Below are positions 1-64,000 of a DNA stretch of 64,000 bases, in pieces. The stretch is from an uncultured SAR116 cluster alpha proteobacterium. Its GTDB lineage: Bacteria; Pseudomonadota; Alphaproteobacteria; Puniceispirillales; Marisalimonadaceae. The stretch lies in contig CACJQK010000003.1 in NCBI GenBank assembly GCA_902595515.1, positions 62,001 to 126,000 of the forward strand, written 5' to 3'. Numbering within the stretch: position 1 is the stretch's first letter; each line of letters opens with the position of its first letter. The position numbers and the translations under genes are program-made. The notes beneath the pieces are model-generated. The model was not told the DNA's origin. It saw nothing but the letters and a program-made list of their open reading frames with translations, and did no database searches.

Positions 1-64
1 TAAAAAGTTCTCAATAATAATGACAACTGATAAAAATTATGTAGTAATTTGTGTGGAGCTCAAA

Positions 65-1777
65 ATGTTTAAAAAAATAAACATAAAAGCATTAACAGAT
101 AGTCTCGCATTATTATTTATTGCAGCTGTAGTTGGAACTATTGTTTCGTTTGTTGCCCAAATATTTATTATAAGCGCAAAAAATATCTATGATTTTATAT
201 TTAATAACCCAGATTTCCATCTAAGTATTGATATTGGCAGTGTGTCACTTAACTTAGTACCATTACTAATTTGTGTTCCTAGTTCTATTTTAGTTGCTTT
301 ACTAATGTATAGCCTGAAATTAACAAGATGGTTTGGTCCAGCAGATACAATTTACGCAGCACACCATCGTGCAGGAATTTTAGATTTAAAAGGAGGATTT
401 GGATCAACATTAGCTTCTTTTATATCAATAAGTGGTGGAGCTTCAGTAGGAATTTATGGACCACTAGTCCATTTTGGTGCAACAGTATCATCATTTATAA
501 GACGTCAAAAATATATTCCTAAAATTCCTCATGATATAATAATCGGCAGTGGTGTTGCTGCAGCAATATCAGCGGGGTTTGGAGCTCCTTTAGCAGGTAT
601 TATATTTGCTCATGAAACAGTCTTAAGACATTTTTCTATGAAGGCGGTAGCTGCTCTAGCTATTTCATCAATGGCTGCTAATTTTTCCGCCACAGAAATA
701 GGAATTGTTAGTCCACCTTTATTACTTTCTGCAATACCATTTGAAATGAGTGATATTTTACTAAGTCTTTCAATTATTGGTCCCCTAGCTGCTGTTACTG
801 CAATATCTTTTATGAAACTAATCCTTATTCTAGGGACAATTCCGGCTAAATTAAACATTAAAAGCTGGCAAGCCCCAATAATTGCTGGATTTGCATGTGG
901 GTTATGTGGAATGATTTTTAGTGAAATTTTGGGATTAGGCACTGAAGTTTTGATGTCTGTTATAACCTCGCAACAAATTCTTAGCTATCTTATAGTACTT
1001 TTAATAGGAAAATTAATTCTCACTTCTATTTGTATAGGTTTTGGATTTTTTGGTGGAACATTTTCTCCTGCTCTCTTTTTAGGCGGTGTTCTTGGTGCTA
1101 TTGTATTTCAATTGCCAATTACATCAACTAACCCTGAATTAATGTCTGTACTTGCTGTCTCAGCTATGGCAGCTGTATCTAGTTCAGTAATTGGAGCACC
1201 CATAACTGCTATTATTTTAGTTTTAGAACTAACAAGCTCCTACGAATACGCTATAGCTGCTACCTTTCCTATTGTTGTGTGTTCATTTATTACAAGTAGA
1301 ACTTTTGGAAATAGTTTATTTGACAAACAACTTATAACACGAGGAGTTGCTATTACGAAAGGTCGAGAACAGATAAGATTGAACGAAGCAATAATAAAAA
1401 ACTATGTTGATTATAATTATACAAGACTAAATTCAAAAAATTCAGTCAAAAGCGCTATCAAATTATTAATTAAGTCTAAAACGACTGAAGGCTACATTGT
1501 TTCAAATGATAACAACTATATTGGTAAAATTAGCCTAATGAGTTTAATAGGGAAAAAAGAAACTAATTTAGTAGATCTCGTGGAAATAAAGCCTTTAATA
1601 ATTGATCCAAATTCGAACCTTATATATGTGATAAAAAAATTGTCTAAATTTGTAGGTGAAAGTATCCCAATTGTTGATAAAAAGACCAATCAAATGATAG
1701 GTATAATATCTGAAAATGATGTTCTACAAGCATATTTAGACATTTCTGAAGAAATAAATCTAATTGAAAAACATTAA
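65..1777 (+). CDS. CLC-family chloride channel/transporter with C-terminal CBS domains
   Basis: Integral membrane anion channel of the CLC family, about 570 residues. The N-terminal 420 residues are hydrophobic and carry CLC signatures, including SGGASVGIYGPLVHFG (around residues 124-139) and GFFGGTFSPALFLGG. The last 130 residues are hydrophilic and look like a CBS pair (GYIVSNDNNYIGKISL and later IPIVDKKTNQMIGIISENDV). The reading frame is open from position 20, but I start at 65 because TGGAG lies 7 bases upstream. The GREGP motif that holds the gating glutamate in proton-coupled CLC antiporters reads GIYGP here, with Tyr131 in the glutamate position. That argues for a channel-like or altered mechanism. 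Family call is firm; ion and mechanism are inferred. Confidence 0.9.
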   Translation: MFKKINIKALTDSLALLFIAAVVGTIVSFVAQIFIISAKNIYDFIFNNPDFHLSIDIGSVSLNLVPLLICVPSSILVALLMYSLKLTRWFGPADTIYAAHHRAGILDLKGGFGSTLASFISISGGASVGIYGPLVHFGATVSSFIRRQKYIPKIPHDIIIGSGVAAAISAGFGAPLAGIIFAHETVLRHFSMKAVAALAISSMAANFSATEIGIVSPPLLLSAIPFEMSDILLSLSIIGPLAAVTAISFMKLILILGTIPAKLNIKSWQAPIIAGFACGLCGMIFSEILGLGTEVLMSVITSQQILSYLIVLLIGKLILTSICIGFGFFGGTFSPALFLGGVLGAIVFQLPITSTNPELMSVLAVSAMAAVSSSVIGAPITAIILVLELTSSYEYAIAATFPIVVCSFITSRTFGNSLFDKQLITRGVAITKGREQIRLNEAIIKNYVDYNYTRLNSKNSVKSAIKLLIKSKTTEGYIVSNDNNYIGKISLMSLIGKKETNLVDLVEIKPLIIDPNSNLIYVIKKLSKFVGESIPIVDKKTNQMIGIISENDVLQAYLDISEEINLIEKH

Positions 1778-1852
1778 TTAATAATTTTATTAAACATTAA
1801 AATTAATGATCCGTAATTAATAACAGTCCAATAATTATTCTTGGGGATTATT

Positions 1853-2236
1853 ATGAATTACAATGCGTCTATGAAACAATATTTAGCTGAAGAAATTACA
1901 GCTAAAACAAGTAATCTTGATCCCCACAAAATAATTGAAGAAGTACTCAAAGATCTTAAGAAGAATATGGAAACGTTAGCATATTCAATAGATAATGAGC
2001 CCGTAATATCCTCAATAAAATCTCGGAGTTTTTCAAAATCTTTAACAGCAATTTACATATTGCAATCAAGTTTAAATTTTGAACAAGGTAAAGAAATAGC
2101 TGAAAATCTTTATCGTATTTATGAATTTTGTAAGGATGGCATCATGAAAGGTTTTACTAAACAAGACTCAAAACTTATCTATAATGCAATACCTCCTATA
2201 GATGAAATTTTAGATGGATGGAAGCAAATTAAATAA
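1853..2236 (+). CDS. fliS: FliS-like flagellin export chaperone
   Basis: Small helical protein of 127 residues, the usual FliS size. The segment ILQSSLNFEQGKEIAENLYR and the following Y-x-F region match the most conserved part of FliS (SLN...GGEIAxNLxxLYDY), which binds the C-terminal helix of flagellin in the cytoplasm and prevents early polymerisation. ATG 1853 is chosen over an in-frame TTG at 1841 because GGGGA at 1843-1847 is a good ribosome site for 1853. It sits at the left edge of the flagellar locus beside flgL. No flagellin or FliD gene is visible in the window, so its client must lie elsewhere. The family call rests on motif recognition. Confidence 0.75.
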   Translation: MNYNASMKQYLAEEITAKTSNLDPHKIIEEVLKDLKKNMETLAYSIDNEPVISSIKSRSFSKSLTAIYILQSSLNFEQGKEIAENLYRIYEFCKDGIMKGFTKQDSKLIYNAIPPIDEILDGWKQIK

Positions 2237-2305
2237 TTATGCTATTGATTTACTTATAAAAAAGTTTATTTAAGATAATATTATGTAATTTTAATAGGCG
2301 CCATA

Positions 2306-2788
2306 ATGTCAAAATTTTGCCCTGAATGGATATTTGGAATTTTTGCAGCTCAAACTAGTAAAGAATTTTTATCTTCTAATAATTCCATAGCGGCTATTTC
2401 AAGAAAATATTCAGCCGCAATAAGTGAACGTTACAACGAAGTAAAATTTGAAGAAATTATGGATGTTGCAGAAAAAATTCTTCAATTTTTATCTGAAATC
2501 AATGCTGGTGAAGAGGCTGTAAATTACATACAAGACTATATCCATTATCGCGTTAAATATGAGTCGAGTGGTAGTGAAAGAAAGTTATCTGGAATGTTTT
2601 CATCTGCTTTTAATCCAGAAAAAATAAAGGACTATAATTCAGATAAATGTTTCAAAATTTTTAAAGCTACTGTGTTCAGTATTAGAAATGATGCTCTTCC
2701 AAAAGCTACACCAGGTTGGTTGATAACAGATGAAGAAGATATTGACTGGATTGGTGATGTATTTAATGAAGAATCTGAAATTTTTTAA
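2306..2788 (+). CDS. Hypothetical protein between fliS and flgL
   Basis: A 160-residue soluble protein that I do not recognise. It has no signal peptide or membrane segment, is mostly helical and polar with an acidic C-terminus, and contains one notable stretch, ATPGWLITDEEDIDWIGDVF. It follows fliS by about 70 bases on the same strand and converges with flgL, whose stop lies 8 bases beyond this gene's stop. It does not match FlaF or FlbT, the alphaproteobacterial flagellin regulators one might expect here. The location suggests a flagellin-related role, but this is guilt by association only. Confidence 0.6.
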   Translation: MSKFCPEWIFGIFAAQTSKEFLSSNNSIAAISRKYSAAISERYNEVKFEEIMDVAEKILQFLSEINAGEEAVNYIQDYIHYRVKYESSGSERKLSGMFSSAFNPEKIKDYNSDKCFKIFKATVFSIRNDALPKATPGWLITDEEDIDWIGDVFNEESEIF

Positions 2789-2796
2789 CTCTTTCA

Positions 2797-4077
2797 TTAT
2801 CTTAAATAATCGAACAAATTTAACTGAGAAATTTTTACGAAAGATTGCTGACTAGCTTGCATTGATGTTAACTTACTTTGTAAATTAGTTACTAAAGCAG
2901 CCAAATCAGCATCCTTCAAATCACTCACATCTTTTTCTACACCTAGTCTTCTATTAGCTAAAAGTTCAACTTGTCTTTCTAGAGAGTTTGTTCTAGCGCC
3001 TATTTCCCCTCTATTATTTGAAATATGCACTTGCGTTGATGCGACATTATCTAGTTGTTTTGAAGGTAATTGATCATTATCATATAACTTCTGAACGCCT
3101 CCAATATTATTTCCCGATCCATCTGTTGGTTGAACTTTAAAAAATGATGAAGGGTCTTTTTGAGCGGTTTCAACACCATAAACTGAAAGATTGCTAATTT
3201 CCATTGGACCATTAACTGAGTCAGTTAATTTAATTGTTTTTCCATCATCCATGATTGTTGCAACAACACCAGTATTGCTGAGATTTATTTGCCTGACAAA
3301 CTCTGAAGGATCTTCACCTGTAATTTCAGTAGTTATTGTAGCTGTGCCTAAATTTCCTGTTAAATCAAATGCCCATGTTCCTGGATTTTTATTTTCAAAA
3401 GTAAGCTCAGCTACACCTGTTGATTTGACTGAATTTACTCCCCCAGAAGCAGTTCGTATCGAATAACTTATGTCTTCTAACATTTGAAATATAGAAACAT
3501 TCTCACCCGACGGTCCCTTGACGGCTTGAAACAAAGTACCTCCGTCTAAAGTTGTTTCCATTACTCGAGATTCAGATATAGATAAAGATGCTATGCCTCT
3601 ATCGCCTTTATAATTAATTTTGCCAGCTAAATCCTTTTCAAAGGGTATAGTGTTGGTTTTATAACCACTGAATAAAAAACTTCCGTTACTATCTTGTGCA
3701 TTAGCTAAACTTAATACTTCTTCTTTCATCTGATCAACTTCAATTGCAATTGCTTCTCTATCAGAAGCTCCTAATACATCACTTGAAGCCTGTATAATTA
3801 ATTCTTGAACTCTTGTAAAAATATTTGATAAGTTTTCTAAATTTTTATCAAGCAAAGACAATCTATCATTTGCTGAATTGACATTTCTCTCATATTGTTC
3901 AATTTGTTTTTTTACTACATTTAATCCTGATAATTCAACAGACCCAACTGGATCATCTGAAGCTCTTAAAATATTTTCACCAGTTGCAATTTTATTCTGA
4001 AGATCTTGAAGTTCTTCTGTTGTAGATGAAAATTGTTTTAACTGCTGTTGATTAAATAATTTTGAACTTATTTGCAT
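2797..4077 (-). CDS. flgL: Flagellar hook-associated protein FlgL (HAP3)
   Basis: Second junction protein between hook and filament, exported by the flagellar type III system. The 426-residue product has the flagellin-like N-terminal coiled coil (GENILRASDDPVGSVELSGL, about residues 33-52) and a C-terminal helix region (LANRRLGVEKDVSDLKDADL) typical of FlgL. It is longer than the enteric protein (about 317 residues); the extra length is in the central variable region. It is the last gene of the flgG-H-I-J-K-L run, 19 bases after flgK, so it is probably transcribed with it. Confidence 0.92.
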   Translation of the reverse strand: MQISSKLFNQQQLKQFSSTTEELQDLQNKIATGENILRASDDPVGSVELSGLNVVKKQIEQYERNVNSANDRLSLLDKNLENLSNIFTRVQELIIQASSDVLGASDREAIAIEVDQMKEEVLSLANAQDSNGSFLFSGYKTNTIPFEKDLAGKINYKGDRGIASLSISESRVMETTLDGGTLFQAVKGPSGENVSIFQMLEDISYSIRTASGGVNSVKSTGVAELTFENKNPGTWAFDLTGNLGTATITTEITGEDPSEFVRQINLSNTGVVATIMDDGKTIKLTDSVNGPMEISNLSVYGVETAQKDPSSFFKVQPTDGSGNNIGGVQKLYDNDQLPSKQLDNVASTQVHISNNRGEIGARTNSLERQVELLANRRLGVEKDVSDLKDADLAALVTNLQSKLTSMQASQQSFVKISQLNLFDYLR

Positions 4078-4096
4078 TTTTAAACCACTTTAATGA

Positions 4097-7000
4097 TTAA
4101 ACAACATCTATAAGAGATTGAAACATCTCCTTAGCTGTTTGCAAAATTCGTGCCGAAGCTTGGTAAGCTTGTTGAAATTCAAGTAAATGAGCTGCTTCCT
4201 CATCAAGATTTACTCCTGCAAACTCACTTTGACTTGCCTCAGCTGCATCTAAGGTGCTAGAGGCTGAGTCCAAAGATAATTTATTTGCTTGAACATTTGA
4301 ACCTACTTTAGCGACCGTGGTATTAAATATTTCCTGGAAATTACCTTTGTTACCGCCTGATTTGTCTGACCCTTGAAGATTTAAAATATTAATTATGTTT
4401 CTGTTATCTCCAAAGCCATCCTTATTACTTGAAAAATCGAAACTATTATTTACTGTAGTGTCGTCAGAAAATTGAAATTTAGTATTATTAACTTCAAAAA
4501 CTCTATTAACATCTAGGATCCTTGATGCAATAGAATGACCAGAAATTTTATCAAAAATTTCTATTTTATTTTTGTTTGTAGCATCAACTTTAATAGTTAA
4601 TTCAGGTTCGAATTCATTACTTAAATTTTCGCTTTCAGTAAATTGATCATACTCTGCACTTATTTTCCTAGCACCACCACCCATTACAATTGTAATCAAA
4701 TCCTCTGGTGGCAGATTAGTTAAACTTATTTTTTCAGCGACTGAGTTTTGAATTGATCCGTCTGGAATGTCTACTTTTACTGGTTCTCCAGAAAAGGAGG
4801 TTACTTTTATTCCATCACTATCCACTATAGTTCTTACATCTTGGGTTTTAAGACCATAAACCTTGCTTGCATTCGGACTTGGATCAATCTTAAAATTGAG
4901 TTTATCGACTGTACAGCTTAGAGATAATCTGCCTACCTTTTTTGTACCTACTTCTGTGGTTAGCCCCGAAGCATTGAATGAACCTGCAACTGTTCTTGAA
5001 GGAACAATAGATGAAATCTGGGTAAAAACTTTTTCCCCAATAATAGTTTCACCTGCTCCATTTACGGTTAAAACTTCTGTTTGTGAATTACCAAACTGGT
5101 CTAAACCAGTAATTGTATATATGTCACCTGAGTCATTTCCTGCTGGTTTAATTGTAATAACTTGAGGTTCCATTGAAACAGAAGTTGCTTGTACACCAAC
5201 CTCAATAGTACTTACTGTATTGTTAGCAACGGAAATAGATGCAATTTCACTAAAAGAAATGGCACCAATAACAGTCGAATTGTTAACTCCTGAAATTGTT
5301 TCGGTCTTAAACACACCATCAGTATCAAGACCTGAAATTACAAATGAATTACCAATCTCGTTTCCATTACATTTTATTTTTATTTTACCGTTTAAAGCTT
5401 TTGAGTTTTTTAAAGCGCCATCAAAAATTAAATCTCCTGCTGTGGCTGATTGGGTTGTTAAGAGACCATCATCATCTGTAGTTGACAAAACACCATCAGT
5501 AATTATACCAACTCCTGCTGACACATTATCTTTAAACAAAGAATCAGGATCAGTTGTACCTGATGATTCATTCCATGTTAAAGTTATTGAAGAAGGTGGT
5601 GACCCACTAAGTGCAGATCCGTCATTATTGAAAAATACAGGAACATTATTACTGTCAAATTTAATTGTATAGTCTGTTTTAATATCATTTTCTGTAACCT
5701 CAATACCAATTGCAGGACTGGAAGTTGTTGGTTGAACAACAAAATTTCCAAGCATTTTTGTTATACCCTCTTTTAAACCAAATGTTTCAGCATTAACTGT
5801 ATTCGCAGTATTAGCAACTAATTTAAATTGAGCACCTTCAATCGTGCCTTCTGCTGATGCAATAAGTTCATATCCTGGTGCAGTCCCAATTTCTACGTTA
5901 CCTGTGGTATTAGAAGCTGGTGTAATTGAGGTAATTGTTTTAAACAGACCTTGGGACACCACAGTTTTACCAGAATTTGGACCAGAAATAGTTTCAGTTT
6001 TACTTAATCCGTCTGTGCCTGTACCAACTATTGTAAAAGAATTTTCACTTTCGTTTGATGTAGCAGTTATTGATACTCTTGTTCCTAAGGAAGAAACAAA
6101 GGCAGGTTTAGTTCCAACGTCAACTTCACCATGGTCACCGTCAACTCTCACCTCAGTAACTGTTTTAAAAACTTTAGTTCCTGTATTAGTGGCATTGTCG
6201 CCATTCACACCAGTAATTTCATCAGTAATTACATTACCATCTGGATCAGTACCTATAATAGTGAGTTTAAAAGGAGTATTGTCGTCGTTATCACGATTTT
6301 TAATTGTTATTATGGAATTTAAAGATGTACTATCCTTGAGTGCTCCATTTAGTAAAATTGGTCCTGCACTTGAAGGATTTCGAAACGCAATAATACCATC
6401 ACTGTCTGCTGCTGTAGAATTTAAACCATTAATTATTAGAGACGTAGCTGCGGTGCCAGTTTGGGACACAGCAATCAAATTGTTAATATTTTCTGAAGTT
6501 CCATTTAAGCGGGCCTTAATTCTGTTTGTTTCAGGGCCTTCTACTAATAATTCTCCTGATACCATCTTGAGTGTATAGACTTGTCCTTCAAAACTTAAAT
6601 CTACAGATTGTCCATCTTTAGGTAATGTGTTTAAAACTTTACTTTTAAGTTGAATAGTTGGTGTTTCAGATCTAAGCGATGTAAGTAGCGCTGTAGATAT
6701 TTCTTTTTGGGTATCTATATTTAGGGCATTTGCATCAATTGTAGTATTCCAATTTCCATCGGCTGCTTTTGTACCAATCTTAATTTTACCGTTATTTGTT
6801 CCAGATGAAGTTATTGATGTTACTGATTTGAAAATATTATTAGTAGTTACTACTCCACCATTTGATCCTAGTATTCTTTCTTCAATAATCTTATTATTTA
6901 AATCTAGTCCAGCTATTATGAAAGTTGTTCCAGTTGTGTCTTCCCTACTTTTTATTTGTATTTTAGCACCTAAATATTCAGATGTTGATAAAACACCATT

Positions 7001-10000
7001 CAATCCAATTGGATCGCCAGAAATAAAAGATGTTAACTGAACTAAGCTATCATCGTCATTTATTGCATTGTTGGCTGCCGTTCCAATTTTAATATTCCCA
7101 CTTGCTCTAGCTGAGGTCTCAATTTTTGTTATGGTAGCAAATTTTGTTGAACCTACCGCTGTATTGGATATCGTTCCAATTTTAATATTCCCATTTACTG
7201 TAGCTGAATTCTCAATTTTTGTTATGCTAGTAAACTTTGTTGAACCTACTGCTGTATTAGTAGCTGTTGCACCTGTAATTTGTTCTGTAATTATAGTACC
7301 ACTTGAGTTCTTTCCGGTAACTGTAAATGTATTTGCGCTTTCATCAGCGGAACAGAAAATGGTTACAACTGCATTTAGATTGTTGGCATCTTTTAAAGAT
7401 CCATTAAGTGTGATGGTACCTGGAGCACCAGGATTAGCTGAAGTAAATAAACTATTATCTTTAGTAGCTGTTGCACCTGTAATTTGTTCTGTAATAGTGG
7501 TACCACTTGAGTTAGTTCCAGTAACTGTAAATATATTTCCGCTTTCATCCGTAGAACAGAAAATGGTTACAACTGCATTTAAATCGTTGGCGTCTTTTAA
7601 CTTACCATCTAGTGTGATTGTTCCTGCATTACCAGGATTATCTGAGGTATATAAACTATCATCATCATTAACATATAATTTATAATCTCTTTGATTAAGA
7701 TCAATTCCATATTTGGATAAACCAACAACAGACTTTTTCCCATCAGGAGATCCAAGGCTATTATCTAAATTGTCAAATATTTCAGGTTTAATAGTAACAA
7801 CTTCCCCTGTTTTGCTCCTATCAATATTTATATATCCATTTGTTAGTGAATCTGTAACCGCAACATTTGAAACACCTGAATTTATTTGTGTTGTAAAAGT
7901 TTCACTTGATATAAATTTTAGTTCACCTTTAATATTGGCTGAAACTTTTTTTGTATCACTTATGTCAATTAACAATTTTGAATTTAATTGTGAATCATTT
8001 TCACTTAATTTTTCAAAATCTTTTCCTAATACTTCCAGAGTAAAATCTGAAGGAGCTTTGATGTTTTTTAAATTAATGTCGTATCCATCTTTAGATTCAA
8101 TAATTATTTTCTTAAAATCTCCAGTAACCGTTGCTGACAAACCCGTTTGAGAAGAATACTCATTTATTCTTTTTGCAAGTGCTGAAATGTCACTCGCGTC
8201 TATACTTGCATTTATTGAGACTGCTTCAGAATTTTTGCCTTTTAAATCAAATGTAACGGAACCACTAACACCATCATTAAAAGGTCCAAGTAATACTTTA
8301 GTACTTGCAGAAACATGTACTCCTGTCCCAGCTAATTCAGTATTTAATTTATTAGCTAAATAGTAAGCACTAGAACCCACAGGTACATTTGTAGTTTTTT
8401 CTATGTTATCATTACTAGTTACTTTAAGAGAATAACCAATAGCTTCTGTTCCAATAGTTACCTTGCCAGCTGAATTACCATTTATACTTATATTTCTTAC
8501 CCTACTAAACACTTTACTGCCAACAACTGTAGCTGCATTACCACCAGGTATTGTTTCAGTTTGGTACAATCCATCTAGGTCATAACCTGTAACAGTAAAT
8601 GTTCTTGATGAATCGTCTTTCTCACATGCTATTGAGATAATTGAGTTGAGCTCTTTTGAGTATATTTTTGTTCCATCTAATGTAAGAGTTCCATTAGTGA
8701 CGGTTTTTGAGGTCAATAAACCATCTATGTCTGTTTCTTGCTCATTGTAACTAAGATTTGATCCAAAACTGCTTGTAAAATCACCGTTAGCTGTTTTCCT
8801 ATTTGAGTTAATGCCTCTATAATTATTATTTAAATAATCGTTCCTGTATTCAGCACTTTCTAAAAAACCATTCTCTGTTTTTATTAATGAGGCTATTTGA
8901 GTTGCGTTAAGTGAAGTTCCTGACACATGTCTTCCATCTCTTGTAAAAATTTGTAAATTACTTGCAGTCGCTTCATCTGTTGTTAAATTTGATATAGAAG
9001 GGCTAAACGAGTTACCTCTAGATAAAATAGAAGAACTCGAAATATCTCTAGAAGAGGAGGCAATAGAAAGAAAGCCATTTGAACCAGTAGCAAACAAACC
9101 TAGTTTTCTAAAATCATGTTGACTTTTCCCATCTAGCATCAAGCCAGAGTTAAGTAGATTAGCGAATTCTTGTACAGTTTTAATACCATCTCCAGGGTCT
9201 GTGGCAGCTGAACTTATTGTGATCTCTTCATTGTTGCTTCCGTCAGTAAGTTTAATACTGAAGGATGAAAATCCTTTAATATCTGCGTCAGAAATAGTAA
9301 ATGTAGCAGATGATTGATTACCAAGAGAACTTAAATTAACAGATTTGGTAGATGAAGGAATTGTTGTTATAGGACCATCTTTTAAAAAAGATGTTGCAAC
9401 TAAAGGGTTTCCACTAGAAGTAAAAACTTTATTAAGACTTGGAGGATGATCTATTTCAGTTTGAGTTGTTGAACCTATAATATTTAATTCGACATTTCCA
9501 ACATTAGAGGCACTCTTTGAAATTAAACTTTTTGAAGCAGCTGCAAAATCTTCAGGATTTTTAAGATTAAATTTCATAGCACCAGCTTTTGTTAAAGTTG
9601 GTGATATTTGAAAGCCGTCACCATCTTTTGGCTGACCAATTATTTCAACTTGAAATCCATCAAAATTAATTTTATTTCCTGTAGCGTTAGATAGACCCTT
9701 AGAGTTCCTAATTTCCCAATTGTTATTTAGTTTTGAATAATTAACTAAGATTTTCTCTTGAATAATTTTACTTGGATCACCCTCAATTATATTAAATTTC
9801 AAATCTGCTTTGTTGCTAAAGTTAGCCTGTGGTAACATAGAATTTATAGAAAACATAGCTTTCCCAGATTTTCCATTGAGATCTATTCCAGAAGTTTGAA
9901 TTTCATTTACATTGTTAGAAAAATGTTCGGCAAGTTTACTTATCTCACTACTTACAGAATCAACTAAATTATAAAAGTTTGAAATTCCAAATATTATTCC

Positions 10001-10825
10001 TGAAGAATAAATGCCAGCTGTTTTTTTACCACCACCTTCATTTATAACTAATGTTACATTTTTATCATCTGAAGCTGAGGATATAATTGAACCTTTACTT
10101 CTATTGATTAAAAAAGCACCATTGCCTGAGTCACCCAATCTTACTATAGCTTCACCTGTATTAGCATAATCTACGGTGAAATTTAAAAGTTTTGATAAGT
10201 CTATTAACAACTTATCTCTTGCGTCTAAAACATCATTTGAGGCATCACTTGTTCCACTGGTAGCAATTAATTTATTTACTTCGACTAATTGATCTATATA
10301 TAAATTTGCTTCATTTAATTTTATGTCAATTTGCCTTAACGAGTTAGATTTAAAATTTTTAAGTTGATCATCATAACTGTTAAAAGCAGAAGCTAACGCT
10401 TTGCCTGCCTCCAACGAGACTGCTCTTGCAGAAATGCTGTCCGGATTACTTGCTACATCTTGAAGGGTATCAAAAAACCGTCCAATAAAAACACCTAAAT
10501 CGCTTCCTGAAGGTAATAACATATTTTCTAAGTCGCTTAACTTAGAAACAAAATCATTTAACATTTCATAATCAGATTGTGAGGTTCTTGTTTTATCAGC
10601 AAGATAAGCATCGAATGATCTACGAACACTAGTAACTCTCACACCTAATCCAGATTGGTCAGAAACATTCGTAGGTCCACCAGTCACACCAGCAACTTCA
10701 CTAACATCTGCTCTTCTTTTGTTATATCCATCGGTATTAATATTAGCAATGTTCTGCCCAGTCACAGACAAAGCTTGTCTATAAGCTTGAACACCAGTTT
10801 TTCCAATTTCAAATAATGAGGCCAT
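4097..10825 (-). CDS. flgK: Giant flagellar hook-associated protein FlgK (HAP1), 2242 aa
   Basis: First junction protein between hook and filament. The ends are canonical: the N-terminus has the rod/hook/HAP motif (QALSVTGQNIANINTDGYNK, residues 18-37) followed by FlgK-type sequence to about residue 340. The last 100 residues carry GVNLDEEAAHLLEFQQAYQA and the final LQTAKEMFQSLIDVV. FlgK is usually about 450-700 residues; here roughly 1700 extra residues lie between the ends. The insert contains many imperfect repeats of the form TFTVTGxDxxGxxxTExITG...G...F..IT.I..S....G.I.IGT, spread over about 5000-8700. Two DNA-level tandem duplications sit at 7080-7265 and 7260-7667. The frame is open throughout. 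Its start overlaps the flgJ stop as TAATG, implying translational coupling. Confidence 0.93.
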   Translation of the reverse strand: MASLFEIGKTGVQAYRQALSVTGQNIANINTDGYNKRRADVSEVAGVTGGPTNVSDQSGLGVRVTSVRRSFDAYLADKTRTSQSDYEMLNDFVSKLSDLENMLLPSGSDLGVFIGRFFDTLQDVASNPDSISARAVSLEAGKALASAFNSYDDQLKNFKSNSLRQIDIKLNEANLYIDQLVEVNKLIATSGTSDASNDVLDARDKLLIDLSKLLNFTVDYANTGEAIVRLGDSGNGAFLINRSKGSIISSASDDKNVTLVINEGGGKKTAGIYSSGIIFGISNFYNLVDSVSSEISKLAEHFSNNVNEIQTSGIDLNGKSGKAMFSINSMLPQANFSNKADLKFNIIEGDPSKIIQEKILVNYSKLNNNWEIRNSKGLSNATGNKINFDGFQVEIIGQPKDGDGFQISPTLTKAGAMKFNLKNPEDFAAASKSLISKSASNVGNVELNIIGSTTQTEIDHPPSLNKVFTSSGNPLVATSFLKDGPITTIPSSTKSVNLSSLGNQSSATFTISDADIKGFSSFSIKLTDGSNNEEITISSAATDPGDGIKTVQEFANLLNSGLMLDGKSQHDFRKLGLFATGSNGFLSIASSSRDISSSSILSRGNSFSPSISNLTTDEATASNLQIFTRDGRHVSGTSLNATQIASLIKTENGFLESAEYRNDYLNNNYRGINSNRKTANGDFTSSFGSNLSYNEQETDIDGLLTSKTVTNGTLTLDGTKIYSKELNSIISIACEKDDSSRTFTVTGYDLDGLYQTETIPGGNAATVVGSKVFSRVRNISINGNSAGKVTIGTEAIGYSLKVTSNDNIEKTTNVPVGSSAYYLANKLNTELAGTGVHVSASTKVLLGPFNDGVSGSVTFDLKGKNSEAVSINASIDASDISALAKRINEYSSQTGLSATVTGDFKKIIIESKDGYDINLKNIKAPSDFTLEVLGKDFEKLSENDSQLNSKLLIDISDTKKVSANIKGELKFISSETFTTQINSGVSNVAVTDSLTNGYINIDRSKTGEVVTIKPEIFDNLDNSLGSPDGKKSVVGLSKYGIDLNQRDYKLYVNDDDSLYTSDNPGNAGTITLDGKLKDANDLNAVVTIFCSTDESGNIFTVTGTNSSGTTITEQITGATATKDNSLFTSANPGAPGTITLNGSLKDANNLNAVVTIFCSADESANTFTVTGKNSSGTIITEQITGATATNTAVGSTKFTSITKIENSATVNGNIKIGTISNTAVGSTKFATITKIETSARASGNIKIGTAANNAINDDDSLVQLTSFISGDPIGLNGVLSTSEYLGAKIQIKSREDTTGTTFIIAGLDLNNKIIEERILGSNGGVVTTNNIFKSVTSITSSGTNNGKIKIGTKAADGNWNTTIDANALNIDTQKEISTALLTSLRSETPTIQLKSKVLNTLPKDGQSVDLSFEGQVYTLKMVSGELLVEGPETNRIKARLNGTSENINNLIAVSQTGTAATSLIINGLNSTAADSDGIIAFRNPSSAGPILLNGALKDSTSLNSIITIKNRDNDDNTPFKLTIIGTDPDGNVITDEITGVNGDNATNTGTKVFKTVTEVRVDGDHGEVDVGTKPAFVSSLGTRVSITATSNESENSFTIVGTGTDGLSKTETISGPNSGKTVVSQGLFKTITSITPASNTTGNVEIGTAPGYELIASAEGTIEGAQFKLVANTANTVNAETFGLKEGITKMLGNFVVQPTTSSPAIGIEVTENDIKTDYTIKFDSNNVPVFFNNDGSALSGSPPSSITLTWNESSGTTDPDSLFKDNVSAGVGIITDGVLSTTDDDGLLTTQSATAGDLIFDGALKNSKALNGKIKIKCNGNEIGNSFVISGLDTDGVFKTETISGVNNSTVIGAISFSEIASISVANNTVSTIEVGVQATSVSMEPQVITIKPAGNDSGDIYTITGLDQFGNSQTEVLTVNGAGETIIGEKVFTQISSIVPSRTVAGSFNASGLTTEVGTKKVGRLSLSCTVDKLNFKIDPSPNASKVYGLKTQDVRTIVDSDGIKVTSFSGEPVKVDIPDGSIQNSVAEKISLTNLPPEDLITIVMGGGARKISAEYDQFTESENLSNEFEPELTIKVDATNKNKIEIFDKISGHSIASRILDVNRVFEVNNTKFQFSDDTTVNNSFDFSSNKDGFGDNRNIINILNLQGSDKSGGNKGNFQEIFNTTVAKVGSNVQANKLSLDSASSTLDAAEASQSEFAGVNLDEEAAHLLEFQQAYQASARILQTAKEMFQSLIDVV
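7080..7265 (-). repeat. 93-bp tandem duplication inside flgK
   Basis: Two adjacent copies (7080-7172 and 7173-7265) of a 93-bp unit, 31 codons each, differ at only a minority of positions. Both start GTTCCAATTTTAATATTCCC on the plus strand. The encoded unit reads approximately NTAVGSTKF.TITKIE.SA...GNIKIGT. The length is a multiple of three, so the frame is kept. High DNA similarity points to a recent duplication. Confidence 0.85.
7260..7667 (-). repeat. 204-bp tandem duplication inside flgK
   Basis: Two consecutive 204-bp copies (7260-7463 and 7464-7667), 68 codons each. Each begins GTAGCTGTTGCACCTGTAAT on the plus strand and encodes a module of the form GTITL.G.LKDAN.LNAVVTIFCS.DES.N.FTVTG.NSSGT.ITEQITGATAT. 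They are the closest pair within a longer degenerate array in the giant FlgK insert. The period is a multiple of three, so the frame stays open. Confidence 0.85.
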
Positions 10826-11157
10826 TATTTATCCTTTTTTGGATTAACATGGGATTGAAATTGTTTTATCAATGCATCTGCAATACCAAAGTTATTCTTT
10901 TTTGATAAAATTTGAGAATACTCCAAATCAAGCATGTTGTTGAATGTATCTTGTGCTTCAGAACTAAAAATTCCCTCTGCTAACTTACTTTGCCTTGCTT
11001 GCTTAAGCATTTGGAAAACAAAAATAGACTCAAATTGATCAGCTACAGCATCTAAATCTTTATTATGTTTATTTTGTAGTAAATTAACATTTTTATCATC
11101 AGCAGATTTTGTAGCTAAATGACTTATATGACTAACTTTAGATAATGAATTATCCAT
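10825..11157 (-). CDS. flgJ: FlgJ-type rod-binding protein without muramidase domain
   Basis: Rod cap/rod-assembly protein of 110 residues. It matches the N-terminal rod-binding domain of FlgJ (VADQFESIFVFQMLKQARQS, about residues 36-55, and SSEAQDTFNNMLDLEYSQIL). It lacks the C-terminal peptidoglycan hydrolase domain of enteric FlgJ, as in most alphaproteobacteria, so a separate lytic enzyme must open the wall. It lies between flgI (11 bases away) and flgK (1-base overlap), within the same transcript. Confidence 0.88.
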   Translation of the reverse strand: MDNSLSKVSHISHLATKSADDKNVNLLQNKHNKDLDAVADQFESIFVFQMLKQARQSKLAEGIFSSEAQDTFNNMLDLEYSQILSKKNNFGIADALIKQFQSHVNPKKDK

Positions 11158-11168
11158 TAACTCATCCC

Positions 11169-12293
11169 TTAAATTATAATCATTTGTGCTCTTAGAGCAC
11201 CAGCTGCTCTCAAAGCTTCTAATATTGCGACTAAATCAGCACTTGTGGTTCCAATTGCGTTAATTGCATCAACAACATCAGCTAAGGAGGTACCTGCGTC
11301 AAAAACAAAAGCTGATGCTGTTTCTGCACCTGCCTGTATATCGGTATCATTTTCAGTATTCGCTGCGGTTTGTTGTGTTATGTTTCCTGCGTCATCAAAT
11401 AGTGTTTGACCTGGTGTAGTATTAGTGTCTTCATTTACTTTTACAGTTAAACTACCATGACTTACTGCAGCAGGCGTTACTCTAACATCACCTCCTATAA
11501 CAATCGTTCCTGTTCTTGCATTTACAACAACTCTTGCAATTGGTGATGCAGGATCGACCTCAATATTTTCTAATAAACTCATAAAACTTACTTTCTGGGA
11601 GGGATCTTTAGGAGCTCTTACAGAAATTGATGTGTGATCAAGCGCTTTTGCTACATCAGGACCAAATACTTTATTAATTTCTTCAGTAATTCTATTAGCA
11701 GTTGTAAAGTCTCCTTGATGAAGGTTCATTACAAAATTTTCAGAATTAATGAATGGTGCTTCTACCATTCTCTCAACAGTCGCGCCATTTGAAATTGTAC
11801 CAACAGTTGGGATGTTTACTGACATGGAAGACCCATCAGCACCTTCAACACCAAAGCCACCTACCGCAAGATTGCCTTGAGCGATAGCATATGTTTTACC
11901 ATCAGCACCTTTCAATGGTGTCATCAAGAGTGTGCCTCCTCTTAAACTTTTAGCTTTTCCCATTGAAGAAACTGTAACACCAATTTTTTGACCTACTTTT
12001 GTAAAAGGATCTAAGTCTGCAGTAATCATCACTGCTGCTGAATTTTTTCCACTTAAACTACTTGCATCTACATTCATTCCGAATTGTGAAATTGTTGATT
12101 GCATACTTTGAAGTGTAACTGCGAGTGATGAGTCACCAGTTCCATCTAAGCCTACAACAATTCCATAACCCATTAATTGGTTAGATCTAATTCCAGCAAA
12201 GCTAACCATATCTTTTAATCTATCTGCAAAAACAGTCTCCACAATTGTTGAGAAAAGAAAAATAAACAAAAAATGGATTTTAAAATTTTTCAT
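11169..12293 (-). CDS. flgI: Flagellar P-ring protein FlgI
   Basis: Periplasmic ring protein around the distal rod, 374 residues from ATG 12293. This start gives a clean Sec signal peptide of about 23 residues (hydrophobic [15 protein letters not shown] then DRLKDMVSF) and has AAGGA 8 bases upstream. A longer frame to 12344 overlaps flgH and is unlikely. Family motifs include [19 protein letters not shown] near the mature N-terminus and the C-terminal [18 protein letters not shown]. It follows flgH directly, the usual order. Confidence 0.95.
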
Positions 12294-12304
12294 AATTGAA
12301 TTCC

Positions 12305-12967
12305 TTAAAATGGTGAAATTGCTCTTAAAAGATTGCTTCCCCACCCTGGTTTTGTTGCACTATCTAATATCCCTGCACCTACATATTCAATTTGAGCTTC
12401 AGCAATTTTTGATGATGAAACAGTATTAGTTGTTGATATATCTTCTGGCCTTATAATCCCACTAAGTCGAATATATTCAGTTCCCTCAGTGATTCTTAAT
12501 TTCTTTTGTCCTTTAATTTCTAAGTTACCGTTTGGAAAAACTCTTACTATTGTAGCTGAAACAGTTCCACTCAAACTATTTGACTGATTTGTAGCCATTG
12601 AACCAGAAAAAGAGTCAGTCTTTGAAATTGCGCCTCCAAAAGAACCGGCTAAGTTCATTACACCTACTCCGCCAACTTGTGCACCAATAGCATCCGCCTT
12701 TGCAGAAGAGTTAGTCACAGCCTTATTAGATGAAAATGTTTCGCTTAGAGTAACTGATAAAATATCTCCAACTTTTTTTGCTCTTCTATCTGAAGAAAAA
12801 AGTCCTGAAGAACTTGTACTGTATATAGAACCATTCGATGGTTCTGCTCTTTCGAATTCTTCAAATGACGGTCTTAATGGCTTAAATTGTTGATTATTAG
12901 TTTCTTCAACATAAGTTGAACAACCAGTTAATATTAAAAAAGTTATAAAAATAAATAATCTGTTCAT
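12305..12967 (-). CDS. flgH: Flagellar L-ring lipoprotein FlgH
   Basis: Outer-membrane ring of the basal body, 220 residues. A lipobox ending LTGC gives lipidation at Cys16. The body contains [20 protein letters not shown] and [20 protein letters not shown] followed by [11 protein letters not shown], all characteristic of FlgH. It lies 15 bases after flgG and 11 bases before flgI, in one transcript with them, and should pair with FlgI to make the LP ring through which the rod passes. Confidence 0.95.
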
Positions 12968-12982
12968 TTTAAACTCTAAAAT

Positions 12983-13768
12983 CTAAAGATTTTGGCTAAT
13001 GAATCTCAGCATATCATCCACACCAGAAATTGCTTTCGAGTTAACTTCATATGCTCTTTGTGTTTCAATCATATCAACCAATTCTTGAACAACATTAACA
13101 TTTGAACTTTCAAGTGCACCTTGTACTAAACTTCCAAATCCATTTTCAAATGGGTTAGCTATAACAGCTGGACCACTTGCAGGTGTTTCAACTAACATTG
13201 ATTGTCCAATAGGTTGCAAACCTCTTGAATTAGCAAAATCTGCTAACTGAAATTGTCCAACTTCTTCTGCTTCTACCTCTCCTGGATTTTGAACTGACAC
13301 AATTCCGTCAGCTGAAACGTTAATGTTTGTTACTCCTTCAGGAATAGCAATCTCAGGCTGAATAACATAACCAGAAGCTGTTGTTAGTAAACCTTCTGCA
13401 TTTCTTCCAAAAGCACCATTTCTAGTAAACCCAATTCTTCCATCTGGCATTAAAACTTGAAAAAATCCAGACCCATCTATTGAAATATCTAATGCATTAT
13501 CTGTGGACACAATGTTACCTTGTGTAAAAAGTTTATCCGCATTTATAATACGTACACCTGTTCCAACAGAAAAAGCAGAATTAGTTCTTGTCTCACCAGA
13601 TGTTTGGGCACCTGATGCTTTTATTACTTGATATAATAATGTTTCAAAATTTGCTCTATCTCTTTTAAAACCTGTAGTATTTACGTTTGCAAGATTGTTT
13701 GCAATTACTTGCATTCTACTATTTTGAGCATTTAAACCTGTTTTGGCAACGTGCATTGCATTAGACAT
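12983..13768 (-). CDS. flgG: Flagellar distal rod protein FlgG
   Basis: Distal rod subunit of 261 residues, normal size. The N-terminus has the rod/hook motif (QVIANNLANVNTTGFKRDRA, residues 20-39) and the C-terminus the FlgG-type ending (ESSNVNVVEELVDMIETQRA, then NSKAISGVDDMLRFISQNL). An AAGGAG ribosome site lies just upstream. A sigma-54 type promoter sits 33-50 bases upstream of the start (13801-13818), so flgG probably begins its own transcript running through flgL. Confidence 0.96.
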   Translation of the reverse strand: MSNAMHVAKTGLNAQNSRMQVIANNLANVNTTGFKRDRANFETLLYQVIKASGAQTSGETRTNSAFSVGTGVRIINADKLFTQGNIVSTDNALDISIDGSGFFQVLMPDGRIGFTRNGAFGRNAEGLLTTASGYVIQPEIAIPEGVTNINVSADGIVSVQNPGEVEAEEVGQFQLADFANSRGLQPIGQSMLVETPASGPAVIANPFENGFGSLVQGALESSNVNVVQELVDMIETQRAYEVNSKAISGVDDMLRFISQNL

Positions 13769-13800
13769 ATTCTACTCCTTTTTATGAATATAGAATAATA

Positions 13801-13818
13801 ATGCAATTGATATGCCAA
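13801..13818 (-). promoter_or_regulatory. Sigma-54 type promoter upstream of flgG
   Basis: On the minus strand the sequence is TTGGCATATCAATTGCAT. GG and GC are separated by exactly 10 bases, as in the -24/-12 consensus TGGCAC-N5-TTGC. It lies just upstream of flgG with room for a transcription start and the ribosome site. Assignment is by pattern only. Confidence 0.75.
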
Positions 13819-13833
13819 TATCTCAGAGAATTT

Positions 13834-14586
13834 TTAGCTTGGCATTCTCATTAAAGAAGCACTAGCCTCGTCTATTTCTTGGGCAGTGCTGATAAACTTA
13901 ACATTTATTTCATAGGCCCTTGATTGATCTATACCAGTTACTAGTTCATCTACTGACCTAACGTTAGACCCTTCTAAAAATCCACTTAATAATAAAGTTC
14001 TATTATCTGGAGCTGGAATTGTCCCATCTACAGGTCTAACAAAACCATCTATAGTTTTTCCTAAGGGTACTTCTGATCCAAAAGTAGTTGCAAGTTGACC
14101 AACCCTTACTGTTTGACCAAGTGGAGCATTTAGAGGCTCAATTTCAATAATTCCGTCACCAGAGATTGAAATTTTTCTATGTGGTGGAATAGTGATAGGT
14201 TCTAAATCCACACTTAAAGGCTGAGTTCCCGTTCCATCTCTTAATGTTCCATCAGCGGAAACGGTAAAATCACCACGTCTTGATAGTGCTGTTTTACCGT
14301 TTTCAGGTTTAACTATGAAATAACCATATCCGTCAACAGCAAGGTCTAGTGGTGCTCCTGTTTGTTGCATTGGTCCAGGAGTGGAATCAAATCCACCTGG
14401 CTCCTGCAATGCCATAACTCTTGGGTCTATACCCTTATCTCTATCTAAATACACGGAAGCAAAGTTAATTTGAATATCTTTTTGAAAACCCGTAACACTT
14501 ATGTTTGCTAGGTTTTGAGCTGTTACAGATTGATTATCTCTTAATATATTCATACTATTAAGAGCTGTATAAATACTTCTATCCAT
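13834..14586 (-). CDS. flgF: Flagellar proximal rod protein FlgF
   Basis: Rod protein of 250 residues. The N-terminal motif QSVTAQNLANISVTGFQKDI (about residues 19-38) and C-terminal SNVRSVDELVTGIDQSRAYE define the rod/hook family. The position between flgE and flgG and the length match FlgF. It follows flgE by 29 bases, so it is likely the last gene of the flgBCDEF run before the flgG promoter. Confidence 0.93.
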   Translation of the reverse strand: MDRSIYTALNSMNILRDNQSVTAQNLANISVTGFQKDIQINFASVYLDRDKGIDPRVMALQEPGGFDSTPGPMQQTGAPLDLAVDGYGYFIVKPENGKTALSRRGDFTVSADGTLRDGTGTQPLSVDLEPITIPPHRKISISGDGIIEIEPLNAPLGQTVRVGQLATTFGSEVPLGKTIDGFVRPVDGTIPAPDNRTLLLSGFLEGSNVRSVDELVTGIDQSRAYEINVKFISTAQEIDEASASLMRMPS

Positions 14587-14615
14587 ATTACTTACTCCTT
14601 AAACTAGTTACTCAA

Positions 14616-17600
14616 TTATGTTCTAATTTGAATAATAGCCTGTGTTAGACTTGTATTAGTCTCTATTGTCTTAGCGTTAGCTTGGAAGTTTCTTTGAGCA
14701 GTAATCAAGTTTACCAACTCTTCAGTAATATCAACGTTTGATCTTTCTAAAGAACCAGACAAGATTGTTCCATAACCATCTGCTCCAGCCTCTCCAACTG
14801 CAGCAACACCCGAAACCGAAGTTTCAACGTATGTTGCGTTACCAATTTGTTTCAAACCGTTTTGGTTGTTAAAATTAACCATAACCAATCTTCCAAGAGC
14901 TATGTTTAAGCCATTAGTATAGTTAGCACTAACTAATCCGTTAGCGGCAATATCTAAACCATCTAACTTACCGACTGTTTGTCCGTCTTGAGTTACAGTT
15001 CTAACATTAAAATCAGATGCAAATTGCGTTGATCCGTCAAAATCCAAATCTAAATCGATAGATAAGGCATTGGTTCCTGCTGCTGCGTCTGCCGCAAAGT
15101 CACCTTTATAATTCACTTTTTGTGTTGGACTTACTAAGTTACCTTGAGTATCAAAGGTTAATTCACCAGGTCTTAAAAACACCTTTGCAAATGTACCATC
15201 TGTTGTTGGTGTCCAAGCGTTATCAGGTGCAAGAGTTGTCGTAGTGCCTGCATCATTAACATACAAAGATTGACCTGTATCTGATTTAGCAATTGTATTT
15301 GCCATATTAACAAATGATGGTGTAGTTCCTGTTTGTAGTTCAAGATCATCTAATCCCATTCGAGCACTTGCAGAAACGAATATTTTACTATTTAACCCAG
15401 TAGTTCCAGTAGTAAATGTAAATGAGTTGCTAGTTGTATTATATACAACAGTTACACCATTGACAGTATTACCTGAAGAATCTTCCATTTGATTTATTCT
15501 TGACTGCAAAGCGGTTGCAAGAGAAGTTCCATTATAAACACCTTCAGGTACCTTAATAGCCGCTGTTATGTCATTGACGTTTACAACAAAAATTGTCTCT
15601 TCGGCAGCATCTGATAAAAAGAAATCTTCGGACAAGTCTTCATTTGACGTTTTTCCATTTAAAACAGCCGCTTCGGATTGCAGACCTTTTCCAGATGTGT
15701 CAGCGGTGACTGTAGTAATTCCGTTAGTGGCATTTATTCCTAGCAATGCACTTGTTCCACCAATACCTGCTGCAGATGCTGTTGCAACACCATCTACAAT
15801 TGCCAATCTTCCAATTTCTATATTTGATGAGGCTTGACCAGCATCTCCAACACCAACAGCAGAATTTGCTGGAATATTTTCTCCAGTTGTTCCACTAGCA
15901 ATACTAAATTTTCTAGTGAGGTTGTTGTATGAGACTTCTACGCCAAAAGCTTGTTGTGTGTCTGCAGCTATTTGATCACCAGTGAATAAAACTGATTCAG
16001 CTTTCAAAACTGCACCACCTCCAATATTTGATGAAGCCTTATTACTCAATGTTTTAAGACCTATAGCATTAGCTGCATTACCCTCACCAGGACCATATGC
16101 GGAAAATGAAAACATCTTACTTGATGTAGATGTACCAATTTTTGAAGGAATACCTTGTAAAGTAAAATTTTGTCCTGAAATATCATAAGCAATTCTTAAA
16201 GCAGGATCGTCTTCATCAACCCAATCGTCTGTACTACCTATATCTTGTGTTACCACTGCGTCTACTTTATGCTCTACAGCAGTAGTGCCAGCAACTCCTC
16301 TTGTTATTCCAGTAAAAGTAGTAGCAGTTTTTCCTGTATATGAAACAATTTCATTTCCAATCTTTAGGAAACCATTATCTTCAAAATCCGCTGTTGTATC
16401 TACTGTTAAAGTTGTGTCTGTAGCTGAAAAAGCATTTGATCCACCAATATCAGTAGTTCTTTGTGCTAAACCTAAGTTTACTACACTATCAAACAAACTT
16501 ATTGCGGTGTTGACAGGTACTGCCTTACTTTCACTGTTTTCTGCACCTCTTGTAATACCAGTTAGTGTTGTAGCTGTTTTACCAGTGTAAGTAATTATTT
16601 CGTTACCAAGCTTGAACTTACCAGGAGCAGCTTCAGTTGCATCTGTAAATCCAGCTGTTGATCCAACTGTCAAACTTTCTGAGTCAGCTGGTAAAAATAA
16701 TATTGGTGTATTTGCATCTATTTGAGCTGTCGTTGCAGCACTTATTGTAATATCAGTACCACTTATAGCGGTGACAGTTGTGCCAGCTGTTACACCTGCG
16801 ACTTCAACCACATCACCAACTTGGATGTTTGTATTAGCTGCAACAGTTAATGTTGTAGTTCCTAGAGCTGCATTACCACCATTTTGTTTAGTTGCAACAC
16901 CAAGTCCTTCATTATCAACAAAATTCAATTCATCTCCAAATATCCCTGATGGTGCTGATCCTCCACTATCTCCTGAAGCTAAAATATTTGCATTAATTGT
17001 TACAGATGTTCCTGATACAGCTGTAACATATGCACCTGACGCTATGTTTCTTCCATATACAAGATCACCTTCTGATATGTTAGTAGCATCTGCTACTGTT
17101 ATGACTTTTTGACCTGAAGCACCCGTCCCAGATGTGTGAGCACTAGCTAAAAAAGCTATTTTATCACCAGCTGTAGTTGCGGTTGCTGGAGCAAGAGCCA
17201 AAGTGTTACTACTATTAGATAGAGTTATTACAGATGTATCGTGGTTTACTTGAGTAACTCTAGTTCCTGCTGTAAATCCTTTGGCAACAACTAAGTCTCC
17301 TACCCTTATACCTTTAGTACCACCTTCAACCTCAAGAGTATTATCGTTTACACCTAATGTCCCAGTTTTTTCATAAATTACATTTGTTCCAAGTATATCT
17401 GCAGCGGCAGTATAACCATTGGCATCTGCAGTTCCACCAGCTATTGATCTAGTTGTTGGTACTGAGCTTAAAGTAGTGTTTCTAAGTATGTCTTTAAAAC
17501 CACTCATTATACCATCAGTAAAAGTTAATAATCTAATGGAAGCGTCATCAGCATGAATCGCAGCTGCTGTGCTATTTGCACCTCTAATGATACCAGTGAA

Positions 17601-19841
17601 ACTTGTTGATGTTTTACCTGTGTATGTAATTTGCTCTGTTCCAATTAGTAAAGTTCCTGAAGTTGGAAATCCAGCTGTGGTATCAACAACTAACACATCA
17701 TTAGGGCTAGCTTCACCTGAGTTTGGTTGAGAAGCACTAATACCACCAGTTTTATTTAAAAGAGTATTAGGTTGCTTAACATCTTTATTTAAATATGAAT
17801 GCTTATTAAGTTCCTTTAACACAATGCGGTTGCTACCAAAATGTTCAGTCTGCCCAGAAAAAACATCAGTGCCACCCTCAAATTTTGCTGAAATATCTTT
17901 TGATTCCGAATAAAGAACTTTAATTTTTGTATCAGTAATATTAATTGCAGCCGTTGAGTCAGACTTTAAGTTTAAGAATTCATTGCCATTTGCATCAGTT
18001 CCAGCGCTAGACACAGAAAATTTGGCACCGTTATATTTTAAATTATTGACATTTGATGTTGTAGTATCAAATTCACCAGCTAAAAACACTTCAGTTGGAA
18101 AGCTTGTTGAACTAATAGTATTTGTTGTGTCATCAATGTATACTTTTAATGTACCACTTGCATCTTGAACCATTGTATTACCACTAACTGCAGTAACATC
18201 TACAGCTTTATCAAAAACTTTTAAAGTTGGTGAAGAATTATAATAACTATGCAAAAGAAATTTTTCTTCAGTAGTTACATTATTTTCGTCAGTTAAATCT
18301 GTTGTAGGATGTTTATAATTAAAACTTAAAACTTCAGTTTCTTTTATTGCGCCATTTAAGGCTTTTCCAGTAACCCTATTGAATAATTGAGAACTAACAC
18401 CATAGGTTGAAGAGCTATTAGTGTTTCCATCTGCTGACACGGCAGCCCTATTCAGTGCATCATTTATTCTAAGTTGAGCATGAGCTAAAAATTCTTCTCT
18501 AGTGAAGTTTGGTGACGCAACATTTTCAATTCCATTTGTAGCTGAAAAAATCTTTTCAGTAACAAAACTATCTTTCATTAAATCAACATTAATAGCAGAT
18601 AAAGTCTGAATTTCATCATTATTGTCAAGTTGGTTAAATTGAATTGAAAAACTTCCGTCAGTTACGGGATCAATTGCTAACTTTGCATCATCTGATAATC
18701 CTGCATTTATGGCTCTTTGAACTTCTGATGCAAGAGTAGTCGCTGTATAAGTACCTGGTCTTATATCAATACTTTTGAAACTCGCACTACCAGTGGTATC
18801 ATCTACACGAACTGTCAAAAAGTCTTTACCCCAATATGTAGATTTATTTAAAGTAGGGTTAGCCTCATAAGTTGTGTAGTATTGTAAAGGGTCAGTAACC
18901 ACAGTTATTGAAGGAGCTGTTGCAGTAAAAGCAGCATCCTCTAAAACTGTTGATTCAACTGTTGCTGCTTTAGAGACAGTTTTATTTGATAAATCATCTA
19001 AGAAAAACAATGGTTGAGTCTGAGCAACAGAAATAATTTGTGGCTTTTCATTAATTGGAATTATTTGTCCAAAACGGTCAACAACCAATGTCTGTCCAGT
19101 TGGAGAAATAGCTTCTGTCAAAGAAGGTTGAACTTCCCTACCATCAACAATAAATTTAGTTTGATATTTATGTGTTACGTTATCTCCAGATGCAGCTTGA
19201 GTTTTAATAAAAAAAGCAGTTGCAATTACTGGATTACCTAAATTATCAAATATTGTAACAGAAGTTGATGAGTTAAATGTTGCAGGATTTTTGGGGTCAA
19301 AATCTGCCGCTGAATCAAAAACCGTTGATGAAGCTGGTAAATTAACAGCCAATTCAAGATTATCTGTTTTCTTAGCTTCACCTGCTTCTAACTCTAACTT
19401 TAATGGTTTTGCATCAACAATTTCACCACCTTGGACAGATCCATCATCAGACACAGGTAATGCAAGAACAAACTGACCGGCTGAGTCAACAACAAATCTA
19501 TCGTTGTTAACTGAAAATGAACCATTTCTAGTATAAACTGTCTGGTTTGTAGTTAATGAAGGTTTTAGTGCAAAGAAACCCTGTCCTGATATAGCCATAT
19601 CCAAAGCATTAAGGGATGAAGATACGTTTCCTTGGGTAAATTGTTGTTTAATACCTTTCAAAATTGTTCCTGATCCAATAGATGATGATGCATTTTGGAG
19701 AGGAGAAGTAGCAAAAATATCACCAAATTCAGCTTTACTTCTTTTGTATCCTGTTGTTGCGACGTTAGCGATATTATTTGAGGTAGCTGAAATATCTGCC
19801 TGTGATCCGTTAAGTCCTGTAAGAGCGGTGTAAAATGACAT
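14616..19841 (-). CDS. flgE: Giant flagellar hook protein FlgE, 1741 aa
   Basis: Subunit of the flagellar hook. The N-terminal 150 residues are ordinary FlgE (DISATSNNIANVATTGYKRS, residues 16-35; ALDMAISGQGFFALKPS). The C-terminus is also ordinary (GTILSGSLERSNVDITEELV then NLITAQRNFQANAKTIETNT). FlgE is normally about 400 residues, so roughly 1300 extra residues sit in the surface domains. The insert includes three modules with (I/L)G.E.I.YTGKT.T..TGI.RG (near 16290-16380, 16545-16625, 17575-17660) and three with GD.V....I..G..VT.VSGT..TI (near 16735-16830, 16970-17075, 17210-17310). I associate such modules with phage structural proteins and adhesins. It directly follows flgD. The frame is intact across 5.2 kb. 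Confidence 0.93.
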   Translation of the reverse strand: MSFYTALTGLNGSQADISATSNNIANVATTGYKRSKAEFGDIFATSPLQNASSSIGSGTILKGIKQQFTQGNVSSSLNALDMAISGQGFFALKPSLTTNQTVYTRNGSFSVNNDRFVVDSAGQFVLALPVSDDGSVQGGEIVDAKPLKLELEAGEAKKTDNLELAVNLPASSTVFDSAADFDPKNPATFNSSTSVTIFDNLGNPVIATAFFIKTQAASGDNVTHKYQTKFIVDGREVQPSLTEAISPTGQTLVVDRFGQIIPINEKPQIISVAQTQPLFFLDDLSNKTVSKAATVESTVLEDAAFTATAPSITVVTDPLQYYTTYEANPTLNKSTYWGKDFLTVRVDDTTGSASFKSIDIRPGTYTATTLASEVQRAINAGLSDDAKLAIDPVTDGSFSIQFNQLDNNDEIQTLSAINVDLMKDSFVTEKIFSATNGIENVASPNFTREEFLAHAQLRINDALNRAAVSADGNTNSSSTYGVSSQLFNRVTGKALNGAIKETEVLSFNYKHPTTDLTDENNVTTEEKFLLHSYYNSSPTLKVFDKAVDVTAVSGNTMVQDASGTLKVYIDDTTNTISSTSFPTEVFLAGEFDTTTSNVNNLKYNGAKFSVSSAGTDANGNEFLNLKSDSTAAINITDTKIKVLYSESKDISAKFEGGTDVFSGQTEHFGSNRIVLKELNKHSYLNKDVKQPNTLLNKTGGISASQPNSGEASPNDVLVVDTTAGFPTSGTLLIGTEQITYTGKTSTSFTGIIRGANSTAAAIHADDASIRLLTFTDGIMSGFKDILRNTTLSSVPTTRSIAGGTADANGYTAAADILGTNVIYEKTGTLGVNDNTLEVEGGTKGIRVGDLVVAKGFTAGTRVTQVNHDTSVITLSNSSNTLALAPATATTAGDKIAFLASAHTSGTGASGQKVITVADATNISEGDLVYGRNIASGAYVTAVSGTSVTINANILASGDSGGSAPSGIFGDELNFVDNEGLGVATKQNGGNAALGTTTLTVAANTNIQVGDVVEVAGVTAGTTVTAISGTDITISAATTAQIDANTPILFLPADSESLTVGSTAGFTDATEAAPGKFKLGNEIITYTGKTATTLTGITRGAENSESKAVPVNTAISLFDSVVNLGLAQRTTDIGGSNAFSATDTTLTVDTTADFEDNGFLKIGNEIVSYTGKTATTFTGITRGVAGTTAVEHKVDAVVTQDIGSTDDWVDEDDPALRIAYDISGQNFTLQGIPSKIGTSTSSKMFSFSAYGPGEGNAANAIGLKTLSNKASSNIGGGAVLKAESVLFTGDQIAADTQQAFGVEVSYNNLTRKFSIASGTTGENIPANSAVGVGDAGQASSNIEIGRLAIVDGVATASAAGIGGTSALLGINATNGITTVTADTSGKGLQSEAAVLNGKTSNEDLSEDFFLSDAAEETIFVVNVNDITAAIKVPEGVYNGTSLATALQSRINQMEDSSGNTVNGVTVVYNTTSNSFTFTTGTTGLNSKIFVSASARMGLDDLELQTGTTPSFVNMANTIAKSDTGQSLYVNDAGTTTTLAPDNAWTPTTDGTFAKVFLRPGELTFDTQGNLVSPTQKVNYKGDFAADAAAGTNALSIDLDLDFDGSTQFASDFNVRTVTQDGQTVGKLDGLDIAANGLVSANYTNGLNIALGRLVMVNFNNQNGLKQIGNATYVETSVSGVAAVGEAGADGYGTILSGSLERSNVDITEELVNLITAQRNFQANAKTIETNTSLTQAIIQIRT
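16290..17660 (-). repeat. Degenerate virion/adhesin-like modules inside flgE
   Basis: Two intermixed repeat types in the giant hook protein. Type A carries the core GNEI.(S/T)YTGKTATT.TGITRG and occurs three times. Type B carries GD.V....(I/V)..GT.VTA(V/I)SGT..TI.A and also occurs three times. Copies are diverged at DNA level, unlike the flgK duplications. Family association is from memory of such motifs in tail proteins. Confidence 0.65.
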
Positions 19842-19874
19842 CTCTAATTTCTCCTGGTATTATAATATTGTTAC

Positions 19875-20567
19875 TTAATTTTTAAATCTTACAACTTGGG
19901 AAGGATCAATTGTTCCATAATCCTCAACCTCTAACATTACTCCTGTTTCAGTTTTCGATGTACCTGAAACATTAGCGAAAACCTGTGTTGGCAATTCACC
20001 AGTATCACCTTTGTTACCAGTAAAAGCCCTTATTACTATTGGAGTACCTGATTTTAAAATATCATCTGGTAGGTCCTTCCATTCGAAACCTACTAATCCT
20101 GCCTTTTGCATTCCTAATGTATCTTGATGTAAAACCTCACCTTCACTATTTTCAAAAATTATATTTAGATTTGACGCAGTATCAGGTAAATCTACAACAC
20201 CACTTATAACACCCTCTTTGTCGGGTCTAGCAAACTTTCCAGGTATTAAAACGGAATGTCCCATCAATTGAGTTGTCGAAGCAATTCTCATTTCTGATAA
20301 CTGCTGGCTTACAGACTTCATAGTTTGATCCATTGAGGTAATGCCTGTGACTGTTGAAAATTGTGCCATTTGAGCTATAAAATCAGCGTTGTCAACTGGT
20401 GCAAAAGGATCCTGGTTTTGTAATTGCGTTGTCATTAATTTTAAAAAATCTTCTTGTCCAAGTTGATCTTTAGTCTCTTTGGGTGCAAACTTTTCTTTAG
20501 AAGAATTTATTCCTAATTTATCTAAAATCTTAGTAAGAGATTGATTTGATGAATTAATTTCTGACAT
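19875..20567 (-). CDS. flgD: Hook-capping protein FlgD
   Basis: Scaffold cap needed to polymerise FlgE, 230 residues. The N-terminal part has the conserved GQEDFLKLMTTQLQNQDPFA (about residues 37-56) followed by PVDNADFIAQMAQFSTVTGI; the C-terminal half is the beta-rich domain (GVISGVVDLPDTASNLNIIF). It lies between flgC and flgE, 9 bases after flgC. Its size is normal although its client hook protein is four times the normal size, which implies the cap contacts only the conserved FlgE core. Confidence 0.94.
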   Translation of the reverse strand: MSEINSSNQSLTKILDKLGINSSKEKFAPKETKDQLGQEDFLKLMTTQLQNQDPFAPVDNADFIAQMAQFSTVTGITSMDQTMKSVSQQLSEMRIASTTQLMGHSVLIPGKFARPDKEGVISGVVDLPDTASNLNIIFENSEGEVLHQDTLGMQKAGLVGFEWKDLPDDILKSGTPIVIRAFTGNKGDTGELPTQVFANVSGTSKTETGVMLEVEDYGTIDPSQVVRFKN

Positions 20568-20576
20568 TTTTTTTCC

Positions 20577-20990
20577 TTATTTACCAATATTGATTGTTCT
20601 CATTGTTAAAGCTCTCAAAGTTGATATAACTTCAACATTATTTTGATACTGCCTTGAAGCTTCAAGCATATCGACCATTTCTTCATCCACATTTACAGCT
20701 GCTTTATAAATGTATCCTTGTGCATCAGCTGCTGGATGCTGTGGCATATATTGTTTTATTGGTTCCCTACCTATTTCTTTAACTTCAACAGCATCAACAG
20801 TAGCCACACCATTTTTTTTTACTAAATCACTATATTGTGTTTCAAAAATAGGTTTTAAAGGCTTGTAGGTTGTTTTTGGATCGCCTGTTGTAGAACCAGC
20901 ATTAGCAAGATTAGATGCGACTGTATTCAATCTAACTAATTGAGCTGCCATAGCTCTTCCTGCAATATCATAAATTGATTTAATATCCAT
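20577..20990 (-). CDS. flgC: Flagellar proximal rod protein FlgC
   Basis: Rod subunit of 137 residues with N-terminal RLNTVASNLANAGSTTGDP (residues 20-38) and C-terminal VDEEMVDMLEASRQYQNNVE, both diagnostic for FlgC. Its ATG overlaps the flgB stop by one base, so the two are translationally coupled. Confidence 0.95.
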   Translation of the reverse strand: MDIKSIYDIAGRAMAAQLVRLNTVASNLANAGSTTGDPKTTYKPLKPIFETQYSDLVKKNGVATVDAVEVKEIGREPIKQYMPQHPAADAQGYIYKAAVNVDEEMVDMLEASRQYQNNVEVISTLRALTMRTINIGK

Positions 20991-21376
20991 TATTCACCCT
21001 TTATTGCTGATATAATTTTATTAATCTTCCCATTTAGAAAATTAACAGTTGTTGTATATCTCATAGAATTTTCTGCAAACTGCATTTGCTCAACTGCAAG
21101 CTCTACTGTGTTTCCATCCAAAGATGTTATTAATGGTTCTCTGTAGGAGGTTTCATGTATTGATTTGCCTGTGTTTTGAACAATGTGTTTAGAATGTGTA
21201 ATTGATATCGGACCATTTTTATCAAATTTTTTTATTTCATCTTCAAAACTTATATCTCTTGCTTTATAATTTGGTGTTGCAGCATTGGCTATGTTTGACG
21301 CTAAAATATTATTACGTTTTCCTCTCAACTGCAGTGCAGACGAATAAAAAGATAATTGATCTTTAATAGTGTCCAT
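20990..21376 (-). CDS. flgB: Flagellar proximal rod protein FlgB
   Basis: First rod subunit, 128 residues. It has NNILASNIANAATPNYKARD (about residues 22-41) and the C-terminal region ELAVEQMQFAENSMRYTTTV characteristic of FlgB. First gene of the flgBCDEF run; a sigma-54 type promoter lies 42-59 bases upstream. Confidence 0.95.
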   Translation of the reverse strand: MDTIKDQLSFYSSALQLRGKRNNILASNIANAATPNYKARDISFEDEIKKFDKNGPISITHSKHIVQNTGKSIHETSYREPLITSLDGNTVELAVEQMQFAENSMRYTTTVNFLNGKINKIISAIKGE

Positions 21377-21417
21377 TTTTGTAAAAACTCATTAAATTAT
21401 TATTATTTTCATATCTT

Positions 21418-21435
21418 TTGCAAATTAAATGCCAA
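21418..21435 (-). promoter_or_regulatory. Sigma-54 type promoter upstream of flgB
   Basis: Minus strand TTGGCATTTAATTTGCAA with GG-N10-GC spacing, 42 bases or more upstream of the flgB start. It matches the sites before flgG, flgP, flhA and the short hook-like gene. Confidence 0.78.
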
Positions 21436-21504
21436 TTTAATTTTTATAAAAACTTTAGTTTTTTTTATATTGTCGTATTTAATTTATAATGTAGGATGTT
21501 TATT

Positions 21505-21957
21505 ATGGATTTATCTGAAAAAATAATAGATAAGAAAGAGGAATTACTAGATGAATTTGAGGATTTGTCGCTGGATGAAATTGCTAAAAAAATTAAGTTA
21601 ATTGAAAATCGTGATGATAATTTAATTTTTAAAATTGCCTATCTGGCAGCAAGAATTTCAGTTTTAAATAAGAGAATTCAAGTTTTAATCAACGAAAATT
21701 CCATAAATGATAATTCAATTTTAGAAGATAATGACAACTCTGGTAATATTGTTGAGAAAATTATAAAAAGCTCAAAAAAACCCAAAGACCTACCTGTTGA
21801 ATGGGTAAGAGTACAAATTAAAGAAACTACTGAAGTTAACGGTGTTAGATTTCCATCTGGGATACAAATAGATGTAACTGATGAAGATGCTAAACAAATG
21901 ATAGAAAGTGATAAGGCTATATTACTTGAAGACACTGAGAAAAAAGAAAATGAATAA
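21505..21957 (+). CDS. Hypothetical protein divergent from flgB
   Basis: A 150-residue, strongly charged soluble protein that I cannot assign. The N-terminal half is predicted helical with leucine-rich coiled-coil character (EELLDEFEDLSLDEIAKKIK). The C-terminal half has a compact segment (PVEWVRVQIKETTEVNGVRF then PSGIQIDVTDEDAKQMIES) that looks like a small beta-containing domain. Start 21505 is preferred over the in-frame 21496 because AGGA sits 8 bases upstream. It is divergent from flgB and convergent with the gene at 21964. A flagellar accessory role is possible by location only. Confidence 0.65.
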   Translation: MDLSEKIIDKKEELLDEFEDLSLDEIAKKIKLIENRDDNLIFKIAYLAARISVLNKRIQVLINENSINDNSILEDNDNSGNIVEKIIKSSKKPKDLPVEWVRVQIKETTEVNGVRFPSGIQIDVTDEDAKQMIESDKAILLEDTEKKENE

Positions 21958-21963
21958 AATTTC

Positions 21964-22380
21964 TTATTTTTTGTAATAAGTATATATCGCTTCTACATCA
22001 TCTTCTCTTAAACCTGTTTTTTTGATAATCTCTTCTCTACTATTACCTTGTCTAACCATATTAATAGCTACATTAAGATTATTTTCTGATCCTTTAACAT
22101 TCCCTAACCGATTTAATTCTCTCTCTATAAAAATTATTTTTTCAGAGATATTGATTAATTCTTTTTTTTGATTTTCAAGTAAATTGCCTAATACAACTAA
22201 ATATTCTCTCAATTCTTTATTTGTATTTTGTAAACTTTCAGCAAATTGAAAAATTGATTCCTTATTTAATCTTGAATTTTGTAGTTGTAATAAAAATAAA
22301 AATATAAAAGCAAATACTATCAATAAAACAGAAAAGAAAATAAAAATTTCAAAGTTAGATAGTAAAAATTCTATTAACAT
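21964..22380 (-). CDS. Membrane-anchored coiled-coil protein, DUF2802/DUF6115-like
   Basis: 138 residues: one N-terminal membrane helix (about residues 10-32), a long charged coiled coil (residues 40-100), and a C-terminal motif NMVRQGNSREEIIKKTGLRE then DDVEAIYTYY. The end resembles the short helix-turn-helix tail of the DUF2802/DUF6115 proteins often found in flagellar and chemotaxis clusters. Function is unknown. It probably sits in the inner membrane facing the cytoplasm. It lies downstream of the flgM group on the same strand. Confidence 0.65.
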   Translation of the reverse strand: MLIEFLLSNFEIFIFFSVLLIVFAFIFLFLLQLQNSRLNKESIFQFAESLQNTNKELREYLVVLGNLLENQKKELINISEKIIFIERELNRLGNVKGSENNLNVAINMVRQGNSREEIIKKTGLREDDVEAIYTYYKK

Positions 22381-22431
22381 ACTTTATATATTCATGATTT
22401 TCTTTGAAATTGCTATAGATATTTTAAAAAA

Positions 22432-22707
22432 TTAGGAATTGGACTTTGAAAATGATTCAAATAAATTAGCTTTATATCGGATTTTTGTTTCTAACCTATC
22501 TATTTTATTCAATATATTTGCAAATACATCTAAATGATTGTTTGAAAAGCTATTTTGTTCTTTATTCAGGTCATTAGACTTTATTTCAAATAATATTGTC
22601 TCAATTTGGGAATTAATTTGTTTAAATTTTTCAAATAAAAACTTCTTATTATTGATTTCGTCAAGTTTATCTAATTTTTCTTCAAGAATTTTTATATTTT
22701 GTAACAT
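22432..22707 (-). CDS. Small helical protein next to flgM, possible FlgN-like chaperone
   Basis: 91 residues, almost entirely predicted alpha-helical with leucine/isoleucine heptads and many lysines. It begins 13 bases after the flgM stop. FlgN, the export chaperone for FlgK and FlgL, commonly follows flgM and is a small coiled-coil protein, so FlgN is the natural candidate. Sequence similarity is not evident by eye and the protein is shorter than typical FlgN (about 140 residues). Treat as context-based. Confidence 0.5.
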   Translation of the reverse strand: MLQNIKILEEKLDKLDEINNKKFLFEKFKQINSQIETILFEIKSNDLNKEQNSFSNNHLDVFANILNKIDRLETKIRYKANLFESFSKSNS

Positions 22708-22720
22708 ATTTATCCAATAT

Positions 22721-23014
22721 TTAAGATTTCATCTCTCGATAGGCCTGCATAAGTGCATCAGATAGTTTGTCTAAATCAAGAGGATATTTACCAGATGATA
22801 TTGCTTCTTTTATTTTTGCAACTTTATCAACATCTATGGGCGCAGATTGAGACATTTCTCTAACTAAACTTTTAGTATTTGTAATGTCAACTACATTAGA
22901 AGACATTACTTGTTCAGTAGACTCTGTTTTTACCTTATGATCACGAGAAGGATTTAAGTCCTTTACATCTTTTTTTGGTAAATTATTTACAATATTATTT
23001 GTTATTTTATCCAT
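22721..23014 (-). CDS. flgM: Anti-sigma-28 factor FlgM
   Basis: Binds FliA and is exported when the hook is finished, releasing late-gene transcription. 97 residues. The C-terminal half (PIDVDKVAKIKEAISSGKYP then LDLDKLSDALMQAYREM) is the conserved sigma-binding region of FlgM. I use ATG 23014, 9 bases after GGAG, rather than an in-frame GTG at 23029 that contains that ribosome site. Its partner fliA is in this window at 30326. Export through a giant hook is an interesting timing problem. Confidence 0.9.
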   Translation of the reverse strand: MDKITNNIVNNLPKKDVKDLNPSRDHKVKTESTEQVMSSNVVDITNTKSLVREMSQSAPIDVDKVAKIKEAISSGKYPLDLDKLSDALMQAYREMKS

Positions 23015-23060
23015 TTTACTTAACTCCACAGTATTTATAACGGCAAGTTGTTAAATTATT

Positions 23061-23807
23061 TTAGCGAAAAATTTTAATTTTTTTATCTTTTTTTATGTAA
23101 CCTTTAATAATCTTCCCGCTTTTTAAATTTTTTACTTCAATCAAATCTCCTAAATTTCCAGAGCCTTGAGCTTCTCCTGATGCAGCGACTGAAACATTCC
23201 CTAGGTTTGATACAATTGAAATAATATCACCATTATTAATGTCATAGCTCTCAAATAAATGTCTAGGATGCAAAATCTGTCCCAGTTTTAAATTAGTTTT
23301 TAATTTTCTTCCAAGTAGTTCTCTCTTATCAGTGAAAAAAGAGGTTTGATGTCTTTTTTTTACTATTACTGTTTCTAAATCATTTGATTGTATAATATCA
23401 TTTTTTTCTAACGATTTTTTTAATTTTATAATTGTAAAAATTTCGTTTTTCTTTTTTGGTTCATCTTTTCTCATAATAATTTTGGATACTTTATTAGGTT
23501 TTAATATTTTTTTATTTTTAATATTTTTAAAAATTTTTACCCTTATCGTTACCGCAAATCCATTTTTATCTAAACAATTGACTTTAAGAGTCTTGTAATT
23601 ATTAAAAACTTTTTTTATTTCAATTTTGTTTTTACAATCTTTAAAATGAACATTTTTTGAAAAAACTGGTGTACCATTTATACCCTCTTTAGTTAACCAT
23701 TGCGATACCTTAGCTGAAATTTGTTCACCTGAAATAGCTAACGCTTGTTTGTTAATTATACAAATTATAACAATCCAGAAAAATTTTTTAAGTTTTATTT
23801 TAAACAT
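23061..23807 (-). CDS. flgA: P-ring assembly chaperone FlgA
   Basis: Periplasmic chaperone for FlgI, 248 residues with an N-terminal signal peptide (FFWIVIICIINKQALA). The C-terminal half is a SAF-type domain: SLEKNDIIQSNDLETVIVKK, LLGRKLKTNLKLGQILHPRH and VSVAASGEAQGSGNLGDLIE match FlgA. The gene is followed by flgM and preceded, 3 bases away, by a LysM-like gene, so it is likely cotranscribed from the flgP promoter region. Confidence 0.9.
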   Translation of the reverse strand: MFKIKLKKFFWIVIICIINKQALAISGEQISAKVSQWLTKEGINGTPVFSKNVHFKDCKNKIEIKKVFNNYKTLKVNCLDKNGFAVTIRVKIFKNIKNKKILKPNKVSKIIMRKDEPKKKNEIFTIIKLKKSLEKNDIIQSNDLETVIVKKRHQTSFFTDKRELLGRKLKTNLKLGQILHPRHLFESYDINNGDIISIVSNLGNVSVAASGEAQGSGNLGDLIEVKNLKSGKIIKGYIKKDKKIKIFR

Positions 23808-23810
23808 CAG

Positions 23811-24251
23811 TTATCCTCCAAAAAAATAAATATGAGAAGTTATTGATGAATTATCATTTTTATTGCTTTCTAGATTTTTATCTTTTTTGATTATTAAATT
23901 TTTAATTTCATTTATACTTGGTAAATATAATTTTTTACCTGAATATAAAAAATTTGGATTATTTCTAACAAAAGCTTTTTTATTAAAATAAACAATAGCT
24001 AAGCTTAAAATTTTATTATTAAATGAATTAGAGCCGTAATAATCTAACATAATATCACTTAAAGTTTCATTTTTTAAAACCACATGATTTGAACTATAAT
24101 TTAAGTCTTTCAAAAATAAATTATCTGAACTCAAATTACTACGATCTGAATTACCTCTATACTTTAAAACCACAAACGGTTCTGCAAATGATAATTTAAA
24201 AAAAGAAATAAAAATTAGTATAAAAAAGCAAAATGTCTTAATTTTTTCCAT
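23811..24251 (-). CDS. Secreted LysM/FimV-like protein
   Basis: 146 residues from ATG 24251, with GGAG 7 bases upstream at the end of the preceding gene. A signal peptide is clear (FCFFILIFISFFKLSFA). The middle (VLKNETLSDIMLDYYGSN ... NPNFLYSGKKLYLPS) resembles a LysM or FimV N-terminal wall-binding domain, where NP.....L..G..L.LP is a usual signature. Encoded between flgT-like and flgA genes; a periplasmic peptidoglycan-binding role in basal-body anchoring is a reasonable inference. Not a named family member that I know. Confidence 0.6.
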   Translation of the reverse strand: MEKIKTFCFFILIFISFFKLSFAEPFVVLKYRGNSDRSNLSSDNLFLKDLNYSSNHVVLKNETLSDIMLDYYGSNSFNNKILSLAIVYFNKKAFVRNNPNFLYSGKKLYLPSINEIKNLIIKKDKNLESNKNDNSSITSHIYFFGG

Positions 24252-24255
24252 TAAA

Positions 24256-25410
24256 TTACTCCACAAATTTAACAATCTTATTATTCAGGTTTGTTAATTT
24301 AATATTGTCATTTAAAGGTAACAAAGTGCTGTGATTGTCAAAAACCTCATCAGTGTGGACTATTAATATGCTATTGTTTAACATAGAATTTTTAATTTTT
24401 ATGCCATTTACTAAACCTATTTGTTTTTGTTTGACACCTTGTTTGCTTCCTAAATCCACTTGAAGTTTACCTTTATTTAAAATTAATTTACCTTCTAAAG
24501 GTTTGCAATTAATATCATAAAAAAAACTATTTATAGAAGTTAATAAATGATTGTTCACATTTAGGTCTATTTTATCCATAGACAGTGTAGAAATATTTTT
24601 TAGAAACTGAAATTTACTTTCAAATTGATAATCAATTGATAAATTGTAGCTTTTTGACTGCTCTAACTTAATTTTTTGACCTTTATATAAATCAAATTTA
24701 ACACTAAATAAATAGTTGGAGAAACTATTTTCACTTATTTTTGTGAGAACTATTTTAGGAACGAGACTATAATTGCCTGCGTGTATTGTGGGCATACCTT
24801 TAGTAATTGCGTTATAGTCAAAAGAAGGATTTTTAAATGATTTTATAATTTGTTCGAGAGCTCTATTTTGAGAGTTTTTTACATTAACATTAGGCAATTT
24901 AGATATAATTTTGTATATTTTATTATACCATAAAGATGTATTTCTTGCTAATTCTGACGGCACTTTTGTATCAACTAAAATTGAACCTTTCAATAAATTA
25001 ACATTGAGTGGTCTGCTCTTACAATTTTTGTTGGAAAGTTCACCCCCTACAATAGCTCTTATTTTTATTGTCAGATATTCCTTATCTTGTATTTCAGATA
25101 AAATTTTAAAATCAATTACTCTATTAGTTGCTCTAATAACTGACTGATCATTAATTATTGTATTAGAACTAATAGCAGAAAACCCATTTACATCTGCACC
25201 ACCTTTTAAGGCAGCAATATAGATCGCATCTTCTAAAGCTCTTTTTCTAGAAATCTCAATCTCTTCAGATAATAAAATAGATCTGCCTGTAGCTTCAACT
25301 TGTTTATAATTAGATTTGTTTTGTGCGTACAAATCAATATTAAACGTAATCATCGCAAAAAATATAAGAATGCTATAAAAAAATTTAAATTTTGAAATAT
25401 TTTTACTCAT
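24256..25410 (-). CDS. flgT: FlgT-like flagellar outer-ring protein
   Basis: 384-residue periplasmic protein with a signal peptide ending around LYAQ. The mature N-terminus (VEATGRSILLSEEIEISRKR then ALEDAIYIAALKGGADVNGF) matches the N-terminal domain of FlgT, which in Vibrio forms the H ring outside the LP ring. The C-terminal part ends with a segment (GKLQVDLGSKQGVKQKQIGL) like the FlgT C-terminal domain. It follows the flgP-like gene by 9 bases. The combination supports FlgT; middle-domain identity is less certain. Confidence 0.72.
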   Translation of the reverse strand: MSKNISKFKFFYSILIFFAMITFNIDLYAQNKSNYKQVEATGRSILLSEEIEISRKRALEDAIYIAALKGGADVNGFSAISSNTIINDQSVIRATNRVIDFKILSEIQDKEYLTIKIRAIVGGELSNKNCKSRPLNVNLLKGSILVDTKVPSELARNTSLWYNKIYKIISKLPNVNVKNSQNRALEQIIKSFKNPSFDYNAITKGMPTIHAGNYSLVPKIVLTKISENSFSNYLFSVKFDLYKGQKIKLEQSKSYNLSIDYQFESKFQFLKNISTLSMDKIDLNVNNHLLTSINSFFYDINCKPLEGKLILNKGKLQVDLGSKQGVKQKQIGLVNGIKIKNSMLNNSILIVHTDEVFDNHSTLLPLNDNIKLTNLNNKIVKFVE

Positions 25411-25419
25411 TGTATAATA

Positions 25420-25941
25420 CTATGTTCTTCTTGCACTTTTTAACATCATAAGCATCATGTCTTTGTCAATTTCTAAAACTGTTTCATAAGTATCAACTCC
25501 TGTAGGATTAATTCTAACAGTTTTAGCACCCCTAATAATGCCTTTAACAACTGCTCTAAATGTATCATTTTGAACCATTAGGTCTATTACCGTTGTGTTA
25601 GAGTCAACTTGAATACCGTGAATTTGTTCTGCTAATTCTCTCATTGCTGCCATTCTTGCTGATCTTATAGCCATCAATCTTTTTTGAGCATCTGTTCTAC
25701 CTGGCTGGCTAGAAACAACAGCATATCCAACTGCAGACAAAGTTGGAATTTTTTCAACTGAGCTATCAAAAACTTCTTTTAAAGCAACAATACCGTCACT
25801 TTCAGAGTTGATTTGCTTTGCATTAAAACTATTTGTTGGTGAAAAATTGGAGTTAGCTAAATTCTGCAAGCATCCTGTACTCAAAAATAATGAGCATGTT
25901 GTAAAACCAACTAAAAAAGTTTTTCGATTAATAAATGACAT
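25420..25941 (-). CDS. flgP: FlgP-like outer-membrane lipoprotein (LPP20 family)
   Basis: 173 residues with a lipobox LSTGC giving lipidation at Cys24. The body (SAVGYAVVSSQPGRTDAQKR then LMAIRSARMAAMRELAEQIHG) is typical of the LPP20/FlgP family. FlgP lipoproteins form an outer disk or ring needed for motility in Vibrio and Campylobacter. First gene of the run flgP-flgT-LysM-flgA-flgM, with a sigma-54 type promoter 36-53 bases upstream. Confidence 0.8.
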   Translation of the reverse strand: MSFINRKTFLVGFTTCSLFLSTGCLQNLANSNFSPTNSFNAKQINSESDGIVALKEVFDSSVEKIPTLSAVGYAVVSSQPGRTDAQKRLMAIRSARMAAMRELAEQIHGIQVDSNTTVIDLMVQNDTFRAVVKGIIRGAKTVRINPTGVDTYETVLEIDKDMMLMMLKSARRT

Positions 25942-25976
25942 CCAATACTCCTGAATAAAAATTATTTCAGTCTAGT

Positions 25977-25994
25977 ATGCAGAATACATGCCAA
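25977..25994 (-). promoter_or_regulatory. Sigma-54 type promoter upstream of flgP
   Basis: Minus strand TTGGCATGTATTCTGCAT with exact GG-N10-GC spacing. It lies upstream of the flgP-flgT-flgA-flgM run in a 227-base divergent intergenic region that carries a second such site facing flhA. Confidence 0.75.
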
Positions 25995-26061
25995 TAATTT
26001 AATATATAAGTTTTAAGAAACAATAATAAATTAAAATCATCTTTAATAAAATATAATGAGT

Positions 26062-26079
26062 TTGGCATCATTCTTGCTT
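26062..26079 (+). promoter_or_regulatory. Sigma-54 type promoter upstream of flhA
   Basis: Plus strand TTGGCATCATTCTTGCTT, GG-N10-GC spacing, about 90 bases before the flhA start. The best consensus match of the five sites (TTGCTT at -12). Confidence 0.78.
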
Positions 26080-26168
26080 CTATTAATAATTATGATTTTT
26101 AAAAACTCAATTATTTTAAGTCATTGTTTTTGTTGTGTATTTCACTTGAGGTCAATTAAGGAGATGTC

Positions 26169-28286
26169 ATGAATTTGACAAATGCATTAGGTGCACAAAA
26201 TTTTGTATCAGATAGATTAAAGCCATTTGGATTACCTATAGCTATCTTGATGTTAATGGTTATGATGGTAATTCCACTTCCATCAATATTATTAGATGTA
26301 TTTTTTACAACAAATATTTTGTTATCACTATTAATATTGATGGTTTCAATTCATACTTTTAGACCCTTAGATTTTTCAAGTTTTCCTACAGTCCTTCTAT
26401 TTGCAACAATATTACGATTGGGTTTAAATGTTGCATCTACAAGAATTGTCCTTAGTGCTGGTCACACAGGTCCTGATGCAGCAGGAAAGGTTATTGAAGC
26501 ATTCGGAGAATTTGTTATTGCTGGCAATTATGTTGTTGGTATTTTTGTTTTTGCAATATTAATTATTATTAATTTAGTGGTTATTACAAAAGGAGCTGGA
26601 AGAGTTTCTGAAGTCTCTGCTAGATTTACATTAGATGCTATGCCTGGCAAACAGATGGCGATAGATGCTGACCTAAATGCAGGACTTTTAACTAGCGAAG
26701 AGGCAAAACAGAGAAGAGATGATATAGCTAAAGAAGCTGATTTTTATGGATCAATGGATGGTGCTTCAAAATTTGTAAAAGGTGATGCAATTGCTGGAAT
26801 CTTAATATTACTTATAAATATTATTGGGGGGTTAGTTATTGGAATTGCACAACATGATTTACCAGTTTCAATTGCTGCTGAGAATTATATTATATTATCT
26901 GTAGGTGACGGATTAGTAGCACAAATACCTTCTTTATTATTGGCTATTGCAACTGCCATAATTGTTACCAGAGTATCAACTAGCCAAGACCTTTCCAAAC
27001 AGATTGGTTCTCAAATTGGGGTCAAACAAGCTTGGCTTCCTAGTGCCTGCGTTCTATTTCTTCTTGGTTTAATCCCCGGCATGCCTAACACATTATTTTT
27101 GCTTGGTTCAGCATTAACTTTTTTTGTTTGGTGGATTATTAGAAAAAATACTAAAAGTACTAATGATAACGAAACGTTATTATCAGAAAATAATATGGGT
27201 GATATTAAATCCGAAAATGACCCAGATGAAAATGTTATTTCCTTATCAGAAATAGCTGACAATTCGTCAATATCTATGCAATTAGGATATGGATTGATAC
27301 AACTTGTTGATGATGAAAATGACGGTCCATTGATTGCTAGAATAACAGGTGTAAGAAAACAAATATCAAAAGAATTAGGTTTTGTTATTCCGCAAGTAAG
27401 AATAAGAGATGATTTAACGCTAGAAGCAAATCACTACAGAATAAGGATTGGACAAGAAATTGTTGCTGAAGACAAAGTTTTTCCTCAATTACTTTTAGCC
27501 ATACCAGGAGATAATGCTCAAACAAAAATTGAAGGTACGGATGTAAAAGATCCAAGTTTTAAAATGGATGCGACTTGGATTGAGCCTCATCAACAGGCTA
27601 GAGCTGAGAATTTGGGGTATATGGTAGTAGAACCTGAAGCAGTAATAGCAACTCACTTAAACCAAATTTTATCTAAACAAGCCTCCGAGTTGCTCGGTCA
27701 AGATGATGTACAATTATTGTTAGATAATTTATCAAAATCATCTCCACAATTAGTATCCTCAACTGTACCTAAATTGGTTCCATTAAATATTCTTACGACT
27801 ATTTTAAAAACGTTATTAACTGAAAAAATGCCTATAAGTGATTTAAAGCGTATTTTAGAGGTTTTAGCTAGTCAAAATGTTAAAAACATGTCACCAATAG
27901 AATTAGCTGAAGCAATAAGACCAACAATTTCTGGATTATTAATACAGCAAATTGCACCTTTAAACAGTGCTCTTCCTGTAATAACATTCACAGCAGATTT
28001 AGAACAACTGATAGTCAATGTTGCTAAGCAAACAGGAGCTAATGGTCTTATACTTGAAGCTAATCTAATTCAGAAAATAGTTTCAGCAATAAATTCTGTC
28101 ATGGAAAAAATGCAAAGTGAAAATAGAAAGGCTGTGATGATTACAGCACCTGTAATTAGAAGAGATCTATCTCATATGCTAAGACAACATATTCCTTCTT
28201 TAGATGTACTTTCATTTACTGAATTACCAGATAACAAAAAAATTGAAGTAGTAGCTAATATTGGATCAGAAGAACAAAACAATTAA
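26169..28286 (+). CDS. flhA: Flagellar type III export gate protein FlhA
   Basis: Export gate of the flagellar type III system in the inner membrane, 705 residues, normal length. The first 330 residues hold about eight membrane helices and the conserved loop (KGAGRVSEVSARFTLDAMPG then KQMAIDADLNAGLL). The cytoplasmic half (GYGLIQLVDDENDGPLIARI; DPSFKMDATWIEP) binds chaperone-substrate complexes. AAGGAG lies 6 bases upstream. It leads the flhA-flhF-flhG-fliA run. Confidence 0.97.
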   Translation: MNLTNALGAQNFVSDRLKPFGLPIAILMLMVMMVIPLPSILLDVFFTTNILLSLLILMVSIHTFRPLDFSSFPTVLLFATILRLGLNVASTRIVLSAGHTGPDAAGKVIEAFGEFVIAGNYVVGIFVFAILIIINLVVITKGAGRVSEVSARFTLDAMPGKQMAIDADLNAGLLTSEEAKQRRDDIAKEADFYGSMDGASKFVKGDAIAGILILLINIIGGLVIGIAQHDLPVSIAAENYIILSVGDGLVAQIPSLLLAIATAIIVTRVSTSQDLSKQIGSQIGVKQAWLPSACVLFLLGLIPGMPNTLFLLGSALTFFVWWIIRKNTKSTNDNETLLSENNMGDIKSENDPDENVISLSEIADNSSISMQLGYGLIQLVDDENDGPLIARITGVRKQISKELGFVIPQVRIRDDLTLEANHYRIRIGQEIVAEDKVFPQLLLAIPGDNAQTKIEGTDVKDPSFKMDATWIEPHQQARAENLGYMVVEPEAVIATHLNQILSKQASELLGQDDVQLLLDNLSKSSPQLVSSTVPKLVPLNILTTILKTLLTEKMPISDLKRILEVLASQNVKNMSPIELAEAIRPTISGLLIQQIAPLNSALPVITFTADLEQLIVNVAKQTGANGLILEANLIQKIVSAINSVMEKMQSENRKAVMITAPVIRRDLSHMLRQHIPSLDVLSFTELPDNKKIEVVANIGSEEQNN

Positions 28287-28312
28287 ATTAATATAAAAAT
28301 ATGGAGAAATAA

Positions 28313-29503
28313 ATGACACAACATAAGGTAATTGCAGACGACAGTTTGTCAGCTATGGATGAAATCTCAAGAATCCTTGGTAAAGAAGCTGTAATACTTG
28401 AAACAAAAAGGGTAAATGGAAAAATTGAAATTATAGGCTCTAATAATATTGAGGACATAGCTTCATCTAATGCAAAAAAAATAAACAAACAGAAATCAGA
28501 TTTTAGTCATTTATTTTCAAACCATAATTTAAAAAAAGATCTACAAAAAAGACAATTCAATAAGATAATAGAAAGTAAAAATATGGAAAATGAAATTGGA
28601 TCTGAAAAACTTGAAGAGTACAATTATAATAAATTGTCAAAAAATTTTATTGATATTGAGACTTTCTCAAACTTTACTAATAAAATTGAGAATTTACTTA
28701 AGAATATGATTGTCACAGATATTTATGAATTTAATAATTACAATAGTAAATCATTAACTATTGAGTTATTGAAAAAAGGTTTTTCCAAAAATATTGTGTC
28801 TGAATTTCAAGAAAAAATTATGAATAATGAAAAAATTGAAGATCCTGAATTATTTTTTTATCACTACCTAGCAAAAAAATTGGTTTTACCTTTTGAAGAT
28901 CAGGTTATAAATTCAGACGTTATGTTTTTAAATGGGCCAACTGGTTCTGGGAAAACTACATTATGTGCTAAAATTTCATCTTATATTTTAGATAATTTAT
29001 TTTCTGCTAACGAAAAAGAAAAGCTGTCAATTTTAAGTTTTTCTCCAAAATCAACAGTTAATTCTAAGCTTTTAAATTTTGGAAAATTATTAAACTTAAA
29101 AGTATCTTCTGTTTCTTCATTAGATAACTTGGTTAAGTATATTGAAGAAAATAAACTGAAAACTAAGTTAATAGTAGATATATCTTTAGAAAACGATGAA
29201 TTATCAGGGTATTTAGAGTATCTTGAAAAGATAACTTTAAATAAAAAATATCTAAATTTATTAGCTATACCTTCAAGCACCAACAAAAATATGATAAAAT
29301 CAATGATGAACCTTTTTAAAAGTTCATTTCCTACAATTGCATTGACAAAGTTAGATGAATCGCAAATCAGTGCAGAGGAGTTATCCATTTTTGCAGAGCT
29401 AAATTGTAGAATAGGTATATTGTCAGGTTCAAGGTCTATTATTGGTTCATTAGCTTTTGCTAAAAGTGAAGTTTTGGCACAATATATGAAAGACATTACT
29501 TAA
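28313..29503 (+). CDS. flhF: FlhF, SRP-type GTPase for flagellar placement, with degenerate G3
   Basis: 396 residues. FlhF sets the position (usually polar) and number of flagella together with FlhG. A P-loop is clear (LNGPTGSGKTTLCAK, about residues 205-219), and the G4 motif TKLDE is present. The G3 motif, normally DTAGR, reads DISLEND, so the switch-II glycine and arginine are missing. The N-terminal region (MTQHKVIADDSLSAMDEISR) is the usual B domain start followed by a low-complexity charged linker. GGAG lies 6 bases upstream. Possibly a GTP-binding form with poor hydrolysis. Confidence 0.88.
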   Translation: MTQHKVIADDSLSAMDEISRILGKEAVILETKRVNGKIEIIGSNNIEDIASSNAKKINKQKSDFSHLFSNHNLKKDLQKRQFNKIIESKNMENEIGSEKLEEYNYNKLSKNFIDIETFSNFTNKIENLLKNMIVTDIYEFNNYNSKSLTIELLKKGFSKNIVSEFQEKIMNNEKIEDPELFFYHYLAKKLVLPFEDQVINSDVMFLNGPTGSGKTTLCAKISSYILDNLFSANEKEKLSILSFSPKSTVNSKLLNFGKLLNLKVSSVSSLDNLVKYIEENKLKTKLIVDISLENDELSGYLEYLEKITLNKKYLNLLAIPSSTNKNMIKSMMNLFKSSFPTIALTKLDESQISAEELSIFAELNCRIGILSGSRSIIGSLAFAKSEVLAQYMKDIT

Positions 29504-29525
29504 TAATAAAGAATTAGGATAAATT

Positions 29526-30302
29526 ATGACCACTACAATTGCCATAACTTCAGGAAAAGGGGGAGTTGGTAAGACAACTATAGCCGTTAATCTTGCTTTA
29601 AGTTTAGCTTTACAAAAAAAAGAAACACTTCTTTTAGATGCGGATTTAGGTATGGCAAATGCACATATTTTACTTGGGATTAATCCAAAATTTTCACTGG
29701 ATGATTTTGTAACCGGAAATATGCCACTCAATAAAGTAATTACAACTTTAGATAATAACTTAAAATTTGTATCAGGTGGAAATGCTATTAATAGGCTGCT
29801 CAATCTAAGTGATCTAGAACGACACAAGATTATCAAAAGCTTTAACGATCTTAATAATAAACCTGAATTCATGTTAATTGATGTAGGAGCAGGAGCTGAA
29901 ACTTCATCAATGACTTTTATGGCATCTGCAGATAAAGTTATAGTTGTTATAACTGGGGAGCCCACAAGTTTTATTGATGCTTATACCCTTATAAAAACAG
30001 CTTTTTTAGATTATAAAATGATAAATTTTGGCATTGTAATAAACATGGCATCATCACCAATACATGCCAAATTAAATTTTGACAAATTTCAATCTATTGC
30101 TCAAAAATTTTTGGATGTTAATCTAAAGTTTATTGGACACATTCCAAATTCACAAAAAGTTAAAAATTCTATTATCTCAAGGACGGCACTAGTTTCTTCA
30201 AAAAATAATAGTCCAGAATCAAAATCATTTAATGAAATTTCTTCAAAACTATCATTGGTTGAAAAAAATAATATTGGTACAATTAAATTTTTTGATATTT
30301 AA
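29526..30302 (+). CDS. flhG: FlhG/FleN MinD-like ATPase controlling flagellar number
   Basis: 258-residue MinD-type ATPase. The deviant Walker A (TSGKGGVGKTTIAVNLAL, residues 8-25), switch region DADLGMANAHILLG and Walker B MLIDVGAGAE are all present. It follows flhF by 22 bases with AGGA upstream, the standard flhF-flhG order, and should antagonise FlhF and limit the flagellar regulator. Confidence 0.94.
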   Translation: MTTTIAITSGKGGVGKTTIAVNLALSLALQKKETLLLDADLGMANAHILLGINPKFSLDDFVTGNMPLNKVITTLDNNLKFVSGGNAINRLLNLSDLERHKIIKSFNDLNNKPEFMLIDVGAGAETSSMTFMASADKVIVVITGEPTSFIDAYTLIKTAFLDYKMINFGIVINMASSPIHAKLNFDKFQSIAQKFLDVNLKFIGHIPNSQKVKNSIISRTALVSSKNNSPESKSFNEISSKLSLVEKNNIGTIKFFDI

Positions 30303-30325
30303 AATATTTCTATGGAAGTTTCAAA

Positions 30326-31030
30326 ATGAATAGTTACTCAAAAATAATTAAACCAAATGCAGATCAATTAATTAATGATCATATAAGTTTGGTAAAAAAA
30401 ATTTCATGGCATGTGCATGGAAGGGTAAACTCTATAATTGATATTGAAGATATTATACAAATTGGGATGCTGGGGCTTATCTCTGCTGCAAAAAATTATG
30501 TGCCTCAAAAAAATGCTTCTTTTGCTTCATACGCAAGCATTAGAGTTAAAGGTGAAATTTTAGATTATTTGAGAAAAAGTTCAAATTTAGATAGGACAAC
30601 AATATCAATCAAAAAAGATTCTGAAAAAGCAATAAATATTTTAAGAAATAAGTTAGGTAGAGAACCCTTCCTAAACGAAATAGCTAATGAACTTGGTATG
30701 TCACCTGAAAAATATCAAGAATGGTCTCATGCCTTTGAAGCAAGTGTTATTAAAAGCTTAGAAGATTCATATGATGATTATTCAAATTGGTTTAGTTCAA
30801 ATGACTTAAATCCAGAAGAGCAGATAAATGACGTAGAGCTTAGAAATAAATTAAAAGAGGCCTTAAAAAGATTAGAAGGTAATGAGGCTATTATTATTCA
30901 ATTATATTTTGTTGAAGAACTAAATATATATGAAATTGCTAAGGTGATGGATGTTACAACTGGAAGAGTTTCTCAAATAAAAACCTCAGCTATTAGAAGA
31001 ATTAGAGAACAACTTAAAAAAGACAATTAA
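30326..31030 (+). CDS. fliA: Flagellar sigma factor FliA (sigma-28)
   Basis: 234 residues. Region 2 (DIIQIGMLGLISAAKNYVPQ then ASFASYASIRVKGEILDYLR) and region 4 (LNIYEIAKVMDVTTGRVSQI) match FliA/WhiG sigma factors. It should direct late genes such as flagellin. Antagonist FlgM is encoded nearby. Follows flhG by 23 bases. Confidence 0.95.
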   Translation: MNSYSKIIKPNADQLINDHISLVKKISWHVHGRVNSIIDIEDIIQIGMLGLISAAKNYVPQKNASFASYASIRVKGEILDYLRKSSNLDRTTISIKKDSEKAINILRNKLGREPFLNEIANELGMSPEKYQEWSHAFEASVIKSLEDSYDDYSNWFSSNDLNPEEQINDVELRNKLKEALKRLEGNEAIIIQLYFVEELNIYEIAKVMDVTTGRVSQIKTSAIRRIREQLKKDN

Positions 31031-31037
31031 TTTTAGT

Positions 31038-31418
31038 ATGCAAAAATTAGAGATGCTCATAAAAACAATTGATGCGCATTATGACAGTAAACATCAAATA
31101 GAATGTATATATTTATCATGTAGTCTTTTAAACATTGCTAGAGGCACATGTAATATCATGATTTTTGACGAGAAAAGTAACTTTCAAAATAAAATAACAA
31201 TTAAGTATGAAAGAGCAATTATGTCTGGCTCAATCAGTGTTAATAATGATTATTTCAATAAATTACAAAATCAATTATCACTAAAAAATGAACGTCCTGC
31301 TAGACTAGAATTATTGATTAGGGATAAATTGAATATTAATAAAAACGGAATTTTATTCCTAAAAAAAGAATTAATTTCAGAAATTACGGAATATAAGTTT
31401 TTTATTCCATTACTATAA
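31038..31418 (+). CDS. Hypothetical protein downstream of fliA
   Basis: 126-residue soluble protein I do not recognise, starting 7 bases after the fliA stop and so likely cotranscribed. It has mixed alpha/beta character with an N-terminal helix (LEMLIKTIDAHYDSKHQIEC), three cysteines and a strongly basic centre. No membrane segment or signal. It converges with the short hook-like gene. A flagellar regulatory role is possible by location only. Confidence 0.55.
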   Translation: MQKLEMLIKTIDAHYDSKHQIECIYLSCSLLNIARGTCNIMIFDEKSNFQNKITIKYERAIMSGSISVNNDYFNKLQNQLSLKNERPARLELLIRDKLNINKNGILFLKKELISEITEYKFFIPLL

Positions 31419-31430
31419 AAAAATACGCTA

Positions 31431-32234
31431 TTACCGGTCAATCAATCTTTTTGTTACATCAACTTCTGTTTGAAGAAGTCTGGAAACTCCCGAAAATGCC
31501 TGCTGTGCTTTAAGCATAGTTATCATTTCTGAAGTAATATCAACATTTGATCTTTCTAAGTTACCTGCTTCAATTTTACCAAATGCTCCATTCATTGGAA
31601 TACCATAATTTGGCAATCCTGATTTTATATTAGTTTGATAACGATTATTACCAACTTGTTTTAATCCAGTTTCATTAGGAAATGATGCAAGAACAAAATT
31701 TCCGATTACTACTTCATCATCTAGTCCGTAAGTAGCTGTAATTTTACCATTTGAACTAACATTTATATTTGAAATCATAGATGTGGTTTGATCTTCATTT
31801 ACTCTTCTTGGAGGTATGACTATATTTTTTAAAACTGTATTATCCTGACCAAGATAACCCATTACTTTTAATCCATCATTTGTAACAACTTCACCTTTTG
31901 AAGAAATATCAAATGAACCATCTCTAGTAAAAAAAGGAGTTTCTAACATTTTTTCGTTTACAACTGAAAAAAATCCCAAACCTGTTATAGCTAAATCTAA
32001 AGCACCATTTGTTGTTTTAAGGGAACCTTGGCTCATTTGTAAGATTGGATCATTTACACCTACTCCCTGACCGGAAAATTTATTAGAAGATGAGGATCTA
32101 TCTCTAGAATATATATGCTGAAAATTAGTCTTGCTTTTTTTAAATGCTGTACTATTAACATTTGCAATATTATTAGAAACAATTCCCAATTCTTTTGTAT
32201 TTGCGTTAAATGCACTTTTTAAAATTGATAGCAT
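31431..32234 (-). CDS. Second, short FlgE/FlgG-like hook or rod protein
   Basis: 267 residues with the rod/hook N-terminus (LGIVSNNIANVNSTAFKKSK, residues 16-35) and ALDLAITGLGFFSVV. The C-terminus (EAGNLERSNVDITSEMITML then KAQQAFSGVSRLLQTEVDVT) is closer to FlgE than to FlgG, which has N.V.ELV.MI. Its size equals FlgG, and FlgE, FlgF and FlgG are all present elsewhere, so this is an extra axial protein. It stands alone on the minus strand with its own sigma-54 type promoter. Candidates are an alternative hook, a rod-hook adaptor or a hook-length component. Confidence 0.8.
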   Translation of the reverse strand: MLSILKSAFNANTKELGIVSNNIANVNSTAFKKSKTNFQHIYSRDRSSSSNKFSGQGVGVNDPILQMSQGSLKTTNGALDLAITGLGFFSVVNEKMLETPFFTRDGSFDISSKGEVVTNDGLKVMGYLGQDNTVLKNIVIPPRRVNEDQTTSMISNINVSSNGKITATYGLDDEVVIGNFVLASFPNETGLKQVGNNRYQTNIKSGLPNYGIPMNGAFGKIEAGNLERSNVDITSEMITMLKAQQAFSGVSRLLQTEVDVTKRLIDR

Positions 32235-32258
32235 AGTATATCTCCTATGAAGTTAACG

Positions 32259-32276
32259 TAGCAATATTTATGCCAT
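32259..32276 (-). promoter_or_regulatory. Sigma-54 type promoter upstream of short hook-like gene
   Basis: Minus strand ATGGCATAAATATTGCTA with GG-N10-GC spacing, 25-42 bases before the start at 32234. The leader would be very short but includes AGGAG. Confidence 0.72.
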
Positions 32277-32370
32277 TGACTTTATGCATAATAAAATTTT
32301 ATAAACATCTTGTTATTTTGAACGTAATAATATTTAATTAAATTTAATTAAAATCTGGAGTCTTAGAAAA

Positions 32371-32769
32371 ATGAGCTTATCCTCTAAAAGTACAGATTTG
32401 ATAAAATTAAATGAAAAAAAAGCACAGCTTCCAATAAAATTTGATCAAAAAAATATTAATCAAGCCCTAGAGCTCGTTGATAAAGACTTAATATTAAAAA
32501 ATAGAGAACAAGTAAAAAAATATTTGCCTGACATTTTAGGAAGAGTTCTTGCAAGAATTTGGATTGATAAATCATTTAAAGAAAATTTTAAATCTAATCC
32601 AAGGCAAGTACTGGAGGATAATGGTGTGTTTTTACCAAATGATATGATTTTAGAATTTCAAAAACCAAATTCTGACAGACCAAAAATAATTGTTTATGAA
32701 ACTAAAAAAAACTCAAATTTTAAAGTTAGGGTTGTTCAATTACAATTAGTAATGTTAGCAGGTAGATAA
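32371..32769 (+). CDS. Small protein with nitrile-hydratase-leader-like (NHLP) domain
   Basis: 132 residues. The middle (WIDKSFKENFKSNPRQVLED then NGVFLPNDMILEF) resembles the nitrile hydratase alpha-subunit fold segment used as NHLP-type leader in some modified-peptide precursors (W.D..FK..L..dP...L...G...P). There is no nitrile hydratase metal motif (CxxCSC) and no Gly-Gly leader end; the C-terminus is VQLQLVMLAGR. No modification enzymes are nearby. Preceded by GGAG 11 bases before the ATG. Function unknown; the domain likeness is my own pattern reading. Confidence 0.6.
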   Translation: MSLSSKSTDLIKLNEKKAQLPIKFDQKNINQALELVDKDLILKNREQVKKYLPDILGRVLARIWIDKSFKENFKSNPRQVLEDNGVFLPNDMILEFQKPNSDRPKIIVYETKKNSNFKVRVVQLQLVMLAGR

Positions 32770-32798
32770 TATTTTTTTTGTAAAAGAAATTAAAAATT

Positions 32799-33401
32799 AT
32801 GAAAAAATTAATAAAAATTTTTTTTATTTTTGTTGTTATTTTTACAACATCTCTTTCATTAGCAGTTGAAAAAGAACAAAATATCCAAAATATTTATAAA
32901 CTTTTACAAGAAAAAAAATTTGAAGAAAGTATAAAAAACTTGCAAATTTTATCAGAACAAAATGACATAAATGCGCAACTACTGTATTCTAAAATTTTAT
33001 TTTCAGGAGATTTAACACCTCAAGATTTTGAAAATTCATACTTTTGGGGATTTTCTGCACTGTTAGGTGGTCTTAAAAAGTCATCTATTATTCTAGATAA
33101 ATTAAATGAATATTTAACAGAAGAACAAATTAATGAAATTACAATAAAACTTAGGGAATTTTTAGAAAAAAAAGCATTTCAAAAAGATAAAAAAGCTATT
33201 ATTCAAATTGCAAAAATATATGAAACCTTTACTGAACCTCCTGATTTAATTAATGCATATACTTGGTACAATATTGCTGTGGCTAAAGGAATAAAAACTG
33301 CAAAGCCTAAGAGAAACGAAATTTTAGATAGTCTGAATGAAAAAGATTTGCTTGAAGCCCAATCTTTATCGATTAAGCTATTTAAAAAAATTAATGATTA
33401 A
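32799..33401 (+). CDS. Secreted Sel1/TPR-like repeat protein
   Basis: 200 residues with a signal peptide (KIFFIFVVIFTTSLSLAV). The body has helix-turn-helix repeats (QEKKFEESIKNLQILSEQND; then ENSYFWGFSALLGG and DLINAYTWYNIAVAKGIKTA) resembling Sel1-like repeats. Probably a periplasmic protein-protein scaffold. Lies 29 bases after the NHLP-like gene and 11 bases before the 62-residue gene, in a run of four small genes ending at a terminator. Confidence 0.65.
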   Translation: MKKLIKIFFIFVVIFTTSLSLAVEKEQNIQNIYKLLQEKKFEESIKNLQILSEQNDINAQLLYSKILFSGDLTPQDFENSYFWGFSALLGGLKKSSIILDKLNEYLTEEQINEITIKLREFLEKKAFQKDKKAIIQIAKIYETFTEPPDLINAYTWYNIAVAKGIKTAKPKRNEILDSLNEKDLLEAQSLSIKLFKKIND

Positions 33402-33412
33402 TGGAGTTTTTC

Positions 33413-33601
33413 ATGAAATATAAGGTTCATTGGTTAATAGACGGTCTAGTTGAAATAGATGCTAATGATATTGATACAGCGGAAAATACAATAAAAAATA
33501 AAATTGAAAGTTTTATTAAGGATAATGCACAGTTTTTTGAAGACGTAGGAGCAAAAGCTGTTCAAGGTCAAGCTTATTTGCCAGGATCAGATGAAGAATA
33601 A
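33413..33601 (+). CDS. Small conserved-looking protein, 62 aa
   Basis: 62 residues from ATG 33413, with GGAG 6 bases upstream at 33403-33406. An in-frame ATG at 33401 contains that ribosome site and is rejected. The N-terminus MKYKVHWLIDGLVEIDAND has a beta-helix-beta look, followed by a helix and an acidic tail. No recognised family. Its stop lies 13 bases before the next start. Confidence 0.6.
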   Translation: MKYKVHWLIDGLVEIDANDIDTAENTIKNKIESFIKDNAQFFEDVGAKAVQGQAYLPGSDEE

Positions 33602-33614
33602 TGAGGAAGATAAA

Positions 33615-33908
33615 ATGTTTACTTTAAAAAATATTTTCTTTTTAAACATTTTGATAATACTGCTTAGTATTTACGTAATACCGTCTTATTCTAAAGGAAA
33701 AATTTATGGAGAATCAAAAACTCTGTCTAAAGAATATATAAAATATGAAAATTGTAGACTTAGAAAAACAGAGATAAATATCAAAGATGGCGTAAAAGAC
33801 GGTTATAAATGTATATTTAAAAGGCAAGGTAAAGGAAAAGATGTTACTGTTTTTCAACCATCACCAGTATGTCAAAAATCTTTTAAATGTAAAACTGAGA
33901 TACAGTAA
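33615..33908 (+). CDS. Small secreted cysteine-containing protein
   Basis: 97 residues from ATG 33615, with GAGGAAG upstream (the in-frame 33591 start overlaps the previous gene). A signal peptide (IFFLNILIILLSIYVIPSYS) is followed by a basic 70-residue domain with four cysteines (NCRLRKTEIN, YKCIFKRQGK, PVCQKSFKCK), which could form two disulfides in the periplasm. Family unknown. Last gene before the terminator at 34001-34026. Confidence 0.6.
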   Translation: MFTLKNIFFLNILIILLSIYVIPSYSKGKIYGESKTLSKEYIKYENCRLRKTEINIKDGVKDGYKCIFKRQGKGKDVTVFQPSPVCQKSFKCKTEIQ

Positions 33909-34000
33909 ATCAATTTTTATATACAACATATTATTATTATTAAAAAAATAACTACTACATATAGTTAAATTATAAAAATTTTACAATAAATTCAATTATT

Positions 34001-34026
34001 TATAGCCAAAAGCTATATTTTTTTTT
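34001..34026 (+). terminator. Rho-independent terminator after the small-gene run
   Basis: Stem TATAGC/GCTATA (34001-34006 with 34012-34017), loop CAAAA, then nine T. It ends the run 32371-33908. The same bases may double as a promoter for the next gene (TATATT at 34014-34019). Confidence 0.65.
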
Positions 34027-34037
34027 AATATTTTAAA

Positions 34038-34388
34038 ATGGATAATTACGAAATAAATATTTTAAGAAGGGGTGGAAACTGGAAAAAAGTTAAACCCAAT
34101 GATTTAATTATTGATGAAATTGATAATGAGTTAAAAAAAGATGATGTGTTAGATTATAGCAAATCAGATCAAGATTTTCTTTCTTACGTGACTAGAGTCG
34201 ATGCAATTATTTCTAAGTTAGAATCTTTAGAAAATGAAAAGAATAATCTTAAAGAAGAGCTTAAGGCTATCGAAAACGAATTTTTGAACAAAAAGAAATC
34301 TGCTGAAGATAAAATTCATAAGCTCTCTCAAGAAAAAGAAATGTTTGAAAAAGCATTAAAAGTAATTAAAAATTTAAAAACGTTTTAG
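34038..34388 (+). CDS. Coiled-coil protein paired with ParA-like ATPase
   Basis: 116 residues. The N-terminal 50 residues are acidic/mixed (INILRRGGNWKKVKPNDLII), and residues 55-116 form a highly charged coiled coil (ESLENEKNNLKEELKAIENE). It begins 12 bases after a terminator T-run and has no visible ribosome site, so it may be leaderless. The ParA-like gene starts 11 bases after its stop, suggesting a two-gene unit in which this protein could be the ATPase partner or cargo adaptor. Family unknown. Confidence 0.6.
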   Translation: MDNYEINILRRGGNWKKVKPNDLIIDEIDNELKKDDVLDYSKSDQDFLSYVTRVDAIISKLESLENEKNNLKEELKAIENEFLNKKKSAEDKIHKLSQEKEMFEKALKVIKNLKTF

Positions 34389-34399
34389 TTTGGAGATAA

Positions 34400-35164
34400 A
34401 TGATGCCAAGTAATAAATCAAAAAATTTAAATGGCGCGAAATCCATTTTTGTTGCAAATGTAAAAGGTGGTGTTGGTAAAAGTACTCTGTCAATAATGCT
34501 TGCAAGATCTTTAGCTGATAGAATACCTGCTCAAAACATTACTGTAATTGATACAGATCTTCAAAGAACAGCAACTGAATTTTTATCAAAAAGCAACCCT
34601 GAAATTAACGTTGAATTTCTTCCAATTACGCCTGCATTCGAAAACACTAATATATCTCTTGTTCAACAATTTATTAAGCAAAATGAATTCCGACCAGGGC
34701 ATGTCGCAATTGTTGACACACCAGCTGGTAGTTCACAAAGACTATGGAATCTTGTTGCAGAAGGTTACTGCGTTTTAATACCAACTACACTTAGTAATGC
34801 AGATTTGTATCCAACTGAAAATTTTATTAGAAGTATGGATAAAGTTAAAGCCAGATATGGTAAGTCATATCCACACCTAATTGTTTGCCCAAATAAAATT
34901 CCTTTTGGTCAAAAGGATTTTTCATTAATGGCTGAAAGATTAAAAAATCATGACGTTGTTATTGGTCCAGCATTAAGGGACTTAGCAAGTGTAAGACATT
35001 TTTATAATGGGAAAGCAGAAAACTGGGAAAATAAAACAAATACAAATGCTCAATCCGATTTCAAACAATTTGGATCTTTTATTGAAAAGTTTGTCTTAGG
35101 TGAAGAGCTAGATAAGATATATTCAAAAAATAATGCACCAAAAAATGTTGTCCCAATTAGGTAA
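34400..35164 (+). CDS. ParA/MinD-family partitioning ATPase (orphan)
   Basis: 254 residues. A deviant Walker A motif (VKGGVGKSTLSIMLARSL, about residues 20-37), switch I DTDLQRTATEFL and Walker B VAIVDTPAGSSQRL are clear. No helix-turn-helix N-terminus and no parB or parS next door, so this is an orphan ParA of the type that positions cellular cargo (chemoreceptor arrays, carboxysomes, flagellar parts). ATG 34403 also fits, with GGAG 7 bases upstream. It follows the coiled-coil gene, and flagellar genes flank both sides. Confidence 0.85.
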   Translation: MMPSNKSKNLNGAKSIFVANVKGGVGKSTLSIMLARSLADRIPAQNITVIDTDLQRTATEFLSKSNPEINVEFLPITPAFENTNISLVQQFIKQNEFRPGHVAIVDTPAGSSQRLWNLVAEGYCVLIPTTLSNADLYPTENFIRSMDKVKARYGKSYPHLIVCPNKIPFGQKDFSLMAERLKNHDVVIGPALRDLASVRHFYNGKAENWENKTNTNAQSDFKQFGSFIEKFVLGEELDKIYSKNNAPKNVVPIR

Positions 35165-35166
35165 GT

Positions 35167-35340
35167 CTATGAATTTGTCTGTAACCTGTCTCCTAATTGG
35201 TCTATCCATCTCTCAGTAGCAATATACGGAATTTGTATTTTAATTTTATCTTTATTAACAATAATGTTTTTTACATATAAGTTGTCTTCAACTTTTTCTT
35301 TATTTTGCAATTCGTTCATTTGATCTAGTAATTTAAGCAT
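35167..35340 (-). CDS. Possible small ORF, 57 aa
   Basis: The minus strand from ATG 35340 encodes 57 residues with natural composition (MLKLLDQMNELQNKEKVEDN then ending ATERWIDQLGDRLQTNS). The frame stays open without an ATG to about 35457. No ribosome site is evident before the ATG. It lies downstream of the 22-codon ORF and its terminator, and its stop is 2 bases from the ParA stop. Could be real or chance. Confidence 0.35.
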   Translation of the reverse strand: MLKLLDQMNELQNKEKVEDNLYVKNIIVNKDKIKIQIPYIATERWIDQLGDRLQTNS

Positions 35341-35483
35341 AGTTTTATTTACGTCATGAATAAAACTTTGTTTAAATTTTCTGTAATAAAAGTTAATAAT
35401 TCTTGAGAAAAAACACTTGTGAATGCAATAAAGTTTAAATTTTAACGAATATTTTTAGAGAGATAATTAAAAATAATGAAAAA

Positions 35484-35506
35484 AAACAGGGTTTAAAACC
35501 CTGTTT
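35484..35506 (-). terminator. Rho-independent terminator, minus strand
   Basis: Minus strand hairpin AACAGGG ... CCCTGTT with a 7-base loop, followed by eight T (the complementary A-run is at 35479-35486 on the plus strand). It lies about 36 bases after the stop of the 22-codon ORF and would end a transcript coming from the right. Confidence 0.8.
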
Positions 35507-35542
35507 CGTATTTTGAATATAAAATAGAATATTAAGATAAAA

Positions 35543-35611
35543 TTATGTCAAAGGCTGCTCTGACAAATTAATAACCTTACAACAACTATTTCTATAAAAA
35601 ACACTAGACAT
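35543..35611 (-). CDS. 22-codon ORF with perfect Shine-Dalgarno and Cys-Cys
   Basis: Minus strand frame encoding MSSVFYRNSC then CKVINLSEQPLT. An AAGGAGGT ribosome site (35618-35625) lies 6 bases before the ATG, the strongest in the window, and a rho-independent terminator follows. The layout (SD, short frame, terminator) fits either a free-standing micro-protein gene or a leader peptide for attenuation, where the adjacent cysteine codons could sense cysteine. The downstream 57-aa frame is the only possible controlled gene, and it is weak. I know no family match. Confidence 0.6.
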   Translation of the reverse strand: MSSVFYRNSCCKVINLSEQPLT

Positions 35612-35721
35612 CAGACCACCTCCTTTTTTTAGTTAAAAAATCATTTTTATTTATTTACTATTAATATATTATTTACAAGTTTTTATATAAAAAAATTTAT
35701 TTTTTTTACAGGTCAAAATTT

Positions 35722-36111
35722 ATGAAAAAAAACAGTCAAGAAACAAAAACTTTTAAAGCTGGTGAAATAATTTACTCACATAACGATCCTGCGGAATTTA
35801 TTTTTTTGATTCATAGTGGAAAAGTAAGAATTGAGTCAAAACATGGATTAGAATTGGGAATTCTTGAAACAGGTGAAATTTTTGGAGAAGTTGGTCATAT
35901 TATAGAATCTCCAAGAACTGTGACTGCTGTAGCCGTTACTAATTCGATCATTAGGGTTATTGATGAAAAAACAGTTAAAGAAAAAATGAATTTAGCTGAT
36001 CCAGTTTTAGCTGCAATAGTAAGAGGTTTATCTCTTAGAATAGGTGACGCAAACGCTTTAGCTGAAAAACACTGGCTGGAATTAAATGTATATAAATCTC
36101 TAAAAAAATAG
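35722..36111 (+). CDS. Single-domain cyclic-nucleotide-binding protein
   Basis: 129 residues consisting of one cyclic-nucleotide-binding beta barrel (residues 8-105). It has FKAGEIIYSHNDPAEFIFLI, the binding cassette GEIFGEVGHIIESPRTVTAV and a C-terminal helix. The cassette contains the glutamate (FGE) and arginine (PRTV) that hold the ribose-phosphate, so ligand binding is plausible. No DNA-binding domain, so unlike Crp. The FliL-like gene follows 14 bases later; a role in motor regulation is an inference. Confidence 0.82.
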   Translation: MKKNSQETKTFKAGEIIYSHNDPAEFIFLIHSGKVRIESKHGLELGILETGEIFGEVGHIIESPRTVTAVAVTNSIIRVIDEKTVKEKMNLADPVLAAIVRGLSLRIGDANALAEKHWLELNVYKSLKK

Positions 36112-36125
36112 AAAAATAATAAAAA

Positions 36126-36737
36126 ATGGCAGACCAAAAAATTTCATTAAAAAGAAAAATAGCTAACATTAAGCATTTATATGCTTACTTAATTGCATTT
36201 TTTTCATCAGTTTTAACATTTATTTTTTTTTATTTTAGTAATGAAATGATTAAAGAAGAAAAGATGGTTGAAAAAGAAATAAATATTTATGAAGTTGCAA
36301 AAGAAGAAGCAATAAAGATGGGAAGAATGGAGCCAGATGAAAAACCAATAGTTCAAGAAATTGGGCCAGACGGAAAAGTTATTATTCCCTCTTTAAGTTA
36401 TTGGGATATAGGTGGTATGGGTGATAATGCAAATAAAAGTTTTTGGACTAATGTACCTAATTCAAATTCATTTATAAGTTTCGATTTAGTTTTTTCTTCG
36501 TATAAAGGTGAAATGCTAATGGATTTTTTAACTGACTATGATGTTGATTTTAGAAAAATTGTATATGATGAAATAAGCAAAACAAATTTTAAAAAACTTC
36601 AGGGAAGCGAAGGTAAAAATAAGTTACTTGAGAATATCAAAAATGAGTTCAATTCTTATTTAGACAAAAAAAATTTGGATCCCATAATATTTGGTGTTCA
36701 TTATAAAAAATTTGCCATTACAACTAGGGGTAATTAG
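36126..36737 (+). CDS. fliL: FliL-like flagellar basal-body protein
   Basis: 203 residues with one membrane helix (about residues 17-38) and a periplasmic C-terminal domain. The last 100 residues (NSFISFDLVFSSYKGEMLMD; GKNKLLENIKNEFNSYLDKK; IIFGVHYKKFAITTRGN) match the stomatin-like FliL domain: a paired beta-strand start, a regulatory helix and an end strand. FliL surrounds the stator and supports torque. It is longer than usual (about 150-170) because of the linker. It overlaps the thrC stop by 4 bases, convergent. Confidence 0.72.
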   Translation: MADQKISLKRKIANIKHLYAYLIAFFSSVLTFIFFYFSNEMIKEEKMVEKEINIYEVAKEEAIKMGRMEPDEKPIVQEIGPDGKVIIPSLSYWDIGGMGDNANKSFWTNVPNSNSFISFDLVFSSYKGEMLMDFLTDYDVDFRKIVYDEISKTNFKKLQGSEGKNKLLENIKNEFNSYLDKKNLDPIIFGVHYKKFAITTRGN

Positions 36738-37960
36738 TTAAAAATTTTAAAGTCTATCTCATTGTTTTTATTTACACGATTTGACACTTCCGGTAATGGA
36801 TATTTTAACCCCGTTGCACAATTAAAAAGAACAACTTTATCGTTTTTTGATATTAACTTTGATGACAATGCTTTTTCGTAAGCAGTCATTGTTGCGGCGC
36901 CTTCAGGACACAAAAAGCATCCATCAATTTTAGCAACGCGATCTCTTGCTTCCATTATGTCTTCATCTGAAACAGACATTGCAAAACCTTTACTTTCACG
37001 AATTGCTCTTATGATTAAAAAATCTCCTACTGCTATTGGCACTCTTATTCCAGCAGCTCTAGTATACGCATTTTCCCATAATGGTGCATGCTCATCCCCG
37101 TTTTCCCAAGCTTTGACAATAGGTGCGCACCCATTGGCTTGAACAGCAACCATTTTAGGTAGTTTTCCTTTCACCCATCCAAGTTCTTTTAATTCTAAAA
37201 AAGCTTTCCACATTCCAATTAAACCAGTGCCTCCACCAGTAGGATAAAAAATTATATCTGGTAATTTCCAATTAAATTGTTCTGCCAATTCAAGACCCAT
37301 AGTTTTCTTTCCTTCAATCCTATATGGTTCTTTAAGAGTTGAGACGTCAAACCACCCTACTTTTTCTTTGCCTTCTCCAACTATTTTTCCACAATCATTT
37401 ATTAAACCATTTACTAAAAAAGTTTCTGCTCCAAGTGATTGAATTTCTCTTACATTAATATCTGGAGTATCTTCAGGGCAGAACACAGTTGATTTTATAC
37501 CTGCGTTTGTTGCATAAGCAGCCATAGCAGCACCTGCATTTCCATTTGTGGGAATAGCTAAATGTTTCAACTTAAATTGTTTTGCCATTGAAACTGCCAA
37601 ACATAATCCCCTAGCTTTAAACGAACCAGTGGGAAGCCTTCCTTCATCTTTAACTAATAAAACACCCTTATTATTTGAAGAATAGTTAACGGTTCTATTT
37701 AACTTAATCAATGGAGTAATAGTTTCACCCAATGTAACTCTGTTCTTTGGATCTAATACTGGTAAAAGTGGTGAATATCTCCAGAAACCATCTACTTTGG
37801 AATTTGTAATATCATCTCTTGAAACTTCTTTTTTTAAAGTTTGCAAATCATACCTTACTAACAATGGTCTTCCTGCTTCAGATAAACCATGTATCTTATT
37901 AGCTTCATATTTCTTTCCAGTGATTGAACACTCAAGATGACTTACATAATTTTTTTCCAT
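36734..37960 (-). CDS. thrC: Threonine synthase
   Basis: PLP enzyme converting O-phosphohomoserine to threonine, 408 residues. The PLP lysine lies in PTGSFKARGLCLAVSMAKQF, the phosphate-binding loop is FYPTGGGTGLIGMW, and substrate loop PTNGNAGAAMAAYA is present. An N-terminal extension (SHLECSITGKKYEANKIHGL) is the short cap seen in the archaeal/plant-like class. Cotranscribed with the dehydrogenase at 37980 (19 bases apart). A related threonine-dehydratase-like function is less likely. Confidence 0.82.
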   Translation of the reverse strand: MEKNYVSHLECSITGKKYEANKIHGLSEAGRPLLVRYDLQTLKKEVSRDDITNSKVDGFWRYSPLLPVLDPKNRVTLGETITPLIKLNRTVNYSSNNKGVLLVKDEGRLPTGSFKARGLCLAVSMAKQFKLKHLAIPTNGNAGAAMAAYATNAGIKSTVFCPEDTPDINVREIQSLGAETFLVNGLINDCGKIVGEGKEKVGWFDVSTLKEPYRIEGKKTMGLELAEQFNWKLPDIIFYPTGGGTGLIGMWKAFLELKELGWVKGKLPKMVAVQANGCAPIVKAWENGDEHAPLWENAYTRAAGIRVPIAVGDFLIIRAIRESKGFAMSVSDEDIMEARDRVAKIDGCFLCPEGAATMTAYEKALSSKLISKNDKVVLFNCATGLKYPLPEVSNRVNKNNEIDFKIFN

Positions 37961-37979
37961 ATTTATTCCTGAACTTTAT

Positions 37980-39053
37980 TTATTTACTATTTTTACCTGA
38001 AATAATATCTATCATTGCTTGGGTAATTTGTTTTGTGGTGCTTTTTCCACCAAGATCTCTAGGTAAATATTTTTTGTCTGATGTAAGCTTTTCAATTGCG
38101 GACATCAACTTTTGAGCAGCCTGAAGTTCACCTAAATTTTCTAACATCATTACTGCAGACCAATAAGATCCAATAGGATTGGCAATTCCCTTTCCCATTA
38201 TATCAAAAGCAGATCCGTGAATTGGTTCAAACATAGATGGATGACGTTTTTCTGGATCTAAATTTCCTGTGGGAGCAATTCCCATTGACCCTGATAATGA
38301 CGCTGCCAAATCTGTTAAAATGTCAGCATGTAAGTTTGAAGCAACAACGGTGTCAATACTTTTTGGGTCTAATACCATTCTAGTAGTCATTGCATCAACA
38401 AGCATTTTATCTGTATTTACGTCCTTGTAATCTTGTGATATCTCATTAAATATTTCGTCCCACATAACCATACCATGTCTTTGAGCATTAGATTTAGTCA
38501 CTAAAGTTAATAATTTTCTTGGTCTGGATCTGGCTATCTCAAATGCAAACCTTTGTATTCTCTCTACACCCTGTTTTGTAAATAGAGTAACATCCATTGC
38601 TGTATCATGACTGTAACCTCTATGACTTCTACCGCCAATGCCTGAGTATTCTCCTTCAGAATTCTCTCTAATAAAACTCCAATCAATATCCTTTTCATCA
38701 ATATTTTTAAGAGGAGATATTATTCCAGGTAAAAGACGTACAGGCCTTAGATTTGCGTATTGATCTAAACCTTGACATAATTTTAACCTCAGCCCCCAAA
38801 GTGTTATGTGATCTGGAATTTCAGGTACACCAGCAGATCCAAAATAAATTGCACTAAAACTCTTAAGTTCTTCAACACCTTCGTCAGGCATCATAACACC
38901 ATGTTTTTTGTAGTACTCTGCTCCCCAATCAAATTGATGAAATTCTATTGGTAAATTTTGGACTGCCTTTGAAAGAGCTTTTAAAACCTCAACTCCACTA
39001 TGTATTACTTCTGTGCCAATCCCATCACCAGGAATAACTGCAATTTTGTACAT
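37980..39053 (-). CDS. ttuC: Tartrate/D-malate dehydrogenase (TtuC family)
   Basis: NAD-dependent oxidative decarboxylase of the isocitrate/isopropylmalate family, 357 residues, normal length. AVIPGDGIGTEVIHSGVEVL is the N-terminal motif; the substrate region (LRLKLCQGLDQYANLRPVRL) and RENSEGEYSGIGGRSH are TtuC/DmlA-like rather than LeuB-like. The metal-binding segment is VVASNLHADILTDLAASLSG, with the nucleotide-site EPIHGSAFDIMGKGIANPIG. First gene of the pair with thrC. Exact substrate (tartrate, malate, or another 2-hydroxyacid) is open. Confidence 0.85.
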   Translation of the reverse strand: MYKIAVIPGDGIGTEVIHSGVEVLKALSKAVQNLPIEFHQFDWGAEYYKKHGVMMPDEGVEELKSFSAIYFGSAGVPEIPDHITLWGLRLKLCQGLDQYANLRPVRLLPGIISPLKNIDEKDIDWSFIRENSEGEYSGIGGRSHRGYSHDTAMDVTLFTKQGVERIQRFAFEIARSRPRKLLTLVTKSNAQRHGMVMWDEIFNEISQDYKDVNTDKMLVDAMTTRMVLDPKSIDTVVASNLHADILTDLAASLSGSMGIAPTGNLDPEKRHPSMFEPIHGSAFDIMGKGIANPIGSYWSAVMMLENLGELQAAQKLMSAIEKLTSDKKYLPRDLGGKSTTKQITQAMIDIISGKNSK

Positions 39054-39145
39054 CTTTTGCCTTCTTAAATAAATAAATATAAATAATAATAAAAATAGTT
39101 TATCTATTAATAACTTAATTATTTCAATATTTAAAAAATTGTTAA

Positions 39146-40795
39146 ATGGTAGCTATCTCTAAACTATTAAATCAAATATTAAGTTCGCATTTAAAAATCA
39201 TAAGTATAATTATAATTTTCTTACTTCTTTCTCCAGTTATTTCTATAATTATATCAAGTTTTCAAAACACATATGATTTATGGCTACATCTTATAAATTC
39301 ACGTTTAAAGTATTATTTATACAACACTTTTATGTTAATGTTAGGTGTTTGTTTAACAACCTTTGTGATCGGAGTTTCTCTTGCCTGGTTAGTTTGCCGA
39401 TATAATTTTTACATGAAAAATATTATTGAGTGGGCACTACTTTTGCCTCTAGCATTACCGTCATATATAGTTGCGTATTGTTATACTGATTTTTTTGAAT
39501 ATAGTGGTTTTGTTCAGACAATATTAAGAGATTTATTTAATTTTTCTTCACCAAGTGATTATTATTTTCCAGAAATAAGATCTCTTGGAGGAGCAGTGTT
39601 TGTAATATCTTTTGTCTTATACCCTTATGTTTATCTAATTACCAAAGTTGCTTTTAAATCTACTCCTTCATCTTTAATTGAGTTTGCTGAGATCTCTGGG
39701 AAAAATATTTTCTATTTTGTTTCTTTACCTCTAGCTAAACCTGCAATAGTTGCTGGATTGTCATTAGTGTTGATGGAAACAGTTTCTGATTTTGGTACAG
39801 TAGATTTTTTTGCAGTTGAAACAATTACTCTTGGTATTTTTAACCTATGGCTTGGAATGAACAATCTAGCCTCAGCATCACAACTAGCTTTAGTAGGATT
39901 TACATTTGTAATTATTTTGCTTGCACTAGAGCTTTATGCAAGGAAAAAACAAAAATTTAACGATCCTAAATTCAACACTCACAATTTTTTTAATATTCAA
40001 GTATCTAAATCTAAAAATATTATAATTTTTTCAATATGCGTTATGCCAATATTATTTGGGTTTTTGATACCAGTACTTATTTTAATTGAGAATTCTCTAA
40101 ATTATTTTCACCTTGAAAATTTTGATCACTTAGTTACTATTGCCCAAAACTCTTTTTTTATTAGCTTCACTACTGCAACAATCATAATATTATTATCTAT
40201 AATTTTAACCGTAAGTATTAAATATCAAAATTTTAAAGGCTTTAATTTTTTATCTACAATTGCGGGTATTGGATATGCTTTTCCAGGCATAATTATAGCT
40301 CTTGGGACATTGTTTTTTATTTCTTTTATTGAAAAATTTGTAAATTTATCATTAGAAATCTTTTCTATTGATCTAAATTTAATCTTAATTGGTTCTTACT
40401 TTTTATTAATTTTTGCTTATATATCAAGATTTAATGCTGTTTCATTTGGCGCAATTAATAGCGGAATAAATAGATTACCCCCTAATTTACTTGAAGCTAG
40501 TAGATCACTTGGTAATCCGTTTTGGTATAGTTTTAGAAAGGTTATATTACCGTTATTAAGACCATCTGTTTTAACTGCATTTATTCTGGCTTTTGTTGAT
40601 ATTATTAAAGAACTTCCAATAACATTGTTATTAAGACCTTTCAATTTTGAAACTTTAGCCACATACGTATATCAATATGCAAATGATGAAATGCTTGAAA
40701 GAGCATCAAGCGCAGCTCTTCTTATAGTAATTATAGGACTTTTACCTATTTTGTTGATCAATAAAATAATAAATATAAATAAAAAAATAATTTAA
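39146..40795 (+). CDS. fbpB: Ferric iron ABC transporter permease
   Basis: 549-residue fused permease with about 12 membrane helices. Two EAA-type loops are present (EISGKNIFYFVSLPLAKPAI and EASRSLGNPFWYSFRKVILP), as in the FbpB/AfuB/SfuB type in which two permease units are fused. It imports iron from a periplasmic ferric-binding protein, and the fbpA-like gene is at 42212. No ATPase subunit (FbpC) is seen here. Upstream of fur and in the same direction. Confidence 0.88.
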   Translation: MVAISKLLNQILSSHLKIISIIIIFLLLSPVISIIISSFQNTYDLWLHLINSRLKYYLYNTFMLMLGVCLTTFVIGVSLAWLVCRYNFYMKNIIEWALLLPLALPSYIVAYCYTDFFEYSGFVQTILRDLFNFSSPSDYYFPEIRSLGGAVFVISFVLYPYVYLITKVAFKSTPSSLIEFAEISGKNIFYFVSLPLAKPAIVAGLSLVLMETVSDFGTVDFFAVETITLGIFNLWLGMNNLASASQLALVGFTFVIILLALELYARKKQKFNDPKFNTHNFFNIQVSKSKNIIIFSICVMPILFGFLIPVLILIENSLNYFHLENFDHLVTIAQNSFFISFTTATIIILLSIILTVSIKYQNFKGFNFLSTIAGIGYAFPGIIIALGTLFFISFIEKFVNLSLEIFSIDLNLILIGSYFLLIFAYISRFNAVSFGAINSGINRLPPNLLEASRSLGNPFWYSFRKVILPLLRPSVLTAFILAFVDIIKELPITLLLRPFNFETLATYVYQYANDEMLERASSAALLIVIIGLLPILLINKIININKKII

Positions 40796-40851
40796 TTTTT
40801 TGTAAACTTGTATTAGTTTAGAATGATTATAAATCTTTCTAGGAAAAAAGA

Positions 40852-41256
40852 ATGGCCCAACTTTATGAGAAATGTATAAAAAACGGTCTGAGAATGACAC
40901 TGCCTAGAAAAATTATACTAGAAGTAATAGAGGATTCTGCTGATCACCCTGATGTGGATGAAATGTATAGAAGAGCTGTTGAAAAAGATCGTTCAATCTC
41001 AATCGCAACTGTTTACAGAACAATTAAATTATTTGAAGAGGCTGGAATAATTGAAAGATTAGATATTGGTGACGGCAGATCTCGATATGAAGAAGCTGGC
41101 GAACATCATGAACATTTAATTGATGTAGAGAGTGGTGAAATCATTGAATTTCAGAACGAAGAACTAGAAGAAATGAAAAGGCAGGTAGCTCTTAATATGG
41201 GATATGAACTAGTAGATCATAGATTAGAGTTATTTGGAAAAAAAATAAAAAAATAA
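40852..41256 (+). CDS. fur: Ferric uptake regulator Fur (alphaproteobacterial type)
   Basis: 134 residues. Winged-helix DNA-binding part (LRMTLPRKIILEVIEDSADH; SIATVYRTIKLFEEAGIIER) and metal domain (GEHHEHLIDVESGEIIEFQN; LVDHRLELFGKKIKK). The CxxC zinc sites of E. coli Fur are missing (HLIDVESG in place of CxxCG), as in alphaproteobacterial Fur/Mur, so metal is bound by the His/Asp/Glu site. It lies among iron genes with candidate Fur boxes, which favours iron, though alphaproteobacterial Mur (manganese) is an alternative. Confidence 0.9.
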   Translation: MAQLYEKCIKNGLRMTLPRKIILEVIEDSADHPDVDEMYRRAVEKDRSISIATVYRTIKLFEEAGIIERLDIGDGRSRYEEAGEHHEHLIDVESGEIIEFQNEELEEMKRQVALNMGYELVDHRLELFGKKIKK

Positions 41257-41307
41257 CATTCTTGTTTGTTTAATTTCTTTGATTTCAAAGTTACATAATG
41301 TATTATT

Positions 41308-41326
41308 AATAATGATTATCAATTTC
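41308..41326. promoter_or_regulatory. Candidate Fur box upstream of SDR gene
   Basis: AATAATGATTATCAATTTC matches 15 of 19 bases of the Fur consensus GATAATGATAATCATTATC. It ends 14 bases before the start at 41341. Confidence 0.55.
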
Positions 41327-41340
41327 TCGAAAATTTAAAA

Positions 41341-42081
41341 ATGGAAGAAAAAGATAAAATTATAATTCTTACAGGAGGTAGCAGAGGCATAGGTCACGCT
41401 ACTTCAAAAAAATTTTGGGATGATGGATGGACAGTAATTACATTTTCACGATCTGAAGTTGCACCAAAATGTCCTTGGTCTAACAATAAACAATTTCACT
41501 TTCAAGTTGATCTTGAAGATGAAATTTCTTTAAACAAAAAACTTAAAGAGTTATCTAAATTTTTAAATGGGAGGCCAGTAAAAGCACTCATTAATAATGC
41601 TGCAATTTCTCCAAAAGACAAAAGAAATGAGAGACTTAGTTTTAATGAAACATCATTAGAATTATGGCGTAAAGTATTTAATGTTAATTTTTTTGCTCCA
41701 ATCATTATTTCAAAAGCTATTGTTAATAATCTTAAATCAGCTAATGGTATGATTATTAACGTAACATCTATTGCCAGTGATAATGTTCACCAATTTGCAG
41801 GACCTGCTTACGCAACATCTAAAGCTGCTCTAAAATCACTAACAAGAGAAATGGCATCAGATCTTGCCAAAGATAATATAAGAGTAAATGCTATAGCTCC
41901 TGGAGAAATTGAAACCTCTATGGTTACTCCAAGTAGTAAAAAATTACTCACAGAGAAGATACCTATGAAAAGATTTGGAACACCCGATGAAGTTGCAGGT
42001 GTCATTCTTTCAATGTGCTCAGAAACTTTCTCATATGTTAATGGAACGGAGATTCAGATTAATGGCGGTCAAACTGTCTAA
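41341..42081 (+). CDS. Short-chain dehydrogenase/reductase
   Basis: 246 residues, classical SDR. Cofactor motif ILTGGSRGIGHATSKKF (residues 9-25), NNAA, catalytic Ser (NVTSIASDN) and YATSK. The last segment (NGTEIQINGGQTV) is typical. Substrate is not predictable. The gene lies between fur and the ferric-binding protein with a Fur-like box just upstream, so it may be iron-controlled. A strong terminator follows at 42121. Confidence 0.88.
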   Translation: MEEKDKIIILTGGSRGIGHATSKKFWDDGWTVITFSRSEVAPKCPWSNNKQFHFQVDLEDEISLNKKLKELSKFLNGRPVKALINNAAISPKDKRNERLSFNETSLELWRKVFNVNFFAPIIISKAIVNNLKSANGMIINVTSIASDNVHQFAGPAYATSKAALKSLTREMASDLAKDNIRVNAIAPGEIETSMVTPSSKKLLTEKIPMKRFGTPDEVAGVILSMCSETFSYVNGTEIQINGGQTV

Positions 42082-42211
42082 ATATTTTGATTATATAAAA
42101 ATTTCAAATATAAATATAAAAAAAACAGGATTTGTTTTGTTCCTGTTTTTTTTATTTAAAGGTATAGCTTGGCTATTAGTTGGTTATTTTGGTATTAGTT
42201 ATTTCTTTTAA
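42062..42211 (+). CDS. Possible small membrane protein, 49 aa, overlapping the SDR end
   Basis: ATG 42062 opens a 49-residue frame with a basic N-terminus and a membrane stretch (TGFVLFLFFLFKGIAWLLVG). GGAG lies 10 bases upstream. Against it, a terminator hairpin (42121-42153) sits inside the frame, and the start overlaps the SDR frame by 20 bases. Short hydrophobic proteins with KG(L/I)xWL occur in bacteria, so it is kept at low confidence. Confidence 0.3.
   Translation: MAVKLSKYFDYIKISNINIKKTGFVLFLFFLFKGIAWLLVGYFGISYFF
42121..42153 (+). terminator. Rho-independent terminator after SDR gene
   Basis: Perfect 10-base stem AAAAACAGGA/TCCTGTTTTT with a 10-base loop, followed by TTT. It would end the fbpB-fur-SDR direction. 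The hairpin is nearly symmetrical and could act on both strands. Confidence 0.8.
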
Positions 42212-43249
42212 TCACCAACCCACCTGATCAATTATCATTTGTGCTTTTTTTGCATTTTTAGCAATCTCACTAATTGCTAAGCTATCTGACTTAAATGTAC
42301 CCCATTCCATTATTTTGCCATCAAGTTTAACTTTAGGATTTACTGGATATTCAAAATTAACATTTGCATAAATTTTCTGTGCTTTTGGCATAGTAAGCCA
42401 TTCAATAAATCTTAGAGCTTCTTCACTATTTTTTGAATATTTTGCAATAGCCGCACCTGAAATGTTAACATGTTGTCCTCTATTACCTTGGTTATAGAAT
42501 ATTACTTCAGTAGCTCGTGCCCAATTTTTTTGTTCAGGTTTCTTTTCATTAAATTTCATTAATGCAAAATAATATGTGTTCATTAAAACTATATCACACT
42601 CACCTGAGTAAATTCCTTTTGCTTGTGCTCTGTCATTACCTTTTGGTTTTCTTGCAAAATTTGAAACTAAACCTTCTGCCCATGATTTTGCTTTTGCCTC
42701 ACCCTTATGAGCAATTATTGAAGCCAATAATGCTCTATTATATGGGTGACTTCCAATTCTTGTACAGATTTTACCCCTGAACTTAGATTTTGCTAAATCT
42801 TCAATATCATTAATTTCATTTTTATTAACCCTTTCTTTGGAAATACCTATTATTCGGGCTCTAGTAGATAAACTAACCCATTTTTTGTTTATATCTCTTA
42901 AATGATTTGGAACATTTCTATTTATTATGTCTGAGTTAATTTTTTTAACTAAATCCATATCCGCAAGCTCAGATAATCTTGAAATATCAACGGTAAGAAT
43001 CACATCTGCAGGAGAATTTTTTCCTTCGGATTTGAGCCTTTGCGCTAGGCCTTTCTTAGCGTGTAAAACGTTAAATTTTACTGAAAATTCTTTTTCATAT
43101 TCTTTAGTAAATGGTTCCAAAAGAGCAGGGCTTCGATAAGAGTAAATATTTATCTCATTTGCACTAGCGCGTTGAATGCCAAAAATTAAGATAGATAAAC
43201 AAAAAATTAAGTTGAAAATACAAAATAATAAAGATTTAAGACTTTTCAT
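42212..43249 (-). CDS. fbpA: Periplasmic ferric iron-binding protein
   Basis: 345 residues with a signal peptide (LIFGIQRASA). The mature protein starts NEINIYSYRSPALLEPFTKE, the typical Fe(III) substrate-binding start, with paired tyrosines near the C-terminus (NTYYFALMKFNEKKPEQKNW) where FbpA-type proteins bind iron. It should feed the FbpB-like permease at 39146. A candidate Fur box lies about 20-40 bases upstream. Convergent with the SDR/49-aa region. Confidence 0.92.
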   Translation of the reverse strand: MKSLKSLLFCIFNLIFCLSILIFGIQRASANEINIYSYRSPALLEPFTKEYEKEFSVKFNVLHAKKGLAQRLKSEGKNSPADVILTVDISRLSELADMDLVKKINSDIINRNVPNHLRDINKKWVSLSTRARIIGISKERVNKNEINDIEDLAKSKFRGKICTRIGSHPYNRALLASIIAHKGEAKAKSWAEGLVSNFARKPKGNDRAQAKGIYSGECDIVLMNTYYFALMKFNEKKPEQKNWARATEVIFYNQGNRGQHVNISGAAIAKYSKNSEEALRFIEWLTMPKAQKIYANVNFEYPVNPKVKLDGKIMEWGTFKSDSLAISEIAKNAKKAQMIIDQVGW

Positions 43250-43270
43250 TTAAAACACCATTATGTTATT

Positions 43271-43289
43271 GCGAATTATTATCATTATT
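43271..43289. promoter_or_regulatory. Candidate Fur box upstream of fbpA
   Basis: GCGAATTATTATCATTATT matches 14 of 19 bases of the Fur consensus and lies 22-40 bases upstream of the minus-strand gene start. Confidence 0.5.
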
Positions 43290-43326
43290 ATTACTATAAC
43301 TATTATCAATGTCAAATTAATTTTTT

Positions 43327-44301
43327 TTAACCTCCTCCTATTAATATACCAGCAGCCAGAACTAATGATCCACCAAAAACCACTTGAAACACGGCTTTTG
43401 TAAATTTAATTTCCATATATTTAGCTTGTATCCACGCAATAGCCCAAAGCTCAACTAGTACAAAAAACATTGCAATCACTGTTGCAACATAAAAGTCAGA
43501 AATCAAATATGGGAGTGCATGACCTAACCCCCCTATTGTAGTCATAATGCCTGAGGCAAACCCTCGCTTTATTGGTGAGCCTCTCCCTGATATTACTCCA
43601 TCATCATGTACAGCTTCTGTAAAACCCATTGAAATTCCAGCTCCTATTGATGCTGCTAAACCAACTAATAATGTTGTATGACTGTCTTTTGTTGCGAAAG
43701 CAGTAGCAAAAATTGGAGCTAAAGTTGAAACTGATCCATCCATAAGACCGGCAAGACCTGGCTGGACCCATGTTAAAATAAACTGTCTTTTATCTTTAGT
43801 AACTTCTTCTTTGGCGCTTCGTGATTTTTGAGCATTCAATAATATCAATTTAGCATTATCTTTCTGCTCTCTACTCATTAATGCTAAGTCGATAAGTAAA
43901 TTTCTAATTTCAATATTTTGGGATTTTTTAGCAAAGGAATTATAAAATTGAGCAGATAAAGTTTCCATTTCAATAATTTCGTTTCTAACTTTTTCAATAG
44001 AATTCTTTATTACTAACCATTCAGGTTTTCTTTTGAAATAATTAGCAATTTCTTTTTGGTTAGTAATGCTTAAGGTCTCACCAAATTTATTTTTATGTAA
44101 TTCAACTAATTTTTTTCTATTTTTATTTTTTAAAATAGACATTTGTTTAAACATTTTTGATGTAACTGGGTAATTTATAAGAAAATGAGAAGAATACTCA
44201 TCATATAATTTTATATCTTCTTCCAAACTATCAATTGCAAGAGATAATATTTCATTATCATTTAAGTCTTGAAATTTCTTTTTTATCAAAGATTTGTACA
44301 T
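43327..44301 (-). CDS. mbfA: Membrane-bound ferritin / iron exporter (MbfA-like)
   Basis: 324 residues in two parts. The N-terminal 165 residues form a ferritin-like four-helix domain with glutamates (LAIDSLEEDIKLYDEYSSHF; NEIIEMETLSAQFYNSFAKK). The C-terminal 150 are a VIT1/CCC1-type membrane domain (GLAGLMDGSVSTLAPIFATA; GLAASIGAGISMGFTEAVHD). This fusion is MbfA of alphaproteobacteria, known as an iron exporter against iron and peroxide stress. The upstream gap holds a 17/19 Fur box match at 44418-44436, with a second weaker one at 44378. Confidence 0.9.
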   Translation of the reverse strand: MYKSLIKKKFQDLNDNEILSLAIDSLEEDIKLYDEYSSHFLINYPVTSKMFKQMSILKNKNRKKLVELHKNKFGETLSITNQKEIANYFKRKPEWLVIKNSIEKVRNEIIEMETLSAQFYNSFAKKSQNIEIRNLLIDLALMSREQKDNAKLILLNAQKSRSAKEEVTKDKRQFILTWVQPGLAGLMDGSVSTLAPIFATAFATKDSHTTLLVGLAASIGAGISMGFTEAVHDDGVISGRGSPIKRGFASGIMTTIGGLGHALPYLISDFYVATVIAMFFVLVELWAIAWIQAKYMEIKFTKAVFQVVFGGSLVLAAGILIGGG

Positions 44302-44417
44302 AATGCATTCCCAAAGAGTTATGTAATATATTAGTTTAATTAATAAGTCATTGAATTTATTATTTATTTTTGCAAATGATAATAATTATTAAAATAATTA
44401 AATATATTATTGACAAT

Positions 44418-44436
44418 GATAATGATTATCATTATT
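44418..44436. promoter_or_regulatory. Strong candidate Fur box within the inverted TTGACAAT pair
   Basis: GATAATGATTATCATTATT matches 17 of 19 bases of the Fur consensus. It is framed by TTGACAAT and ATTGTCAA, giving a 32-bp near-palindrome. It lies in the divergent gap between mbfA (minus) and the dehydrogenase at 44611 (plus). Confidence 0.7.
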
Positions 44437-44610
44437 GTCAATATATGGATGAACTCAATATATCTCCCAAGATTAATTAACTTCATCCACATTTCATTTA
44501 AAAATTTACAACTCTAAAAGATTTTTTTTATAAACTACAAACGTCTATTAAATCATTGTAAATGTTAATCGACCCAAGTAATATTTTATTAAATAAATTT
44601 GGTATCACAC

Positions 44611-45738
44611 ATGAATAATAATGAATTTCAGATAGCTACCGTACCTGGAGATGGGATAGGTAAAGACATAGTAAATTCAGCTATTTCAATTGTAGACTTG
44701 TCTTCAAAAATAGCAGGCGGATTTAAATGCGAATGGCATATGATCAAAGCAGGAGCAGAATATTATTCTTTGACTGGAAAAGATGTTGAACCAGGAGGAG
44801 AAAAAAAAGTTGATGAACTCGATAGTATTTTTTTAGGTGCAATTGGGTTACCTAGTGTTCGTCATAAAGATGGAACTGAAATATGCCCTCACCTAAGATT
44901 TAGAGAAATGTTTGGGTTGTATGCAGGTGTAAGGCCAGTTAAAGCATACAAAAATATACCTAATAGATTAAGTAATGAATTATCAAGAAATATAGATTTA
45001 ATTATTTTAAGAGAATCTACTGAAGGATTATTTTATACTGCTGCTGTTCACAATAGATGTCCTGTGGAAAATGACCAAGAAGTGCAAGATGTAATGAAAA
45101 TAACTAGAGCAACTACTGAAAAATTACATGATTTTGCATTTAAGTTAGCAAGACAAAGAAAGAAAAAAGGTAAGCTTGGAAAAGTAACTTGCGTTGATAA
45201 AGCTAATGTTTTTAGATCACAGGCATTTTTCAGGAGAATATTTGATGAAAGAAAAGTTAAATTTAAAGATATAGATGCTGAGCATTGCTATGTTGATGCA
45301 ATGGCACTCAACTTGATTAGAAATCCTTGGGAATACGATGTAATGGTGATGGAAAATATGTTTGGTGACATATTATCTGATTTAGGAGGAGGCCTTATCG
45401 GAGGAATGGGTATGGCATCATGTGCTGAAATAGGTGATAATCATGGATTATTTCAACCTGCCCATGGGAGTGCGCCTGATATACTTGGACAGGACAAGGC
45501 TAATCCGCTAGCTACTATTTTAAGTGCATCTCTGATGCTCGAATATCTATCTGATAAAACAAAATGTAAAAGTACTTTGTTAGGTTCCAGATTAATTGAG
45601 ACCGCAATTGAAATTGGTTTTGAAAGAAATGAATTAAGACCAATAGAATTTGGAGGTGATATGGGAACAACAGCGATAACCGAAACTTTAAGTGATTTAT
45701 TAAAAGATAATGAAATTCAAAAACAATTATTAACTTAA
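44611..45738 (+). CDS. Isopropylmalate/tartrate dehydrogenase-family decarboxylase
   Basis: 375 residues from ATG 44611 (an in-frame TTG at 44599 is not needed). Family motifs: ATVPGDGIGKDIVNSAISIV, LRESTEGLFYTAAVHNRCPV, EHCYVDAMALNLIRNPWEYD, MVMENMFGDILSDLGGGLIG and QPAHGSAPDILGQDKANPLA. It differs from the TtuC-type enzyme at 37980 and likely acts on a different 2-hydroxyacid; the linked monooxygenase-like, kinase and aldolase-like genes point to C4-acid breakdown. No ribosome site is clear. Confidence 0.85.
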   Translation: MNNNEFQIATVPGDGIGKDIVNSAISIVDLSSKIAGGFKCEWHMIKAGAEYYSLTGKDVEPGGEKKVDELDSIFLGAIGLPSVRHKDGTEICPHLRFREMFGLYAGVRPVKAYKNIPNRLSNELSRNIDLIILRESTEGLFYTAAVHNRCPVENDQEVQDVMKITRATTEKLHDFAFKLARQRKKKGKLGKVTCVDKANVFRSQAFFRRIFDERKVKFKDIDAEHCYVDAMALNLIRNPWEYDVMVMENMFGDILSDLGGGLIGGMGMASCAEIGDNHGLFQPAHGSAPDILGQDKANPLATILSASLMLEYLSDKTKCKSTLLGSRLIETAIEIGFERNELRPIEFGGDMGTTAITETLSDLLKDNEIQKQLLT

Positions 45739-45756
45739 AAGGAGATTAATAAATTA

Positions 45757-46047
45757 ATGTTTGTCATTACAGTAAAATTCGTAATCCACGAAAAAGATGT
45801 TGATAAATTTAAAACTAGAATTTTACAACAAGCTAGAGACTCTCTTGAACTTGAAAAAGATTGTCATGAGTTTGATGTATGTCATGATCCAAATGACCAA
45901 AATGTAGTTTTTTTATATGAGACATATACTGATAAAGATGCTTTTGATATTCATCTTCAAAGCGATCATTATTTAGCTTTTAATGAAGAGGTTACACCTT
46001 GGGTTAAAGAAAAAATTGTCACACAGCTAGAAAAACAGAAACTATAA
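45757..46047 (+). CDS. Antibiotic-biosynthesis-monooxygenase (ABM) domain protein
   Basis: 96 residues, one ABM/YgiN-type ferredoxin-like domain. N-terminal FVITVKFVIHEKDVDKFKTR; a central acidic stretch (LELEKDCHEFDVCHDPNDQN); and YETYTDKDAFDIHLQSDHYL are typical. Such proteins are small dimers acting on quinols or as dehydrogenase partners, but many have no known activity. AAGGAGA lies upstream. Follows the dehydrogenase by 18 bases and precedes the kinase gene. Confidence 0.82.
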   Translation: MFVITVKFVIHEKDVDKFKTRILQQARDSLELEKDCHEFDVCHDPNDQNVVFLYETYTDKDAFDIHLQSDHYLAFNEEVTPWVKEKIVTQLEKQKL

Positions 46048-46059
46048 AGTTGATTAAAA

Positions 46060-47337
46060 ATGATACTTGGAATTATAGGAGATGACTTTACAGGGTCATC
46101 AGACATAGCAAATAATTTAAAAAAATTTGGAATGCAAGTTTCTATGTTTGCGGGGGTTCCCTCCTTTAAAAACAAAGCCTCACTAATCAATGCTGATGCT
46201 GCTGTAATTGCACTAAAAACAAGGACAATTCCAATAAATGAAGCTGTATCAGAGAGTCTAAAAGCTTTGGAATGGTTAAAAAATGCTGGTTGCAGTCAAT
46301 TCATATTTAAATATTGTTCTACATTTGATTCAACAAAAGAAGGAAATATAGGTCCAGTTACTGATGCTATAATGGAGGAATTAAATGTTGATTTCACCAT
46401 AGCCTGTCCTTCTTTTCCAGATGCAGGAAGAACAGTGTTTTACGGACATATGTTTGTAAATGGAAAACCACTTAATGAATCAGGGATGGAAAAACACCCT
46501 TTAACACCCATGATTGACCATAACTTAGTTAGATGGCTTGACTATCAGACTAAACATAATGTTGGATTAATTGACTATGAAACAATAAATAATGGTCCAC
46601 AAAGTGTTAAAGATAAAGTTAACAATTTAAAAATTGAAGGTTGCAAATACGCAATAGTTGATACAACCAATAATGAAGACTTTGATAATATTTGTAACGG
46701 AGTAAAAGATTTACAATTTTTAACAGGCGGATCAGGAATTGCCTTAGGTTTACCAAAAATTTATAAAAAAGATGGTTTGCTCTTAAATGAAGATTTTCAA
46801 ATTCCTGAAAATACAACTAATGCAGTAATTCTATCAGGCTCTTGTTCATCTGCTACTTTAAGTCAAATAAAGGTTTATAAAAAAGATAATCCATCATATT
46901 TTATTTCTGCCGACGAAGTAATGAATAACGAAAACTTAATTGAAGATGTTATAAAATGGATTAAAAACAATGAAACTCTATCACCTTTAATTTATTCATC
47001 TGCAGATCCAAAAATTGTAAAAGAAAAACAAATTCAGTATGGACAAGAAATATTAGCGAATAAGATTGAATGTTTTTTTGAGAAATTATCGAATAAACTT
47101 TTAAATTATACTTTTGGTATTTTCATATCTGCCGGTGGAGAGACATCAGGTGCTGTAGTTAATGGATTAGGGCTAAAAGAATTAAAAATTGGAAAAGAAA
47201 TTGCTCATGGAGTTCCTGCTCTTTGGTCACCAAATTCAAATTGTAACAAACCTGTTTCAGTTACTCTAAAATCAGGAAATTTTGGTCAAGCTGATTTTTT
47301 TAAAAGAGCTTTACAAATTCTTAAAGGAAAAACTTAA
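46060..47337 (+). CDS. Four-carbon acid sugar kinase family protein (DUF1537/OtnK-like)
   Basis: 425 residues, typical size. N-terminal GIIGDDFTGSSDIANNLKKF is the acid-sugar-binding signature; the C-terminal FISAGGETSGAVVNGLGLKE is the nucleotide-binding signature. Family members phosphorylate 3-oxo-tetronates, D-threonate or D-erythronate. A kinase of this type next to a dehydrogenase and an RraA-like aldolase suggests a C4 sugar-acid route, though the usual partners (OtnC, OtnI, PdxA2) are not here. Its stop overlaps the next gene's stop by 4 bases, convergent. Confidence 0.87.
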   Translation: MILGIIGDDFTGSSDIANNLKKFGMQVSMFAGVPSFKNKASLINADAAVIALKTRTIPINEAVSESLKALEWLKNAGCSQFIFKYCSTFDSTKEGNIGPVTDAIMEELNVDFTIACPSFPDAGRTVFYGHMFVNGKPLNESGMEKHPLTPMIDHNLVRWLDYQTKHNVGLIDYETINNGPQSVKDKVNNLKIEGCKYAIVDTTNNEDFDNICNGVKDLQFLTGGSGIALGLPKIYKKDGLLLNEDFQIPENTTNAVILSGSCSSATLSQIKVYKKDNPSYFISADEVMNNENLIEDVIKWIKNNETLSPLIYSSADPKIVKEKQIQYGQEILANKIECFFEKLSNKLLNYTFGIFISAGGETSGAVVNGLGLKELKIGKEIAHGVPALWSPNSNCNKPVSVTLKSGNFGQADFFKRALQILKGKT

Positions 47338-47984
47338 ATTTTTGAAAATTTCTTGAGTGCCTCTCTAAAAGTCAGACCATTTTTCATCTCTTGCATAGCC
47401 TTTTTATCGTCAGCAGTAAACTTTTCAGCTTCCTCTGTTATTTTTTCAACATGTTCAATTGGCAAACACAAAACTCCCGTTCCATCTCCAACAATAATAT
47501 CTCCATGTCTAACCCTTACTCCTGCACAAATGATTGGCTCATTGATTGAAAGGACTTTTATTCGAGTTTTACCAGGTGTTGGAACCATGTGTTTTGAAAA
47601 AGTTGGAAAAGAAAATTCTGCTATTTCTTCTCGATCCCTAACTCCACCATCAACTACCAGCCCAGCTATACCCTTTAATTTTGCAGAGTAAGAAGCCATT
47701 CCACCCCAGGTAGATACTTGTGCTCCATTATTTGCAACTACTATAACATCACCTGGACTAGCGGCGTCAATCATATGCCCAACTTTGAATTCTTCTGTAG
47801 AAAAACTTCCATATGGCCCCGTAACTTCCTGTACAGTTACTGCCCTACCAACTATTTTCATACCCAGACCTGCAGGATGTAGATTATTCATAACTCCATT
47901 GAAACCAATATCATCAAGTGCATTTGCTAATGTGGGTGTTGCTATATTCCTTAATCTTTGCAAGATATTTCCATCAATCGACAT
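47334..47984 (-). CDS. RraA-like aldolase/decarboxylase family protein
   Basis: 216 residues of the RraA/HMG-aldolase fold. GIAGLVVDGGVRDREEIAEF carries the substrate and metal motif (G..RD), and ASPGDVIVVANNGAQVSTWG and GDIIVGDGTGVLCLPIEHVE are typical. It may cleave or decarboxylate 4-carboxy-4-hydroxy-2-oxo-acids or oxaloacetate. AAGGAGGT lies 6 bases upstream, an unusually strong ribosome site. Not true RraA (RNase E inhibitor), which is shorter and lacks the C-terminal helix. Confidence 0.82.
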   Translation of the reverse strand: MSIDGNILQRLRNIATPTLANALDDIGFNGVMNNLHPAGLGMKIVGRAVTVQEVTGPYGSFSTEEFKVGHMIDAASPGDVIVVANNGAQVSTWGGMASYSAKLKGIAGLVVDGGVRDREEIAEFSFPTFSKHMVPTPGKTRIKVLSINEPIICAGVRVRHGDIIVGDGTGVLCLPIEHVEKITEEAEKFTADDKKAMQEMKNGLTFREALKKFSKI

Positions 47985-48126
47985 TTCTACCTCCTTAATC
48001 GTAAAAAGATTAAATTATGAAATTCTTAATATCAATAATTAAACTTATTTATATTCTATTAATTCTATTGACGTTTACCTTTAATTATTTAGTTTAATTG
48101 TAGTAATCAATTGTAAAGAAGTATTA

Positions 48127-49281
48127 ATGTCAAAATTCAATTTTCCATTTATAAAAGAAACAAACGAACTCTCAAATCTCAGAAAAGAAGTAAGAGAATT
48201 TATAACAACCTGTGTAAATAATAATGAATTTACACCATCTCCAGATGCCTGGGTTTTTTCAGCTGATCCAAGCTTTAGTAAAAAACTTGGATCTAAAGGC
48301 TGGCTTGGGATGTCATTTCCTAAAGAATATGGCGGACATCAAAGAACAGCTTTAGAAAGATACGTAGTAACAGAAGAGCTCTTGTCTTCAGGAGCTCCTG
48401 TAGCAGCTCATTGGATAGCTGATAGGCAGAGTGGAAGTCAAATCTTGAGATATGGAAATGAAAAACAGAAATCTTCTATTATTCCTCGAATAACAGCTGG
48501 CGAGTGTTTTTTTGCTATTGGAATGAGTGAACCTGACTCTGGTTCGGATTTAGCCTCAGTAAAAACGAAAGCCACCAAAACTAAGAACGGCTGGAAACTT
48601 GAGGGAAGAAAAATATGGTCTACCGGTGCTCATTTAGCACATTATATGATTGTTCTAGCTAGAACTAGTCCAGCATCTGAGAAAAACAGGCATGAAGGTC
48701 TTTCTCAATTTCTTGTTGATTTGTCTCTTCCAAACGTAAAGATTACTGGGATTCCTGATATGACTGGTCAAAGACATTTTAATGAAACTTTATTTGACAA
48801 TGTTGAATTGTCAGATGATTCCCTTTTAGGAGAAGAAGGCAAAGGCTGGAAACAAGTTGTTGGTGAACTTGCCCTAGAAAGATCTGGTCCAGAAAGATTT
48901 CTCTCTCATTTCACATTATTAGATAGTTTTATAAATGAATTCAGAAACTCACTCATTTATTCAGGCACAAAGATAGTTGGTAAATTAATGTCTGAAATAC
49001 AAACATTAAGAAGAATGAGTTTTTCGGTTGCTTCAATGCTTCAAAATGGTGAATCTCCTGAGACACAAGCAGCATTTGTAAAAGAATTAGGTAATAAATT
49101 TGAAAAGATGATGATAGAAACATTAAGAGAATTTTCAAATATCGTTCCGCTTCATGAATGGCCAAATCAATTACAAAATCTATTTGAAGATGCAACATTA
49201 AGAATTCCATCAAACTCTCTAAGAGGAGGCACAACTGAAATCATGAAAGGTATAATTGCTAGACAGTTAGGCCTAAGATGA
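48127..49281 (+). CDS. Acyl-CoA dehydrogenase
   Basis: FAD flavoenzyme of 384 residues, normal length. FAIGMSEPDSGSDLASVKTK (about 138-157) and LEGRKIWSTGAHLAHYMIV are signature motifs; SNSLRGGTTEIMKGIIARQL is the typical ending. The catalytic Glu is not certain by eye. It forms a likely heteromeric pair with the next gene (start overlaps by ATGA). Specificity unknown. Confidence 0.92.
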   Translation: MSKFNFPFIKETNELSNLRKEVREFITTCVNNNEFTPSPDAWVFSADPSFSKKLGSKGWLGMSFPKEYGGHQRTALERYVVTEELLSSGAPVAAHWIADRQSGSQILRYGNEKQKSSIIPRITAGECFFAIGMSEPDSGSDLASVKTKATKTKNGWKLEGRKIWSTGAHLAHYMIVLARTSPASEKNRHEGLSQFLVDLSLPNVKITGIPDMTGQRHFNETLFDNVELSDDSLLGEEGKGWKQVVGELALERSGPERFLSHFTLLDSFINEFRNSLIYSGTKIVGKLMSEIQTLRRMSFSVASMLQNGESPETQAAFVKELGNKFEKMMIETLREFSNIVPLHEWPNQLQNLFEDATLRIPSNSLRGGTTEIMKGIIARQLGLR

Positions 49282-50306
49282 TTGAAGAATTAGAAATAAT
49301 TTTAGAAACAACTTCTAAAATTTTACAAAAACACGTAAATCATAGTTTAAGACAAAATATAGTTTCTGAAAATACTGATATATTAAATTTGTGGAATGAA
49401 ATTGAAAAAAATGGACTTCCAAAAATATCAGTTAAAGAAAAGTTTGGTGGTTATGAAATACCATTTTTTTCAATTTTACCTTTGATTAAAATTATAAATA
49501 ATCATGGAACTCCTTTACCCTTATCTGAAACAATTTTATCAAATTATATATTATCTGAGACAGATATAAATCCACCAAACGGCATAGTAACTTTTGCTAC
49601 TGACACAAAAAATTTACAAATTAAAAACAATATGATTTCTGGTGAGATTTTATCAGTACCATACCTTAACCTCAGTAAAAATTTATTGATTGTTCATGAA
49701 TTAAACAATGTCAAAAAAGCAATTTTAATCGATGAAATTAATGGGGAAATCATACATAAAAAAAACTTTTTAGCTGAACCAAGGTACAATATCAAGGTGG
49801 AGAATTTAAATATTGCTGAAATTAGACCCATTAAAAATAATATTGATTTCAATTTTTTAGGTGCAATTCTTAGATCTGCTCAAATGATCGGTGCAATGGA
49901 AAAAGTTCTTGATTTGTCAATAAACTATTGTTCAGAAAGAAAACAGTTTGGTAGAGCTTTGTCAAAGTTTCAAGCTATACAGCACCAAATTTCAGAAATG
50001 GCAGTTGAACTGTCAGCCTCGTCTGCAGCCCTGTCTACAATTACCGAACTAGGTTTAAGTGAAAAAAATTCTAATGATACAGCGATATTAAAAATTAGAG
50101 CAGGTTTTGCAGCTGGGAAAATTATAGCTATTTCTCATCAGGTTCATGGAGCAATTGGATTTACCAAAGAGTATGAATTATCTTATTTTACAAAAAATTT
50201 AAATAGTTGGAGAAATGACTTTGGAAATGAATCTTTTTGGGAGGAATTTTTAGGCAAAAGATTTCTTGAAAAAAACAATAAAAACTTATGGGAATATTTA
50301 ACTTAA
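49278..50306 (+). CDS. Acyl-CoA dehydrogenase-like protein (partner subunit)
   Basis: 342 residues, more diverged than its neighbour. The C-terminal half carries ACAD motifs (YCSERKQFGRALSKFQAIQH; ISHQVHGAIGFTKEYELSYF), while the N-terminal half is weakly similar and lacks the clear FAD-binding TEP..GSD motif. It overlaps the previous gene by 4 bases (ATGA), suggesting an alpha2beta2 enzyme such as those acting on steroid or branched acyl-CoAs, where one subunit lacks activity. Confidence 0.85.
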   Translation: MIEELEIILETTSKILQKHVNHSLRQNIVSENTDILNLWNEIEKNGLPKISVKEKFGGYEIPFFSILPLIKIINNHGTPLPLSETILSNYILSETDINPPNGIVTFATDTKNLQIKNNMISGEILSVPYLNLSKNLLIVHELNNVKKAILIDEINGEIIHKKNFLAEPRYNIKVENLNIAEIRPIKNNIDFNFLGAILRSAQMIGAMEKVLDLSINYCSERKQFGRALSKFQAIQHQISEMAVELSASSAALSTITELGLSEKNSNDTAILKIRAGFAAGKIIAISHQVHGAIGFTKEYELSYFTKNLNSWRNDFGNESFWEEFLGKRFLEKNNKNLWEYLT

Positions 50307-50331
50307 TTTCAAAGAAAACTTGAGGTGAAAT

Positions 50332-51129
50332 ATGTTAAAATCTGTTTTATATGAACAAGATGATAGAATTGTCAAAATTACACTTAATAGACCTGATACG
50401 AGAAATGCACTTTCAGGAGACATTATAGAAGGCTTAGTAGAATATTTACAAAAAGCTGATAAAGACAAAAATGTTGGGTGTGTTATTTTAACCGGAGCTG
50501 GAAAAAGTTTTTCTTCTGGTGGCAATCTTCAAGAAATAAAAGATATGACTACAAAAGATCAAATGACTCAAGCACAACTTGAAGATTGGTACAGATTTGG
50601 TATTCAAAAAATTCCTTTAACTATGAATTCTATTGATGTCCCTGTTGTAGCCGCAGTTAACGGTCATGCAATAGGTGCAGGTAATGATCTTTGTACAATG
50701 TGTGATATCAGAATAGCTGGTGAGGATGCAAAATTTTCAGAGAGTTTTCTAAGAATAGGTATTATACCAGGAGATGGAGGATCTTGGTTCCTTCCCAAAA
50801 TAATTGGTTTGGCAAGAGCTAATGAAATGATCCTAACTTGTGATGTTCTAGATGCTAACAAAGCTCTAGATTGGGGTCTTGTTTCAAAAGTAGTACCCAA
50901 CGAAAATTTGATAGTAGAAGCTCAACAATTAGCTAAAAAAATTGCTGCCCAACCTCCTGAAGCATCCAGACGAGCCAAACGTTTACTAAGAATGTCACAA
51001 AATGTTCCTTTGCAAGATGCATTAGAAATGGCCGCTAGCCAACAAAGCATGTTACAACAACTTGACGATCACAGAGAAGCAATAGACGCGCTACTAGAAA
51101 AGAGAAAACCTAATTATAAAAACTCGTGA
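50332..51129 (+). CDS. Enoyl-CoA hydratase/isomerase family protein
   Basis: 265 residues, crotonase fold. Oxyanion loops GAGKSFSSGGNLQEIKDM and VNGHAIGAGNDLCTMCDIRI; IGIIPGDGGSWFLPKIIGLA carries the catalytic-loop region with Asp at the second glutamate position. Likely hydrates or isomerises the product of the paired dehydrogenase. GAGG lies upstream; 25 bases after the previous gene. Confidence 0.92.
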   Translation: MLKSVLYEQDDRIVKITLNRPDTRNALSGDIIEGLVEYLQKADKDKNVGCVILTGAGKSFSSGGNLQEIKDMTTKDQMTQAQLEDWYRFGIQKIPLTMNSIDVPVVAAVNGHAIGAGNDLCTMCDIRIAGEDAKFSESFLRIGIIPGDGGSWFLPKIIGLARANEMILTCDVLDANKALDWGLVSKVVPNENLIVEAQQLAKKIAAQPPEASRRAKRLLRMSQNVPLQDALEMAASQQSMLQQLDDHREAIDALLEKRKPNYKNS

Positions 51130-51171
51130 TGCAATTTAAAAATTAATATTTAGAAACATCAAAAATATTTT

Positions 51172-52338
51172 TTAGCGTAATCTTTCTAAAATTGACACAT
51201 AATTTGCAACAGAAGCACCACCCATATTAAATATACCCGCTAAATTTGCTTTATTGACTTGCATATCTCCAGCTTCTCCAGTCAATTGCATTGCAGACAT
51301 AACGTGTTGAGATACTCCAGTTGCACCAACGGGATGCCCTTTTGACTTCAGTCCCCCAGAGGGGTTTATGGGTAATTTACCAGTCTTTTGAACCCAACCC
51401 TCTTTAATAGCTCTATAGCCCTCACCTATTTTAGTTAAGCCCATTGCTTCATACTCAATAAGTTCGGCGATTGTAAAACAGTCGTGAGTTTCAACAAAAG
51501 ATAAATCGTCTAGAGTTATCTTAGCATCTAAAAGAGCATGGTGCCAAGCTTGACGCGCACCTTCAAATTCAGTTTTTTCTCTCTTACTAAGTGGAAGAAT
51601 ATCGTTAACATGCCTTCTTGCTCTAAATGCAATAGCTCTTTTTGCAGAAAGTGACAAATCAAAGTCTTGTATTATTAGTGCCGCCGCCCCATCAGATACC
51701 ATAGAACAATCAGTTCTTCTTAAAGGTGCAGCAACATAAGGATTTTTTTCTGAAATAGAATTACAAAATTCAAAGCCAAGATTTTTTTGCATATGTGCTA
51801 GTGGGTTTGAACAACCATTTTCATGATTTTTAGCTGCAATTTTTGCTAGTACATCAGATTTATCACCATATTTTTGAAAATAAGACTTAGCAATAGATGC
51901 AAAAACTCCAGTGAACCCACCTTTTGTACTACCTTCTTCAGGTCTATAACTTGCACCTAGTAAAATATCGCCAACTTTTTCAGAAGATACATCAGTCATT
52001 TTTTCTACACCGACTACTAGAGTAGTTTTTGCTTTTTTTGCTTCAATTGCATTCATTGCGGTATGTATGGCAGCAGAACCTGTAGCGCATGCATTTTCAA
52101 CTCTCATCGCGGGCACATATCTTAAATCAGACTGTGAAACAGCAGGTAGTGCACCGTGAAAATCTTGTTTTTGAAAGCCATTATTGAATGTTCCAACAAA
52201 AATAGCGTCTATTTCTTTAGCAGAAATTTCTGCATGCTCGATAGCTTTTTCAACAACGTCTGCAATCATATTTTCAGAAGTTTGTTCTACATTTACACCA
52301 AACTTGCTGTGAGACCATCCAGTTATACAAGCTGTCAT
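51172..52338 (-). CDS. Thiolase-family (acetyl-CoA acetyltransferase/SCP-x type) protein
   Basis: 388 residues. VENACATGSAAIHTAMNAIE gives the nucleophile cysteine, ETHDCFTIAELIEYEAMGL the middle histidine region, and SKGHPVGATGVSQHVMSAM the C-terminal GHP. This is the SCP-x/thiolase-like class, which acts in degradation of branched acyl chains. I use ATG 52338 with GGAGG 6 bases upstream rather than TTG 52350. Convergent with the hydratase. Confidence 0.9.
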   Translation of the reverse strand: MTACITGWSHSKFGVNVEQTSENMIADVVEKAIEHAEISAKEIDAIFVGTFNNGFQKQDFHGALPAVSQSDLRYVPAMRVENACATGSAAIHTAMNAIEAKKAKTTLVVGVEKMTDVSSEKVGDILLGASYRPEEGSTKGGFTGVFASIAKSYFQKYGDKSDVLAKIAAKNHENGCSNPLAHMQKNLGFEFCNSISEKNPYVAAPLRRTDCSMVSDGAAALIIQDFDLSLSAKRAIAFRARRHVNDILPLSKREKTEFEGARQAWHHALLDAKITLDDLSFVETHDCFTIAELIEYEAMGLTKIGEGYRAIKEGWVQKTGKLPINPSGGLKSKGHPVGATGVSQHVMSAMQLTGEAGDMQVNKANLAGIFNMGGASVANYVSILERLR

Positions 52339-52360
52339 TTTAACCTCCAATATTCATATT

Positions 52361-53083
52361 TTAGTTACAAATTTTCATAAGTAAATTTAAAGTTTCTTTT
52401 GGATGAGTTAACATAGCATCATGTCCTGCATTTAGTTCAAAAATTGGCCATTTCAATTTACGTACTACTTCTCTAGAACTTTCAAGACTTTTATAAACAG
52501 GATTATTACAAAAAATGTAGAATAAAGGAATACCGTTCCCTATTTCATTTTTAATTGTAAGCTTTGACTGATATGTACTAAGTGGATGTGGTGTCAATTT
52601 CTTTTCAAGTAATAATGATTTTTTTACGTCAAAAACTCCAAATGCGTCTGCGCTTGGAGCTGGGATTGATATACCGTTTCCAAATCTTTTTGCTAATTCA
52701 ATTCTCTCTTTAACTAATTCTTTCGGAGCAATGTCAAACGGTTTTTGACCATCTTTTAAAATCACAGCATCAAAGTAAATTAATTTTTGTATTCTATCTT
52801 TTAATCTTTCTGCAACTCCACTTATCACACTTCCAGCGAAGCTATGACCAACTAGTATTATATTGTTAAGATTTTCAAAAATAATATGATTAACAACATC
52901 TTCAATAAATGTTTCAATTGTAATTTTTGATGATATTAAATGTTTTTTTTCACCTAAACCCGTGAGTGTTGGAGTTGAAACACTATACCGCTGATATCTC
53001 AAGATTTCAGATATTTCATTCCAAACCCATCCTCCATGCCAAGCTCCATGAATTAGCAAGAAATGAGGTTTATTATTTTTCAT
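52361..53083 (-). CDS. Alpha/beta hydrolase
   Basis: 240 residues. HFLLIHGAWHGGWVWNEISE is the N-terminal strand and oxyanion region, VGHSFAGSVISGV carries the nucleophile Ser, and NAGHDAML the catalytic His. Resembles the plant-like MES/HNL branch (esterases, hydroxynitrile lyases) in the GAWHGGW motif. Could act as a thioesterase or esterase for the acyl-CoA route. It lies 22 bases before the thiolase start. Confidence 0.85.
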   Translation of the reverse strand: MKNNKPHFLLIHGAWHGGWVWNEISEILRYQRYSVSTPTLTGLGEKKHLISSKITIETFIEDVVNHIIFENLNNIILVGHSFAGSVISGVAERLKDRIQKLIYFDAVILKDGQKPFDIAPKELVKERIELAKRFGNGISIPAPSADAFGVFDVKKSLLLEKKLTPHPLSTYQSKLTIKNEIGNGIPLFYIFCNNPVYKSLESSREVVRKLKWPIFELNAGHDAMLTHPKETLNLLMKICN

Positions 53084-53176
53084 ATTTATCTCTTTGTATT
53101 TAATAATAAGATGATTATATCTATCGGATAAACTATAACGATTAAAAATTCAATTATAAGAACAAAAGTTTATATA

Positions 53177-53875
53177 ATGACAAATCTAAATGTAGCTATT
53201 TTTGGATGCTCTGGTGCAATTGGAAAGGCATTATGCATTGAATACACAAAAAAACAAAATATTGATAATATCATTGCGTACTCAAGATCAGGTGAAAATT
53301 TTGAAAATGATCTTATAAAATCAATAAAGGTTGATTATTGCAATGAAGAAAGCCTATCAAATGCAGCTTCATCTCTACAATTTAAATTAGACATAATAAT
53401 AGTTGCAATTGGTGCGTTAGAAAATCCAGAGAAATCAATTAAGGATTTATCAGCTCAAAAATTTTTAGATATGTTTAATGCTAACACAATACCAACTGCA
53501 TTAATTGCAAAATATTTTTTACCTTACCTACATAGGGATAAAACTACAAAATTTGCATCAATTTCTGCGCGAGTAGGAAGCATTGAAGACAATGAACTTG
53601 GTGGTTGGTATTCCTATAGAGCTTCGAAATCTGCATTAAATATGATTTTAAAAGGACTATCGATCGAACAAAAAAGATCTAATAAAAATAGTATTATTTT
53701 TGGTCTTCACCCAGGCACAGTTAATTCAAAATTATCTAGACCTTTCCAGAAAAAAGACAAAGAGTATTTCTCTCCTGAATTTTCAGCTAACAAATTGATT
53801 GACGTTATTGATACTAAAACAACTGATGATAACGGCAAAATATTTGCTTGGGATAACAAATCAATTCCATATTAA
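53177..53875 (+). CDS. Short-chain dehydrogenase/reductase, CsgA-like
   Basis: 232 residues. N-terminal VAIFGCSGAIGKALCIEY replaces the classical TGxxxGxG with a GCSGAIG motif, as in the CsgA/SniffER-type SDRs. Catalytic SISARVGSIEDNELGGWYSY then RASKSALN fit Ser-Tyr-Lys. Substrate unknown. Divergent from the hydrolase and convergent with the nucleoside-recognition gene (4-base overlap of stops). Confidence 0.85.
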   Translation: MTNLNVAIFGCSGAIGKALCIEYTKKQNIDNIIAYSRSGENFENDLIKSIKVDYCNEESLSNAASSLQFKLDIIIVAIGALENPEKSIKDLSAQKFLDMFNANTIPTALIAKYFLPYLHRDKTTKFASISARVGSIEDNELGGWYSYRASKSALNMILKGLSIEQKRSNKNSIIFGLHPGTVNSKLSRPFQKKDKEYFSPEFSANKLIDVIDTKTTDDNGKIFAWDNKSIPY

Positions 53876-54843
53876 GAATTTGGTTTATATTCTGGTATAT
53901 TGTAATTAGTAAGATGTTTTTGCCAAAATTTCTGGGTGAAATTAGCACCTAATCTCATAAAAATATAAACAATACAAAGTGTTAATATAGCCCGAAGAAA
54001 TAATGTTATTATTATATTTGCTCCAATAAGTGATACAACTGCGGTATCTTCTATAATACTATGAAGCATTCCCACTAATACTAATACACCAAACACGTCT
54101 TTATAGTGAAGTTTTCCAGTTTTAACTTCTTTAATTAAAAGCCCAGCTCCAAATCCAATTCCTAATGTAACTCCTACAACTGCTATTGTAGATGCCTTCT
54201 CACCAACACCTAAAAAATTTAAAAATGGTTTTAAAGCTTTTTCAATAAGTTTTTCAACACCAATATATTTCAAAAAATCCAAAATAATGACTAATGCAAC
54301 AATTATGATAAAAATCATTCCAAGCCCTTTTAATTGAGAAATCCCCCAACTTAAAAGATCTGGTGCACTCTCAAGGCTAGGCAATAAAATAGTAGCGGGA
54401 TAATTCATATATCCTGTAAATTCGAAAAACAAATTCAAAAAATAACATGATAATATTCCTAAACCTAATCTAATAAATATCATTGCACGAGCTCTAACGC
54501 CAGCTTTTCGGCAAATAATCACTTCTATCGGTAAAGAATGTGTAAATAAGATTAGAAGCCCTAGGACACTTGCTTGAGCAGCAGTAAATGGCATATCACC
54601 AGGAAGCCCTGAGAAAACTATAAGGCCAGCATAAGGACTAGTTAACATTGATGTAGTAAAAACTAATGAAATAGCTTCTGGTAATCCTAATAAAAACATT
54701 AAAGGAGCAAACATCTTGTTTAAAATTTCAACAAAACCTATTTCATCAAGTATTTTTACAACTATTAAAGTAGGTATCATTATGATGAATAATTCATAAG
54801 TGATTTCAAAACTTGATTTTGTAAGTTCTTTTATTTTATTCAT
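53872..54843 (-). CDS. Nucleoside-recognition (GATE) domain membrane protein, YjiH-like
   Basis: 323 residues with about eight membrane helices. It has the inner-membrane gate-domain pattern (VFTTSMLTSPYAGLIVFSGL; VGVTLGIGFGAGLLIKEVKT). Related to YjiH/YjiG and SpmA/B-like proteins whose substrates are uncertain. It follows the MFS transporter by 14 bases and is likely cotranscribed with it and the CoA transferase. Confidence 0.75.
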   Translation of the reverse strand: MNKIKELTKSSFEITYELFIIMIPTLIVVKILDEIGFVEILNKMFAPLMFLLGLPEAISLVFTTSMLTSPYAGLIVFSGLPGDMPFTAAQASVLGLLILFTHSLPIEVIICRKAGVRARAMIFIRLGLGILSCYFLNLFFEFTGYMNYPATILLPSLESAPDLLSWGISQLKGLGMIFIIIVALVIILDFLKYIGVEKLIEKALKPFLNFLGVGEKASTIAVVGVTLGIGFGAGLLIKEVKTGKLHYKDVFGVLVLVGMLHSIIEDTAVVSLIGANIIITLFLRAILTLCIVYIFMRLGANFTQKFWQKHLTNYNIPEYKPNS

Positions 54844-54857
54844 TTAAAACTCTCAAG

Positions 54858-56099
54858 CTAACTATAAATTAACCTATCTTTTTGGAAATAAATTTTCCAC
54901 ATAATAAAGGTGACAATAAGTAGATTTGTAAAATTCCAAAAAATTCCATTAACAAATGCAAGTTTATAAGATTGAGTAAGATCAAATATTTCTCCAGACA
55001 TCCAACCACCTAACCCCATACCTACGACAGTTGCCAGTATAACCAAACCTACTCTTTCTCCAACTTCTTCAATTGGGAGATATTTTCTAACTATCATTGC
55101 ATATGCTGGGACAATCCCACCTTGAGATAAACCAAACATCAAAGACACAATGAATAATGACAACTGACTATCAAATGGTAAGAAAAAAACTAAAGACAAC
55201 ATTTGTAAAAATGATCCAATGAAAATGGTATATATTGGGCCAATTTTGTCAGATAAAAATCCAAAACCAATCCTACTTATCATTCCAGACAATAGCATTA
55301 CAGATAATATTTGAGCTCCAACAGTTAGACCAAAGCCTCTCTCAACACATAAAGCAACAATATGAACTTGAGGCATTGCCATCGCAAGACAACAACCAAT
55401 TCCAGCTAATACTAACAAAGTTTGTAAAGTTTTAGGTGATAGATTCTTAATAGTGTTATTTTTATTATTCAAATTAATATCTTGGTTATTTGAAGTAACA
55501 ATATTATTTTTCAATATTAATGAAATTGGAAAGATGATTACCAAACAGATTATTGCAATATAAAAATAGACTTCTTTCCAGTTACTAAACTCTAGTAGAT
55601 AACTAATAAAGAGTGGCCACAAACCACCTGCAACATAATTGGCACTAGCAACTATAGCTACTGCTAGCCCTCTATGTTTTTCAAAAAAATTTCCAATATC
55701 TGCTATAGAGGGACCAAAAAAAGTTGATGCAGCTGTACCCATAAAAACTTGTAAAACCAATAGGTGCCAAAATTGATTGGAAATCATTGCTAGTAAATAG
55801 GATAATGAAAGAAGAATAACTGCAACAATAATTGGAAATTTAAGCCCAAATTTATCTATTACTTTTCCAATTAAAAAATTACCTAATCCAAAACCAACCA
55901 TAGTAGTAGCATAAAGCAAACTTGCCTTACCTCTATCAATGGCAAATTCAGTTTCTAATGCTGGCATTACAACTACAACGGACCACATACCTACAGTACC
56001 TACAACACCAACAATAAATAAAAGAATTAACCTAATCCAAGACCTTAGACTATCATACTCAATATCAGGAATGAGATTTTTGTTTTGTGTCTGAACCAT
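54858..56099 (-). CDS. Major facilitator superfamily transporter
   Basis: 413 residues with 12 predicted membrane helices. MFS loop motifs are present (GKVIDKFGLKFPIIVAV between helices 2 and 3, and FLSDKIGPIYTIFIGS). The FFGPSIADIGNFFEKHRGLA segment resembles the OFA/monocarboxylate branch. With the neighbouring CaiB-type transferase this suggests carboxylate uptake. Substrate unknown. Confidence 0.87.
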   Translation of the reverse strand: MVQTQNKNLIPDIEYDSLRSWIRLILLFIVGVVGTVGMWSVVVVMPALETEFAIDRGKASLLYATTMVGFGLGNFLIGKVIDKFGLKFPIIVAVILLSLSYLLAMISNQFWHLLVLQVFMGTAASTFFGPSIADIGNFFEKHRGLAVAIVASANYVAGGLWPLFISYLLEFSNWKEVYFYIAIICLVIIFPISLILKNNIVTSNNQDINLNNKNNTIKNLSPKTLQTLLVLAGIGCCLAMAMPQVHIVALCVERGFGLTVGAQILSVMLLSGMISRIGFGFLSDKIGPIYTIFIGSFLQMLSLVFFLPFDSQLSLFIVSLMFGLSQGGIVPAYAMIVRKYLPIEEVGERVGLVILATVVGMGLGGWMSGEIFDLTQSYKLAFVNGIFWNFTNLLIVTFIMWKIYFQKDRLIYS

Positions 56100-56120
56100 A
56101 AATTCTTTCAGAATAATTTA

Positions 56121-57338
56121 TTAAATTATCTCATTATCTTTTAAATTTTTTATCTCAGCATCACTGAGACCAATTTTTTCAGATAAAATTTCATCTGTAT
56201 GCTCTCCAAGTAATGGAGGTGGCATTCTATAACTTGGTGGCGTTTCTTGCATTTTAATTGGGTTTGCTATTAATTTTAGAGGAGATTTTCCTGTTTTTTT
56301 ATGATCCATATTCACTATCATTTCTCTAGCCTTAACATGCGGGTCTGAGAAAACTTGACTTAATGTATTAATTGGACCACATCCAATTTTTTCTTTCTCT
56401 AACTCTTTTAGCCACCACTCGGATGTGTGTTTCTTGGTAATTTCGTTTAAAACATTAGTAACAAATTCTCTGTTTGATACTCTGTCCGCATTAGTTTTGA
56501 ATTTTGGATTATTAATTAACTTTTCTTCGCCAGCTAATTTACAAAATCTCTCAAAAGTTGGATCATTTCCAACTGAAAGTACGATATATCCATCAGATGT
56601 AGGCATGACTTGATAAGGAACAATATTAGGATGCTGATTGCCAAGTCTTTCAGGGTTTTTGTCTGTAGACAAATAATTCATTCCTTGATTAGCAAGCCAT
56701 GCAACATGTGTATCTAACATACCAATATCAATAAATTGACCTTCTCCAGTTTGAATTTGATGTCTAACAGCTGCAAGAATTCCTACTGATGCAAACATTC
56801 CTGCCATCAAGTCTCCAATAGGAACTCCAACTTTCATTGGCTCCCCATTAGGTTCTCCAGTAAGAGCCATGACGCCGCCCATTGCTTGAATTAAACCATC
56901 ATAGCCTGGTCTAGATGCATAAGGACCAGTCTGTCCAAAACCTGTGATAGAACAATAAATCAATCTAGGAAACTCAATCTTTAAATTTTTATAACCAAGT
57001 CCATACTTCTCTAATGTACCTGTTTTAAAATTTTCTACTAATATGTCACAATCTTTAAGTAGTTTCTTTATTAAATCCTGCCCTTCTTTTTTACTAAGAT
57101 TTACAGTTATTGATTTTTTATTCCTGTTTGCTCCACAATAATAAGCACTTAAATCCGTCTCATCTCCGTTTTCATCTTTTACAAATGGTGGAGCAAATCC
57201 CCTGGTATCATCTCCTCCTCCTGGCCTTTCAACTTTTATTATCTCTGCACCAAGATCACCAAGCATTTGGGTGCAATAAGGCCCTGCTAAAACTCTTGTT
57301 AGATCTAATACCTTTATTCCGTCTAATGAATTTTTCAT
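56121..57338 (-). CDS. CaiB/BaiF (class III) CoA transferase
   Basis: 405 residues, the usual length. VLDLTRVLAGPYCTQMLGDL, KSITVNLSKKEGQDLIKKLL and FGQTGPYASRPGYDGLIQAM are class III signatures, and the catalytic Asp lies in LDTHVAWLANQGMNYLS. It activates a carboxylic acid taken up by the MFS transporter by moving CoA from a donor. Oxalate/formyl-CoA or mesaconate/carnitine type cannot be told apart by eye. Confidence 0.9.
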   Translation of the reverse strand: MKNSLDGIKVLDLTRVLAGPYCTQMLGDLGAEIIKVERPGGGDDTRGFAPPFVKDENGDETDLSAYYCGANRNKKSITVNLSKKEGQDLIKKLLKDCDILVENFKTGTLEKYGLGYKNLKIEFPRLIYCSITGFGQTGPYASRPGYDGLIQAMGGVMALTGEPNGEPMKVGVPIGDLMAGMFASVGILAAVRHQIQTGEGQFIDIGMLDTHVAWLANQGMNYLSTDKNPERLGNQHPNIVPYQVMPTSDGYIVLSVGNDPTFERFCKLAGEEKLINNPKFKTNADRVSNREFVTNVLNEITKKHTSEWWLKELEKEKIGCGPINTLSQVFSDPHVKAREMIVNMDHKKTGKSPLKLIANPIKMQETPPSYRMPPPLLGEHTDEILSEKIGLSDAEIKNLKDNEII

Positions 57339-57507
57339 AATGTATCTCTTATTGTTTAATCTTTTTAATAGTAAAAAATATACTTTAAAAATCCTATATT
57401 TTCATATTTTAAATTTTATTTTAGATTTGCTAGATCTAATTTAGATTTAATGTATATTCTTAACATCTTAAATAAAAAATACCACGATAATTCATGACGA
57501 GCAATAA

Positions 57508-58521
57508 ATGACGAAACTAGAAATTGACAAACCTAAATTTGGTGAATTAACTCAAATAGCTTCTGATTTATATTGGGTACATTTTGAGCTTCCTTTTAGA
57601 TTAAACCATGTAAATTTATTTTTAATGGATACTCCAAAGGGACTATTAATTTTAGATGCTGGTTTAAAATCTGAACACTCTGAAGAACATTGGGAAGCAC
57701 TTATAAATGGTCCATTAAAATCTAAAAAATTTGCAGGTTTGTTGATTACACATTATCACCCTGATCATATTGGTATGGCAGGCTGGCTTCAAAAAAAATT
57801 AGATATTAAATGTTACACAACAGAAAAAGAATTATTCACTGCTAATACTTTTAGATCAATGCCAGATGATGAATATGCAAAAATTTTTCGTAATGTTTTT
57901 GTAAGAGCTGGAATGAGTGAAGAAGATATTCTTGCAAAGGACCCAGCAACAAGACTATATAAAAATAGAGTATATGAGCTACCTGATTTTGAAATCATTA
58001 AAGCTGGATACGAAATTGAATCTAATGACGGATTATGGATAGCTAGAACAGACTCTGGACACTCACCTGAACATATTTCTTTGATGGATTATAAAAGAAA
58101 ATTATATCTTTCAGGAGATTTTTTGTTGCCTAGGATTTCACCAAACATTTCTGATAATTTTTTTGATCCACTAGATGATAGATTAGGTGGTTATTTTAAA
58201 TATCTTAATGAAATATCATCCATGGAGCCAGATACAAAAGTATTTCCGTGTCATGATTGGCCATTTACAAATGGTGATCAACGAGCCAAAGACTTAATTA
58301 AACATCACAATCATAGATTAAGCTTAATAATAGATGCCCTTGAAGAAAAGAATATAACTATTATGGATTCTATTGAAATTATTTTTGACAGAAAAATAGG
58401 TGATGAACAAATGCACTTTGCAATTGGAGAAGCAAGAGCTCATCTAATCCATTTAGATGTAACCAATCAAGCCAAAAGTAAAGTTGATGAGCGTGGAACA
58501 GTTCATTATTCAAAAATATGA
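57508..58521 (+). CDS. Metallo-beta-lactamase fold hydrolase
   Basis: 337 residues. HYHPDHIGMAGWL is the HxHxDH zinc motif (about residue 81), with the downstream GHSPEHISL (His), YLSGDFLLPR (Asp) and PCHDWPF (His) ligands. A C-terminal winged-helix-like tail resembles the LACTB2/BLACT branch. Divergent from the CoA transferase and 54 bases before ureD. Role likely in thioester or lactone hydrolysis, but inferred. Confidence 0.88.
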   Translation: MTKLEIDKPKFGELTQIASDLYWVHFELPFRLNHVNLFLMDTPKGLLILDAGLKSEHSEEHWEALINGPLKSKKFAGLLITHYHPDHIGMAGWLQKKLDIKCYTTEKELFTANTFRSMPDDEYAKIFRNVFVRAGMSEEDILAKDPATRLYKNRVYELPDFEIIKAGYEIESNDGLWIARTDSGHSPEHISLMDYKRKLYLSGDFLLPRISPNISDNFFDPLDDRLGGYFKYLNEISSMEPDTKVFPCHDWPFTNGDQRAKDLIKHHNHRLSLIIDALEEKNITIMDSIEIIFDRKIGDEQMHFAIGEARAHLIHLDVTNQAKSKVDERGTVHYSKI

Positions 58522-58575
58522 TTATAAATAGAGTTAGAATATAATTAAATAATAACGAAGGGTATCAACATATAA

Positions 58576-59382
58576 ATGTTAAATAAGACAACCTTTCAAA
58601 GAGCTCACGGTAAAATTGATGTTAAAATAAATAATAATGAAATAAATCGCTTCTATCAATCAGGTTCTACAAAAGTATTTTACCCTAAATCTTTTCAAAA
58701 ATTTAAAGAGTTAGTTTTAGTCAATACTGCTGGTGGGATTACAAGTGGTGATAATTTTTCTTATGATTTTGAAATTGTAAATAAATCCAAAATTTTTTTA
58801 ACTACGCAAACTGCAGAAAGAGCTTATAAGGGATTTAGTGAAAAGGCTAAAATTAAAATCTCTTTGACAGTAGATGACACAAGTAATCTTTTTTGGATAC
58901 CACAAGAATTAATTTTATTTAACAATTGTAATTTTGATAGAAACATTGAAGTAAATTTAGGTCCTAATTCAAATTTTGTATTAGCTGAAACTACAATATT
59001 TGGAAGAACAGCTATGGATGAATATCTTGAAAAAGGTTATTTCAATGATAATTGGAGAATAAATGTAAATAAAAATTTGATTCACGCTGAAGCATTAAAT
59101 TTAAATGGAAATATTAGAGAAACTCTCTCAAATATTGCTTCAGCTAAGGATGGAGTTGCAATATCTAATATTTTTATCTACGGAAAAAAACTATTATCTT
59201 ATGAGAATACTTTACCTGAAATTCTAAGAAACTCAGAAACAGTATTGTTGTCTCATTCTATATGGAATGATAAAATTTTAGTCAGAATGGTTGCCAAAGA
59301 TGCTTATGATTTGAAATCAATACAAAAAAATTTAATATCAATACTTGCTGATGATAACATACCAAAAGTATGGAACAGTTAG
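58576..59382 (+). CDS. ureD: Urease accessory protein UreD
   Basis: 268 residues. VLVNTAGGITSGDNFSYDFE (about 50-69) and TTQTAERAYKGFSEKAKIKI are UreD hallmarks, with FILAETTIFGRTAMDE-like sequence nearby. UreD works with UreF and UreG to insert nickel into apourease. It is the first gene of the urease run; GAAGGG is the nearest purine-rich patch upstream, at a long spacing. Confidence 0.93.
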   Translation: MLNKTTFQRAHGKIDVKINNNEINRFYQSGSTKVFYPKSFQKFKELVLVNTAGGITSGDNFSYDFEIVNKSKIFLTTQTAERAYKGFSEKAKIKISLTVDDTSNLFWIPQELILFNNCNFDRNIEVNLGPNSNFVLAETTIFGRTAMDEYLEKGYFNDNWRINVNKNLIHAEALNLNGNIRETLSNIASAKDGVAISNIFIYGKKLLSYENTLPEILRNSETVLLSHSIWNDKILVRMVAKDAYDLKSIQKNLISILADDNIPKVWNS

Positions 59383-59391
59383 GGAGAGAAC

Positions 59392-59694
59392 ATGAAATTA
59401 TCACCTAGAGAAAAAGATAAACTCTTAATTAGCTTAGCTGCAATAGTTGCAAGAAATAGAAAAAGTAGAGGAATTAAACTTAACTATCCTGAGGCTATAG
59501 CTTTAATTTCAGATTTTGTTGTTGAAGGAGCTAGAGAAGGACGCACCGTTGCAGACTTAATGGAAGCTGGTGCTCATGTTGTAAAAAAGGATGAATGTAT
59601 GAGTGGGATTCCTGAAATGATACATGAAGTTCAAGTTGAAGCCACATTTCCCGATGGCACAAAATTAGTCACAGTTCATCATCCTATAAGATAA
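59392..59694 (+). CDS. ureA: Urease gamma subunit UreA
   Basis: 100 residues, exactly the normal size. [40 protein letters not shown] and [20 protein letters not shown] match. Structural subunit in the trimeric enzyme; the frame is full length and separate from UreB (no fusion). GGGAGAG lies upstream. Confidence 0.98.
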
Positions 59695-59705
59695 TGGAGA
59701 TTTAA

Positions 59706-60011
59706 ATGATACCTGGAGAAATTATAACAAAATCTGATGAAATAGTTTTAAATAAAGATTCTGATGCTTTAAATATAAAAGTTTCAAATACAGGCGATAG
59801 ACCAATCCAAGTTGGTAGCCACTATCACTTTTACGAAACAAACGAATTTTTATCTTTTGACAGGGATAAAACAAAAGGAATGAGACTAGATATTGCAGCT
59901 GGAACTGCCGTTCGCTTTGAACCAGGTCAAACAAGAGAGGTAAATTTAATTAAAATTAAAGGTAATAAAAATATTTTTGGGTTTAATCAGAAAATTATGG
60001 GAGCTTTGTAA
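59706..60011 (+). CDS. ureB: Urease beta subunit UreB
   Basis: 101 residues with [40 protein letters not shown] and [20 protein letters not shown], all characteristic. Its stop overlaps the ureC start by one base (TAATG), so translation is coupled. Confidence 0.98.
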
Positions 60012-61720
60012 TGAGTTCAAAAATAACAAGATCATCATATGCAGAAATGTTTGGCCCTACGACTGGTGACAAAGTTAGATTAGCTGACACAGACTTGTTT
60101 ATAGAAGTTGAAAATGATTTAACTGTCTATGGCGAGGAAGTAAAATTTGGTGGTGGAAAAGTAATTAGAGACGGTATGGGCCAGTCACAAGTTACAAGAA
60201 AAGATGGCGCCGTTGACACTGTTATCACAAACGCACTTATAGTTGATGTAAATGGAATATTTAAAGCCGATATTGGAATTAAAGATGGTGTAATTAAAAA
60301 AATTGGAAAATCTGGAAATCCTGATACTCAACCAAAAATTGATATTATTATAGGACCTGGCACTGAAATAATCGCAGGTGAAGGTAAAATTATTACAGCA
60401 GGAGGATTTGATTCTCACATCCACTATATATGTCCTCAACAAATTGACGATGCTCTGCACTCAGGTTTAACAACAATGCTAGGAGGTGGAACTGGACCTG
60501 CTCATGGTACATTGGCAACAACATGCACACCTGGATCTTGGCATATAGGTAAAATGATACAATCAGCGGATGCTTTTTCTATGAATCTTGCATTTGCTGG
60601 TAAAGGTAATTCTTCTAAACCAGAGGGATTAATTGAACAGGTAAATGCCGGAGCTTGCGCACTGAAATTACACGAAGATTGGGGTACCACTCCTGGTGCT
60701 ATAGATAACTGTCTAAATGTAGCTGACAAAATGGATGTTCAAGTAATGATACATACAGATACATTAAATGAAAGTGGATTTGTAGAAAATACTATAAAAG
60801 CTATCAATAATAGAATAATTCATGCCTTTCATACTGAAGGTGCTGGTGGAGGCCATGCTCCTGATATCATTAAAGTATGCGGGAATGAAAATGTAATACC
60901 ATCATCAACGAATCCAACAAGACCCTATACGATAAATACTTTAGAAGAGCATTTGGATATGCTTATGGTATGTCATCATTTAGATAAATCAATTCCAGAA
61001 GACGTTGCCTTTGCTGAAAGCAGAATTAGAAAAGAGACTATAGCTGCAGAGGATATCCTCCATGATTTAGGTGCCTTTTCAATCATAGCTTCTGACAGTC
61101 AAGCAATGGGAAGGGTTGGAGAAGTTATTATCAGAACTTGGCAAACAGCTCACAAAATGAAAGTTCAAAGAGGTCGTCTACAGGAAGAAAAAGGTGATAA
61201 TGATAATGTAAGAGTTAAAAGATATGTAGCTAAATATACAATTAATCCAGCTATAACTCACGGTTTATCTAAACAGATAGGTTCAATAACTGAAGGTAAA
61301 AGAGCTGATATTGTGATATGGGATCCAGCTTTTTTTGGGGTAAAGCCAGAGATTGTGATGCTTGGTGGAAGCATTGCTTGTGCTCAAATGGGTGATCCTA
61401 ACGCATCAATTCCAACTCCACAACCTGTATATACAAGACCAATGTTTTCTTCTTATGGAAGATCTCTAGAGACATCTTCAATTACCTTTGTTAGTAAAGA
61501 TTCTATTAAATCTGGAAGTCTAGACTCATTAAAACTTTCTAAAAATACTGTTGCGGTGGAGAAAACAAGAGATATCTCCAAAAAAGATATGGTTTATAAT
61601 AATTATTGCCCAGATATTTCTGTTGATCCTGAAACATATAAAGTTACAGCTGATGGGGAAGTTCTTACCTGCGAGCCAGCTACAGAATTACCTATGGCTC
61701 AGAGATATTTTTTATTTTAG
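60011..61720 (+). CDS. ureC: Urease alpha (catalytic) subunit UreC
   Basis: 569 residues, standard size. Nickel ligands and catalytic residues are intact: [12 protein letters not shown] (two His), the carbamylated Lys in [40 protein letters not shown] and [11 protein letters not shown]. Hydrolyses urea to ammonia and carbamate in the cytoplasm. Ends [10 protein letters not shown] as usual. No missing key residue. Confidence 0.98.
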
Positions 61721-61728
61721 AGAAAATA

Positions 61729-62169
61729 ATGATTTCAGAGAAAATTTTAGTTAATCCAGAAAATAAAAAAATAAAGGATACTATAACCTTAACTTATGAT
61801 AAAAGGTTTATTCGAAGAAAAAAGCTAGTCTCTGATAATAATTTTGGGTTTTTAGTAAATTTATCAGAGACCGTTTCTTTAAAAAAAAATGATGGATTTT
61901 TACTTGATAATGGATCAATCATTTTAATTAAATCTGCTAAGGAAGAGCTATTGGAAATTAAAAGTAATAACCTTATGAAAATAACTTGGCATATTGGTAA
62001 CAGACATATCCCTTGCCAGATTGAAAATGAGAGACTTTTAATACAAGTTGATAAAGTAATTGAAAACTTAGTCACAAAGCTGGGTGGATCTGTAAAAAAA
62101 GTAAAAGAAGAATTTAACCCAGAAGGTGGTGCATATGGTTTAGGTAGAACTCATGGACACAAGCATTAA
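61729..62169 (+). CDS. ureE: Urease accessory nickel carrier UreE
   Basis: 146 residues. LTYDKRFIRRKKLVSDNNFG and TWHIGNRHIPCQIENERLLI match the UreE peptide-binding and metal-binding domains. The C-terminus ([10 protein letters not shown]) has a short histidine tail, less than the long His-rich tail of some UreE. Overlaps ureF by 17 bases. Confidence 0.93.
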   Translation: MISEKILVNPENKKIKDTITLTYDKRFIRRKKLVSDNNFGFLVNLSETVSLKKNDGFLLDNGSIILIKSAKEELLEIKSNNLMKITWHIGNRHIPCQIENERLLIQVDKVIENLVTKLGGSVKKVKEEFNPEGGAYGLGRTHGHKH

Positions 62170-62809
62170 ACAAAAACAATCAACTTTTGATTATCATCAG
62201 TTACTACTTTCTTGGTTTTCACCTAGTTTTCCTATTGGTAGCTTTAACTTTTCTCATGGTTTAGAAGCAGCAATCGAATATGCATTTGTTTATGATAAGA
62301 TTAGTTTGGAAAAATGGATAAAACATTTAATAGTTAATGGTGCAGGGAAAACTGACAGTATTTTGCTTGCTAACGCTTATAATGGTGAAGAAGTAAATGA
62401 ACTTGCTTTTGCTCTTTGCCCTTCTAAACAAAGATGGCTTGAAACTTTGAATTTAGGAAAAGCTTTTTGTAAAAATATTAAAGAAAATTGGAGTTATAAA
62501 ATTGATAAAAATTTGGCTTATCCAATAGCTATTGGTAAAGCTGGTTTATATTTTAAAATACCTTTAGATAAATTATTAATTGCTTTTCTACAGAGCTTTG
62601 TTTCAAATCTTATTAACGTTGGAGTTAAACATATTCCCTTAGGTCAAAGCGAGGGACAGAAAATTTTAATTAACTTTTTGCCAGCTATTAAAAAACAAGC
62701 AAACAATTATAAAATTGCAAAAGTCAGTAATTTAGGAAGTTCTGCTTTTTTATCTGACTTGAGTAGCATGTATCATGAAACATTAAATAATAGGATATAT
62801 CAAACATGA
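62153..62809 (+). CDS. ureF: Urease accessory protein UreF
   Basis: 218 residues. [20 protein letters not shown] (about 17-36) and [10 protein letters not shown] are typical; the C-terminal [20 protein letters not shown] then [20 protein letters not shown] also fit. UreF links UreD to UreG in the nickel-loading complex. Start overlaps ureE by 17 bases and its stop overlaps ureG by 4 bases (ATGA). Confidence 0.94.
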
Positions 62810-63426
62810 TTAAAAACTTTGGACCACTCAAAGTAGGAATTGGAGGCCCTGTAGGTGCAGGGAAAACTAGTTTAACAGAAGCTTTATGCAAAAAACTTTC
62901 AAAAAAAGTCTCAATGGCTGTTATTTCTAATGATATTTATACAATTGAGGATGCAGAATATCTTATGAAAGCGCAGGCACTCCCTTTGGAAAGAATTAAA
63001 GGAGTTGAAACAGGTGGATGTCCACATACCGCTATAAGAGAAGATGCTTCAATTAACTTGTTAGCAGTCGATGAATTAAAAGAAAAATTTCCTGACTTAG
63101 AATTAATATTAATTGAATCAGGAGGTGATAATTTAGCTGCAACTTTTAGCCCTGAATTGGTAGATTTATCTATTTATGTAATTGATGTAGGTATGGGCGG
63201 CGATATTCCTAGAAAAGGAGGGCCTGCTATAAAAAGGTCAGACTTGCTTTTAATAAATAAAACAGATTTGGCGCCACATGTTCAGGTTAACTTAGATATA
63301 ATGCAAAATGATGTAGACCTTGTAAGAAACAAATTACCATATGTGTTTGGTCAAACAAAAAATAATTTAGGAATAGATTCAGTTGTGTCATTTTTAGAAA
63401 AAGAAGGTGGATTATATATCAAATAA
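62806..63426 (+). CDS. ureG: Urease accessory GTPase UreG
   Basis: 206 residues, normal size. P-loop [20 protein letters not shown], the SNDIYT motif, [30 protein letters not shown] and [10 protein letters not shown] (NKxD) are all present. It supplies GTP hydrolysis energy for nickel insertion. Last gene of the urease run. Confidence 0.97.
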
Positions 63427-63492
63427 ATTATTTTAAAAATAGATCGTAGAATTATTAATATAAAAAAAGAAAATTTTATATATATTTATTTA

Positions 63493-64000
63493 ATGTCCAA
63501 TATTAAAGTCAATAGTATTAAAGAAAAATTTCTTAAAGCATCAAAATTACATCAAAGTGGTGATTTTAAAAATGCCGAGATGACTTATAAAAAAATTTTG
63601 GCAGAACATCCTAACGAAATCGATACACTTCATAACCTAAGTATATTAGCAATACAAACCAATAAACCTGATATTGCAGTAAAATTAGTTAATAAGGTGA
63701 TCAATTTACAACCTAGTTTTCATGTAGCATACAATACCCGTGGAATTGCTTTTCGTAGTCAAAATAAATACACGTTAGCTATGCAGGATTTTGAAAAGGC
63801 TGTTAGTATAAACACAAAATATGCAGAATCTTATTTGAATTTAGCAATAATTTTAATTATTTTAAAAAAATTTGAACAAGCACTCTCTTACTGTAATAAA
63901 GCCATCAAAGTAAATTCGTCATATTCTGAAGCATATAACACACAAGGAATAATTTTCTTACAAAAAGAACAATTTCTAGAATCAATAAAATCATTTGATA
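63493..64000 (+). CDS. TPR-repeat protein, N-terminal part (runs off window)
   Basis: Open from ATG 63493 to the window end with 169 codons and no stop. TPR pattern throughout: GDFKNAEMTYKKILAEHPNE, LNLQP-like steps, NKYTLAMQDFEKAVSINTKY, FEQALSYCNKAIKVNSSYSE. Continuation (often a glycosyltransferase or sulfotransferase domain in such proteins) cannot be seen. Separate from urease by a 66-base gap. Confidence 0.85.
   Translation, partial: MSNIKVNSIKEKFLKASKLHQSGDFKNAEMTYKKILAEHPNEIDTLHNLSILAIQTNKPDIAVKLVNKVINLQPSFHVAYNTRGIAFRSQNKYTLAMQDFEKAVSINTKYAESYLNLAIILIILKKFEQALSYCNKAIKVNSSYSEAYNTQGIIFLQKEQFLESIKSFD

Follow-up and report, generated by a model that had tools for sequence, protein, structure and literature searches.

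A giant flagellar hook protein in SAR116 marine bacteria, with a conserved inserted shell and a hypervariable, virion-like apex

The window, a 64,000-nucleotide stretch of DNA from a SAR116 alphaproteobacterium, encodes a flagellar hook protein, FlgE, of 1741 residues; in marine SAR116 and some of their relatives, the hook protein is two to four times the usual size. The reading that we prefer, to which we give a probability of roughly 60%, is that this is a true hook protein forming a thick, shell-reinforced joint with an exposed, swappable apex coat, and that the external parts of the flagellum have been thickened together. The apex, a genus-specific virion-like coat, is the most surprising feature of the protein. 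The first-pass annotation of this DNA gave no strand for flgE, which lies on the minus strand, and overlooked the giant FlgK, the large flagellins and FliD, the two-tier insert and the phage-virion-type apex modules. The features are listed here by position in the window.

4097–10825, minus strand: flgK, giant hook-filament junction protein, 2242 aa (Pfam, NCBIfam, repeat search)
14616–19841, minus strand: flgE, giant hook protein, 1741 aa (open reading frame and domain matches; kept in genus and order)
14619–14921, minus strand: FlgE residues 1641–1741, D1/D0 C-terminal hook core (Flg_bbr_C; alignment)
14982–15212, minus strand: FlgE residues 1544–1620, second half of D2 (PF07559 positions 66–141)
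15213–16229, minus strand: FlgE residues 1205–1543, conserved shell, C-terminal half (alignment, orthologues, orthologue model)
15306–15659, minus strand: FlgE residues 1395–1512, domain common to the organism's FliD, whose fold resembles those of phage sheath and flagellin outer domains (profile and fold search)
16230–17771, minus strand: FlgE residues 691–1204, hypervariable apex, window's genus only (alignment, dN/dS, module search, model)
16248–16403, minus strand: apex repeat 3, folds like phage capsid, baseplate and tail-tip domains (module search)
16512–16667, minus strand: apex repeat 2 (module search)
17532–17687, minus strand: apex repeat 1, EITYTGKT module (module search; PHROG matches)
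17772–18971, minus strand: FlgE residues 291–690, conserved shell, N-terminal half (alignment; folded in the orthologue's predicted model)
18522–18839, minus strand: FlgE residues 335–440, weak FliD/flagellin-type motif (hhalign)
18972–19340, minus strand: FlgE residues 168–290, first half of D2 (Pfam FlgE_D2)
19452–19841, minus strand: FlgE residues 1–130, D0/D1 N-terminal hook core (Pfam Flg_bb_rod, LlgE_F_G_D1)
19875–20567, minus strand: flgD, hook cap, 230 aa, normal size (Pfam)

The gene begins with ATG and encodes an acidic protein of 180.7 kDa with a pI of 4.5, in which Thr, Ala, Gly and Ser are abundant. It contains no cysteine, as expected for an exported axial protein. Pfam identifies Flg_bb_rod at residues 3–33 (1.5e-5) and LlgE_F_G_D1 at 83–127 (3.9e-11), both above cut-off, and Flg_bbr_C at 1695–1739 (8e-16), in agreement with the earlier description of a canonical N- and C-terminal core. 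FlgE_D2 (PF07559) is matched in two halves, at 168–290 and approximately 1544–1620 (5e-17). These halves flank the extra residues, and the insert of approximately 1250 residues (previously put at about 1300) therefore sits inside D2, outside the core as had been proposed. The FlgEFG subfamily model TIGR03506 scores 268.7 bits against a cut-off of 70.25. The NCBIfam FlgE equivalog models fall below their cut-offs (at best 371 vs 472 and 355 vs 400 bits); the insert splits the match to them, so this lowers only those memberships, and the identification as FlgE stands on the core, the D2 domain and the gene order, with flgE between flgD and flgF. The nearest solved relatives are FlgE proteins. 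Flagellin_N and Flagellin_C were absent from the protein in the Pfam search, both being present in separate genes, and no enzyme family was matched.

Comparison of FlgE lengths across relatives, which had been proposed as a check, found giants throughout the genus and in other genera of the order. Full-length orthologues of 1546–1747 residues occur in approximately 30 other genomes of the window's genus, and those of the order's other genera, single-contig genomes among them, measure 1261–1576 residues; proteins with the conserved shell and no apex (1244–1576 residues) occur in SAR116, HIMB59-like, PS1 and some Rhodobacterales. In the genus and its relatives within the order, the genes around giant flgE are always arranged flgD-E-F-G-H-I-(J)-K-L. 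The same gene class is present in more than 100 contigs, assembled independently from single cells, metagenomes and isolates, among them single-contig genomes and a complete plasmid, and the shell in at least 152 genome contigs, from SAR116, HIMB59/MED-G10-like bacteria, PS1, several Rhodobacteraceae and the cultured Nereida ignava CECT 5292. On these sequences we consider the lineage-wide giant FlgE to be genuine. A few shell records are labelled Halieaceae and may be misbinned. The plasmid pOA238_118 of the cultured Octadecabacter arcticus 238 encodes a FlgE of 1410 residues, with the accession WP_015497676.1, and a FlgK of 1436; its giant flgE (NC_020909.1, 65333–69565) is annotated merely as a hook-basal body complex protein. 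In a survey of alphaproteobacteria, 148 of 288 genomes had a FlgE_D2 match; the frames listed were mostly 400–650 residues long, with more than 1000 residues in at least 11 genomes. Among the matches listed for a sample of 249 genomes from the phylum, no other frame exceeded 799 residues. In the single-cell genome SCGC AAA015-N04, the giant flgE is broken by two stops into frames of 404 and 1160 aa, which represents either a pseudogene or a sequencing error.

In a tree of the core, 42 giant FlgE sequences form one clade (support 100/97), with three giants of family f68 (1065–1244 residues) standing apart, which appear from this tree to be a second, independent origin of giant FlgE. The near-identity of the core in SAR116 and Roseobacteraceae, together with the plasmid copy, suggests that the flagellar cluster has spread horizontally between them, in agreement with a report that fla2 and fla3 clusters have been transferred in Rhodobacterales (PMC12363192).

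Conservation was analyzed in an alignment of 27 giant FlgEs, as identity per 40-residue block. Residues 1–690 and 1205–1741 are present in nearly all of them; residues 691–1204 are largely limited to the window's genus and are variable even there. Per block, identity to other genera is mostly 67–93% in the core and 20–65% in the shell; residues 1–120 are 82–93% identical across the order, and the C-terminal half of the shell is approximately 38–42% identical across orders. Pairwise dN/dS is 0.00–0.017 in the core, 0.014–0.080 in the shell (within the genus) and 0.115–0.446 in the apex. Constraint on FlgE thus weakens outward, from core to shell to apex, a gradient that fits the surface-exposed, variable D3/D4 domains of Campylobacter jejuni (PMC5097172), although the apex sequence could be relaxed rather than useful. 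As dN/dS is far below 1 everywhere, we conclude that the whole length of the protein is translated and maintained; with the orthologues in independent assemblies, this bears out the earlier view that the frame is intact and the gene real.

The shell comprises residues of approximately 290–690 and 1205–1543, or approximately 1000 residues when both halves of D2 are counted, and no Pfam family above cut-off covers it. Its structure was predicted using AlphaFold2 for a 1261-residue SAR116 orthologue, from an alignment of 42 rows. The shell has pLDDT values mostly of 75–93; values are below 50 in the conserved core, whose aligned sequences differ little, and because D0/D1 of the model are of low confidence, the outward placement of the insert rests on homology. 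A Foldseek search of the shell model against the PDB found no solved structure resembling the whole shell (top rows TM <0.15), and a second fold search matched two domains only. One, at approximately 1385–1510, resembles the sheath domain of phages E217 and Pa193 (Z 9.6–10.5 over 111–113 residues, 20–23% identity), V. cholerae flagellin (Z 8.6–8.8) and H. pylori FliD (Z 7.6), and a profile of residues 1395–1512 matches the organism's own FliD at 435–513 (iE 6e-7). A possible second copy of this domain at 335–440 is weak, with an hhalign probability of 75–78 over 25–28 columns only. The other is a barrel-like domain near 535–650, whose matches to an endosialidase stalk, UBA6 and EF-Tu were dismissed, being at Z of approximately 8 or less and of a common arrangement. 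The giant-specific shell was not detected in viral contigs at the sensitivity used.

The apex (residues 691–1204) contains, within the genus, 3–5 copies of a module of 50–65 residues (EITYTGKT..FTGITRG), which is found in every complete member of the genus and in 0 of 39 other giant FlgEs, and also in the FlgK of several species. PHROG families of baseplate wedge, tail fibre and virion structural proteins match it (phrog_22827, 6e-23; phrog_2885, 3e-18; phrog_708, 2e-15), and the module occurs in at least 535 viral contigs (IMG/VR), where its carriers include virion structural and tail fibre/collar proteins. The apex is modelled as a chain of small β domains, with pLDDT of 80–95 across most of the ordered part. 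Parts of the model resemble phage decoration, baseplate, tail-tip and tailspike domains, with 70–76 residues aligned in each: the matches include the Mystique tail tube (Z 10.4), VP1 capsid (9.9), JBD30 baseplate (9.7), phage Chi tail tip (9.7), GP4 portal-tail (9.6) and LKA1 tailspike (8.9), and 83 viral models are matched at E up to 1e-3. Foldseek alone gave no match of the apex to the PDB below 1e-3. A tblastn search against phage records found no match even at E of 10, most likely through masking of the apex as low complexity; the profile, fold and IMG/VR searches found the module in phages where tblastn missed it. On a tree of the shell, five short-apex sequences form a clade that, with full support, branches from among long-apex relatives, so that turnover of the apex is uncoupled from the shell; with types defined by apex length, at least two changes of type are needed. 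One relative (G042) has no apex, and carries instead approximately 330 extra residues inserted elsewhere in the shell, near the position of residue 515 in the window's FlgE.

The remaining proteins of the flagellum fall largely into two groups. The rod proteins FlgB, C, F and G, the ring proteins FlgH and I, and FlgJ, FlgD, FliK (457 aa), FlhA (705 aa) and FlhB all have ordinary lengths, in line with the first-pass annotation of the FlgD cap and export proteins as normal. Its statement that the flanking flg genes are normal in size holds for FlgB, C, D, F, G, H, I, J and L and fails for FlgK. The enlarged proteins (FlgE, FlgK, the flagellins and FliD) all lie outside the outer membrane; FlgL, also external, is an exception at a near-normal 426 aa. 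The three large flagellins (1010, approximately 770 and 664 aa) and an 875-residue FliD are encoded at G000:C3 42498–49565 (L070, L071), just past the left end of the window. A repeat (FTVTGTD..G...TE.ITG) is present in approximately 8–10 copies in FlgK, two in FliD and three in each of two flagellins, and was not found in FlgE. FlgK ranges from 1128 to 2472 residues across carriers of giant FlgE, and its length is correlated with that of FlgE (Spearman 0.46, p 0.01, n=30, uncorrected for relatedness). Genes of the MotA/ExbB family are present.

On the reading that we prefer, FlgE would polymerize through its ordinary D0/D1 core beneath the normal FlgD cap, once a rod of normal size has grown through the P and L rings, with the D2 insert of approximately 1250 residues pointing outward. 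The shell would then supply extra outer domains that contact neighboring subunits, stiffening and strengthening the joint in the manner of Campylobacter D3/D4. In C. jejuni these domains, inserted in D2, form outer rings that add contacts and strengthen the hook, and the variable parts are surface-exposed (PMC5097172); a Salmonella chimera with C. jejuni D3-D4 builds functional, thicker hooks (PMC5069557). The apex would form a solvent-exposed coat of phage-virion-type β modules that are gained, lost and swapped, its likely role being to alter what grazers, phages or particles encounter on the hook. Hook, FlgK, filament and cap would have thickened jointly. A thicker hook, as had been proposed, is what the hooks of Campylobacter and of the Salmonella chimera would lead one to expect by analogy (PMC5069557, PMC5097172); the adhesive, sheath-like or protective functions suggested alongside it are speculative. 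From subunit volume we estimate a thickness of approximately 37–44 nm, assuming a rise of 4.1 Å per subunit and a packing of 0.35–0.50, around the values for known hooks.

Several other accounts of the insert bear on the apex, and adhesion or escape from phages and grazers at the apex is compatible with reinforcement by the shell. The apex may be an escape coat, its variation driven by flagellum-binding phages or grazers as in the variable outer domains of flagellins. We regard this as a tentative proposal with a real minority chance of being right: the highest dN/dS and the modular turnover are at the predicted tip, and the types of apex do not follow the branching of the shell tree; against this, average dN/dS is still below 1, relaxed constraint would yield a similar gradient, and no flagellotropic phage of the group is linked to the apex. 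A related and slightly more doubtful proposal is that the hook is clothed in virion-type modules shared with or derived from phages, as recombination-swapped cassettes on a near-invariant hook, making a variable outer coat on which phage attachment, grazing or adhesion at the hook would depend. It is rather unlikely that the insert serves chiefly for adhesion or receptor binding, as a coat by which the hook attaches to particles, algae or prey, the apex modules binding surface glycans. The baseplate wedge, tail fibre and virion structural families, the tail fibre/collar and structural carriers in viral contigs, the tailspike and tail-tip folds and the presence of the module in some FlgKs are all consistent with such a role; however, these modules also serve virions as structural spacers, no binding site was identified, and the shell occurs in many lineages without the apex, so that attachment by the apex cannot explain giant size generally.

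The two remaining accounts deny the extra length a function or an existence. Neutral bloat in a dispensable surface region, with only the core needed, would be in keeping with the tolerance of the insert to change, the approximately 330 residues added at another site in G042 and the absence of the apex from other genera. It is improbable in small streamlined genomes, and the 38–42% identity of the C-terminal half of the shell across orders and the within-genus shell dN/dS of 0.01–0.08 argue against it; we consider it very unlikely. An artefact, whether an assembly error, a gene fusion or cleavage of the product to the usual FlgE length, finds some encouragement in the gene broken by two stops in one single-cell genome, and assembly error had been named as the result that would overturn the finding. 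As an assembly error or a fusion it is contradicted by the same gene class in closed genomes and on the plasmid of a cultured strain, by more than 100 independently assembled contigs and by purifying selection along the entire protein. An artefact of assembly or frame was accordingly rejected on the orthologues and dN/dS, and the chance of any of these artefacts is very slight, although the sequence itself leaves room for cleavage.

A search of open-access papers found no published giant FlgE. To our knowledge, the 865-residue FlgE of C. jejuni is the largest hook protein of known structure. It has been termed one of the longest hook proteins (PMC5069557), and shares with the window's FlgE the core, a large D2 insert and a variable outermost part, with a hook that is wider, at 28 nm (PMC5097172, PMC5069557); however, it is half the size and no phage-type repeats are reported in it. 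Using phmmer, C. jejuni FlgE (5jxl) aligns with the core only, the best stretch being 1559–1740 on the D2/D1 side; no stretch of the insert aligned, and no sequence relation to D3/D4 was found. C. jejuni D3/D4 are absent from the shell's fold-match lists, which is not evidence that they differ, and the epsilon FlgE model scores far below cut-off. The FlgE of Caulobacter crescentus is also alphaproteobacterial with an extra outer domain (D3; 24.5 nm hook; PMC5069557), but is approximately one third of the length, and flgE_Caulobact (NCBIfam) gives 121 vs 750 bits on the window's protein. The giant flagellins of Bermanella and Oleibacter (PMC6248924) are likewise marine, with an outer-domain insert in an axial protein and a thicker structure, but belong to the filament and to another family; the window's organism has its own 1010-residue flagellin. 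The phage EITYTGKT-type β module (PHROG 22827, 2885, 708, 4406, 11439) matches the apex repeats by sequence and fold, but is found there in virions and here in a hook protein, as though virion decoration modules had been reused on a bacterial motility organelle. The likeness of residues 1395–1512 to FliD (by sequence) and to flagellin and the E217/Pa193 sheath (by fold, Z 8.6–10.5) covers only one shell domain, embedded in FlgE.

A whole marine clade has hook proteins of 1240–1750 residues, compared with the 865 of C. jejuni, whose extra domains make a stronger and wider hook. It may therefore be on small plankton swimming in the open ocean that flagellar universal joints reach their greatest size. 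With giant FlgE it becomes possible to test what thickness still allows a hook to bend, and whether the diameters of hook, junction and filament evolve jointly.

Some neighboring genes were also noted. At 31431–32234 on the minus strand is an extra 267-residue FlgE/F/G-like protein, additional to FlgE, FlgF and FlgG and kept in relatives; it is closest to the FlgE/FlgEFG models and lacks D2. Near the flagellin genes, L071 encodes TPR/glycosyltransferase-like proteins at 4762–7020 and 11704–13839 (minus strand), whose presence there suggests that the filament or hook may be glycosylated. A urease gene cluster occupies the right end of the window, at 58576–63426 on the plus strand.
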